From a virus: a DNA stretch of 46,249 nt. Positions 1 to 46,249 of this stretch are shown piece after piece. Below the pieces are notes generated by a model. The model was not told the origin of the DNA, ran no database searches, and saw only the letters and a program-made list of their open reading frames with translations. The position numbers were made by a program, and so were the translations under genes. Within the stretch, counting starts at the first letter, position 1. The number at the start of each line of letters is the position of its first letter. The stretch is taken from positions 1-46,249 of IMG/VR virus record IMGVR_UViG_3300020141_000048, one strand, 5' to 3'.

Positions 1-666
1 TCCGCCTAGTTTATCTGCGTTAGATGCTGTTCCATAAAACTTTCTAGGAGGTGTTGTTTGTCCTGGATTTGCTAGATCGTTAGTGTTTGCTAAGGTAATA
101 CCAGGATGTACATCTGTAAATCCAGCAATAGCATTAACACTATCTTTTAGTGTAAATGTACTAGTTTCTGAACTAATAATAAAAATAACAAGTCCGCCAA
201 CATAGGCAGCAATAATAGGATGACTTCCGCCCAGTGTATCTACTACTAGTCGACTAACCATTTCTGTCTGAGCAGTGCCAGCAGACTGTGGGCCAATTAG
301 CGTATAATCTACACCGTTGTAAGCATATAATTGTTTGTTTCCAGTATCAAACCAGAAATCACCCAAAGTTAAGCCAACGGGTTCAGAAATACCTACCTCG
401 GCGCCACCAGTTGTGCGGAATTTTAAACCATCAAAAAACTTTAATTTCTTGTTTCCGCTGTCATACCAAATTTGGCCTGAAACAGGCTTACCTGGTTGGT
501 TTGTGTTGGAGAAATTTTCCAACAAATAAACCATGTTTTCGTTCTGAATCTCACCGTAACCAGCATAGTTTTTGCCGATTAAGTTGATGTCAAGTGTGCT
601 ATCGACGGTGCCGTCAGCTACAATGGCTACTTGCGTTCCGTTTGATCTCTTGATGGTATATGGCAT
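1..666 (-). CDS. Tail fibre protein, paralog 3 of 3 (partial, C-terminus beyond window)
   Basis: The reading frame starts at an ATG at 664-666 and stays open for 222 codons to base 1, so the C-terminal end lies outside the window. The first 120 residues match the N-termini of the next two genes: a conserved segment GKNYAGYGE, then LLENFSNTNQP, then GQIWYDSGNKKLKFFDG, and a second GD(F/L)W motif. These G-x-(I/L)-W-(Y/F)-D units are common in phage tail fibres. Near the cut end, PRKFYGTASNADKLGG matches the 712-aa paralog. An AAGGAA ribosome site precedes the start, and an AATAAATAC late-promoter-like site lies 20 bases before the ATG, so this gene may have its own transcript. The role as a distal fibre or adhesin is inferred from family and position. 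Confidence 0.75.
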   Translation of the reverse strand, partial: MPYTIKRSNGTQVAIVADGTVDSTLDINLIGKNYAGYGEIQNENMVYLLENFSNTNQPGKPVSGQIWYDSGNKKLKFFDGLKFRTTGGAEVGISEPVGLTLGDFWFDTGNKQLYAYNGVDYTLIGPQSAGTAQTEMVSRLVVDTLGGSHPIIAAYVGGLVIFIISSETSTFTLKDSVNAIAGFTDVHPGITLANTNDLANPGQTTPPRKFYGTASNADKLGG

Positions 667-686
667 CTCGTTATTCCTTGTTCCTA

Positions 687-695
687 GTATTTATT
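687..695 (-). promoter_or_regulatory. Late promoter-like motif AATAAATAC
   Basis: Read on the minus strand this is AATAAATAC, one mismatch from the T4 late -10 element TATAAATA. It ends 20 bases before the ATG of the partial fibre gene, a spacing shared with four other such sites in the window. Confidence 0.5.
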
Positions 696-717
696 CTATT
701 TTGGGCAGTTACATTCA

Positions 718-2388
718 TCAAATATTCGCAAAGAATGTCCAAGTCGATGTAGCATTAACATAGTATTGTTTTGTTATGTTTGTATCGCTACAGAAGATTC
801 GACATACCGTATTTTCCAGATAGTTACCTGGAGGGTAAACTTTAGTGATTATTTGACTTGCAATTAACGAATCATTACGTCCTGCCGTATCTGCCGCTAG
901 ACCTAATGCTTGTGATTGCAATGCGTTGTTTAAAGTAATATAATTTACAGCATCTCCGGCTAAAGTAGGATCTGCTAAATTTGTTATCTGTTTGCTGTTA
1001 GCGTTAATTGTACCTAGGCCGTTAGGACTTAGTATAATACTACCATTCACGTTAGATGCACTAATAGTATTACCGGTAATTGTTATATTTCCTGATCGGA
1101 ATGTTACTTGAGTACCAAGACTTGTAACACCTAGCGCACTGGTAACGCCTAATCCAAGTGCTGTAGAACTCAATACATCAGCGCCGTTAATCTTATAAGT
1201 TTTACCAATTGCTAGATTAAGATTTTCACTACTAGTCCAGCTTGTAGTACCTACTACCCATGTTAACGTTTTATCTCCGTCGTCACCGGCAGCTAGTGTA
1301 ATACCGCCGCCTGTGGCCGTAGTGTTTGTAGCTGGAGTAGGAGGCACTGTTTCTGCAGGTTGTCCTAATAAAATATTTTTATCTTCTATTATAAGATTAG
1401 TAGTATTAACAGTTGTTGTAGTTCCTTCAACTATTAAATCTCCACGAATTCTTGCATCTCCGTTAACATCTAGTGTTTTAGTTGGAGAGTTTGTATATAA
1501 ACCAACACGTTGCGTATTAGCACTTACATACATTGCTGGTAATAAACCGTTGACATTTTTTACGCCAATTTGGAAATTTTGATTACTCTTATTAGAATTT
1601 AATTGGAATGATGCATCACTAACTTTAATTTCATTTTGTGTAGCAGGGCCAAGAATTAAAGGAGTGGTATCTGTAATTGTAACAGTGCCAGCAATTGAGG
1701 CATCAGTATTGTTAGATAGGAAGTTATCAGCACTCTTCAAATTGCCGTTGCCGTCAATTAAATTATAAGCAGATGTTGCGGTTGTACGAAATTGTATCCC
1801 AGTTGCAGATCCTGAATTAAATCCTATATTAATCTCTCCTGAAAATCCAGGAATAGCAGTAGGATTAGCAAGAGTGAATTGATCTTTACTAAACAATCCT
1901 AACAATATCCTAGCACAGTATAAAAGAACCACTGTATGGCTAACTTCGTTGATATCGGTTACGTCAATAATATCAAATCCTGAAATTCCTTGTGATTCTG
2001 TATATGATCTACTTGCTGGTATTGTAGTAACACCGTCATTAAATAACAAAATTTTACGTTTGCTGTCGATCCATAAATCTCCTTGGCTAATAGAGCTAGG
2101 AATAATAGGAGCAACAATCGTTCCTCCACTTACTTTAAAACCGTCGCCGTCATAAATTTTTAAGCGACCTTCTCCTGTATCAAACCATAGCTGACCAGGA
2201 ATAGGATTATTAGGCTGACTAGTATTGGCAAAATTTTCTAATAAATGTACTAAATTTTCATTATAAAATTCTCCGTACGAACTGGAATTTTTGCCAATTA
2301 GTGTTAAGTCAGTTGCTGTCTGATCGACAGTACCGTCTACTATTTCTGTTAAAATAGAACCGTCCGTCTTGTTTATGATGTAACTCAT
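718..2388 (-). CDS. Tail fibre protein, paralog 2 of 3 (556 aa)
   Basis: Structural tail protein. The N-terminus (residues about 1-125) repeats the domain of its two neighbours: IGKNSSSYGEFYNENLVHLL, GQLWFDTGEGRLKIYDG and GDLWIDSKRKILLF. Residues about 195-300 look like beta-rich fibre shaft, and residues about 300-420 carry fibre-type segments such as LDVNGDARIRGDLIVEGTTT and LIIEDKNILLGQ. The C-terminus (DPTLAGDAVNYITLNNALQS, then a short beta-rich tail) has the feel of a fibre-tip domain, but no named tip family was recognised. The start ATG shares its A with the TAA stop of the upstream gene (TAATG), which suggests translational coupling. No collar domain is seen here, unlike the 712-aa paralog. 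The receptor is unknown. Confidence 0.8.
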   Translation of the reverse strand: MSYIINKTDGSILTEIVDGTVDQTATDLTLIGKNSSSYGEFYNENLVHLLENFANTSQPNNPIPGQLWFDTGEGRLKIYDGDGFKVSGGTIVAPIIPSSISQGDLWIDSKRKILLFNDGVTTIPASRSYTESQGISGFDIIDVTDINEVSHTVVLLYCARILLGLFSKDQFTLANPTAIPGFSGEINIGFNSGSATGIQFRTTATSAYNLIDGNGNLKSADNFLSNNTDASIAGTVTITDTTPLILGPATQNEIKVSDASFQLNSNKSNQNFQIGVKNVNGLLPAMYVSANTQRVGLYTNSPTKTLDVNGDARIRGDLIVEGTTTTVNTTNLIIEDKNILLGQPAETVPPTPATNTTATGGGITLAAGDDGDKTLTWVVGTTSWTSSENLNLAIGKTYKINGADVLSSTALGLGVTSALGVTSLGTQVTFRSGNITITGNTISASNVNGSIILSPNGLGTINANSKQITNLADPTLAGDAVNYITLNNALQSQALGLAADTAGRNDSLIASQIITKVYPPGNYLENTVCRIFCSDTNITKQYYVNATSTWTFFANI

Positions 2389-4526
2389 TATAGAACCCCA
2401 GTAAAGATTATGTAGTTTATAGTCATGTAAGGATTCATTATACTAAATGCGTTGCCTGTTTGTGAGGATAACACACCACCGCTATTTGGAAGCCCTTGAC
2501 CTGTACTATTATCCGGTAAGCCTAGGTTTGCCACAGCACTTTGATCTACTATGGCGCCAGGAATGCCGGCGGCATAGTATTGAGCAGTATCCGATCGTAA
2601 ATCGTGTACGTGGTCTGGTAGGTTAGCAACTACTAATGTTGCTTCTTCGTCGCCGGTGCCTTGACCTAAATTATCAGCGTATGTAGATGTAACTCTATTT
2701 TTGGCGCCGCCGCCGGCATCTAGTAAAATACTAGGATCGCTTTGACTAGGAATTGATAAGCCATTATCCATATTATCGCGGCCTAGCGGGAATCGTCCGC
2801 GCAAATCAGGTAAGGCAAACGAATTATCGCCTAGTAATCCAGTTGGTTTATAAGTATAACCAATAACAGCAAATAACTGACTATATGATCCAATAGCAAT
2901 TTCACTACCGTCGCATAATAAGTAACCGTCAGGCACCACGGTTCCTGCGAAAGGCATAATTACGCCAATTGGAACTGTTGCTACATTAGATAAGAATGTT
3001 TGTTTAGTTACTTGTTTTAGTCCACTGCCAGTACCTGAACGATAAATTAACATAGTATCACTTGGCAATGAATCAGCTACTGCTGTTTTAGCAGTAATCA
3101 AGTTTTGATTAATAGCTGTTGTAAATTTAATTACGCCAGATGGATATCCAGTTTGCGGAGTTTGGCCGTCGAACGAAATAATATCACTGCTTACATCACC
3201 TAGTAATTGGAATGTCGTAGGACTTTGTAGTGCGGCAGCTTTACCTGTAATATTTCCTGCTAAACTACCAGTAAATGCTCCGTTAAAAGCACCAATAAAA
3301 GTGTTAGCATATACGTTTCTAAAAGGTCTACCACTAGTACCAATATCATAAATGCCAGCACCAGCATCAGAGCCGGGTTGTAGTATACTACCAGGTGTAG
3401 GATTACCGTCGTTATCTAAGTAATTTGTAAATGTTTGACCATAAGTTGTTATATTGTCGCCAAATGTTGACTTTTTAGTTACGGCAAGGCCGCCAGCAGT
3501 CTTAATACTGCCAATAGTTACGTTTGTCGAGTCGGTAGTTCCTAATACAATAATGCCGCCATCAACTGTAATGTTACCAGCAACATCTAATGCTTCTTGA
3601 GGATTTGTATTATCTGGGCCTACTCCGGTATAACCGTTAGCAGAAATATGCATACCAGTTAATTGAACACCTGAATTATTCAAGTTAAATTGAATACTAC
3701 TGCCATTGTTCTTAGAATAAAGTAGAGAAGCTGTAGGTGTTGTACTAATATTGAAACTTAAATCGCTGCCTAAACTCAAACCGCTGTTAGATCTAATACT
3801 AAAAGAGGAATTAGTAACACTTGCTACATCACCTCTTAAAAAGTTTGCGGCTTCTATAGCAAGGCCACCGACATTCAAAGCATCGGCAGTACTGGCAGGG
3901 CCCCAGAATTTAGTAGGAGCACTAGTACTATCAGAATCAACTTTACTTAAATTAATACCTTGATTAATACTAACAAATCCAGCTTGAGCTGCTTTTGGTG
4001 TAAATGCCTCTTTACTAATAATAGCTAGTCTGTTATTATTAGCATAAAAAGATAATACACTATGATCTGTATTTAGAGTATCTACTATTGTTTCAACAGT
4101 AGGTCCTGTTTTTGTACCAGAGCTAAATTGCGGGCCAACTAGTAACCAGTTAGATCCTGAATAAATGTATAACTGTTGATTAGTTGTATCTGCCCATAAG
4201 TCTCCTGACAGACCAGACGCGGGCTGAGTTGGAGATTTTTTAATACTACCAGCACTGGTCCAACGAGTACCATCATAAATTTTTAATAAATTAATATCAG
4301 CACTGTTGTCGTACCATAGCTGACCTTCTACTGGGTTCGATGGAGGTGTATTTTTAGCAAAGTTTTCTAGTAAGTGAAGGAAATTTTCAGCTACTATAGG
4401 AGCATACCCAGCGTAATTTTTTCCGACAAATGTTAAACTAGTAGCTGTGTTTAACGTTTGATCCTGAACTGTAATAGTTGGCTTGGCTGGATTGGTTGTT
4501 TCGGTATGTTTAACTTGATAGCTCAT
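2388..4526 (-). CDS. Tail fibre protein with phage tail collar domain, paralog 1 of 3 (712 aa)
   Basis: This is the longest of the three tandem paralogs. Residues 1-135 hold the shared N-terminal domain (VGKNYAGYAPIVAENFLHLL, GQLWYDNS, GDLWADTTNQQLYIYSG). A beta-rich shaft follows. Residues about 520-590 form a phage tail collar domain (Pfam PF07484 type): IPIGVIMPFAG, PDGYLLCDGSEI, then FALPDLRGRFPLGRDN. That domain is found near the tip of T4 gp12-like short fibres and many adhesins. The C-terminus ends in HVHDLR followed by a NPYMTINYIIFTG motif, also typical of collar-domain fibres. The start lies 4 bases from the stop of the 202-aa gene. Adhesion to the host surface is the expected role, by family. 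Confidence 0.87.
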   Translation of the reverse strand: MSYQVKHTETTNPAKPTITVQDQTLNTATSLTFVGKNYAGYAPIVAENFLHLLENFAKNTPPSNPVEGQLWYDNSADINLLKIYDGTRWTSAGSIKKSPTQPASGLSGDLWADTTNQQLYIYSGSNWLLVGPQFSSGTKTGPTVETIVDTLNTDHSVLSFYANNNRLAIISKEAFTPKAAQAGFVSINQGINLSKVDSDSTSAPTKFWGPASTADALNVGGLAIEAANFLRGDVASVTNSSFSIRSNSGLSLGSDLSFNISTTPTASLLYSKNNGSSIQFNLNNSGVQLTGMHISANGYTGVGPDNTNPQEALDVAGNITVDGGIIVLGTTDSTNVTIGSIKTAGGLAVTKKSTFGDNITTYGQTFTNYLDNDGNPTPGSILQPGSDAGAGIYDIGTSGRPFRNVYANTFIGAFNGAFTGSLAGNITGKAAALQSPTTFQLLGDVSSDIISFDGQTPQTGYPSGVIKFTTAINQNLITAKTAVADSLPSDTMLIYRSGTGSGLKQVTKQTFLSNVATVPIGVIMPFAGTVVPDGYLLCDGSEIAIGSYSQLFAVIGYTYKPTGLLGDNSFALPDLRGRFPLGRDNMDNGLSIPSQSDPSILLDAGGGAKNRVTSTYADNLGQGTGDEEATLVVANLPDHVHDLRSDTAQYYAAGIPGAIVDQSAVANLGLPDNSTGQGLPNSGGVLSSQTGNAFSIMNPYMTINYIIFTGVL

Positions 4527-4529
4527 TGA

Positions 4530-5138
4530 TTATACTCCAGCTAGGCCAGTTAAACTCTGAATACGTACAGTATAATCAACTTGAATTAATCTGTTTAACG
4601 ATTTTTGAACTGGATGGAAAATAACGTGAGTTAATAACAGCTGGTTGCCTGTGGAACTATAGCTCTTTAAACCTAACTCGTCAAAGACAAATGCACTTTC
4701 ATTATTATTTGTATTATCATAAGCAAGCTGACCGCTAGGCTCGCCGTAGTCTAATAAACAACTTACAAATACATCTGAATAATTTGTACCTGTAGTATGA
4801 CGTGCTTCAATGTAATTACGTGTAGGATCTATGTTATTACTAGATCTATCGTTAACTACTTTGCTGTAGGTTTGATTATATAAACTTGCGTTAGCACCGC
4901 TACTGTTTGGTGTTAAGTATGTAATAATGCCTGTAGGGTCAACAGCAGTTCCGCCATTGCCAAATGCCATTTCATAAATAAAACCTTGACCACTATTGCC
5001 GATACTTTCGGCCAGAGCAATACTAATGTTCTCGTAATGGATGGCATTACGTTTATTAATGAATATTTCCCCAGATTCTGGGTTATAAATCTTAATATGC
5101 CCTTCTATGTGGATTCCCGTTAGATCTTTACTCTGCAT
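4530..5138 (-). CDS. Conserved-looking tail-module protein of unknown function (202 aa)
   Basis: No family was recognised with certainty. The protein is soluble-looking, with no signal peptide or membrane segment. The N-terminus (GHIKIYNPESGEIFINKRNA, then IHYENISIALAESIG) and the C-terminal LLTHVIFHPVQKS are the kinds of segments shared among T4-like marine phage structural proteins. It lies between a subtilisin and the fibre paralogs. Its ATG follows a GAGAGAG ribosome site, and a GATAAATATC late-promoter-like element lies 18 bases upstream. It may therefore begin a fibre sub-operon. A role as fibre adaptor or fibre chaperone is possible but is only inferred from position. Confidence 0.65.
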   Translation of the reverse strand: MQSKDLTGIHIEGHIKIYNPESGEIFINKRNAIHYENISIALAESIGNSGQGFIYEMAFGNGGTAVDPTGIITYLTPNSSGANASLYNQTYSKVVNDRSSNNIDPTRNYIEARHTTGTNYSDVFVSCLLDYGEPSGQLAYDNTNNNESAFVFDELGLKSYSSTGNQLLLTHVIFHPVQKSLNRLIQVDYTVRIQSLTGLAGV

Positions 5139-5156
5139 AATGCTCTCTCTTTATAT

Positions 5157-5166
5157 GATATTTATC
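5157..5166 (-). promoter_or_regulatory. Late promoter-like motif GATAAATATC
   Basis: The minus-strand motif GATAAATATC matches T4 late TATAAATA in seven of eight positions. It ends 18 bases before the ATG of the 202-aa gene, in a 52-base gap between genes. Confidence 0.5.
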
Positions 5167-5190
5167 TTGTTTCATTTTCTGGTAGTTTAA

Positions 5191-6894
5191 TCAGTTTACT
5201 CGCAAGGATGTACGTATGTTAGTAAATGGGCCGTTTGTACGTAACGCTGTACTTGCGTTATATGGACAGTACAAAATACGGTTATTGCCAGCTTGTAGTG
5301 AATTATAATCGTTGTATACTGGGCTCACTGCTGATCCGTTATCGTACATAGCACCTGTAGTGGCGTTGGCCTTTAACCAATTTTGCGCATAGGTTTGATT
5401 AATCCACGGACGCAGTTGTGCTAATAATGCTATCACTCCGGCAACTTGCGGGCAAGCCTGACTTGTGCCTGAATCTTTTGAAAGATAATAACCCGATGCC
5501 CGAGTGTCGGCAATAGGAGGCAACCCTAAATAGTTTGCGTTTTCTCTGCCGCCCATTATGTGCGTACCCGGAGCATATATGTCTACACGAGGTCCTGAAT
5601 TACTTGAGCCTGCTTTACGTTCTGCTCCGGCGCCGCCAGTTGTAGTTAAATTACCCACACAAATAACACTATAAGGATTGCCGTCGGCGGCTGCTGTACC
5701 TATAGTATTGTTCGGAGTTCCGCCTCTGTGATAATATACATTTCCACCGGTAGTTTTTGTGTAAAAATTATCATAATCTAAGCCGCCAGCAACGTCTATC
5801 TTATGAGCATCATTGCCTGAGGCAGCTAGTACAATTACCCCAGCTGCCATACAATTTAAAATACTAGCATCAACTGACGCATATTGTGAAGATTTAGTTC
5901 CAGCTACCCAGCTGAATCCATTGCCTGCGGCATCTAGTGTCGTACCAGAAGCTACCTGTCCATAAGAAATGTTAGGACTAGTGCCGGTACGGAGGACTCC
6001 GCGGTATGTAGTTGAAGCCATGTTAGAATAATTAGAAATAAAGCCCCAACTGTTATTCATAATAGTAGGTCTTTTATAACCTGTGCTCGTTGTTGGTTTG
6101 GCCAAATGGAACGCTTTTACTAAATCAAAAATCAATGTAACATCGTGAAGACTAGTCAGTGGGGCTCCGGTGACAATATCAATACTCTTTCCTGGTATAG
6201 CTCTTAAAGTATATATGGCTGCTTTTTTAGCAAAACCACAAGTATTACCAACAGCGATACTAGCACAATTAGTTCCGTGGCCGTCTAAATCTCCGAGGAA
6301 TCCTTTAATTCCGGAGCCCCCAGCTAATGGCACTATTCCGCTAACGCCCAGGGTTGTCCAATCAAAGTCAACTACCCTGCTGCCGCCAGTGCCGTCTGCG
6401 TTAACAGCAAACTCTGGATGATTTTCTGCAATACCACTGTCAACTATAACAACATCTACTCCAGTGCCATCGAGATTGTATGTATAATCAAGTGTTCTTG
6501 AATAAGAAGTACTAAATGGATTAGCTGGACTAATGGATCTCATTAGTCCCCAGTTTTTTTGATTTAACGCTGGAACATACGTGCCGTCAAATAAGGCAGT
6601 TTGGGCTGCAGACCATCCAACATCCAAGTCGGGAATATATTTAAAGTGTGGCTCTATTATTAATACTCGTGGATCTTGTTTAACTAACTCTGCTTCGGCA
6701 CTGGTTAAACTGTAGTGTGCTTGGTTTTCACTAAAAGGCCGTTCGTTGAGACAATCACAGGGTCTGTTTGGAATTCCGTCCAAATTTGTCAGTGTGATCA
6801 TATCAGTATGAAACTGGTCAAAATCTTCAGCAGAACGCAGAGTAACTATGTACTCTACTTCTTCACCGTTAGTATCAATTTGCCACTGTGTCAT
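5191..6894 (-). CDS. Subtilisin-like serine protease (peptidase S8), tail-associated (567 aa)
   Basis: A serine protease of the subtilase family. The catalytic triad can be read: Asp152 in VVIVDSGI, His206 in DLDGHGTNCA and Ser478 in SGTSQACPQVAG. The oxyanion Asn is probably N361 in LAASGND. The usual GTSMA is altered to GTSQA, but the Ser is kept. Residues about 12-90 resemble an I9-type inhibitor propeptide (EYIVTLRSAEDFDQF, DPRVLIIEPHFKY). There is no signal peptide, so it probably acts in or on the virion rather than by secretion. Its start overlaps the upstream fibre gene by 20 bases, with GGAGAAGGG before the ATG. Possible roles are maturation of tail proteins or digestion of host surface protein. 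Neither is shown by the sequence. Confidence 0.9.
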   Translation of the reverse strand: MTQWQIDTNGEEVEYIVTLRSAEDFDQFHTDMITLTNLDGIPNRPCDCLNERPFSENQAHYSLTSAEAELVKQDPRVLIIEPHFKYIPDLDVGWSAAQTALFDGTYVPALNQKNWGLMRSISPANPFSTSYSRTLDYTYNLDGTGVDVVIVDSGIAENHPEFAVNADGTGGSRVVDFDWTTLGVSGIVPLAGGSGIKGFLGDLDGHGTNCASIAVGNTCGFAKKAAIYTLRAIPGKSIDIVTGAPLTSLHDVTLIFDLVKAFHLAKPTTSTGYKRPTIMNNSWGFISNYSNMASTTYRGVLRTGTSPNISYGQVASGTTLDAAGNGFSWVAGTKSSQYASVDASILNCMAAGVIVLAASGNDAHKIDVAGGLDYDNFYTKTTGGNVYYHRGGTPNNTIGTAAADGNPYSVICVGNLTTTGGAGAERKAGSSNSGPRVDIYAPGTHIMGGRENANYLGLPPIADTRASGYYLSKDSGTSQACPQVAGVIALLAQLRPWINQTYAQNWLKANATTGAMYDNGSAVSPVYNDYNSLQAGNNRILYCPYNASTALRTNGPFTNIRTSLRVN

Positions 6895-8068
6895 CTTTTA
6901 CCCTTCTCCAAGCAGATCCTGTGTAGTAAACTACTCCGGCGCCGCCGGTCATATTTGTACAATACGCAATAGCGCCTGTGCCTGGCACAACACCGGCTAG
7001 TTGCGCTAGTGTATAATTTTTTAATACGGTTGGGCCGCCCATGACCACATTGCCTACTGGATTTAGTTGAATATCACTGGCACTGGTTATCGCAGGTGTG
7101 CCTGTTGAAGTTGATATAAAATTAGCACCAGTTACGTTGTTAGTTACAGTTAAACTATTTAATGTACCTACGCTAGTTAAACTACTTGCGGTAACACCGC
7201 TTGCTAATGTGTTACCAGTCAGTGTACTTGCTGCCGAAACAGCGGTAATTGAAATGTCAGAAGTGCCGTCAAACGGTACGCCGTTAATTGATCTTGATGT
7301 TGCTAGTCTAGTAGCAGAGCTTGCTTGTCCAGTAAAGGTTGTAGCAGTAACAGTTCCAGTTACTGCTAGAGTGGAACCATTCCATGTTAACCCTGCTCCA
7401 GTATCCGAAACTGCCGTTCCACTAACTGAATAATAAGCCAATCTATTTGCTGTACCAGTACTAACAGTACCACTACCGCTGCCGCCGCCACCTGTGCCAG
7501 CACTGGCAAATGATATAGTATTGCTAGCACTATTGACAGAGATTGTCATATTTGCTCCAGCAACTATGTTTAATGTACTAGAAGAAGTAGGTGCTACAAG
7601 GTTAGTTTGTCCAGATACTGCTATTGTTGAATAGCTTTTAGAAGCAACAACTGTTGAAGAAACAGTAACAGATCCGGTAGCGGCCGAAAGAGCAATTCCT
7701 GTACCTGCTACAAGTCCAGTTACCAACGAATTACCATTTAAAGTAATATTGCCAGTAATTCCTAAAATTGTGCCGTTCCATGTTAATCCATTTGTAGGAC
7801 CAACTGTTGTTCCGTTAGCGGCATAGTATGCTAGTCTATTTGCAGTACCTGTGCTAACAGTACCGCTGCCGCCACCACCACCGCCGCCGACGTTAGCAAG
7901 AACAAATTCCCTAGTGGCTAGTAACGTGCCGCCCACTGTTGATCCGTTATAAATTCTAAGAGTGTTATTTGTTCTATCCCAAAAGACTTCCCCTGATTCG
8001 TAAACAAATCGATTTAATATATCCGCTGTATTGGCTATTAGCCTAACATTTCGTACCGGTCTAGTCAT
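6875..8068 (-). CDS. Repeat-bearing tail fibre protein (397 aa)
   Basis: A tail fibre by composition and motifs. The N-terminus has a G-x-(V/L)-(F/W) unit, GEVFWDRTNNTLRIYNG, related to those in the 712- and 556-aa fibres. Two glycine-rich linkers (GGGGGGGSG and GGGGSGSG) each precede a copy of the repeat GTVSTGTANRLAYY followed by LTWNG(T/S), about 130 residues apart. The phrase SINGVPFDGTSDISI and a C-terminal GTGAIAYCTN...VYYTGSAWRRV are common in phage fibres. It sits between the two subtilisin genes and overlaps the downstream one by 20 bases. This arrangement suggests it may be a partner or substrate of those proteases, which is speculation. Confidence 0.8.
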   Translation of the reverse strand: MTRPVRNVRLIANTADILNRFVYESGEVFWDRTNNTLRIYNGSTVGGTLLATREFVLANVGGGGGGGSGTVSTGTANRLAYYAANGTTVGPTNGLTWNGTILGITGNITLNGNSLVTGLVAGTGIALSAATGSVTVSSTVVASKSYSTIAVSGQTNLVAPTSSSTLNIVAGANMTISVNSASNTISFASAGTGGGGSGSGTVSTGTANRLAYYSVSGTAVSDTGAGLTWNGSTLAVTGTVTATTFTGQASSATRLATSRSINGVPFDGTSDISITAVSAASTLTGNTLASGVTASSLTSVGTLNSLTVTNNVTGANFISTSTGTPAITSASDIQLNPVGNVVMGGPTVLKNYTLAQLAGVVPGTGAIAYCTNMTGGAGVVYYTGSAWRRVKDDTVAN

Positions 8069-8088
8069 TCTTATTTCCTATAATTTAT

Positions 8089-10719
8089 TTACAAACTGTG
8101 CTTGATTCGCGTTCTAGGATACACTGCACCCGAACTAGGTCTAATCTGATAGTTAATTTTTGGAAAAACATTTCCAAATAAATCTCTTTCTTTTTTATAA
8201 TATAAAAATAGATTAGCAGTGCCTTGAGTATCTCGTATATCCGCTGGGCCGCCGGTGGTAACTGTTAACTGATTTGATCTTGCTATTCCTAAAATATAAT
8301 TTTTAGCAACGGCCTGTGTCATATTGGGATAGATTTCTAAAGCACAAGCTATTACTCCGCATACTTGCGGACTGGCCATACTAGTGCCGTTAAGTTTGCC
8401 AAGGAAGTAAGATGAATTTCTCGAATCGCTTACGCCTCCCGTATAAGAACTTATAATATTAGTACCCGGGGCCCAGATGTCTACGCCAGGGCCGCAATCA
8501 CTATAATAGCTCTTCTGATCAACCGCATTAGCATCGATAGCACCTACACAAATATTCGGCATATTAACATCATTAGCTGTAGGACTAGTGCCTCTCATAT
8601 AATAGTAAGGTTGGGAGATACTTCCTGGGTATCTAGTACCCATTTCAAATGTGTTATCCCAGTCAAGACCGCCTGGTACGTCGTGCTTCCATAAACCGTT
8701 ACCGGCAGCGCCTACAAATAAAACACCCTCATTCATAGCTGTTATGATATCAGAATCGCAACTGGCAACCCTTGCTGGAATTCGCTGGCTAGCAATAAAT
8801 CCCCAAGCATTTAATTGATTAGTTGTAAAAGATCCTGTAGTTTTTCTAGCATTAGTGCCAAGCTGTAGGTCTATTTGTTCAGGTATTGCTTCATAGAATA
8901 CCCACTCATTAACCATATTAGGACTTCCTAATGTGCCTGTAGTATTGGCAGCACCTTCTACTCTTACACGATATGTTCTGTTAGGAGCAGTTCCCTCAAC
9001 ACCATAGTAAATTCGTTGTACACTATTGTCAGCACAGGACCACATTATTTTAGGAAGATTAGGAGTTGATGGGCCTAAACTTGTAAATGCAGAAGAGCCT
9101 GCTGTAAATGTAATATAATGATTAGTACCAACATAAATGGTATTATAAATTGCTCCTAAATATCTTATATTAAACGGCAAGGATAAAGTCCAAAATCCAT
9201 CATCATTATCGCCAGTAGTAGGTGTTGTCGAACTAGTTAGCGATGCTGCACCTAGTAAATTATTTGTAATAGATGTAACTGTTGCGCTAGCCGTAGTGCT
9301 TGTAGTAACTACTGTTAATCTCATACCTGTTGCGTAGACAACAGTTGTTGCTCCTGCTGTATTAACAACAGTGCCAAAATCTATAGAGTATACAAGATTA
9401 TCTGGTAAACTAATATCTTGATTAATTATTGCTTCTATAGTACCGCCATTAGAGACAGCATACGGGCCATCGGTATATGAATTTATAATATTAATACCTT
9501 GTCGCAAAGTAACTTCGCCTGTCAGAGTCATGGGCCCAGATACTGCGTTTACTGCGACATCATAACTTATTTGAATATCTACAGGTCCTTGAACCGTAAC
9601 AGTATAGTTACTGGCAGGTTGAGTAAACTCAGTTAACGTTACTTCTTGGCCGTTTTGGCTCCAACTGGCTGGCTTAGTTAAAATACTTCCGGCCGGTGGT
9701 GTATAACTACCAGTAGTAGTAATTCTGTTTCCAAAATTTTCAAAACCTAATAGGGGAGATAACCGTTCAGAAGAAGTACAAACTCCGCTATATCCTGTAT
9801 AGACAACACTTGCTGACGGAGTGTATCTAGTACCTCTATAAGTCACTGCTGTAATATCATTAAACGACCACTGACTTGGAAATATACTCTGGCCCCAACT
9901 GTTGTTTGTAATCGTAGGATTTTTTCTTTTTGTAACGGGATTTACCGATTTGTTTCTGTGAAATGCTCTGACATAATCAAACACTAAACTGAAATCTCCT
10001 GGATTACCAGTATCGTAATAAAGATTATATATGTTAGCGTCTCGTGCCCAACCTTGAGTATTACCAGCAACTGTTCCGCTAACGTGAACGCTATGGCCAT
10101 CGGTGCCAATAGCATAGGTGCCAGCGGCGCCGCCTGTTACTTCTGGATTATGTTGATACCAGTTATAACTAACCATTCGACTACCGCCAGTGCCATCAGC
10201 ATTGGCCGCATACTCTGGTGTATTAATATCGGGATTACCTGCGTCAACGATAACACAATCTACATTTTTTCCAGTAGCAGTAAGTTGAATTACTCCAGTT
10301 TGTGCGGCGGTGCCATTTTGACCCCATCCAGTGCGTTGGATAAGTTCTGTACATCTTAATAAGCCCCAGTTAAGCATAGTGTTACTAGTGGATGTAGATT
10401 TATCCCAGCCGCTGGACGTTTGTGTTCGTGTAGCGTAAGTTCCAGATTTAATACCTAAGTATCTTGGATGGAGTTCAACCGCTTTTACACGAGGATCGGC
10501 TCGAAGTTCCAATGCTTCCCATTCGGTCATCATGTAGTGAGTACTGAGGCTAGTGGGTTTTAAGTTAACAACTTCTACTTCTCTTTCAGGAACAGCACTA
10601 TCAACAGTTGTTCGACTGGCAGTGGACATTTCTTTATAAAAATTGTCAAGATCTTCAAAGGTGTCAAGCGTAACTATATACTCAAACTGTTCAACGTATT
10701 TTTTTAAAGATTCAGACAT
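8089..10719 (-). CDS. Subtilisin-like serine protease (S8) with large inserted beta domain (876 aa)
   Basis: Second subtilase of the tail module. Numbering here starts at a TTG four codons before the ATG used; subtract 4 for the ATG form. Asp163 is in CVIVDAGN, His213 in TDGHSVHVSG, Asn678 in VGAAGNG and Ser784 in NGTSMASPQV. About 350 residues are inserted after NNSWG (near 277) and before the Asn block. They end in a beta domain near 505-630 (YNTIYVGTNHYITF, then VEGTAPNRTYRVRVEG) of a type seen in other phage and bacterial surface proteins. An I9-like N-terminus (FEYIVTLDTFEDLDNFY) and the DPRV..VE motif are shared with the 567-aa subtilisin. The ATG at 10717-10719 is preferred because TTGAGG upstream then serves as its ribosome site. 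Confidence 0.88.
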   Translation of the reverse strand: MSESLKKYVEQFEYIVTLDTFEDLDNFYKEMSTASRTTVDSAVPEREVEVVNLKPTSLSTHYMMTEWEALELRADPRVKAVELHPRYLGIKSGTYATRTQTSSGWDKSTSTSNTMLNWGLLRCTELIQRTGWGQNGTAAQTGVIQLTATGKNVDCVIVDAGNPDINTPEYAANADGTGGSRMVSYNWYQHNPEVTGGAAGTYAIGTDGHSVHVSGTVAGNTQGWARDANIYNLYYDTGNPGDFSLVFDYVRAFHRNKSVNPVTKRKNPTITNNSWGQSIFPSQWSFNDITAVTYRGTRYTPSASVVYTGYSGVCTSSERLSPLLGFENFGNRITTTGSYTPPAGSILTKPASWSQNGQEVTLTEFTQPASNYTVTVQGPVDIQISYDVAVNAVSGPMTLTGEVTLRQGINIINSYTDGPYAVSNGGTIEAIINQDISLPDNLVYSIDFGTVVNTAGATTVVYATGMRLTVVTTSTTASATVTSITNNLLGAASLTSSTTPTTGDNDDGFWTLSLPFNIRYLGAIYNTIYVGTNHYITFTAGSSAFTSLGPSTPNLPKIMWSCADNSVQRIYYGVEGTAPNRTYRVRVEGAANTTGTLGSPNMVNEWVFYEAIPEQIDLQLGTNARKTTGSFTTNQLNAWGFIASQRIPARVASCDSDIITAMNEGVLFVGAAGNGLWKHDVPGGLDWDNTFEMGTRYPGSISQPYYYMRGTSPTANDVNMPNICVGAIDANAVDQKSYYSDCGPGVDIWAPGTNIISSYTGGVSDSRNSSYFLGKLNGTSMASPQVCGVIACALEIYPNMTQAVAKNYILGIARSNQLTVTTGGPADIRDTQGTANLFLYYKKERDLFGNVFPKINYQIRPSSGAVYPRTRIKHSL

Positions 10720-10720
10720 A

Positions 10721-12478
10721 TTATGCCTCAAGTTGTAGTAGTGTTACTGTTGCTGTAATTGCGGCAGAGCTTCCACTCAAGTTAGTTATAGCTACCGGAA
10801 TAGCTGTAGTAGGAGACGCTTCGTTATTAAATCCAATTGTACCAGGACTAATTATGATAGTTTGTGCGGTAGTAGAAATTATTTCAGCAATTACGCCGCT
10901 GCCTGGAAACGGATCTACTCCTTGAACTCTAGTTGAATCAGCACTACGGCTCGCGGCATCTGTATAAATTCTAAGCCAGCATGCCGCACTGGTTGTAATT
11001 TTTAATAAAGCATACGCTTTAAATCCAGTTATACTAGCATTAGCTGTAGCATTATTAGCAATCGTAGCTGTTGTAGCACTTGCTGTTGTTCTTGAGCTAC
11101 TAGCAGATATAACCGATTGTCCACTACTATTTAAAATATCACCGCCAACAGGCAACTTTAAATTACCAAGGTTATCAAATTCCCATACCGACGGACCAGC
11201 AGGATCGTTAAAGTCAACATCTCCAGTTTTAATTTTTAAACCGGTGTTTGAACTAGTTAAGTTAACATCCTTTCCACGAAGAGACAATACTCCTTCAAAT
11301 AGTGTGCCGAAAGATCCTACTCCAGATTGAATAGATATGTTGCCAGCATTACCTGAGATAGAGCTACCCGATTGAATTATAATATCGCCGCCAACTCCAC
11401 TAGCACCATAGGTGCCGCCAGCTTCGATCCGTATTTCTCCGCCGTATCGTGTGGCCGGGCCTCCGTAAATTCCAACAAAGCCGCCAGCTGATGCTTCAAC
11501 CTCGTTCGAGCCTTGTCCTGCATTTATTAGGACATTTCCGCCTGCAGTTGATGGGCCGCCTGATTCGACTAAAGACATACCACCTTGTAGGCGAATCTCA
11601 CCGCCTATGGTAGAAGGTGTTGGAGCATCTCCATACATTCCAATGCCTACGCCAGTAACAGGTGGGCCGATCAGGCCGCCGTCAAATACTAAGTCGCCGG
11701 ACACTGTGCTTAAAGTTGGTGCTCCCCAAGATAGTGTTCCATCGCCTGTGTTATATAAAAATCCCAATGCGTTAGCAGGCAACGCAGCGCCTCCGCCGCC
11801 ACCTGTTGAACTAATTATACCACTGCCATTTATTGTAATAGAAGTGCCGTCAACTTTGACACCGCCCAATACAGTAGTCGTTGCTGTTGGTAAGGTATAG
11901 GCGCTAGGAATTATTGGCTTGTTAGTTAAGTCAACATAACTGCCGCTAGTTGCTACAGTAGCAAATGCCGGCTTACCTGTTATGAATGACCAAGTTAACT
12001 CACTACGCGGGGCAAAGTTTGCGCCGTTTATCAGCTGACTTGTATTGTTAGGAATCGTAGGCTTGTTAGTTAAGTCAGCATAACTGCCACTGAATAGTGT
12101 TGGCTTATTACTTAAATCGCTGTAACTACCGGTAAACAGTTCTGGCAAGTTAATTAAATCACCATAGCTGCCACTAGTAGCGGCTAAAGATAAATGAGGT
12201 TTGTTAGTTAAGTCTGCGTAATTTCCAGAAAACAGTGTAGGTTTGTTAGTCAAGTCAACATAACTGCCACTCGTTGCTACTGTTGCCAATGCAGGTTTGT
12301 TTAGTATTGCGGCAGGGCCGGACGTTGCCGCCCAGTCTGCGGATACTTGAGCACTTGCGGCCGCAAAGTTATCATACAACTCAGTAAAGTTGTCATTAAT
12401 TTTTTGGGCGCCGGTTCTCAGAGTATCGCCTGTGCCGTCGTTAGCGATAGAACCTACATTAATTACTAGTTTTGCCAT
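10721..12478 (-). CDS. Tail fibre protein with SGSYxDLxNKP repeats (585 aa)
   Basis: Residues 1-40 (INVGSIANDGTGDTLRTGAQ, then KINDNFTELY) form a fibre N-terminal motif common in marine myophages. Residues about 70-190 carry six copies of an 11-residue repeat of the form (S/T)G(S/N)YxDLxN(K/L)P, separated by short spacers. A GGGGGAALP linker follows, then a Gly-rich stretch (about 280-400) with units such as GGEIRLQGG, GGEIRIEAGG and GGDIIIQSG, suggestive of a beta-helix. The last 120 residues (TITGFKAYALLK-like, WLRIYTDAASRSAD, then LLQLEA) resemble a C-terminal domain frequent in phage fibres. It lies just after the giant baseplate gene, where proximal fibres are often encoded. Fibre assignment is firm; position on the virion is inferred. 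Confidence 0.85.
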   Translation of the reverse strand: MAKLVINVGSIANDGTGDTLRTGAQKINDNFTELYDNFAAASAQVSADWAATSGPAAILNKPALATVATSGSYVDLTNKPTLFSGNYADLTNKPHLSLAATSGSYGDLINLPELFTGSYSDLSNKPTLFSGSYADLTNKPTIPNNTSQLINGANFAPRSELTWSFITGKPAFATVATSGSYVDLTNKPIIPSAYTLPTATTTVLGGVKVDGTSITINGSGIISSTGGGGGAALPANALGFLYNTGDGTLSWGAPTLSTVSGDLVFDGGLIGPPVTGVGIGMYGDAPTPSTIGGEIRLQGGMSLVESGGPSTAGGNVLINAGQGSNEVEASAGGFVGIYGGPATRYGGEIRIEAGGTYGASGVGGDIIIQSGSSISGNAGNISIQSGVGSFGTLFEGVLSLRGKDVNLTSSNTGLKIKTGDVDFNDPAGPSVWEFDNLGNLKLPVGGDILNSSGQSVISASSSRTTASATTATIANNATANASITGFKAYALLKITTSAACWLRIYTDAASRSADSTRVQGVDPFPGSGVIAEIISTTAQTIIISPGTIGFNNEASPTTAIPVAITNLSGSSAAITATVTLLQLEA

Positions 12479-12480
12479 TT

Positions 12481-15400
12481 TTATCCTCGATCGAATGTTG
12501 TGTTTATACTGTCAAGTGTTCCTGCGCCCGAATCAAACGTTGAACTTCCTTGCGGTCCGTTTTCATATTTATTGTTATCGACATACCATATTCCAGGAGT
12601 TGCTTTCAAGAATGAAGCAACACTATTATTGTCATCTAACAAGTTAACTGCGCTGTCCCACGATACGCCACTGCGTCTCACTACCGTTACCTGTGTGCCA
12701 GCTATCAACGGAGTTGTTAAATTAATAACTGCCGTAGTACCGTTTACAGCAAACTCTGGCGCAAAGGTAATATCGCCTTCAGGACTATCTGGAGCAATAT
12801 TAGCATTGTAAACTTTATAACTGTCTTTTCTTAAACGAATATTTCCAATGAAGAACTGCCACTTACTACTATCATTTAAAAATACCAACGAGCTGGTATG
12901 GGCAGTTGTACACCTATAAGTATAGCTACCAACAGTTACTATAGTGCCAATAGTATAAGCAACGCCTTGCGCCCACTCACTATCCACTGGATATCCGCCA
13001 ACAAATACTTCAACATCAGCAGGAACCTGACGTAATACTTCGTGAGTAACTGCATCCTTAATAGGATATAGCTTAGGAATAAACGATACAGGAACAACTG
13101 TTGTGCCGTCTGAAATAATTTGTTCCGCTACAACTTTATTGTTATAAGGAATAGTTTCGCTTGGCCCAATATCTTGTACGTAAGAAGTTATAGGATGAAC
13201 CATCGGAGCACCGGTTCCTAATGTTGCTCGGCGTAACTGCCCTAGTACCCATATGTCGTCTTCAACATTATGATTAATAGTAAAGTACTCAATACGCTCT
13301 CCTCGAATTTCAACAATACCTGGTTTGTTGCGTAGCGGGTTAGGAATATCAAAATTGCTAGCATCTTGTACAGTAATAGTCAAGTCGTTATATTTTAAAG
13401 GTTGAACAAGTTGTGTTTGTTTATTCAAACTTAAACGCTTGAAGTGGTCTCTGTTTAACATATCTTTAAACTGCATATAAGCAATGCCAGGCGTCAATAC
13501 GTTGCTACTGTAAGTGATAACTTGGAACTCATCACCGGTATAGGCATGTTCTGTCAACTTAACAACTTGCTTATCATCAGTTAATATATAATCAATATTT
13601 GGCACTAATAATGAACCATTTTTTGTAATCCAAACATAGCTGTCACTAACTACAGCTCTGTCTAAGACAATAGTTCCGCCTGTAAGACCAGCATACGCAT
13701 AGTATTCAACAGTATCAGGAGTTATAGATAATGTGTTGTTAATTGTAATATTTGTTCTTTCAATGTCAAGAATATCATGTTTATAAGAACTAATAACTTC
13801 AATTAAATTAGTATTGTCATACACATCAGAGAATATAATTCGTGTAGGGTTAACACCACCAGCTGGCACGTATGTATATCCTTGCTCTTGTTTAATATTA
13901 ACTATTAACTTCTTATTCTTATACAAGTCGTACACTGCTCTGGTTATCTTAATACTAATAACACTTAAATCAACGGTGTAATCTCTGCCCACTTCTAAAA
14001 TGTTGCCGTCAACAAATACAAAAATCTGATCCACATCTAGCGAATACGGAGCAAATCTGTTTGGATCAATAACATAAGTCAATCTATTAGATTTAATAGC
14101 ATAGTAGCTGTTGGTAGGACCTTTGAGAATTTGTTGGTCTACACGAACAATCATATTTGATTCCATTGGTAGAGCATCACCTACTTTATTAACTAACTCG
14201 TATGTTGAAGTTCCGTTTGGCAGTAGTGTACCCGAATCTATATTTTCTCGGCCGTCGGCAATGATACGTTCTGTTTTAGTTAACGCAAATGTTTGCTCAG
14301 CACCAGCAACAATTACAAATGTTACTAAGTCTCCAGAGTCTGGAGGAGCTCCAAATCTAATGCCTACTCTGTTAGGACTATCGTAAGTAGTATCAGTTTT
14401 AAATGCCTCGTATATAGCTGGCATACCATTAATGTATACAGCCGATGTTAAACTTGTCAGCCATGGAGCTCGTGTAACAAATTCAAGAGTAGTTCCGTTG
14501 CCTTCAAAATAATCAATGTCTAAGATATTTTCTCCGGAGAATCCAAAAGTAAATATTGTTACAATTTTGTTTGCGTACGGTGGATTTACAAAAACAATTT
14601 GCTGATCCTTATAGTCAACTGTATAATCTACTCCTACTGTTTGTAATACAGATGAATTAATATCTATAACTTTTACAATAACAGCTTGTGAGCTATTTGG
14701 AACTTGTTTTAAATCAAATCGTAAAGTAGACCCGTCTGCTCTATGGCTATCAATGTCAATTTTAGCACTGGCAGAATATGGCTTGTCAAATACTTTTAAC
14801 GCCATAGCATCAAAGACTTGGCCGGGCACTACTTCTTCTGTAGCCGGGCTACTTGTAGGAGTAACAAATCCGTCACCGTCGACAAGTATATCTTCAGCAC
14901 GTAAACCAGTAGCACTGCTGTAGGCCATGTCGCCGCCAGCAAGAGCAGTATCGTAATCTTTCTCTTGAGGCTTAATAGAACCGTCACTAGTACTGCGTCT
15001 AATAATGATTGTATCGCCTGCGCCAACAACATAAGTTCCAGGAATTTCAATATCGTATGTATTAGCGTCAAATGTTGAGCTAATGCCAGTTGAAATAATT
15101 GGAAGCATAATTGCTAACGGATTAGTCTGTTGAGGTGTTCCGTAGTACGGGTCATCTAAACGTATAGGAGTTCCATTTACTGGAATATGATAAATGTTAA
15201 TTTGTTCGTTAATTGCCGGTACATACTGTAGTTGCCATTGTGTATCACCGGCTCCAGTTGTTGTAATAAAGTCGTCAAATGTTGGATCAACACTGTCCCA
15301 ACGCTCGCTAAAGTAAGGAACACTGTCCCATCCTTGGCTAACATTAAATCCCAAGCCGTCAACAATTACACCACCATAGTCAACACCAGTCATTAATTGT

Positions 15401-18400
15401 GACAAGTCTTTACCTAGCTGTCCTGACTCAGGATTATAATAATATTGAACTCTATCGGCAGCGTTTAGTAATGCCCAATCTTTCAAGTAGGTTACTGAAA
15501 TAACTGAGCCTATCGCAGGAGCATTTTGAAGGACTAACGAACCGTTATAGCTAGTATAGCCTTTTGCAGTTGATTTAGTCTTAGCTAGTTTATATTCGTC
15601 GCGGAGAACATCTATGCCGTTGACGGTAACCGATGCTTTGCCAACACGAATATCTGGACTCCACTTCAACGCAAATTGTAATTTACTACCTGTTCCAATG
15701 AATGTTTCAGTTTCTTCTAATTGCGTAATAAAATATGTACGTGTTATACGGTCAAATTTCATTTTAATTAGTTGAGATCTTACAACACCGTTACCAATAA
15801 TAGCCACAGCTCTAGCCGCAGTGCCGCCTTGATTTAGGCCGCCTTCAATTAGAATTGTAGGAGCAGACAAATAACCAGAACCTGGATCAAGTAACACAAT
15901 TCTGTTTACTCGGCCGTTAGTTATAAATGCTCTGGCCTTGGCACCAGATCCAGAATTGCTAACAAATCTTACAACGGGTTCTAAGTGATAATCTTGACCG
16001 TTGTCTATTATTTCAATACTAGTGATTTGATAGCTAGAATTATCTAACCAATTTTTCCAAGGGTACGTATTTAAATTAGCATCGCTATATACTAACTGGT
16101 CGTTAACTACATTAGCATTTACTACTGCAATAGAACCATTCTTATAAGCAGGCTGTAAATCAAAGTCGCTTACTAAAAGTTCAGCAGGTTCTAGTTTTGT
16201 GTAATTGCTTATATACTCTCTAATTTGAGTTCTATATGGTTTAACTTCGGCAATATATGCTTCAAAGTCTTCCAAGTTATCATTTTTGTAATTACTAGGT
16301 TGATGAAGTTCTCCAACATTATGCTGTGCTTTAATAAAACTTGTCTTAAAAATCCAATCAAGATACGTTTGTTCGCTCATGGCGTAACGTACACTTGAGA
16401 AGAATAAATCTAAATAGGTCTGTTTTAAAGTATCTGTTAAAATATTATCTTTCAACGAGACAATAATATTTCTAAGCTCAGTACTTGCTGAATTGTCAAA
16501 GATAGATGCGTCAAATAACTCTCCATCATAACCGTAGGTTGTATTACTAAACGAATACAATGAACTACTAAATTGTATTGTGCCGCGTTGTTGGGCCACA
16601 ACTTTATAACTTTGTGTCCAATCTATGCTCGTAGAATTAGCATACTTTTCTAATATAAACCAAGTTCCACTACTTGTTGTTCTAATTTTAACAGTTTGGC
16701 CTATAGAAACTCTCAAAGCATTTAAATCTGAGAATGTTTCAATAGAATAATCTACAATTGAATAGACACTATAGCCGCTGTCATACCAATCAGTGTATGA
16801 CCAATATTTTCTTGTATCGTAAGACTGGCTACGTAATCTAGACCAAACTTTAGTCGATGGACTGTACGCATATATACTCCAGCTATTAAGTGCTTGAGTA
16901 TCCGAATGTACCAACACTGCATAATTTCTAACAGACAATGTAGTATCATCGCCATAGCCGTAGCCTGCGTTAATAACAGTTGCTCCGGTAATTTGGCCTT
17001 TAATATTAATAATAGCTCTAACTTTTGCGCCATGGCCCGATCCCATGATATCAATATACGGAGCAATAACATATCCTCTGCCAGAGCTAACTACTTCAAT
17101 GCCTACAAACGATCCGTTTAATATAACCGGAGTAACAACTGGAGCTGTAAAAGATCCGACGTTGGCAAATCGTAGTTCAGCATCAGTGTCTAATACTGTA
17201 TCGTACAGACCAGTGTTAACACTAGGTTTTGCTTCATAAGACTGTAATAGATTAAAATCTCGTTGCCCAGAAATTTGTACAGTAATTAATGCTGCATTGA
17301 CACGTTCAATAAATTGTTTTAGTGCTTCAAAGCGATTAACAAAGATACCCTGTCGAGGACGATTTTCAATTCCGTATTTAATTTTTGGAGGAAGAGCAGG
17401 ATCCGGAACTAGTCGGCCAGCAATGTCTTTACCACATAAGCTGTCAATCCATTTCTGTTCAACAGTTGCTGGTAGTGTAGTATCAATGCTATCATTAATA
17501 ATTTTCCATTGACTATGAATATTTTGATTGCTATGGTCGGCAATCCAGTATTCTACCGATAATACTACATCTGTATTTTCTAAATCATTTTTAGCATTTA
17601 CTAAACTAAAAGAATTGCTACTAGTTAAGGCAAGATATTTGTATCCTTGTCCTCTAGTGTTGCCTATTAAACTAGAAACATCTTGTGCGGACATGTGTCT
17701 ATCTAATGTATTTGGAATAGTCTTTTTATTTTTAATCCAGTAATAGTAGGTATTCTTAAATATTTTGCCAACGGTATCATATTTTTTAATAACGCTATAT
17801 ACTGTATTTCCGTATAAACTAGTTCCACTAACACCTTGTGCTAGGCCAACTTCAGTGTCAGCAAGTTTATTCCATTCGGCTGGCAACAATTTAGTTTCAA
17901 CCCATTCGTAAATGTCAATACTAGCAAAAGGAAATAGTGTATTCCATGTGCTGTTTCTGTAAACGGAATCGTCTGTAACTGCACTATCTATAAATTTAGC
18001 AGTTCTTAAATCCCACCATAACATGCCAACTTGTGTCTTTTTCCAAGCAATACCGTCGTCGACTGTTACAGTTGAATCTCCCACAGAGTACACTGCTGGA
18101 TCGTAAAATGTTTTATATTTAATTTCCTGTTCAGCAGGGCCTGGTATTTTACCCTGAATAGGATCAACAACATCTAAGTATGTAATTAATTTGTTAGTAG
18201 TTTTATTATACAAAAACGCAGATTTAATTTGTGTTAAATCTATTTTATCAGTTTCTTTATGTAATGTATTCCAACTATACGTATCAGCTTTTTTACTATA
18301 TGTAAAAATTCTACCTGAGTTAACTGCTCCGTCTATCGCATACGGAGCACTAATAAAGATAGTGTTGGCGCCTACTGCGGTGCTGTATCCGTATCCTGAA

Positions 18401-21400
18401 GAACTGTTTAATTCTGATACTAACGATTCTCCAAATACCCAAGTATTTGCGTACTTGTCGTAAACATCAACTCGGCCGCTATCTATATTTTTAGCAAGAT
18501 AAAATGTAGTTGTATTATCGTCAAATGTTGTATTATCTTCTAGTATCCAAGGATTAACAACATCGGCCGAAGCACTATAGACTACAAGAGTCTTAAAGTC
18601 ATTCATAAAACTAATTTTAGTTCCAAATAACTCTGACTGCTCGGGATTAGTATTTGTAATACTTACAGGAGAAACATACTGGCTTCCGTTATATGTATAA
18701 ATTAATACCTGTCCTTGATCCAGTAATTCGCCGTCGAATAGTATTGAGGAAATTCCAAGATAAGTGCCGCTATCAGAAATTGTAATACTATTTCCAAATT
18801 TAATATCAATGCCTGTAATTGTTTGAATTCGTGTATAAATTCCGCCAAGATTTTTATAAACAAATACCTTACCTACTTGCGTTGTTCCTGGAGCAGATAC
18901 TACTAGCGTAGAAGAATCCTTGCTTACTGCTAACGAATTACCAAATAACGATCCGGCAGGTACACTTTCATTCATGCCTGTAGTATCGTGATAAGCCCAT
19001 CCTGTTACTGTAAATTGTAATTTTCCAAACGGATCCCCGTCAGGAGCTTCACTCAATTTTAAAGTAGTAGTGTTAACAACTTGTTGAACTAGTTGATTTT
19101 TTGTAAACCCAATACCTGAAATATTCATTCCTAGTTCAATTCCAACAGTTGAATCTACTTTAATTGTTGTTCCAGAACTCCCTACTGGATTATAAAATGC
19201 TGTAGCTTTTGTTCTCGTATCGTAATCTAATTGATAAACTCGTCCAGTAGAATTTGCTTCTGTTATAAACAATTTATTGTTTCCAAACGCTAATGTTGAG
19301 CCAAAATATCCATCCAGAGTTGGTGTCGGGCTAGTGAATGTTGAAATTAAAGAATACAATCCGATACTATTTTTAAAGAATAGAGTGACAACTCCTTGAC
19401 CTGTTGGGCCAGTCTCAGTGCCGTCTATTGATGTTTCTATTAAACTTGCTTCTTTCCATAGTAACGGGTTTGTAGAAGGTTGGGTGGTTGTTGATACCGA
19501 TGCTTTGTAAATTTTGTTATCGATATTATCTTTAACTAAATCGCCAGCACTATAGCTCGATCCGTTGTATAGTCCTTTGTAAAAAGTCGAAGCACTGCCT
19601 GCGCGGGGACTTCCAACTGCTAGCCATGCGCCCTCTGGCGAAAACGCAGAAATTTCATTAGCCCATTCTGGTAAATTAGGATTTGGACTATCAGCTGAAA
19701 TTAGTGGTACTGGAATAATGTCTTGTTTAGACCAAGGTACTCCAGGAACTGCTTTAGTGTATAAAGACATCTGGCCTGATATATCTGATACAACTAACAC
19801 ATTTCCGTTTTGATTGGTTGCCACATTTCTACCAAATAAGGCATCTTCTACTGGGAACGAATTAACTATTTCTGATTGTGAATAAACCGTATTATATCGC
19901 AATGTTGCCCACTTGCCATCACCCGCATCTTTAGTCCATACTAGTTCATTTGGAAGTCTTTCTTTAGTTAGCACAGAATCTATATCATCGATATGGTTGG
20001 CTAGTTGTGTTGTCAACGAGAATATTCTAATATAGCTATTAGCAACATACGGTACCCAACCGGTAATGGTAGATACAATTTTAATTAAATTAGCGTCTAT
20101 TGAATTTATTTTATAGAACCCAGAAAATGTTCCTGTTTCAACACCTATATAACTTCCAACAGGTAAGTCAACTATTCTATCCATTTCAATAGTTAATGTT
20201 CCAGACGCATACGTGGCATTAGTAACCGCTGCCTGATATGCTGTATATCTATATACGTTCCATTCGCGGCCTTCAAATCCTACCCATACGTAATCTCCGT
20301 TCGAGTAGTCAGTAATATTTTCATTTACAATATCGTCTATAGTTTTTAAAACTACCTTGACCTCATCTTGTCTAACAAAGCCGGCTGTACGTAGGTACGG
20401 TTTATAATTAGAAACTAAGGGCCATGGATTGCTGTTATATCCCAAGGGCTTTAAGTAAATATCGTTAGGTGTTTGTCGAATAATAAAATCTATAACATCA
20501 GGATTTACTGTTTGTACTAGCTCTATTCCTTGCGGATTATTTTTAAATAGACTTTCGTCTAAATTAAATTCAATATTTTCAAAAGCACTGCTGGCTCCGT
20601 ATTGTCCAACACGTATTGCCCACTCTTCGTAAAACTTTAAACTTTCTTCGCCTTCAGCACTTAGTACATCAAACAATTTATTCAAACTATTTTGTGTACC
20701 CTTTTCAGCAATCATGCCTTGATAGAATTTAAATTCACTAACATCGTCCTGAATAATGTTTTCTAAATACTGGCGCTTTTGATAACCAACTAAATGTTGG
20801 GCCATCTTTTGTTGCCCTGAATCAAAGTTGTCACTGTCTAGGCTATAGAAATCTTCAAACTGTGCGGCCTTGTATGTCCAGTTTGGCAACAACTCAGGCT
20901 TAGGTTCGGTAGCAAGTTTAATCCAATTACTAGATTCAAACTTTAAACTTCCTGTAAGGCTAGCTAGTGCGCTATAATAAAATTCTTTGTATTTTACAAC
21001 TTCGCCTAGTGGGTAATCAGTCCACGGTTGCCAGTCACTAATTTTTGCCTGGTCAAATATAAAGCCGGGTGCCGAGAAAGATCCATTCCAGTTAATTGTT
21101 ACATAGCCAGAAACTTTAATACGTTCTTGACGGTATCCGCTTTCTTGATTATAGACAGTATCTCCAAAAATTGTAGTATTGTTTAATAGCACAACTTGTT
21201 CTTTTTGTATTAGATAGAAACTTGCGCCAAAAATGCCAGCTTGGCTCCTCGGCGAATAACTAACTGCGTTATCTTCTCTATAACTATCGATAAAGGCGTC
21301 TGCTATAGGAGAACCGTCAACTTGGTATACTTCATATCCATTAAACGCATTTTTAATATCTTCAACAACACACAAGTCTGTGGCAAATGTTAACTTGGCG

Positions 21401-24400
21401 GCCGCTGGACTTAATGATATAACGCTACTTCCAACTGTACTTAATCCTTCTAATTTAATAAAATTAGATTCGTTAAAAATAGAATTTGGAGCCTGTGTTA
21501 CAAGAGATTGATAGTAATCTCCGTTATATCTTACAATTGACTGGAACGGTATCTCGGCTCCTGGATTCCAATCATCCCACTTGTCTTGACCCGTTGACCA
21601 TTTCTGTGTGGTCCAGAATAAGAATTCCTTGGCACTAGTTTCCCAGTTTGTAATAGCAACTAAATTACTATTGTAATCATCAAATATAAATCCTTGATCT
21701 TTTAACCATTCGCCATAGCCTATTAAAAAGTCATATGTTTCTTGAATTGATCGGAAAATTGTGCCGTAAGGGACTGTAATTGCGTCATCTCTATCCCACA
21801 AAATTCTAGAAACTACGTTTATGCCGCCATTAATTGGTAATGCGGCCAGAGACGAATAATATTTTAAATCAAAATCCGTAGTAGCAGTATGAGATACCTT
21901 TACTCTATAGAATCTATTACTGTTCAATACAATCTTGCCAGCGGTGTATGTTGAGCCTAATGACCAAGAGGTATATGATTCGCTGATACCGCCAACATTA
22001 ATCTCGCCGCCGGCCTGAGTCCACGCATAGTATTTAAAGAGAGGTTGTGTTTTAGTATAACCTTTAACTTCAAATCCTGCTGCCAATTTAGTAATAATAA
22101 CGCCGCTATATATTACTTTTTTAACTGGGCTAGAAGAGTTTAAAATAATATCGTAGTCTTCTGGAGGAACAAATACACTGCCAACAGCCGTAGGAGTTCT
22201 GCTATCTAATAAAAGATTAAACTTTTCTTTGCTGGTAAACGCTCCTATTCTATAGCTTAATTGTGCAAATACATTTTTTAAATCGTATGAATAACTTGTA
22301 TACGATTTTAAATTATCTTTTAAAATATAATCTACGATATAATTTACGATGCCAGAAGTTTGGACTCTAGTTTTGCTAGTATATGTACTAGGTAATACTA
22401 TGCTAGATGGGGTTACACGCAATCCAGTATCTTTATAAACTAGTTGTCCTGTTAGGTTGCGAATTACTCTAGATCTGTCTAATAACAGCCCAAACACTTG
22501 AGCAGGTTTTAACAATAGCGAAGTAATTAAGAAACTAAATGGATAGTAACTGCTACGGCGCCATGCCGCTTCGACAGGACTCACATCTCCAAAAATAAAA
22601 TCATTTCTAATTGATTGCATAATTGGTGGCTGAGCAAACCCAGTAGTAAACGGATCTACTAATTGTCCCATATTGTTTACTGGAATATGGTCCAACAAGA
22701 AAGTTCTTATATATTTTTTTAACTCAACTGGCGATTTACCAGGTTCTTTTAAAAGTCCCTTACTAATATCTTCCCACATAACAAGATTGTCGCTAGTGTA
22801 AGGCGCAGGGCCGTATACGTCTTGCCACCACTGTGGTTCTACGGTTACTCCTAGCATTTCCCAAGGACAGATATTAGGTCTATCAGTATCGTATATCCAA
22901 CGGTAAATACCTCTCCAATATCCTGGTAAGAATTTGCCGTCGGGGCTTACATATTCTTTATAGTTAAAACTTAACGGATTTGTTTTATCAAAACTTAACG
23001 GTTTTGTAAAATCTCTATCAACTAAACTTGTCCACTTATAAAATTGTGGAGATAATATCTCATTAAATTCTTTTAAAGTAAATTCAGTTTCTCGAATATA
23101 ACTAGGAAGAATATCAGTAATATCAAAAATAGTAGGATCATAATCTATTTTAATATTGTTATAGATACGTTTTTCTAATTCTAAGATTAAATCATCGCGG
23201 TAATCTTCGTAGGCCAATATGTGGCTACCATCATGACCTTGAATCATCCAACGACCAGCTGGATCGCCGGCAGTGTTTAATGTAGTATCGCGATATAGTT
23301 TAGGCTCATACTTTGGCCATATTCCTAATTTAGTAGGAGTTTGTGGAATAAAACAACCATCGGTACTATCATATTCGTACACTGAAATTGTATCATCATT
23401 TTGAATATCTGCTTTAATTACTACAAAACCCTGGTTACTAAATTCGTAATCTTTGCCATATAGTAGTTGAGTATCGTTAAGATAAACATATACCGCTCTA
23501 TTTGATAATTCGGCAAGATCATATACAGTTGTTACAGGATACGTCTTTATTCTATAATCAATAACGTTATAGTGATTAACAATATACGCAGAGCATCCTG
23601 CCATATCTGAAAAATAATATGGGCCGGTGACTGGTTTGTCTTTATTAATAGCTTTTAAAATAGCATTAACATGTGCTATTGTATCGTCAATAAACTCAAA
23701 ACTTAGTGTGTCAATAACACTAACAAAATTACGTTTAAATGCGCTATAATCATCTCTTGCTTGCTCAACAGCTCTAATTGCGTTACTTGATTGGCTTGTA
23801 ATATGGTACATACTCAAGCTCATTGGGCCGCTATGCTGTACAAACTTAGTGCCATACGCAGATACATCACCGAGGTCTCGAAGGTTGCTAGCGCCGGGGA
23901 ATGATCCTGTAAAAGTAGTTAAATTATCAACTATAGAACTTACGTGGTCAATTACTTCACCAAGTGTGAAATCGGCCATTGTACCGTTTAATGGATTATT
24001 CTGTAAGTTAACAGGAATTTCATAATAACCGTTATTGTTAATAGGCTGGCGAGCATAGGCTTTTATTGTAAGTACATCAGTTAATGTAATGTCAGTATTC
24101 AAGATAATTGTCTTATAGCTTACATTAGAAACAAGTTGCCACAAACTAGCATCTAGTCTAGTACCGTTAACATAAACTTTTACTCGCAAATCGTCAAGAT
24201 TCGATACATCTTCAAAAATGTCAATATCAAAATTATTTGTCTTATTTGAATTCTTGTAAATTCTTACGGCAGCTTGAACATTTTTTACTAGTGAGGTTTT
24301 CCAGCCGTTACCGTAACTAACTAATCCTGTAGACGGAGAAACAGTCAATAAGTACCCAGTATCAGTTTTAGCATCTATAACTGTTGAGATTTCTTTATAC

Positions 24401-26247
24401 TGAAAAGAATCTGTTAAAATATTAAAATTAAAAATAATATCGCCAATATTATTAATATTTTTATACGATAGCGCAAATCCTAAGCTGGCATCGGTTGTAC
24501 CCGTTCCTTGCTTATATGAAAATAACTTAGTACCTTTAAATGTAGAACCGTTGTAAACTGTAGTATCACCGAAGCTATTACTGTTGTTGTCAACAATATC
24601 AAACAAAGGTGGCTGATTAGTTATATATTTTTGTTGGCTTAAATACCAAGCAGAGCCGTCAAACCAATAAGAAAGTCCCTTACTGATTTTACCATTTTTA
24701 ACTACTACGGTATCGCCGTCACTGGGCTCATCTTCTAATACCAAGTGTATCTGTCTACTTCCAGAGTTTAAATGTAGCAAATCTATAAATTCAACTCTAA
24801 AAATCTTATTTTTTACCAGACTATCTTCGTCAGCAGTACACAAAATACGCTGGCCGTTAGCTAACGGTACGCCGTCAATATTATATCCAAATGATCCTTC
24901 GATAGTAGAAAATACATCTGTTGTAAAATTATCTACCAAGTCGACATCGCGAATAGCACGGGTACCAAAATTAAATAATTTTAACCCAGCATCAAACTCT
25001 AAAATAGGACGAACAGCTCTATTATTTTGATCAAGTTTAGCAATGTTTCCGTTTATCTTAGCACTAAGTTCAATAGCATCTTTATGAAACCAGCGATTGT
25101 ATCGGGTCCATGGATTTTTATCTAAACTGGCTCTATTAATAACATGGTAGTCTATAGAGGAAGCAAGAGCAGTGGCATCACTAAATGGGTCTGTATCGAA
25201 TGATGTGCTATCAAATAAAATTGATTCCGTTAATGTATAGGAACTAACTAATTCTAAAGAATCTTTATTAATTAATGTAATAGCTGTACCGACGCCGTCT
25301 ACATAAAATTGACCTTTAGAATATGTTTCTGGAGATACATTGCCAATAAATTTAACTAACATACCGTTAGTTAATTTGTCGCCAGACGGTAACGTATATG
25401 TTTTCTTTCCAACTATATCTGCGTCAACATCTATAAATGTATTTTCATCTATGGATAAAATTTGTATTACTCCGCCAACATCTATATTAGATTCACTAAC
25501 ATAGTATAATACATCAGGAGCATCAAATGGAATAGTGATTGTCAATGTACCGCTTTCAATTGCAAACTGATTAAAGTCAAACGTCTGGTATCTATCCAAG
25601 GATCCTGCTGTTCTTTTTGTTTTAATACTAAACGGATTACCTGGACTGGCAATATCAAAAGTGTATGTTTGTCCGCGTAAAAGTCGTAGTGTTGGATTGC
25701 GACTAAGGCCGTTAGGAGTGAACACATACTGATAAGAATTAAATTCAGACTCTAAAGAAACAGTGTATGTACTTTCTATTGCTAGCTGTTGTCCGGCAAT
25801 TTTAACTACATCTGGACCGTTAGGAAGCCAATAGTAATTTTGAAAATTAACAATTTTGTCCCAGTCGATATGAGGATTCCAACTGTAAAATTCCTGCGAA
25901 TTTAAGATAGCATGGTTGCTAGTATTACTACCAAATACTCCAAGTTGATTAATATAGTCCTGATAGTCTTTAAAAAAGGTAACATTATCTAGATTATCCT
26001 TAACTGTTATGCCGGGTTCTAACTGATAATCTTGTCTTTTTTCGGAACTAGCTTTGATGAATAAATCAGTGCCAACCGTAGCTTTGCTATTTTGACGACC
26101 AATGTAGCCGTTAATTTTTTTAACTGTTCCTGGCTGTACTAGCTGATCTACTGTAGCTTGTATAAATTTTTTGTTAGCGTCAGATCTATAAAATCTTGGA
26201 AGGAAGTTATAGCTACCAGTTTGATTTGGATTAACCTTATCAGCCAT
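12481..26247 (-). CDS. Giant multidomain baseplate or tail structural protein (4588 aa)
   Basis: One uninterrupted frame of 13.8 kb. It follows gp6 with an 8-base overlap, the place held by gp7 in T4, but it is over four times longer than T4 gp7 (1032 aa). No sequence link to gp7 was established. The N-terminus (PRFYRSDANKKFIQATVDQL, then FQNYYWLPNGPDVV) resembles large structural proteins of marine T4-like phages. Visible modules are: several W-Y-G-Y-W units like CBM5/12 (near 1420, 1555, 1735, 2220 and 4420); an FG-GAP-like propeller region (about 2130-2655); two GxGY...P...GSGA modules (about 3035-3095 and 3400-3490); and repeated V-x-(V/L)-N-G...DY...I units (about 3515-4250). No catalytic motif or membrane segment was seen. 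It probably builds the wedge periphery. Confidence 0.85.
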   Translation of the reverse strand: MADKVNPNQTGSYNFLPRFYRSDANKKFIQATVDQLVQPGTVKKINGYIGRQNSKATVGTDLFIKASSEKRQDYQLEPGITVKDNLDNVTFFKDYQDYINQLGVFGSNTSNHAILNSQEFYSWNPHIDWDKIVNFQNYYWLPNGPDVVKIAGQQLAIESTYTVSLESEFNSYQYVFTPNGLSRNPTLRLLRGQTYTFDIASPGNPFSIKTKRTAGSLDRYQTFDFNQFAIESGTLTITIPFDAPDVLYYVSESNIDVGGVIQILSIDENTFIDVDADIVGKKTYTLPSGDKLTNGMLVKFIGNVSPETYSKGQFYVDGVGTAITLINKDSLELVSSYTLTESILFDSTSFDTDPFSDATALASSIDYHVINRASLDKNPWTRYNRWFHKDAIELSAKINGNIAKLDQNNRAVRPILEFDAGLKLFNFGTRAIRDVDLVDNFTTDVFSTIEGSFGYNIDGVPLANGQRILCTADEDSLVKNKIFRVEFIDLLHLNSGSRQIHLVLEDEPSDGDTVVVKNGKISKGLSYWFDGSAWYLSQQKYITNQPPLFDIVDNNSNSFGDTTVYNGSTFKGTKLFSYKQGTGTTDASLGFALSYKNINNIGDIIFNFNILTDSFQYKEISTVIDAKTDTGYLLTVSPSTGLVSYGNGWKTSLVKNVQAAVRIYKNSNKTNNFDIDIFEDVSNLDDLRVKVYVNGTRLDASLWQLVSNVSYKTIILNTDITLTDVLTIKAYARQPINNNGYYEIPVNLQNNPLNGTMADFTLGEVIDHVSSIVDNLTTFTGSFPGASNLRDLGDVSAYGTKFVQHSGPMSLSMYHITSQSSNAIRAVEQARDDYSAFKRNFVSVIDTLSFEFIDDTIAHVNAILKAINKDKPVTGPYYFSDMAGCSAYIVNHYNVIDYRIKTYPVTTVYDLAELSNRAVYVYLNDTQLLYGKDYEFSNQGFVVIKADIQNDDTISVYEYDSTDGCFIPQTPTKLGIWPKYEPKLYRDTTLNTAGDPAGRWMIQGHDGSHILAYEDYRDDLILELEKRIYNNIKIDYDPTIFDITDILPSYIRETEFTLKEFNEILSPQFYKWTSLVDRDFTKPLSFDKTNPLSFNYKEYVSPDGKFLPGYWRGIYRWIYDTDRPNICPWEMLGVTVEPQWWQDVYGPAPYTSDNLVMWEDISKGLLKEPGKSPVELKKYIRTFLLDHIPVNNMGQLVDPFTTGFAQPPIMQSIRNDFIFGDVSPVEAAWRRSSYYPFSFLITSLLLKPAQVFGLLLDRSRVIRNLTGQLVYKDTGLRVTPSSIVLPSTYTSKTRVQTSGIVNYIVDYILKDNLKSYTSYSYDLKNVFAQLSYRIGAFTSKEKFNLLLDSRTPTAVGSVFVPPEDYDIILNSSSPVKKVIYSGVIITKLAAGFEVKGYTKTQPLFKYYAWTQAGGEINVGGISESYTSWSLGSTYTAGKIVLNSNRFYRVKVSHTATTDFDLKYYSSLAALPINGGINVVSRILWDRDDAITVPYGTIFRSIQETYDFLIGYGEWLKDQGFIFDDYNSNLVAITNWETSAKEFLFWTTQKWSTGQDKWDDWNPGAEIPFQSIVRYNGDYYQSLVTQAPNSIFNESNFIKLEGLSTVGSSVISLSPAAAKLTFATDLCVVEDIKNAFNGYEVYQVDGSPIADAFIDSYREDNAVSYSPRSQAGIFGASFYLIQKEQVVLLNNTTIFGDTVYNQESGYRQERIKVSGYVTINWNGSFSAPGFIFDQAKISDWQPWTDYPLGEVVKYKEFYYSALASLTGSLKFESSNWIKLATEPKPELLPNWTYKAAQFEDFYSLDSDNFDSGQQKMAQHLVGYQKRQYLENIIQDDVSEFKFYQGMIAEKGTQNSLNKLFDVLSAEGEESLKFYEEWAIRVGQYGASSAFENIEFNLDESLFKNNPQGIELVQTVNPDVIDFIIRQTPNDIYLKPLGYNSNPWPLVSNYKPYLRTAGFVRQDEVKVVLKTIDDIVNENITDYSNGDYVWVGFEGREWNVYRYTAYQAAVTNATYASGTLTIEMDRIVDLPVGSYIGVETGTFSGFYKINSIDANLIKIVSTITGWVPYVANSYIRIFSLTTQLANHIDDIDSVLTKERLPNELVWTKDAGDGKWATLRYNTVYSQSEIVNSFPVEDALFGRNVATNQNGNVLVVSDISGQMSLYTKAVPGVPWSKQDIIPVPLISADSPNPNLPEWANEISAFSPEGAWLAVGSPRAGSASTFYKGLYNGSSYSAGDLVKDNIDNKIYKASVSTTTQPSTNPLLWKEASLIETSIDGTETGPTGQGVVTLFFKNSIGLYSLISTFTSPTPTLDGYFGSTLAFGNNKLFITEANSTGRVYQLDYDTRTKATAFYNPVGSSGTTIKVDSTVGIELGMNISGIGFTKNQLVQQVVNTTTLKLSEAPDGDPFGKLQFTVTGWAYHDTTGMNESVPAGSLFGNSLAVSKDSSTLVVSAPGTTQVGKVFVYKNLGGIYTRIQTITGIDIKFGNSITISDSGTYLGISSILFDGELLDQGQVLIYTYNGSQYVSPVSITNTNPEQSELFGTKISFMNDFKTLVVYSASADVVNPWILEDNTTFDDNTTTFYLAKNIDSGRVDVYDKYANTWVFGESLVSELNSSSGYGYSTAVGANTIFISAPYAIDGAVNSGRIFTYSKKADTYSWNTLHKETDKIDLTQIKSAFLYNKTTNKLITYLDVVDPIQGKIPGPAEQEIKYKTFYDPAVYSVGDSTVTVDDGIAWKKTQVGMLWWDLRTAKFIDSAVTDDSVYRNSTWNTLFPFASIDIYEWVETKLLPAEWNKLADTEVGLAQGVSGTSLYGNTVYSVIKKYDTVGKIFKNTYYYWIKNKKTIPNTLDRHMSAQDVSSLIGNTRGQGYKYLALTSSNSFSLVNAKNDLENTDVVLSVEYWIADHSNQNIHSQWKIINDSIDTTLPATVEQKWIDSLCGKDIAGRLVPDPALPPKIKYGIENRPRQGIFVNRFEALKQFIERVNAALITVQISGQRDFNLLQSYEAKPSVNTGLYDTVLDTDAELRFANVGSFTAPVVTPVILNGSFVGIEVVSSGRGYVIAPYIDIMGSGHGAKVRAIINIKGQITGATVINAGYGYGDDTTLSVRNYAVLVHSDTQALNSWSIYAYSPSTKVWSRLRSQSYDTRKYWSYTDWYDSGYSVYSIVDYSIETFSDLNALRVSIGQTVKIRTTSSGTWFILEKYANSTSIDWTQSYKVVAQQRGTIQFSSSLYSFSNTTYGYDGELFDASIFDNSASTELRNIIVSLKDNILTDTLKQTYLDLFFSSVRYAMSEQTYLDWIFKTSFIKAQHNVGELHQPSNYKNDNLEDFEAYIAEVKPYRTQIREYISNYTKLEPAELLVSDFDLQPAYKNGSIAVVNANVVNDQLVYSDANLNTYPWKNWLDNSSYQITSIEIIDNGQDYHLEPVVRFVSNSGSGAKARAFITNGRVNRIVLLDPGSGYLSAPTILIEGGLNQGGTAARAVAIIGNGVVRSQLIKMKFDRITRTYFITQLEETETFIGTGSKLQFALKWSPDIRVGKASVTVNGIDVLRDEYKLAKTKSTAKGYTSYNGSLVLQNAPAIGSVISVTYLKDWALLNAADRVQYYYNPESGQLGKDLSQLMTGVDYGGVIVDGLGFNVSQGWDSVPYFSERWDSVDPTFDDFITTTGAGDTQWQLQYVPAINEQINIYHIPVNGTPIRLDDPYYGTPQQTNPLAIMLPIISTGISSTFDANTYDIEIPGTYVVGAGDTIIIRRSTSDGSIKPQEKDYDTALAGGDMAYSSATGLRAEDILVDGDGFVTPTSSPATEEVVPGQVFDAMALKVFDKPYSASAKIDIDSHRADGSTLRFDLKQVPNSSQAVIVKVIDINSSVLQTVGVDYTVDYKDQQIVFVNPPYANKIVTIFTFGFSGENILDIDYFEGNGTTLEFVTRAPWLTSLTSAVYINGMPAIYEAFKTDTTYDSPNRVGIRFGAPPDSGDLVTFVIVAGAEQTFALTKTERIIADGRENIDSGTLLPNGTSTYELVNKVGDALPMESNMIVRVDQQILKGPTNSYYAIKSNRLTYVIDPNRFAPYSLDVDQIFVFVDGNILEVGRDYTVDLSVISIKITRAVYDLYKNKKLIVNIKQEQGYTYVPAGGVNPTRIIFSDVYDNTNLIEVISSYKHDILDIERTNITINNTLSITPDTVEYYAYAGLTGGTIVLDRAVVSDSYVWITKNGSLLVPNIDYILTDDKQVVKLTEHAYTGDEFQVITYSSNVLTPGIAYMQFKDMLNRDHFKRLSLNKQTQLVQPLKYNDLTITVQDASNFDIPNPLRNKPGIVEIRGERIEYFTINHNVEDDIWVLGQLRRATLGTGAPMVHPITSYVQDIGPSETIPYNNKVVAEQIISDGTTVVPVSFIPKLYPIKDAVTHEVLRQVPADVEVFVGGYPVDSEWAQGVAYTIGTIVTVGSYTYRCTTAHTSSLVFLNDSSKWQFFIGNIRLRKDSYKVYNANIAPDSPEGDITFAPEFAVNGTTAVINLTTPLIAGTQVTVVRRSGVSWDSAVNLLDDNNSVASFLKATPGIWYVDNNKYENGPQGSSTFDSGAGTLDSINTTFDRG

Positions 26248-29200
26248 TAGATACTCCGTATGTTGTGCTTGTTATTGTTTGTTGTGAGGTCGTAGTTGAC
26301 TGTAATATTGTGCCTGATACAGATTTAATTGCGCTAGATGTAATTCCTGTGATGATTTCAATATCGTCTACAGTTGCGCCATTAATAAACAGTTGGTCGT
26401 TTGCTGATTTAATTTCAAATAAACTTCCAAAGTTTAAGCCTGCTTGTCTAGGAACAATAACAAAACTAACAATCGAAGGAGATACTTGTTTAACAACATA
26501 AGCAGATAATTCACTAAAATAGAAAGTGTCGCCAAAGTCCCAGTTTTCTAAAGCAAAAAATTGATTAATTGCTACTAACACTTTAGCTTTAATATCGTTA
26601 TCACTAGATACTTGATTAGGAGTTTTTACAATTTTAAAACTTGCCTGTAATCCAGTATCGGCAGTTGAGCCAAATAAAATTTTATAATTTACAGGGTGGT
26701 AAATAATTTCATCAGATATAGATCTAATCAAATTCAAGCTAGGAGCAACTATATTGTATAACTCGTCACTGCTTAAGGGCAACGGTTTTGTAATGTTTGC
26801 GCCGTTAATCCATTTTCTAAAACTGGTATCATAACTTTTAGTTAAAATAAATGTATCTATAATGTTACTCGAACCTGGATCTATTCTAGAATCGTAGTCG
26901 GCACTGTGCGTATATTGAAAGTTGATTTCATCTCTACCAAGCAATACTTTATAATCTAAACTTACATTTAACTTAGATGTTGCTTTGTTAAATTGTTTAA
27001 CAACGTCTGTATCAACAAAATAAAAATACTGTGCGTCGCTGTACTGATTTAATGATCCAACATCGGATTCTGTATATTTAATTAATACTTTTTCATCACT
27101 ATTGCTTACATACTTGTAATCTTCTTGGCCCGTACTAATTAAATATTTTTGTTGAAGTATGTATTTTTTCTGTAGGACAACAGCATCAGTAACTGTTACT
27201 GCTGGAGGATTTACAATATTTTTAAATAATTCAGGATCGTCAACAACTCCGTTGTCGTCGGTGTCAGCAAATGTAATAACTAATTTTTTAGTATCAATAT
27301 ACCCGTCCTGACCAACATATTCTGCTACAACTTCCCATACTAAATTACGGGTAAACGGAATAGTGTCATCTGGTACGGTATTGATGTTTAACACATTTAT
27401 GTTATCTTTAACAACATTGTTTGATTTGCTATCGTAAATTTTATTACTGCTATCGTAGTAAAATCTTACCTGCTGATTACTCTCAAATATATAACGTTGC
27501 TGTCTACTAGTCACTGTATAAAATTCGTTGTCAGTTTGGAACAATAGTAACCAACTGGCATCTTGTTGCTGACTAGTATTATCTCCCTGATAGCCAAGAC
27601 TAAAGTTTGAAACAACATTTAAATTTGCTTCAAAGACAATTTGCCAGGCCTGGGTTGTAATATTGTAACGCAATCCAAACGGTTTGTTTGAAAATATTAA
27701 ATCAATCATAGTAGTAATTACACTACTATCAATAACAGTTCTCCACTTAGGAATGATAGACGTAATTATAGCACCGTCTGGAATCGTTCTGTTTAAAGCT
27801 ATAGGGCCAAGGCCGCTTGATAATACACCATTACCGGCTGCTGTGCCATCATCGGCAACCGATACTACAGTGGCCCACAAGCTAGTTGCTGTGCCTAGGC
27901 CATTAGTAACTATCAATTTATTAGAGTTAGTAGTATCAAAGTAGCGAGGGCTACCGTTGTAACTAGGAGCAGTAAATTTAACTAGTGCTCCTACTGTTAA
28001 GTATTTTAAATCAGTAGCAGTGTAGCCACCGGTTTTATATATGTTACCAACAGTGTCAGTTACAGCACCTGTAGAATAATTTGTATCAGCAGACTTTTGT
28101 GCCCACGATACGGATAAGCTAGATGCTAGTGGAACAAGATAATTTGAATAATAGAAATTTCTTAAATTAGCTAAACTTAAAATGTCAAAAATACTATTAT
28201 AAATTACGCCTTCGATATCTGTTTTGTTGGCATAGTTAAAACGTGTTTGCTCAATGAATTTTTCAGTATAGATTACACCATCATTTGCAAATAAGTTAGT
28301 AGAACTATATTTTCCAGTCGGATCAACTAAATCAAAATAACGGCTGATACCACTACTAGATCTATTAACTGCTTTAATTTTAACAACTTCGTTGCTTGCG
28401 GATAGAGGACTAATATTGTAGTCCTCGCCGGTAATCATTCTGTTTTGTGTGTAATAAGTCTGAGGAGCATTAGTTTTAATGCTAGTATTAGTTTCTGCCG
28501 ATAACGCATTTGAAACAGAATTGGCCAATGACAGTGTTAACGAAAGAGTTTCAAGCTGGTTTGTTGCTGAATAATACGGAATACTAATTACAACACTTCT
28601 AATATCTTTTTTGTTAATAGTGTATGTAAGTCCATTACTCACACGATAGTAAGTTCTAAAAGATCCTACTGGTAAATTACCAAATGTACCGTCACTAAAC
28701 CCAAGACTTACTCTGTCGCCTGCTCGTGTGATAGCAGAATATATGTTTCTAATATTTTTATTTAAACTGTTATAGATAACATTATTGCCTTCAAAGCTAG
28801 GAACCTGCGTCCATGCTTCAGATTCTAAACCGTTTTGATCTAACCTATATAACCATAAATCTGTATTATTAACATTAACAGCATCTATGTCAATAGAGTC
28901 GTTACTGCTAGGTTGACTAATTGTAAACGTGCCTTGATTCAGGGTACCTTGTGTAAAGTTTAAAAAGAAACCGTTATTTGATGAGCTGGCGCCACGCCCG
29001 TCATCTCGATATAAAAATGCCATACGATTTCCAATCTTCGGTGGCTCTTCGTAAATTATACCGTCAGATGAAAATGTTGTACTAGTAATTTCAAAACTCA
29101 TCGAACGACCGTCTACTGTCTTAGAAAAGCCATAAGCTGGAACATCGTTATTGGCTCCTTGGAAGCGATATTGTTCTGTAGGAATTCCGTAAATTGTTGC

Positions 29201-29728
29201 TTTATCAATAGGACTGCCAAACTGTTGAGTTGTAGGCAATGCTGCATTAATGATTTTAATGAACTGGTCGTACCAGTTGGCATTGCTAGGATCATTCCAA
29301 GTAACAATTTGCCCTGATAAGTTTCGGCCGTTGCTATCAATTACGTTTTGTGTAGTGCTAGCTGTTTGAAACTTTAGAAGACCTTTGGCAGCTATATTGC
29401 GTTTGGCATTATATCCTAGCATACGTGAAAGTCTTAGCACCGATTCACGACGTTCTGCTAGTTCTAAGAAGTTTTCACGGGCATTTAAGTCAACACGGAA
29501 AGCTATGCTTTGGCCCAAGAAAGCAATCATGTCTATTAGGGCAAGGTATTCGCTTGACTCAATGTAATCGTTAAAATCTTCGGGATAATTCTGACGCAAA
29601 TATGTAATCATAGTGCGACGAAGATTCTCAAAATCGTAGCTTTGGAAATCTGCGTTGCGGAACGATTGATACACTTTCTTCCAATCTTCTGCTACAAGTA
29701 ATCTATTTTGTCTATCAGTTGCGCTCAT
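26240..29728 (-). CDS. gp6: Baseplate wedge protein gp6-like (1162 aa)
   Basis: Core baseplate wedge protein that in T4 forms the inner ring linking gp25, gp53 and gp7. The N-terminal 130 residues are diagnostic in style: DFENLRRTMITYLRQNYPED, then FNDYIESSEYLALIDMIAFL, then FRVDLNARENFLELAERRES and RLSRMLGYNAKRN. This pattern is shared with gp6/J-type baseplate proteins. At 1162 aa it is far longer than T4 gp6 (660 aa), with extra beta-rich sequence in the middle and C-terminal parts. It ends by overlapping the start of the giant gene by 8 bases. An AGGA ribosome site and an AATAAATAC late-promoter-like motif precede the ATG. Confidence 0.9.
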   Translation of the reverse strand: MSATDRQNRLLVAEDWKKVYQSFRNADFQSYDFENLRRTMITYLRQNYPEDFNDYIESSEYLALIDMIAFLGQSIAFRVDLNARENFLELAERRESVLRLSRMLGYNAKRNIAAKGLLKFQTASTTQNVIDSNGRNLSGQIVTWNDPSNANWYDQFIKIINAALPTTQQFGSPIDKATIYGIPTEQYRFQGANNDVPAYGFSKTVDGRSMSFEITSTTFSSDGIIYEEPPKIGNRMAFLYRDDGRGASSSNNGFFLNFTQGTLNQGTFTISQPSSNDSIDIDAVNVNNTDLWLYRLDQNGLESEAWTQVPSFEGNNVIYNSLNKNIRNIYSAITRAGDRVSLGFSDGTFGNLPVGSFRTYYRVSNGLTYTINKKDIRSVVISIPYYSATNQLETLSLTLSLANSVSNALSAETNTSIKTNAPQTYYTQNRMITGEDYNISPLSASNEVVKIKAVNRSSSGISRYFDLVDPTGKYSSTNLFANDGVIYTEKFIEQTRFNYANKTDIEGVIYNSIFDILSLANLRNFYYSNYLVPLASSLSVSWAQKSADTNYSTGAVTDTVGNIYKTGGYTATDLKYLTVGALVKFTAPSYNGSPRYFDTTNSNKLIVTNGLGTATSLWATVVSVADDGTAAGNGVLSSGLGPIALNRTIPDGAIITSIIPKWRTVIDSSVITTMIDLIFSNKPFGLRYNITTQAWQIVFEANLNVVSNFSLGYQGDNTSQQQDASWLLLFQTDNEFYTVTSRQQRYIFESNQQVRFYYDSSNKIYDSKSNNVVKDNINVLNINTVPDDTIPFTRNLVWEVVAEYVGQDGYIDTKKLVITFADTDDNGVVDDPELFKNIVNPPAVTVTDAVVLQKKYILQQKYLISTGQEDYKYVSNSDEKVLIKYTESDVGSLNQYSDAQYFYFVDTDVVKQFNKATSKLNVSLDYKVLLGRDEINFQYTHSADYDSRIDPGSSNIIDTFILTKSYDTSFRKWINGANITKPLPLSSDELYNIVAPSLNLIRSISDEIIYHPVNYKILFGSTADTGLQASFKIVKTPNQVSSDNDIKAKVLVAINQFFALENWDFGDTFYFSELSAYVVKQVSPSIVSFVIVPRQAGLNFGSLFEIKSANDQLFINGATVDDIEIITGITSSAIKSVSGTILQSTTTSQQTITSTTYGVSNG

Positions 29729-29746
29729 GACTTTGTCCTAATAAGT

Positions 29747-29755
29747 GTATTTATT
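29747..29755 (-). promoter_or_regulatory. Late promoter-like motif AATAAATAC upstream of gp6
   Basis: The minus strand reads AATAAATAC, ending 18 bases before the gp6 ATG, within the 47-base gap between gp25 and gp6. It is one mismatch from TATAAATA and would drive gp6 and the giant gene separately from the upstream tail genes. Confidence 0.5.
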
Positions 29756-29775
29756 AGATAAAATTATATGGGTAG

Positions 29776-30213
29776 TTATTGTATTAACAAGCCGTTAGCA
29801 GAATCAAACCGTAGTTGTAGGGCTTGCCTGATGTTATACGGGCGGTATGTTAGCATACATTGAATTTGTATTCCGCTTTCATAAGATGTAACAATTACTT
29901 CGTCTGCTACTATCCGAGGATCGTAATTAATAATTGTATTAACATTTTGTGTAATTGCGTATCTGACTTCTTCGGTTAACGGTTCAAACAACAAATCCCA
30001 GATTATTGTTCCAAACTGCGGATTCATTAATCGCTCACCCTGGCGTATATTGAAATGATTTAGTAAATCTTGCTTGATTAAATCAAAATCAAATAACCCA
30101 AAGTTTTCAGCATCAGGATTAATAGTACTAAATCCCTTGTATGTTTTTGGTGTAATTGAATCGGGTGTTAGTCTATTTTTTAACGTAATTTTGTCATATA
30201 AATTTGAACTCAT
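29776..30213 (-). CDS. gp25: Baseplate wedge protein gp25 (145 aa)
   Basis: gp25/GPW family (Pfam PF04965 type), the small conserved wedge protein also found in type VI secretion as TssE. Diagnostic features are the size, LIKQDLLNHFNIRQGERLMN, FGTIIWDLLFEPLTEEV and NYDPRIVADEVIVTSYESG near the C-terminus. The family has been annotated as lysozyme in the past, but no lysozyme active site is seen. Its ATG shares one base with the stop of the gp5-like gene (TAATG), with AGAGGAT as ribosome site. It probably nucleates wedge assembly at the inner baseplate together with gp6 and gp53. Confidence 0.93.
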   Translation of the reverse strand: MSSNLYDKITLKNRLTPDSITPKTYKGFSTINPDAENFGLFDFDLIKQDLLNHFNIRQGERLMNPQFGTIIWDLLFEPLTEEVRYAITQNVNTIINYDPRIVADEVIVTSYESGIQIQCMLTYRPYNIRQALQLRFDSANGLLIQ

Positions 30214-31745
30214 TATTGATCCTCTTCTGGTTCTTCTTCTGGCGGTTTAATCTGCTCAAAAGTATCTGTTACTGTGGAATATATTTTCCAAGCATCCGGT
30301 GCTGGTATTTCTGCGCCTGCGGCGATGTCGGTTTTTTCAGGAGTAAAACTTTCCGGGTTTAAATTTTCATGGTGTGGCCAAGGTTCATGTGTTGGAACAC
30401 GTAGCATAATACTAGTAATAGTAGTACCGTCAGTTTCTGTTGGGTTTTCAAATGTACTCAATACTTCAGCAGACTCTGCCTCTGTTGCTATGCCTGAATT
30501 TAAATTAATGTTGCCACCATCGATTGCTGTGTTTGCCGCTAAAATATGCGTGTCGGCGCCAGACGTAAATTTATTAGTATCTCCGGTGTTAATATCAAAT
30601 TTGCCAGTTGTTGTAATTTTTCCGTCTGCTCCAACTATTATGTTTGTATTTGTAACAGATTCTATTTGTACACGCTCAGTGGCTTTGATATTGACATTCC
30701 GTCCTGCTTCAAAGTTAATATCTCTATCTGCTAAGAAATTAATATCGTTTTTAGTATGTACACTAATGCTGTCTTCGGCGTAGATATCGATCTTTCCGTT
30801 ACTACTCAGTTCAATCCAACTTGTTCCACGAGCATTGCCTATATAAATTAAATCTTCGCTATTGTGTAATAAAATTTGATGGCCAGTGCGAGTTCTAATA
30901 CGCACTAGTTCATTGTGCGGAATTGTATTATCTCCACCGTCTTCACCCTGTTCGTCAGCGGCATATTCAGGAGGGCCTTCGCTAGCAGGAGTCTTACGAA
31001 GATACTTGTCATCGCCGTCGTCCATAACAAATGTTGTGCCGCCCAAAAAACTAACTCTAGCATTAGGAATTTTTTTAGGCGCTTCGCCTATTGCGCCTTG
31101 CTTTCCATTTTTATCAACCGGTCCTGGCGTGCTAATTCCAAATACCATACTAGGAGTCTCTCTACGAGCACTACTAGTTGTAATTCCTCGGATATCGTCT
31201 TCTAACAATCCTTGTGTTTCTAGCACATCGGCAAACAGATGTCGAGGTTTATCTACTTTAGTTTCTTCTTTTTGAGTACCTTGAGCAATCTTATTATATT
31301 CAGCTACTGGAATTCTTTTTGAAGCATCATCAAGATTGTATTTTGTTGCGGCAATGCCTGGTACACTAAAATTAGAACCTATGTCAAGACCTGGTAAACA
31401 ACCAATCCAGTAGCCGCGTTCAATTTTTCCGTTGTGAAAAATAACCATAACATAACTACCAGGAGTAGGCGGAATCATCCACATACCAAAACTTTTTTGT
31501 GTATTGTTATAATCATCAGGATCTGGATCAACATAGTCAATGTTGGTAGTTCCATAGAACGGAGTCATATAATCAACTTCAATAATTTGGCCTGGCGACT
31601 TATCGTTATCGTTACCTGCATTTCTTAATAATTCTACTTTAAGGCGGCCCATGTATGTACTGTCACCATGAGACACTACCATTGCTATACAAGGTAACTC
31701 GGGGTTGCGTTCTTGTTCGCCGCTATTACTATTTTCTATTCCCAT
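30213..31745 (-). CDS. gp5: Baseplate central spike gp5-like, without visible lysozyme domain (510 aa)
   Basis: Cell-puncturing spike below the hub. Residues about 18-120 fit the gp5/VgrG OB-fold (IAMVVSHGDSTYMGRLKVEL, MIPPTPGSYVMVIF, GYWIGCLPG). Residues about 285-430 hold short repeats typical of the spike beta-helix (GHQILLHNSEDLIYIGNARG, DINFLADRDINFEAGRNVNI). The middle (about 150-280) contains no E-x8-D/C-x5-T lysozyme pattern as in T4 gp5. The Pro/Glu-rich C-terminus (IKPPEEEPEEDQ) may be a flexible tip or the site for a separate PAAR protein. It begins a block with gp25, separated by 9 bases from the hub-like gene upstream. Confidence 0.85.
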   Translation of the reverse strand: MGIENSNSGEQERNPELPCIAMVVSHGDSTYMGRLKVELLRNAGNDNDKSPGQIIEVDYMTPFYGTTNIDYVDPDPDDYNNTQKSFGMWMIPPTPGSYVMVIFHNGKIERGYWIGCLPGLDIGSNFSVPGIAATKYNLDDASKRIPVAEYNKIAQGTQKEETKVDKPRHLFADVLETQGLLEDDIRGITTSSARRETPSMVFGISTPGPVDKNGKQGAIGEAPKKIPNARVSFLGGTTFVMDDGDDKYLRKTPASEGPPEYAADEQGEDGGDNTIPHNELVRIRTRTGHQILLHNSEDLIYIGNARGTSWIELSSNGKIDIYAEDSISVHTKNDINFLADRDINFEAGRNVNIKATERVQIESVTNTNIIVGADGKITTTGKFDINTGDTNKFTSGADTHILAANTAIDGGNINLNSGIATEAESAEVLSTFENPTETDGTTITSIMLRVPTHEPWPHHENLNPESFTPEKTDIAAGAEIPAPDAWKIYSTVTDTFEQIKPPEEEPEEDQ

Positions 31746-31754
31746 TGTATTCCT

Positions 31755-34133
31755 TTATTGTGGAGCTTCTGTAGCTGTAACATTGCCATCAGAATCTGTT
31801 ACTAGGGAAGATCCGTCATCCATTGTTTGTATTGAAGAGCCGTCGTCGAATACCTGAGTAGATCCGTCTGGTACAATTTGAGACGGAGCTGTTGTATCTG
31901 GCAATTTTAAATCTACACTCGGCAAATTTTCTGGGCTTGGGGCAGCTTTGCTGTCTTGGCCAGGTCGGCGCATAGCTTTTAAATTTTGTTTAAACTGGCC
32001 TTTAGAAAATGTACTAGTAATAGTTGTAAGTTTGTATAATCCGCTAAACTGTGCTATTAATTTTGTATCTTTAAGATTATACAAACCGGTAGTTTGATTA
32101 ATATCAGTAGGAGTTCTAAAGTTAATTAAGATATCAGCTTCGCCTGTTTGATAGTTAATGTTACCGTCTTTAGTAACATTAATTAACTGTGTAGGATTGT
32201 CTGTAAAATTTCCTGCTCCACTATTAGCAATATAATAAGGATCGCCAACAATATCAAAATTAATATTCATCATATCTTGTCCTGATATTAACGAGTCATG
32301 GAACATACGTGCTACACGATTTGCCTGTGTTTCGCCCTTGGTGCCGCCTTTGCCATCTGTTGATGTGTTTATCAATGTTGGACGTTGGGCTGTTGGTTGA
32401 GAATTTTTTTCAGGATTATTACCGGTGGCTTGCTTTACATTACCATCTGGAACATTATCGGTTTGGCTAGATTCTCCCTCTGCTGTTTTTACATCACCTG
32501 AGCGTTTGCCTCCGTCGGCTAGTGTTGGATTGTAAAATGTCTGAGATATATCTATATCAAATCTTAAAATATCAACATTTTTACCTGTATAGATATAGTC
32601 ATATTGTTTAGCACATTGTTTTTTAAGTTCTTCAACACCCGGTGCCGGGGCGTTAGGCGGTAACAATCGACTAGCGTGTACTTGGTACGGAACTACACGA
32701 TATACAATTAGTTTAGGAACTTGGCCGGTTGTTTTTAAGTTAGCTTTGGATGGCACATGGTATACTTGTGTATCTATACGCCACCACGGACGCATACCTT
32801 CTTTACTAATTTGTTTAGGATCTAATGCCGCTTTAGAAGCATCGCTTTTAATTAATACTTGATTAATAACATTAATTATATCTGAGCTTTGTCCAAATGT
32901 CATTACTACTTGTCCAGGAGGAGCAATATTTTTTCCTCGGACAAATGTTCCACGAGTGTCGTCGTAATAAGACTGAGAATTAGTCATAGGCTTTTCGCCC
33001 GGACGTGTGGCATCAAATCCTAAACTCGCTTTTCCCAAAGCATTGCAACTGCCAGTATCTTGTACTAACAAACTCTGTGATCCGCTACGACTCACTCCTA
33101 ATTTACTAAACAAAGCAGAGGATGAAATTTTGCCAGGATCAGATGTGGCTGTTGTAGAGCTTTCGGCTGGAATTTGGTAGTCGCCACCGCCCTTGGAAGA
33201 AATATCGGTTGGAAATAGTATTAAAATTTCGTCTGGGATTACAGCTTGCTTATCATCTTTCATTTGCTTAAATCTTGCGTTAGCAACTACTTGTAAACTG
33301 TTTTCTCCTGTTTGTAATATTTCTTGAACCGTCTTACCTGTAATGGCAACATCGTTAGGGATAATTTTGTAGGAGTCAGTCATGCCTCCGGCATTTGCCA
33401 TAACTCCAACAACACTATACACACTGCCGGCCGCAGTAACTTTAAAAGTCATGTTATTCATAGTAAATGGAATAAACTTTTTAGTGCCAGGTACAGTTTT
33501 TGGATTTCCAGCTTGATCGATTCCTTTAAATTCTATTGTTAATAAAAAGACTGCTTCGGTATAGCTTGGATAACCTTGTTCGTACGCGGCTTGTTGGCAG
33601 GCCATCATAAACATGCCCATGCTATAAGGTTCAATTACTTGAAATTCTAAATTACTAGAGTTAGTGTTGCCTGTGCCTTTTTCAAAACCGTATTGCCCTA
33701 CTAAGGTTACGCTATCCATGTAAAAATCAAACTTGCCTGCTACAGTATTAATTCTATTATTAGGGTCTGCGTTAGCTCCTTTTAAAATTAAAGGATTCAT
33801 TCTGCCAGCCATGTAAGAATCGTTTGGAAAATTAAAACTGTTAGCATCTAAACAAGTTAAACTAAAAATATAATTGTATGAAGCATAGCTATGTAAAACA
33901 TTCTGCATTGGCAATTTAGCATCCGAAGCAACAACGCCTGCCGATAACGATGATAAAATATTGCCAACACCTGTTGATAGTCCGCTAAGAGCACCAGACA
34001 CTGCTCCTGCAATTCCAGAAATTCCGCCAATCGCGCCAGTCAATGCCGCGGCTGGGCCTGAACTAGACAATGTATTTTTTACAGTATCTATTGCGTTAGT
34101 TGCCGAGTTCAGTGCCGACCGTAAATAACTCAT
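31755..34133 (-). CDS. Putative baseplate hub or tail-tube-end protein (792 aa)
   Basis: Structural protein encoded between gp53 and the gp5-like spike, where a hub protein is expected. It is recognised as resembling virion proteins of marine T4-like phages rather than by close match to T4 gp27. Features are a Gly/Ala/Ser-rich hydrophobic stretch at about 25-68; a tube-like block (PYSMGMFMMACQQAAYEQGY, then FLLTIEFKGID) at about 165-205; a hub-like block with VYHVPSKANL and YDYIYTGKNVDILRFDI at about 460-560; a low-complexity polar linker (about 565-620); and FSGLYKLTTITSTFSKGQFK near 705-725. The C-terminus is acidic and Ser/Thr-rich. The hydrophobic N-terminus may be a coil contact rather than a membrane segment. 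Confidence 0.65.
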   Translation of the reverse strand: MSYLRSALNSATNAIDTVKNTLSSSGPAAALTGAIGGISGIAGAVSGALSGLSTGVGNILSSLSAGVVASDAKLPMQNVLHSYASYNYIFSLTCLDANSFNFPNDSYMAGRMNPLILKGANADPNNRINTVAGKFDFYMDSVTLVGQYGFEKGTGNTNSSNLEFQVIEPYSMGMFMMACQQAAYEQGYPSYTEAVFLLTIEFKGIDQAGNPKTVPGTKKFIPFTMNNMTFKVTAAGSVYSVVGVMANAGGMTDSYKIIPNDVAITGKTVQEILQTGENSLQVVANARFKQMKDDKQAVIPDEILILFPTDISSKGGGDYQIPAESSTTATSDPGKISSSALFSKLGVSRSGSQSLLVQDTGSCNALGKASLGFDATRPGEKPMTNSQSYYDDTRGTFVRGKNIAPPGQVVMTFGQSSDIINVINQVLIKSDASKAALDPKQISKEGMRPWWRIDTQVYHVPSKANLKTTGQVPKLIVYRVVPYQVHASRLLPPNAPAPGVEELKKQCAKQYDYIYTGKNVDILRFDIDISQTFYNPTLADGGKRSGDVKTAEGESSQTDNVPDGNVKQATGNNPEKNSQPTAQRPTLINTSTDGKGGTKGETQANRVARMFHDSLISGQDMMNINFDIVGDPYYIANSGAGNFTDNPTQLINVTKDGNINYQTGEADILINFRTPTDINQTTGLYNLKDTKLIAQFSGLYKLTTITSTFSKGQFKQNLKAMRRPGQDSKAAPSPENLPSVDLKLPDTTAPSQIVPDGSTQVFDDGSSIQTMDDGSSLVTDSDGNVTATEAPQ

Positions 34134-34134
34134 A

Positions 34135-34434
34135 TTATAATCCTAGTGCTGTTCTTAGACTGCTGTTCTTAGGTAGATATATTTTTGTTCCAGGAACAAA
34201 ATCATAAATTGGATCCTGTAGTGTATCTAAGTTACGTTGGATGAATACCCACCACAATTCTGCAGTGCCGTACAAGTCAAATGCTAACAAGTCTGGTCTA
34301 TAAGTATATTGTGGAGTTATTGCCCATAGCATATCGTCGGGCTCGGCACTAACTGGGCGAATAGATAACAGGTCTAGGTAGTCATCTTTAGTTTTTGTAG
34401 TAAACCACGGACTAAAATTATTATAGGTTGCCAT
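34135..34434 (-). CDS. gp53: Baseplate wedge protein gp53-like (99 aa)
   Basis: Small wedge protein of the T4 gp53 type, which carries a LysM-like fold and joins wedges together. Features are ITPQYTYRPDLLAFDLYGT, then LWWVFIQRNLDTLQDPIYDF and GTKIYLPK, which fit the Y-x-x-RPDLLA...LYG(T/S)..LWW pattern of the family. T4 gp53 is about twice as long (196 aa), so this is a compact form. It lies 2 bases after the 331-aa gene and 1 base before the hub-like gene, in a tightly packed operon. Confidence 0.8.
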   Translation of the reverse strand: MATYNNFSPWFTTKTKDDYLDLLSIRPVSAEPDDMLWAITPQYTYRPDLLAFDLYGTAELWWVFIQRNLDTLQDPIYDFVPGTKIYLPKNSSLRTALGL

Positions 34435-34436
34435 AA

Positions 34437-35432
34437 TTAAACATATCCAAAAGAGTTGCTCATATATCCGCCTGTTACAAATCGATCCAAGCTGAAATTC
34501 TTTACGCTTGCTCTACTGTACATTGGTTGTAATGTTAGTGTAAAGGTACTCTTAGTTGGAACATAGGCTTTGCCACCACCAGTTCCTCCGCCAATGCCCA
34601 ATGATCCTAGCAGACTTGACACTTGGCCAATTCCGCCAGCTATACTACTTACCGTACTTGTAATGCCGCTTAGGTTAGGAATGGCGCCTCCTAGTGTATC
34701 CGCAAGTCCGCCAAGACTATCTGCTACTCCGGCCACTGCGCCTGCGGCACTTCCAACAACATCACAACTAATATAGTCACAATCTTTACCTAAGTTAGTT
34801 TGAAATGCAGTTATTCCTACTGGAACATTTTTAAAAACATAATTCCCATAACCATTTAACATAACAATCGGTGGAGGGTTGCCTGCTTTAGGATCGTATC
34901 CAGTAAACATTTTTGTTACACTACGACAATAATGTAAAGCTGCAATCCAGTAAAGAGCCTGTGTACTATCTTCCACGTTCATTGGAGCAGTAATTGTAAT
35001 TTGTCCAGGAGCACTGCTCTCATAGGCATTAAACTGATAATTACTATGCGTTGTTTGTATTGGGTTGTATTTGGCATTGCTCGCAATAGTAATATCTGGA
35101 GTATAAGGAAATACTAAACCGCCGGCACCCTTTAACGGTGCTAACACAGGACTACTTTTAAAACTAGTCCAGTTAGGAAGACTTAATCGAACACGCCAAT
35201 CGTTGCTATTGCCCGAATCCGAAAATAAGGAGACCGCACTAAGAACATCACCGACTACTTCTGCGCCTTCAGTTAAGCCGCTTGAAAACAATCGCTGGGC
35301 TGACATACTACCGTCTGCGATAGAGCTTGCTAAATTGCTACCATAATTAAGCGCATTTCCTACTGCGCCAAACGTGGTACTAACAGCACCGATTGACGAT
35401 GCTAATGATTGCCCTTTGTCAAATAACCCCAT
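34437..35432 (-). CDS. Putative tail-tube or baseplate-cap protein (331 aa)
   Basis: First gene of the minus-strand tail module. No exact T4 counterpart was identified; gp48 or gp54 (tube initiator or cap) is possible by context. Residues about 75-95 (NDWRVRLSLPNWTSFKSS) and 150-205 (STQALYWIAALHYCRSVTKM, then PPPIVMLNGYGNYVFKNVPV) resemble the tube-like fold of marine phage structural proteins. A Gly/Ala/Ser-rich stretch separates this from a C-terminal beta segment (TKSTFTLTLQPMYSRASVKN, then FGYV). The ATG has an AGAGGAT ribosome site, and an AATAAATA late-promoter-like element ends 22 bases upstream. Confidence 0.6.
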   Translation of the reverse strand: MGLFDKGQSLASSIGAVSTTFGAVGNALNYGSNLASSIADGSMSAQRLFSSGLTEGAEVVGDVLSAVSLFSDSGNSNDWRVRLSLPNWTSFKSSPVLAPLKGAGGLVFPYTPDITIASNAKYNPIQTTHSNYQFNAYESSAPGQITITAPMNVEDSTQALYWIAALHYCRSVTKMFTGYDPKAGNPPPIVMLNGYGNYVFKNVPVGITAFQTNLGKDCDYISCDVVGSAAGAVAGVADSLGGLADTLGGAIPNLSGITSTVSSIAGGIGQVSSLLGSLGIGGGTGGGKAYVPTKSTFTLTLQPMYSRASVKNFSLDRFVTGGYMSNSFGYV

Positions 35433-35454
35433 AATAATATCCTCTTTGGTATCT

Positions 35455-35462
35455 TATTTATT
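35455..35462 (-). promoter_or_regulatory. Late promoter-like motif AATAAATA for the tail module
   Basis: The minus strand reads AATAAATA, 22 bases before the ATG of the 331-aa gene. It touches the first base of the -35 box of the divergent sigma70-type promoter on the other strand, so the two promoters occupy the same 36 bases. Confidence 0.55.
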
Positions 35463-35490
35463 TGACTTTTTAATGTACGTAGTTTATAAT
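35462..35490 (+). promoter_or_regulatory. Sigma70-type promoter upstream of gp55
   Basis: A -35 hexamer TTGACT (35462-35467) and a perfect -10 hexamer TATAAT (35485-35490) are separated by exactly 17 bases. Transcription would start near 35497 and run into gp55 with a 15-base leader carrying GGAGA. The host polymerase could therefore read the gp55-gp47-gp46 operon without phage factors, fitting early or middle expression. Confidence 0.8.
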
Positions 35491-35511
35491 ACAACATCCG
35501 GAGAATGATTA

Positions 35512-36345
35512 ATGACAGTGAAAGTTAACTACCTAAACAACAAGGATATGTTGTTAGAAATACACAGAAGTAAGAGTTCATATTGTAGCTTTATAGACCC
35601 TAGTTACCACCAATATGACCTTATTTTACCAAATGTGGACAAAATCAATATTAGAACTATAGCAGAAGCCAAAAGAAACAAGGCCAAACGCTTAGGCGAT
35701 GCTGAATATGCTAGGCGCAAGGCGGCCGGTGAGAAAGTCAAACAAGCAGATTGCGAAGTTGATTATAAAAAAATTATTAAAGAAGAGCTAATCTTTAGAA
35801 TTATGAGTTTTGATCATATCCCACTTAACAATACTCGCAAAAAGAATCCGAAAAGTCTAGCAGATCATAGAGATAAAGTTAACTTTCCTCCTTTCCAGCA
35901 TTGGAAGTTTAACGGAGAAAACGAACTATCTTGTGTGGGTAAAAGTCATTGGAAAGGTCCGTTAGATACCGGGCATTTTGACAAAGACGCGGGCTGTATT
36001 ACACCCACACTTGCTCGCATGATGATTAAACTATGTGAGAGATATGCTACTCGAGGTAACGTTCGCGGTTATACTTATAACGACGAAATGAAGGGTCAGG
36101 CTATTCTTCAATTAACACAGATTGGACTACAGTTTGATGAAAGCAAATCAGATAATCCGTTTGCCTATTTTACTGCGGCTGTTACTAATAGCTTTGTTCG
36201 CGTTATTAATATCGAAAAGCGTAACCAAAATATCCGCGATGACATTTTAGAGATGAATGGCATGAATCCTAGTTACAGTCGTACTGGACAAGGAGAGCAC
36301 GAAGCCGCTGTTAAAAGATATAACGAGGATACACCTAGTGAGTAA
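35512..36345 (+). CDS. gp55: Late-transcription sigma factor gp55 (277 aa)
   Basis: Sigma factor that directs host RNA polymerase to phage late promoters. The C-terminal half is diagnostic: GYTYNDEMKGQAILQLTQIG, FDESKSDNPFAYFTAAVTNS and EKRNQNIRDDIL match the region-2-like core of gp55. The extreme N-terminus NYLNNKDML resembles the NYVNNKELL of T4 gp55. It is about 90 residues longer than T4 gp55 (185 aa), the extra length lying between those parts, including a basic stretch (AEAKRNKAKRLGDAEYARRK). No hydrophobic clamp-binding tail like that of T4 gp55 is evident. The late promoter-like motifs in this window are its likely targets. Gene order 55-47-46 matches T4. Confidence 0.92.
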   Translation: MTVKVNYLNNKDMLLEIHRSKSSYCSFIDPSYHQYDLILPNVDKINIRTIAEAKRNKAKRLGDAEYARRKAAGEKVKQADCEVDYKKIIKEELIFRIMSFDHIPLNNTRKKNPKSLADHRDKVNFPPFQHWKFNGENELSCVGKSHWKGPLDTGHFDKDAGCITPTLARMMIKLCERYATRGNVRGYTYNDEMKGQAILQLTQIGLQFDESKSDNPFAYFTAAVTNSFVRVINIEKRNQNIRDDILEMNGMNPSYSRTGQGEHEAAVKRYNEDTPSE

Positions 36346-37351
36346 TTTGTTTAAAAAAGTAGCTTGTTTTACCGACATACACTTTGGTATGAAATCTAAT
36401 AGCGGAGTTCATAACAAAGATTGTGAAGATTTTGTAGACTGGTATATTGCTAAAGCCAAGGAGGAAGGATGTGATACAGGTATCTTTATGGGCGATTGGC
36501 ATCATAACCGCAATAGCCTTAATATTACTACAATGGATTATAGCCTGCGGGCCTTGGAAAAGTTGGGGGCGGCGTTTGATCAGTTCTATTTCTTTCCTGG
36601 TAACCATGATCTTTATTATAAAGACAAACGAGACATACACTCTGTGGAGTTTGGAAAGTATATTCCTGGCATCACTGTTGTACACGAGCCTACTACTATT
36701 GGAGATGTTACCCTATGCCCGTGGCTCGTCGGGGATGAGTGGCGGGCGGTAGGTAAGAAAGGTGGCAAGTATATATTCGGCCACTTTGAATTGCCCAGTT
36801 TCTTTATGAATGCCATGGTACAGATGCCGGATCACGGAGAAATACAATTAGATAGTTTTCAAAACTACGAACTAGGCTTTAGTGGACACTTCCATAAACG
36901 TCAACAACAGCGTAATATGGTCTATATCGGCAATGCTTTCCCGCACAACTACGCAGATGCGTGGGACGACGATAGAGGTATGATGATATTAGAGTGGGGT
37001 GGCAAGCCAGAGTACCATGCTTGGCCTGATCAACCTACGTTCCGTACAGTGACGCTAAGTCGACTAATTGACGAAGCAGATACGTTAATTAAACCTAAAC
37101 AGCATCTACGTGTTACGTTAGACATTGATATCACTTACGAAGAAGCAAGTTTTATTAAAGAAGACTTCATAGGCAAGTATAATATCCGTGAACTTACACT
37201 TATTGCTGAAAAGAAAGACTTAGAAATCAATACTAATATTGATATTCAAACATTTGAATCAGTAGACCAGATTGTTTCCAACCAGCTTGCTAATATTGAC
37301 AGCGACACGTATAATAAGAACACTCTGCTAGAGATTTACAATAGCCTATGA
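36338..37351 (+). CDS. gp47: Recombination nuclease subunit gp47, SbcD/Mre11-like (337 aa)
   Basis: Metallophosphoesterase nuclease that pairs with gp46 to resect DNA ends for recombination-dependent replication. Metal-binding motifs are complete: D13-x-H15 (FTDIHFG), G52-D53-W-H (MGDWHHNR), G88-N-H-D91 (PGNHD), GHF at 148-150 and GHFH at 183-186. The start is GTG at 36338, within the last 8 bases of gp55, with GAGG about 9 bases upstream. No in-frame ATG lies near that would keep the DIH motif with a normal N-terminus. It overlaps gp46 by 4 bases (ATGA). The length is close to T4 gp47 (339 aa). Confidence 0.95.
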   Translation: MSNLFKKVACFTDIHFGMKSNSGVHNKDCEDFVDWYIAKAKEEGCDTGIFMGDWHHNRNSLNITTMDYSLRALEKLGAAFDQFYFFPGNHDLYYKDKRDIHSVEFGKYIPGITVVHEPTTIGDVTLCPWLVGDEWRAVGKKGGKYIFGHFELPSFFMNAMVQMPDHGEIQLDSFQNYELGFSGHFHKRQQQRNMVYIGNAFPHNYADAWDDDRGMMILEWGGKPEYHAWPDQPTFRTVTLSRLIDEADTLIKPKQHLRVTLDIDITYEEASFIKEDFIGKYNIRELTLIAEKKDLEINTNIDIQTFESVDQIVSNQLANIDSDTYNKNTLLEIYNSL

Positions 37352-39129
37352 CAATTAAAATAAAAGAATTAACCGTTAAAAACTTCATGAGCGTGGGTAA
37401 TCAAACCCAAGCTGTTAACTTTGATAAGGAAAACTTAACACTTGTATTGGGTGAGAACTTGGATCAAGGCGGAGATGATAACGGAAGTCGTAACGGTACA
37501 GGTAAAACTACTATTGTTAACGCACTTAGTTTTGCCTTGTTTGGTAATGCCCTTACTAATATTAAAAAAGATAACTTAATTAACAAGATTAACAATAAGA
37601 ATATGTTAGTCACGTTATCCTTTAATAAGGACGGTACGGATTATCGTGTTGAGCGAGGACGCAAACCTACACTGATGAAGTTTTATGTTAATGACATAGA
37701 ACAAGACGGTGAGGAAACTGATGACGCACAGGGCGACATGCGTGAAACGCAGAAGGACTTAGATGAACTGCTGGGTATGAGTCACGATATGTTCAAGCAT
37801 ATTGTTGCGTTGAACACATACACAGAGCCGTTTCTTAGTATGCGGGCCAATGATCAACGAGTAATTATCGAGCAGTTGCTAGGTATTACCTTGCTTAGTG
37901 AGAAAGCAGAAGCACTTAAAGAGCTAATCCGACAAAGCAAAGAAGCAATCATTCAAGAAAGCGCAGATATCGAAGCGGCTAGAAAGAGTAATGATAAGAT
38001 TCAGCTAAGTGTTGACAGTTTAGTAACAAGACAAACTGCTTGGAACAGTCAACGAGACGCAGATGTTGAAAAGATTGCTAGAAGTATCATTGAATTAGAA
38101 AATGTCGACATTGAATCAGAGTTAGCCTTACATCAACAGTTAAAAGAGTACGATGAGAAAGCGGCGCTGATTAAGAGCTTGAACAAAGAGCGGGCAACGC
38201 TTGAAAGCGCGATAGCGCAAGCGGAGCGAAGCGTAAAAAAGTATGCTGGCGAGTTAAGTAAGCTAGCTAATAAAACCTGTCATGCCTGTGAACAACAGTT
38301 ACATGATCACAAACATGGTGAAATGACCGGCGAAGCGCAGAAGCATTTAGATGATGCTAACCGATATCAAGATAAGATTGCTGCCGACCTTACTATAATT
38401 GTAGATGAGCTGGCGTTAATTGGTGACATCAGCGGCAGGCCTAACACATATTATGACACTGTTGAGCAGGCTCTTAAGCATCAGAACAACCTAAAGACTC
38501 TTGAAACACAACTAACAGTACGTGCAGGTGAAACAGATCCTTACCAAGAACAAATCGACGAGCTCAAGAACACAGCTATGGTTGAAATTACTTGGGATAC
38601 TGTTAACACACTCAATACACTTAAAGAACATCAAGAGTTCTTACTTAAACTATTGACTTCCAAGGATTCGTTTATCCGTAAAAAGATCATAGATCAAAAC
38701 CTAGCATACTTGAACAATCGCTTGACTTATTATCTCGATAAGATGGGATTGCCTCATACAGTATTGTTTCAAAACGATTTGACTGTTGAGATCACCCAGC
38801 TAGGGCAAGATTTAGACTTTGATAATCTAAGTCGAGGTGAGCGGAATAGACTTATCCTTGGATTGTCATTTGCCTTTCGAGATGTATGGGAAAGTTTGTA
38901 TCAAAGCATTAACTTACTGTTCGTGGACGAGCTTATTGACAACGGATTAGATGCGGCGGGCGTTGAAGGCGCATTGGCTGTACTGAAGAAGATGGGTCGT
39001 GAACGTAAGAAGAATATCTTCTTGATTAGTCACAAGGACGAATTAATTGGTCGTGTGAACAATGTACTTAAAGTTATCAAAGAAAATGGCTACACCAGCT
39101 ATGCTAACGACTTAGAGATCAATGAGTAA
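37348..39129 (+). CDS. gp46: Recombination ATPase subunit gp46, SbcC/Rad50-like (593 aa)
   Basis: SMC-type ATPase partner of gp47. The Walker A loop lies at 46-54 (GSRNGTGKT) and the Q-loop region near 155 (LNTYTEPF). A coiled-coil arm at about 175-480 carries a zinc hook, C311-H-A-C314. The ABC signature LSRGE is at 494-498, and Walker B with its catalytic Glu is at 522-528 (LLFVDEL, D527/E528). The switch His is in FLISHKDE. The length is near T4 gp46 (560 aa). It starts inside the gp47 stop (ATGA) and ends overlapping the next gene by 8 bases. A GC-rich hairpin lies within the coil-coding DNA at 38198-38223. Confidence 0.95.
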   Translation: MTIKIKELTVKNFMSVGNQTQAVNFDKENLTLVLGENLDQGGDDNGSRNGTGKTTIVNALSFALFGNALTNIKKDNLINKINNKNMLVTLSFNKDGTDYRVERGRKPTLMKFYVNDIEQDGEETDDAQGDMRETQKDLDELLGMSHDMFKHIVALNTYTEPFLSMRANDQRVIIEQLLGITLLSEKAEALKELIRQSKEAIIQESADIEAARKSNDKIQLSVDSLVTRQTAWNSQRDADVEKIARSIIELENVDIESELALHQQLKEYDEKAALIKSLNKERATLESAIAQAERSVKKYAGELSKLANKTCHACEQQLHDHKHGEMTGEAQKHLDDANRYQDKIAADLTIIVDELALIGDISGRPNTYYDTVEQALKHQNNLKTLETQLTVRAGETDPYQEQIDELKNTAMVEITWDTVNTLNTLKEHQEFLLKLLTSKDSFIRKKIIDQNLAYLNNRLTYYLDKMGLPHTVLFQNDLTVEITQLGQDLDFDNLSRGERNRLILGLSFAFRDVWESLYQSINLLFVDELIDNGLDAAGVEGALAVLKKMGRERKKNIFLISHKDELIGRVNNVLKVIKENGYTSYANDLEINE

Positions 39130-39400
39130 ACACGTTGAACCTAGTCCGTATCAAAACGAAGAGTCGCATGAGAAGCTCATGGCGGCTTTTCGCGAGTACT
39201 TCAAGGCAAATCAAGATTGGCAAAACAAAGGCACACGAATCGCAGGCGAGAACATGCGCTACTGGCTAGCGCAGATTAGAATTATAGCAAAAGAACGTAG
39301 AGAGCACGTACAACAGTATCGAGTATTTTTGGATACTGCTAAACGTGAGCGCAAGGCAAATCAAAAAGGCATGTCAGGAGATCAAGCAGACACTAACTAG
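39122..39400 (+). CDS. Small basic protein of unknown function downstream of gp46 (92 aa)
   Basis: The ATG lies in the last 8 bases of gp46 (ATGAGTAA), so it is probably translated by coupling. It is a helical, charged protein with no Cys, no signal peptide and no membrane segment: NQDWQNKGTRIAGENMRYWL, then IRIIAKERREHVQQYR and a basic tail. It looks like a DNA-associated small protein of the kind found in replication operons of T4-like marine phages. That impression rests on composition and neighbourhood only. The function is unknown. Confidence 0.7.
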   Translation: MSKHVEPSPYQNEESHEKLMAAFREYFKANQDWQNKGTRIAGENMRYWLAQIRIIAKERREHVQQYRVFLDTAKRERKANQKGMSGDQADTN

Positions 39401-39403
39401 TGT

Positions 39404-39829
39404 ATGTCTTGGACTTATCAAAACGAAATCGTAGAAACTCTACCCGAAGAGTGTGTGGGTTTTGTGTACTTGATAACCAATACAATCTCTGGACGCAAAT
39501 ATATAGGCAAAAAACTTGCAAAGTTCGCTAAAACAACTTACAAAGTTGTAAAATTAAAGAACGGAACCAAGAAGAAGAAAAAAATTAGAAGTAAAGTTGA
39601 CAGTGACTGGCGAGATTATTATGGCTCGAGTGATGCGTTGACAAAAGATATAGACACCCTAGGCAAAGAAAACTTCGCAAGAGAAATCCTATATTATTGC
39701 ACATCAAAGGCGCAATGCTCTTACATCGAGGCCAGAGAACAATTTACAAACAAAGTATTAGAATCATCAGATTGGTACAACGGGCACATAGCAGTCCGAG
39801 TACATGGCTCCCATATATTAAAATCATAG
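39404..39829 (+). CDS. GIY-YIG-like nuclease domain protein (141 aa)
   Basis: The N-terminal half carries the split GIY-YIG signature in degenerate form: GFVYLITN at 19-26 and RKYIGKK at 31-37. A basic loop (KLKNGTKKKKKIRSK) follows, then SDWRDYYGSSDAL, LGKENFAREILYYC and CSYIEAREQF, a layout common to small phage GIY-YIG proteins. There is no separate DNA-binding domain as in homing endonucleases of the SegA or I-TevI type. It may therefore be a host-directed or repair nuclease rather than a mobile element. It lies 3 bases after the small basic protein and ends the recombination operon. The hairpin-rich gene-free stretch follows immediately. Confidence 0.7.
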   Translation: MSWTYQNEIVETLPEECVGFVYLITNTISGRKYIGKKLAKFAKTTYKVVKLKNGTKKKKKIRSKVDSDWRDYYGSSDALTKDIDTLGKENFAREILYYCTSKAQCSYIEAREQFTNKVLESSDWYNGHIAVRVHGSHILKS

Positions 39830-40280
39830 GCTCATAAGCGGTAGCACAGCAAGCGTCAGCTAAAATCAGACGCCCTTATACCTGGATCTCGGATCTCAGG
39901 GACGGAAACCTCTTGCCGCCAAGAGTACTCAGCAACTATCCTTGACAGGACGATGTTCAGATATGCCTAGATACAACTGAATTTGCTGTTTAAACTAATT
40001 TTAAAAGGCTAAAAGAGGATTAAGAATCCACGGCTTGATGTATGTTAGCGTATACATAAAGACCCGCCGTTGTAATAAGACAGCACGATTAGGTACCGGA
40101 CAACCGCCTAAGCTAGTAGAAATACTTGTAGTGCAAACGCTAAGTGAACTGCTCAACTCAGATAATGTTCATTTTTAGCCCGCAAGGGCTAAGTGTGACT
40201 ACACAATCTAGATAATATTTAAATGCTTCGCATTATATAATAATTCAAGTTAGACAATAGTTCGAGCGAAAGCGAAGAAC

Positions 40281-40300
40281 AGAAGAACGTGAGTTCTTCT
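40281..40300 (+). repeat. Perfect 8-bp hairpin with GTGA loop
   Basis: AGAAGAAC (40281-40288) and GTTCTTCT (40293-40300) are perfect reverse complements around GTGA. The hairpin lies 9 bases before the late-promoter-like motif of the 314-aa gene. No T-tract follows, so it is not called an intrinsic terminator. Confidence 0.6.
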
Positions 40301-40309
40301 ACAAACGAT

Positions 40310-40317
40310 AATAAATA
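40310..40317 (+). promoter_or_regulatory. Late promoter-like motif AATAAATA
   Basis: AATAAATA ends 19 bases before the ATG of the 314-aa gene, with AGAGGAA as ribosome site between them. The spacing is like that of the minus-strand late motifs. It would leave a very short leader. Confidence 0.5.
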
Positions 40318-40336
40318 TCACATAGAGGAATAAGAA

Positions 40337-41281
40337 ATGAAAATCCACGAAATTGTTATAGAAGCAAACTTACTAGGTACAGCTCTTGGAGCAGGTGCTA
40401 AAGCACTAGGCCTTGGTGCTAAAGCTGCACCTGAAGTTGGTCCTGAAGTTGCCCAAGGAGTACAACAGCTGGTTAAACGCCGCGCTACAAATGCCGCTGC
40501 CAAGGATGGAGATTCGTGGATTGAAAAAGGTGCCGAAAAAGCACGTAAGGCCCAGAAAGATAAGTACAAGGCTGTACAACGAAGTCAAATGGCCGCTGTT
40601 GCTGTTAAGCACTACGGTGAAGAAACTATTAGTTTGTTTAAAACTCTAAACTTAATTGACATTGCTGTAGAGTACACTTATGAGTTTTTCAAATTACAAA
40701 AAGAACGTGCTACAATTGGCGAAGAAGAATACAGTCGTCGTCTAGCAGAACTAAACGGCAAGAAGCTACTACAATGGCTAGCACCAAAAATTGCTACAGG
40801 CATTGCCAACAAGGCTTCGTTATTGGTTAAATGGATTCCTGCTATTGCTAGATGGGCAAAATTTCCAGCTACAGCACAGTTGATGCAAACAATTCCAGCA
40901 GTTGTAACCAGCGGAGCGTTCACTGCTTTCTTTGCCAGTCCTGCTGGCCGTAAGTGGACTGAAGATGTGTTTGGCGGATTGATCACAGGACTTGGACAAA
41001 TTCCAGCATTTTTAACAGATTTTATGACAAATGTAGGATCAGGAATTAAAGCAGGTAAAGAAATGTGGGACAAAGCTGATAACGCGATTAATGGCGGGCC
41101 TGAAGGCGGAGCAAAGCCAAGTGCTGATAACGGCATCGGTGGAACTTCAACTGGCCCAGTTGGCACGGGCGGCAAAACTAATCAATCAACTGCTAATTTG
41201 CCTAAAGACGCATACGGTGATCCTATTAAAACTAAAGGCTGGGAGCAAGGAAACTTTAGCTTAGGCAACATACCGCGTTAA
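40337..41281 (+). CDS. Putative internal (head-packaged) virion protein with capsid targeting sequence (314 aa)
   Basis: The N-terminus MKIHEIVIEA resembles the capsid targeting sequence of T4 internal proteins (IPI begins MKTYQEFIAEA), which the prohead protease gp21 removes after Glu. Here cleavage would fall after E9, although Val rather than Leu/Ile stands at P3. The body has a Gly/Ala-rich N-terminal part, a charged helical segment (about 55-95), a hydrophobic and amphipathic stretch (about 140-215, LLQWLAPKIATGIANKAS, then TIPAVVTSGAFTAFFASP) and a disordered Gly/Ser/Thr tail. It could be a protein ejected with DNA. The stop overlaps the convergent gp26 extension by 4 bases. The specific function is unknown. 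Confidence 0.6.
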   Translation: MKIHEIVIEANLLGTALGAGAKALGLGAKAAPEVGPEVAQGVQQLVKRRATNAAAKDGDSWIEKGAEKARKAQKDKYKAVQRSQMAAVAVKHYGEETISLFKTLNLIDIAVEYTYEFFKLQKERATIGEEEYSRRLAELNGKKLLQWLAPKIATGIANKASLLVKWIPAIARWAKFPATAQLMQTIPAVVTSGAFTAFFASPAGRKWTEDVFGGLITGLGQIPAFLTDFMTNVGSGIKAGKEMWDKADNAINGGPEGGAKPSADNGIGGTSTGPVGTGGKTNQSTANLPKDAYGDPIKTKGWEQGNFSLGNIPR

Positions 41282-42326
41282 ATTAAAGCCATCTGACTAG
41301 CTTTGGTATTTTCAACGTTTTCTTTAATAATTTCTGCCAGGATATTTAAATCTTCGTGACTGTAACGATCCATCAGATCGTTAACGCTTACTCCGCCTCG
41401 CATGAACCAACTAATCCGGAACAGTTCTTCTTTGAATTTGTAAACTTCTTTGTCAAGCCTAACCAGGTACTCTTCGATTTCTTGGTTAGATAATCTAGTT
41501 AGGCGCTTGCGAAAAAATTTGCTTGATCCATTTCAATAGCAAATGTATCTTCATGCCCACATTCCGAGCACTTGGCATTATTAGAAGGGATGCGCCATGT
41601 GTCATTATTTTTGCTGATATGCTCTTTAAGTGCTTCAAATGTTGAACGGTCAGTGTTCTCTAACCATTCTTTAATAAAAGCATGTTCAGTAACTACTCCG
41701 TTGGGCATTTCAACTTCTTCCACACCCGCTATGTAAACCTTGTTTTGAAGTGCGCCAAGCTCTTTGAAAATTTCCGTAAGGGCTTTTTGTTTAGCATCCT
41801 CGTCAGTTAAATCAATTGTTTGACTAAGTTTCTTCTGTAAACCGAAGTTTTCTAAATTGAAACTTGTTACTTCTCGATAGGTTAACGGGCGTAATTTGAC
41901 AGTTAAATCGCCAACTACAACTTTAGAATCGTAGGCACAGCTATTAAAATGTTCAAGGATTTTACCCAAATCAATGTCATATTCCGCTTCAGCGCCGCAA
42001 TTTTTACACGTATACATTATTTCTAAATTGTTGCCGTAAGTGGCAATACGCACAGCAACCAGTAGAGCATCGATGTCTAAGTTACTAATATCCCACGCAT
42101 CTTTAACAATAGGACAGCAACTTTCTAGAACTTTAACAGTTGCTTCCCCGCTAATCAAGGCATCCGGAGTCTTTAATAATATCTCATCCATACCCGTCAT
42201 ACCAAATATAGGCATGTTTTCAATGTCGCCTTGTAAGGTTCCAGGCTTGTTATAAATGCCATGACTGGGCAATCGTACAAATACTTTGGGTTGTCTAAAG
42301 TACTGCTGTAATGGATTAATTGACAT
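41278..42326 (-). CDS. gp26 -1 frameshift product, tail chaperone-like (349 aa)
   Basis: Predicted fusion made by a -1 ribosomal frameshift. The first 271 codons are gp26; slipping at A-AAT-TTT then continues for 78 codons in the -1 frame to a TAA at 41278-41280. The extension has no ATG, GTG or TTG between the last in-frame stop, just upstream of the heptamer, and its well-formed body. That body reads LSNQEIEEYLVRLDKEVY, ELFRISWFMRGGV, then LMDRYSHEDLNILAEIIKEN. This resembles a small conserved reading frame next to gp26 in other T4-like phages, from memory. It fills the whole space up to the convergent 314-aa gene, overlapping stops by 4 bases. The arrangement copies the G/GT tail chaperones of lambda. 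Confidence 0.7.
41499..42326 (-). CDS. gp26: Baseplate hub or tail assembly protein gp26-like (275 aa)
   Basis: T4 gp26 family (T4_baseplate, PF12322 type) by PKVFVRLPSHGIYNKPG at 13-29, MPIFGMTGMDEILLKTPDAL at 38-57 and VRIATYGNNLEI at 92-103. A split zinc ribbon is formed by C107-x2-C110 and C253-x2-C256. T4 gp26 is 208 aa, so this version is longer by about 65 residues. The zero-frame product ends four codons after the slippery heptamer, giving FFASA. The gene is transcribed divergently from the tape measure gene, with a perfect TATAAATA upstream. gp26 proteins act during hub assembly in T4; the frameshift suggests a chaperone role for the tape measure. Confidence 0.88.
   Translation of the reverse strand: MSINPLQQYFRQPKVFVRLPSHGIYNKPGTLQGDIENMPIFGMTGMDEILLKTPDALISGEATVKVLESCCPIVKDAWDISNLDIDALLVAVRIATYGNNLEIMYTCKNCGAEAEYDIDLGKILEHFNSCAYDSKVVVGDLTVKLRPLTYREVTSFNLENFGLQKKLSQTIDLTDEDAKQKALTEIFKELGALQNKVYIAGVEEVEMPNGVVTEHAFIKEWLENTDRSTFEALKEHISKNNDTWRIPSNNAKCSECGHEDTFAIEMDQANFFASA
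41514..41520 (-). promoter_or_regulatory. Slippery heptamer A-AAT-TTT for -1 frameshift in gp26
   Basis: On the minus strand codons 269-271 of gp26 are GCA-AAT-TTT, so the heptamer X-XXY-YYZ is A-AAT-TTT in the correct phase. The zero-frame stop TAA comes at 41499-41501. Downstream, CTAACCA (41483-41489) can pair with TGGTTAG (41459-41465), and CCTAAC (41498-41503) with GTTAGG (41458-41463); either might stimulate slipping. Confidence 0.7.
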
Positions 42327-42336
42327 TTTGTCTCCG

Positions 42337-42345
42337 GATAAATAT
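42337..42345 (+). promoter_or_regulatory. Late promoter-like motif GATAAATAT for the tape measure gene
   Basis: GATAAATAT on the plus strand ends 41 bases before the ATG of the tape measure gene. It lies 8 bases from the oppositely oriented TATAAATAC of gp26. The longer leader makes it less certain than the others. Confidence 0.4.
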
Positions 42346-42353
42346 TATATCTT

Positions 42354-42362
42354 GTATTTATA
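42354..42362 (-). promoter_or_regulatory. Late promoter TATAAATAC for gp26
   Basis: The minus strand carries the exact T4 late element TATAAATA followed by C, 27 bases before the gp26 ATG. It is the only perfect match among the sites listed here. A CCGGAGAC ribosome site precedes the start. Confidence 0.65.
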
Positions 42363-42386
42363 TACGTAGATTTCCAGGAAAAAATA

Positions 42387-44963
42387 ATGGCAAAAACTGT
42401 TGAAGAATTACTACAAGAAAACAACGACCTGTTAAGAGCGCAACAGAGTAACCGCGGCGGCGGCATTGGATCTGCGCCTGCGTCTAAAACAGACAAAGGC
42501 TTGCTTAGTGGCTTGGACAAATCTACAGCAGGACTAGCGAGCGAAGTTGATAAATCTGCTAAAACCTGGCAACAGGCCAGCAACGTTGGTATAGGCTTTA
42601 ACAACGATGCTATTGGTTTAAGAACTAGTGTAGCACAGACTCGACTAAGCACCGAAGAGTGGGGCGATACGATTAAGAAAGGCGCAATAGGATTTACTGC
42701 GCTTGGCGGCACAATGACAGACAGTGCTAAGAAATTTAATCAGATGTCAGCTTCATTTAGCGACACTACTGCCGCCGACGAGTTACGTAAAATTGGTTTT
42801 ACTACCAAGGAATATAATGATGTGCTGGCCATTAGCTTGGCCGGCAAGAAAGGTCAAGACCTTTCTACACTAGAAGGACAGCGTAAAGCCAACATGGCGG
42901 CCGCCGATCTTGCTCTTGAAATGGATAAAGTAGCACAGCTAACAGGTGTTAGTCGTCGTGAGCAACAAGAAGCATTACAAGAAAAACAAAAGAATGCTCG
43001 TGTACAAGCTACAATCGAATTAGAAATTCGCAAAGGTGGCAAAGATGCCGCTGATTCTTATTTGAATATGTCGACTAAGTTAAAAGGAGTTGGCTTAGAT
43101 AAGTTAGGTGATGAACTATATACAGGACAAGCATTAAGTCAAAAAGCTATAGCTCAGATGAATGCCTTAGGTCCAGCTGGCAATCAATTACGCGAAGCTA
43201 TTACTGCAACTAAAAACGCAAAATCTGAAGAAGAAAAAGCGGCCGCAAAAGCAATGATGGACCGTGCGCAGTCTGCAATTGCCGAACGTCAAACAAGTAC
43301 AGAGTACTTGACTATGGTACAACGTGGCCAGGGTGATGTTGCCGAAGCGGCAGGCGAAGGAATGATTGCCGCTCGTAATTATAACAAAGGTATTGAAGAA
43401 GTACAAGCAGAATTTAAAGCGCAAGGTAAAGCTCTTACAACAGAGCAAGCTAGACAAGTGCTTGCTGAACGTGCTAAGAAACCTGTTGACATTGCTACAG
43501 GCAAGGATAAAACTAGCGGTGAAGCTGCCGCTGCCAAGACAACTGAAGCATATGTATTAGCACAAGCTAGAGCCGCTGACGGTGCTGCCAAATTAGAAAA
43601 AGCATTTAATGATGCTAACAAAGCGATTACTGCTAACGGCACTGCTACTAGAAAGGGAATAGATCAACTAAATGCTGGCCTTGCCAACGTCAAGCCTAGT
43701 ACCTTACGTCCAGGTGAAACATCAACTGGCAGAGAACGTCTAGGCCTTGCTAACAGTGAAGCGGCCGGAAAAACTTTAGATGAAGGTGCTAAAGGAAACT
43801 TTAGAGAAGCTGGCAAAATGGCAGGAACTGCCATAATAGAAGCAGTACGAAATTTAAAAGACATTACAACTGGCGCAATAAATGTTACTGGCGGCATACT
43901 TAATGGCAATAAGCCAGTAACTCCTGTCGGTGAGACTGCGCCGAGAGTCAGTCGTGCCGGAGGAAGTCCAAATATTGATAACATGTTGGAAGATTTTGGT
44001 AAAGAAACTCCTGCTATGCTACACGGCAAAGAAGCAGTATTGACTAAAGAGCAACTTACATCTTTAGTTTCTAAAATTGGCATGGCTGGATCTAGAATGA
44101 AAACCGCAATGCCTGATATAAAAATGCCAGATATGGCAAGTCAGCAAACAGAATTACAAAAAGCAGCCACAAGTTTTAAAATGCCTGACATGGCAAATCA
44201 AAAAGCAGAATTACAAAAGGCAGCGGCAAGTATTAAAATGCCAGAAGTTAAAATGCCAGGAGTGACTTCGGTAACAGATGCGGTTACCAAAGCTACAGAA
44301 GATAAAAAACTACAAGACATTAATCGACAAGTAATGGAAATGCAATTAGCGTCGGCTAAAGACGGTGTCATGTTAGACCGTGAGAAAGCTCTTAGTGTTG
44401 TACAGGAAAAAGTAGCCAAAGAAGAAAAAGCAACTGCCGAACAAAAAATCAAAGAAGCTGAAATCAAAGCACAAGCAGACCGCAAGTCCATGCTAGAGTC
44501 AGCTATTAAGAACGGTCCAGCAGACGTAGCAGAGAAAGCTATGAAAGAATTGGCAGGAATAAACAAACAAGAACAAGATAAGGCCAAAGCAGAAAGCGAA
44601 ATTAAAAAGAAAGAAGCTCCTAGTACCAAAGGAGCCACAGCAGATGTTAAAACAGATAATAAAAATAAAGTTTCCAATATATCCAAAACAGTTCCTTCTG
44701 AAATAGCACAGCAAAAAGCCGAAGACGAACGTAAGAAAGCGGCCGCGGCAGTTGCTATAACTCCAAAACCTGCTACCGCAACTGCGGCCAGCACGCCAGC
44801 AGGAGTTGGCAAGACATCAACTCTAGATGACCTTAACGAACAGTTGAAACAGTTAAATAAGAGTATGGGAGAACTAGTATCGCATACTTCAGATGTTTCT
44901 TTACAAGCAGAGAAGCAAGTTAGAGCTACAAAGAGATTAGATCCTAATGTATCTTTAAGATGA
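42387..44963 (+). CDS. Probable tail tape measure protein (858 aa)
   Basis: Long, helical, Ala/Lys/Glu-rich protein encoded back to back with the gp26-type chaperone, as tape measure proteins often are. The first 140 residues look coiled-coil (VEELLQENNDLLRAQQSN). A helical body runs to about 450, then a more hydrophobic Gly/Ala segment (about 475-510). ETPAMLHGKEAVLTKEQ (about 542-558) resembles the P-x-(M/L)-L-x-G-E-A-V motif near the C-terminus of many tape measures. Residues about 570-625 carry a degenerate KMP(D/E) repeat with QKAA spacers. No lysozyme or peptidase motif is visible. T4 gp29 is 590 aa, so the tail would be longer if the rule holds. A scaffold-like role is the main alternative. 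Confidence 0.6.
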   Translation: MAKTVEELLQENNDLLRAQQSNRGGGIGSAPASKTDKGLLSGLDKSTAGLASEVDKSAKTWQQASNVGIGFNNDAIGLRTSVAQTRLSTEEWGDTIKKGAIGFTALGGTMTDSAKKFNQMSASFSDTTAADELRKIGFTTKEYNDVLAISLAGKKGQDLSTLEGQRKANMAAADLALEMDKVAQLTGVSRREQQEALQEKQKNARVQATIELEIRKGGKDAADSYLNMSTKLKGVGLDKLGDELYTGQALSQKAIAQMNALGPAGNQLREAITATKNAKSEEEKAAAKAMMDRAQSAIAERQTSTEYLTMVQRGQGDVAEAAGEGMIAARNYNKGIEEVQAEFKAQGKALTTEQARQVLAERAKKPVDIATGKDKTSGEAAAAKTTEAYVLAQARAADGAAKLEKAFNDANKAITANGTATRKGIDQLNAGLANVKPSTLRPGETSTGRERLGLANSEAAGKTLDEGAKGNFREAGKMAGTAIIEAVRNLKDITTGAINVTGGILNGNKPVTPVGETAPRVSRAGGSPNIDNMLEDFGKETPAMLHGKEAVLTKEQLTSLVSKIGMAGSRMKTAMPDIKMPDMASQQTELQKAATSFKMPDMANQKAELQKAAASIKMPEVKMPGVTSVTDAVTKATEDKKLQDINRQVMEMQLASAKDGVMLDREKALSVVQEKVAKEEKATAEQKIKEAEIKAQADRKSMLESAIKNGPADVAEKAMKELAGINKQEQDKAKAESEIKKKEAPSTKGATADVKTDNKNKVSNISKTVPSEIAQQKAEDERKKAAAAVAITPKPATATAASTPAGVGKTSTLDDLNEQLKQLNKSMGELVSHTSDVSLQAEKQVRATKRLDPNVSLR

Positions 44964-44977
44964 TAAAAGGTTAATAT

Positions 44978-46249
44978 ATGAGTTGGAAAAAGTATTTCAC
45001 ACCCGTGCCTGTTAACGGATCAGTAAGTCCAATTTCTGGTGGAAATGGTTCTTTCAACGCGGGCCCAGCTAAATCAAACTATTCAAGTTTTTTACCTGAT
45101 GTTTACAGCGGAAGTCCAAATCGTATTGAGCGTTATCAACAATATGAAACAATGGACAGCGATCCAGAAGTTAATGCCGCATTGGATATTTTGGCAGAAT
45201 TTTGCACACAAAAACTCAAAGACGGAAAAACTCCATTCAGTGTACAGTGGCGCCACAAAGCTACTAATACCGAAGTTAGAATTTTAAGTGAATACTTACA
45301 ACAGTGGTGTAAGTTACAAAAGTTTGATACCCGCATATTCCGTGTAGTTCGTAATGTATTCAAGTATGGTGACTGTTTCTTCATCCGCGATCCAGAAAAT
45401 CAAAAATGGACTTATGTAGATCCTGGAAAGTTAGTTAAGGTAATTGTTAACGAAAGCGAAGGCAAAAAACCCGAGCAATATGTTGTTAAAGACCTTGCTC
45501 CTAACTTCATGGACTTGGTAGCAACTCAGATTACTCCTAATATTAATCCAAGAAATATCAACGCCGGCAGCGGCTCGGGTGCGGGGTATTTAGGCCAAGG
45601 AGGCGCAAGTCCTAACGGTAGTAACGGTAACGGAACACGTTTTGGTACTACTGAAACTGAACATGCCATCGATGCTGAACATATGATTCACTTGAGTTTA
45701 TCAGAAGGTTTAGATAACAATTACCCGTTTGGCAATAGCTTACTTGAAAATATTTTTAAAGTCTACAAGCAGAAAGAATTGCTTGAAGATGCTATCTTAA
45801 TCTACCGTATACAACGTGCTCCAGAGCGTAGAGTATTCCACATTGACGTGGGAAATATGCCAAGTCACTTGGCTATGGCATTCGTGGAAAGGGTTAAAAA
45901 TGAAATCCATCAACGTAGAATTCCAAGCCAAACAGGCGGCGGACAAAATGTTATCGATAGTGCTTATAATCCATTGTCTATTAATGAAGATTACTTCTTC
46001 CCAACCACCGCTGAAGGAAGAGGAAGTAAAGTTGAAACTCTACCAGGCGGAACGAATCTTGGTGAGATTGACGATTTAAAATACTTTACAAACAAGTTAT
46101 TCCGTGGTTTACGTATACCAAGTAGCTATCTGCCAACGGGCGCAGACGACAGTCAAGCATCATATAATGACGGGCGAGTGGGTACAGCATACATTCAAGA
46201 ACTACGTTTTAACAAATATTGCGAACGTTTACAAGCACTTATTACATCA
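44978..46249 (+). CDS. gp20: Portal vertex protein gp20 (partial, cut by right window edge)
   Basis: Starts at ATG 44978-44980 (MSWKKYFTPVPVNGS) and is open for 424 codons to the window end. Diagnostic portal sequence includes RIERYQQYETMDSDPEVNAA, then RAPERRVFHIDVGNMPSHLA, ALDNNYPFGNSLLENIFK-like residues and FRGLRIPSSYLPTGADDSQA, all typical of T4-like gp20. T4 gp20 is 524 aa, so about 100 residues probably lie outside. A Gly/Asn-rich insert (about residues 195-220, GSGSGAGYLG, GSNGNG) looks like a surface loop. It forms the dodecameric ring through which DNA is packaged and to which the neck and tail attach. It follows the tape measure gene by 14 bases. Confidence 0.95.
   Translation, partial: MSWKKYFTPVPVNGSVSPISGGNGSFNAGPAKSNYSSFLPDVYSGSPNRIERYQQYETMDSDPEVNAALDILAEFCTQKLKDGKTPFSVQWRHKATNTEVRILSEYLQQWCKLQKFDTRIFRVVRNVFKYGDCFFIRDPENQKWTYVDPGKLVKVIVNESEGKKPEQYVVKDLAPNFMDLVATQITPNINPRNINAGSGSGAGYLGQGGASPNGSNGNGTRFGTTETEHAIDAEHMIHLSLSEGLDNNYPFGNSLLENIFKVYKQKELLEDAILIYRIQRAPERRVFHIDVGNMPSHLAMAFVERVKNEIHQRRIPSQTGGGQNVIDSAYNPLSINEDYFFPTTAEGRGSKVETLPGGTNLGEIDDLKYFTNKLFRGLRIPSSYLPTGADDSQASYNDGRVGTAYIQELRFNKYCERLQALITS

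Follow-up and report, generated by a model that had tools for sequence, protein, structure and literature searches.

The locus described here is very probably a T4-superfamily tail assembly chaperone gene in which a -1 programmed frameshift yields both a short product (TAC-N) and a long product (TAC-NC). It lies in the metagenomic virus record IMGVR_UViG_3300020141_000048 from IMG/VR, of which positions 1–46,249, the whole stretch of 46,249 nucleotides referred to below as the window, were analysed. In the mechanism we propose, most ribosomes would read the zero frame and release a 275-aa gp26-like short form, and a minority would slip back one base at T_TTT_TTC and go on to make a 349-aa long form with a gp51-equivalent C-terminus, probably helped by a stem-loop 6 nt downstream as the likely stimulator. 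The two products would then, like lambda G/GT, bring tail tube protein onto the tape measure and be missing from the virion. The occurrence and efficiency of slippage, the chaperone action and the binding to the tape measure are what we infer. The features of the locus and its neighbours are as follows.

41499–42326, minus strand: gp26-like short product (TAC-N), 275 aa, zero frame, matching PF12322 and phrog_150.
41514–41520, minus strand: A_AAT_TTT, the heptamer named in the initial annotation, in phase and lineage-specific.
41511–41517, minus strand: conserved slippery heptamer T_TTT_TTC in -1 phase, ORF codons 271–272, from sequence and conservation.
41505–41510, minus strand: 6-nt spacer between heptamer and predicted stem.
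41495–41504, minus strand: 5' arm of the predicted stem, GCCUAACUAG, which pairs over 10 bp with the 3' arm in the window and in the IMG/VR loci L002 and L003.
41499–41501, minus strand: zero-frame stop TAA, within the 5' arm of the stem.
41457–41466, minus strand: 3' arm of the predicted stem, CUGGUUAGGC, paired with the 5' arm.
41278–41511, minus strand: -1 frame tail, 77 codons (RKRL...MALI) plus stop, with a putative gp51-like C-terminus, from sequence, pN/pS and gp51 profile match.
40337–41281, plus strand: convergent ORF of 314 aa from the ORF list, sharing 4 bases with the -1 frame stop.
42387–44963, plus strand: 858-aa ORF divergent from the gp26-like gene, a tape-measure candidate from its position and remote profile similarity.

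The 275-aa ORF matched PF12322 (T4_baseplate) in a Pfam scan (E 2.7e-17; 63.6 bits against a cut-off of 24.5) and phrog_150 (baseplate hub) in a PHROGs scan (E 1.3e-18), and its C-terminus, ...MDQANFFASA*, is encoded by GCA AAT TTT TTC GCA AGC GCC TAA. Re-reading the sequence confirmed the geometry given in the initial annotation, with A_AAT_TTT phased at codons 270–271, a -1 frame that runs for 78 codons after the slip to a TAA at 41278–41280, and an overlap of 4 bases with the convergent ORF, for which the Pfam and PHROGs scans gave no family match. Fusion to this frame is predicted from sequence to lengthen the product from 275 to 349 aa. A second contig, L001 (IMGVR_UViG_3300020160_000123, 7271 bases), encodes a gp26-like protein and an 858-aa neighbour which are both 100% identical to those of the window.

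The slip had been assigned to A_AAT_TTT, which overlaps T_TTT_TTC in the same phase, and a slip at either heptamer gives the identical chain (...NFFRKRL..., QANFFRKRLTRL). T_TTT_TTC has the X_XXY_YYZ form within the overlap of two frames that is looked for in programmed -1 frameshifting. A tblastn search with the gp26-like protein gave 66 phage records, and a cyanophage-type set was built by searching IMG/VR with S-PM2 gp26, which gave 80 loci, of which 54 distinct ones, S-PM2 included, were tested. Exactly phased T_TTT_TTC was found among widely diverged relatives, in 16 of 17 jumbo-type loci, in all 54 cyanophage-type loci and in four of five further clades (KVP40-type phi-pp2, Stenotrophomonas Ps15, Aeromonas AsFcp_1 and Rhizobium LG08); the remaining jumbo-type locus (XacN1) and the fifth clade (Pseudomonas pf16) carry T_TTT_TTT. 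The jumbo-type carriers are RaK2, GAP32, CBB, Munch, BF, XbC2, XaC1, Kaldavass, SD-1_S14, SCTP-2, PA5oct, Atu_ph07, Phosso and the IMG/VR loci L001–L003, and in these the heptamer lies 10–40 nt upstream of the gp26-like stop and the -1 frame stays open. A_AAT_TTT, on the other hand, was confined among the loci examined to the window/L001 and a single cyanophage-type locus (L072). In L002 and L003, GGT or AGT TTT TTC stands in place of AAT TTT TTC. The heptamer named in the initial annotation is therefore lost in L002, L003 and other phages while both frames persist, an outcome which that annotation had itself taken as evidence against its proposal; alignment across related phages upholds the overlapping T_TTT_TTC instead, and the assigned slip site needs a shift of three bases. 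In Vibrio phage K452 the canonical heptamer is absent, although the -1 frame after gp26 remains open; its gp26 gene ends in ACG CTT TTT GCG TAA (locus L128, approximately 2178–2230), and this arrangement may represent either a second type of slip or reinitiation.

Codon choice is fixed at the site and at no other conserved Phe position. The two Phe columns are TTT and TTC in 54/54 cyanophage-type loci each, and in 17/17 and 16/17 jumbo-type loci, respectively, whereas other conserved Phe columns of the same genes mix TTT and TTC. The codon before the Phe pair always ends in T, even though in the jumbo-type loci it specifies any of seven residues (N, G, S, H, A, R or D). Within ORFs of at least 200 codons in the window, only the gp26 site among 16 Phe-Phe sites reads T_TTT_TTC, and the motif is uncommon elsewhere in the jumbo and cyanophage sets, where the gp26 sites make up nearly all cases. 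The heptamer is thus conserved more than chance would produce. Beyond the gp26 stop, pN was lower than pS in the -1 frame in all 286 comparable pairs (11/11 jumbo, 275/275 cyanophage), which are not independent of each other; between the window and L002, for example, the tail has a pS of 0.64 and a pN of 0.19. These substitution patterns indicate that purifying selection acts on the -1 frame.

The predicted 10-bp stem of GCCUAACUAG and CUGGUUAGGC begins 6 nt past the heptamer, within the 5–9 nt used as the criterion for a stimulator. None of the ten pairs is lost in L002 or L003, the changes there being one compensatory and one wobble; three sequences are too few for statistics. A stem likewise folds from +6 in Atu_ph07, XacN1 and PA5oct, and S-PM2 has a 14-bp hairpin approximately 9 nt downstream. 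Mean folding z was -2.07 for 44 cyanophage-type loci and -1.47 for the 17 jumbo-type loci, among which several RaK2-type phages had no clear stem, with z near 0 or positive. No single consensus stem was found across all cyanophage-type loci, the stems being subgroup-specific.

A T4 review counts gp26 and gp51 of T4 among the hub assembly chaperones (PMC3004832). T4 gp51 is a full-length paralogue of gp26: PF12322 is matched from end to end by both proteins, and gp51 carries an extension at its C-terminus. In profile comparisons, the cyanophage tail matched the gp51 C-terminus at 97.6% and the cyanophage fusion matched gp51 at 99.2%, while the jumbo tail matched the gp51 C-terminus at 76.7% (score 29.7, against a shuffled maximum of 18.4) and the jumbo and cyanophage fusions matched each other at 97.6% over the whole chain, colinear through the tail. 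Column-shuffled profiles served as controls, and the matches exceeded them where these were run. The jumbo and cyanophage tails compared alone gave a borderline match (score 18.9, shuffled maximum 17.0), and the link between them therefore runs through gp51 and the full fusions. The window tail by itself returned nothing useful from Pfam or PHROGs, fusion did not extend the phrog_150 match, and tblastn with the window tail directly found only Atu_ph07 and Phosso. Taken at the level of profiles, the tail is homologous to the C-terminus of T4 gp51, the short form to gp26 and the long form, C-terminal extension included, to gp51. A fold search of the gp26-like model and a T4-type gp51 model against the PDB retrieved no solved relative and no known tail assembly chaperone; in a viral structure library, one weak match (E 0.02) carries the name tail assembly chaperone.

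T4 differs from the window in having two separate genes without a slippery site, where the window has one gene with a -1 site. The same contrast holds more widely: all six phages examined that carry a pair of PF12322 genes (T4, RB43, an Acinetobacter phage, Aeromonas phiAS4, Proteus phiP4-3 and a Krischvirus) lack the heptamer at the gp26 end, and a single PF12322 gene goes with a slip site in S-PM2, Atu_ph07, RaK2 and at least 10 further jumbo phages. SCTP-2 had no PF12322 match at the threshold used, its gene having been found by tblastn. Because of its slippery site with hairpin and its gp51-like tail, one gene could make both of the chaperones that T4 makes from two.

In most records the -1 frame appears as a distinct hypothetical protein beginning at an internal start (e.g. 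GAP32_242), and the annotated gp51 of S-PM2 ('baseplate hub assembly catalyst') is this same frame, so that it could be read as a small gene of its own, translated by reinitiation or from its own start. In some relatives an ATG does lie at or just past the gp26 stop, which makes reinitiation conceivable there. However, the first ATG, GTG or TTG in the window tail is the ATG inside FMRGGV, 36 codons in, with no Shine-Dalgarno-like 4-mer 4–18 nt upstream of it, in agreement with the start-less frame first described at this locus; the L002 and L003 tails also have no start before codon 36, and the PA5oct tail lacks ATG, GTG and TTG throughout. Across relatives neither the position nor the identity of the first start codon is constant, and a Shine-Dalgarno-like motif accompanies tail starts in only 1/17 jumbo-type and 3/54 cyanophage-type loci. 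Together with the conservation of T_TTT_TTC and the fact that in T4 a complete gp26-like domain continues in frame into the tail, this makes a separate gene improbable.

Slippage of RNA polymerase on the T run could also produce mRNA in the -1 frame, as the site consists of six T residues (seven in XacN1 and pf16). Six T is short for transcriptional slippage, though, a C almost always closes the run where a further T would still encode Phe, and many members have a stem at the spacing typical of ribosomal stimulators, all of which makes this route improbable too. That the frameshift is a sequencing or assembly error, or that the gene has decayed, finds nothing in its favour except that the window is a metagenomic virus record; approximately 75 further loci, and isolate genomes submitted as complete, show the same arrangement, the tail is under purifying selection, and we rejected this explanation, which conservation refutes and which we regard as next to impossible. 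Programmed -1 frameshifting by the ribosome therefore stands as our preferred reading, and the initial proposal of a frameshift with a G/GT-like role is well supported by the conserved site, the selection on the -1 frame, the stem and the gp51 homology, the parts that did not stand as given being the heptamer named and the adjacency to a tape measure.

This adjacency is plausible, but the neighbour at 42387–44963 is divergent, has no family match in the Pfam and PHROGs scans and showed no detectable similarity to T4 gp29 or S-PM2p209 in a profile test (in which the L002 row was read one base off, adding noise). The 858-aa ORF has remote profile similarity to jumbo orthologues, and the place of its counterparts beside the portal gene is conserved in most jumbo phages. 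A tape measure spans approximately 0.15 nm per residue. The CBB counterpart, of 722 aa, would thus correspond to approximately 108 nm, and the CBB tail measures 123 nm with collar and baseplate. In the portion of the CBB virion protein list considered, CBB_251, the homologue of the 858-aa ORF, is present as a virion protein with 29 peptides, and the gp26-like CBB_250 was not found (PMC5259590). Atu_ph07 gp701, annotated as tape measure, was set aside as a reference, being only 205 aa long. The cyanophage gp26-gp51 locus of S-PM2 and relatives shares the heptamer, its phase, the -1 tail and the single PF12322 gene, but in S-PM2 the pair is immediately followed, on the same strand, by a 1167-aa ORF that partially matches the tape measure PHROG phrog_9570, whereas the window gene is not cotranscribed with its tape-measure candidate, the two being on divergent strands.

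The 858-aa ORF also contains near-duplicate KMPDMA..Q.ELQKAA repeats and a TPAMLHGKEAVLTKEQ motif. Elsewhere in the window, two subtilisin-like proteases (Peptidase_S8; 5191–6894, E 5e-23, and 8089–10731, E 6e-19, both on the minus strand) are encoded near a gp9/gp10-like gene in the tail region, an unusual cargo for a phage structural module. A single ORF of 4588 aa (12481–26247, minus strand) is flanked by a 1162-aa ORF without Pfam match and by a gp9/10-like gene (T4_gp9_10_N, 10721–12478). A protein with a SegE-type GIY-YIG endonuclease domain (39404–39829; PF19835, E 1.7e-32) lies near gp46/gp47-like genes.

Vladimirov, Gautam and Davidson reportedly identified T4-like tail assembly chaperones in 2022. 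In the passages of two later papers that cite this work, it is credited with some T4-like phages having one short and one long fused gene (PRFect, PMC10885494) and with poly-T slippery signals in T4-like TAC-N genes (phage Adele, PMC12846349). The TAC locus of Vandenendeviridae/Andersonviridae (phage Adele) likewise has a conserved -1 frame, a poly-T site and a downstream ORF recorded as a hypothetical protein in its own right, but its motif is reported as GTTTTT rather than T_TTT_TTC, and the likeness is one of arrangement (PMC12846349). Lambda G/GT and P2 E/E+E' also make a short product and a -1 extended long one by a slip near the 3' end (PMC5009743), but no family or fold similarity to them was detected and the window gene does not precede a tape measure gene in a shared operon. 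Given the 2022 identification of T4-like chaperones, the principle is largely already known, and the idea put forward in the initial annotation is less new than it implied. No description of frameshifting was found for RaK2- or Atu_ph07-type phages in a literature search that was thin in subscription papers, and the evidence for novelty is weak for that reason.

The first ~200 residues have been described as missing from cyanophage and marine vibriophage gp51 (Sullivan et al. 2010, PMC3037559), a truncated look that the -1 frameshift arrangement explains. We lean towards a history in which single-gene -1 frameshifting is ancestral and commonest in the T4 superfamily, RaK2-, Atu_ph07- and KVP40-type phages included, the T4 pair arose by later duplication with loss of the slip site, and gp51 of cyanophages and vibriophages looks 'truncated' only through the way it is annotated. 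A frameshifting review describes G-T frameshifting as a widely conserved trait of phages with long tails, 'except T4' (PMC5009743); this statement, which made T4-type phages the exception to the G/GT rule, is now qualified.

A probable frameshifted T4-type chaperone sits in a lineage where records misannotate or omit it, and RaK2- and Atu_ph07-type jumbo phages, together with an uncultured relative, gain a concrete candidate chaperone pair whose predicted long product is unannotated in the records examined. The same short/long pair would be reached in two ways, from a single slippery gene or from a pair of paralogues. Phages thereby offer a natural experiment, as the slip site is missing from 6/6 two-gene phages, while each phage shown with one PF12322 gene has it; the contrast is drawn over phages with counted genes, and Vibrio phage K452, which has no canonical site, stands outside it.
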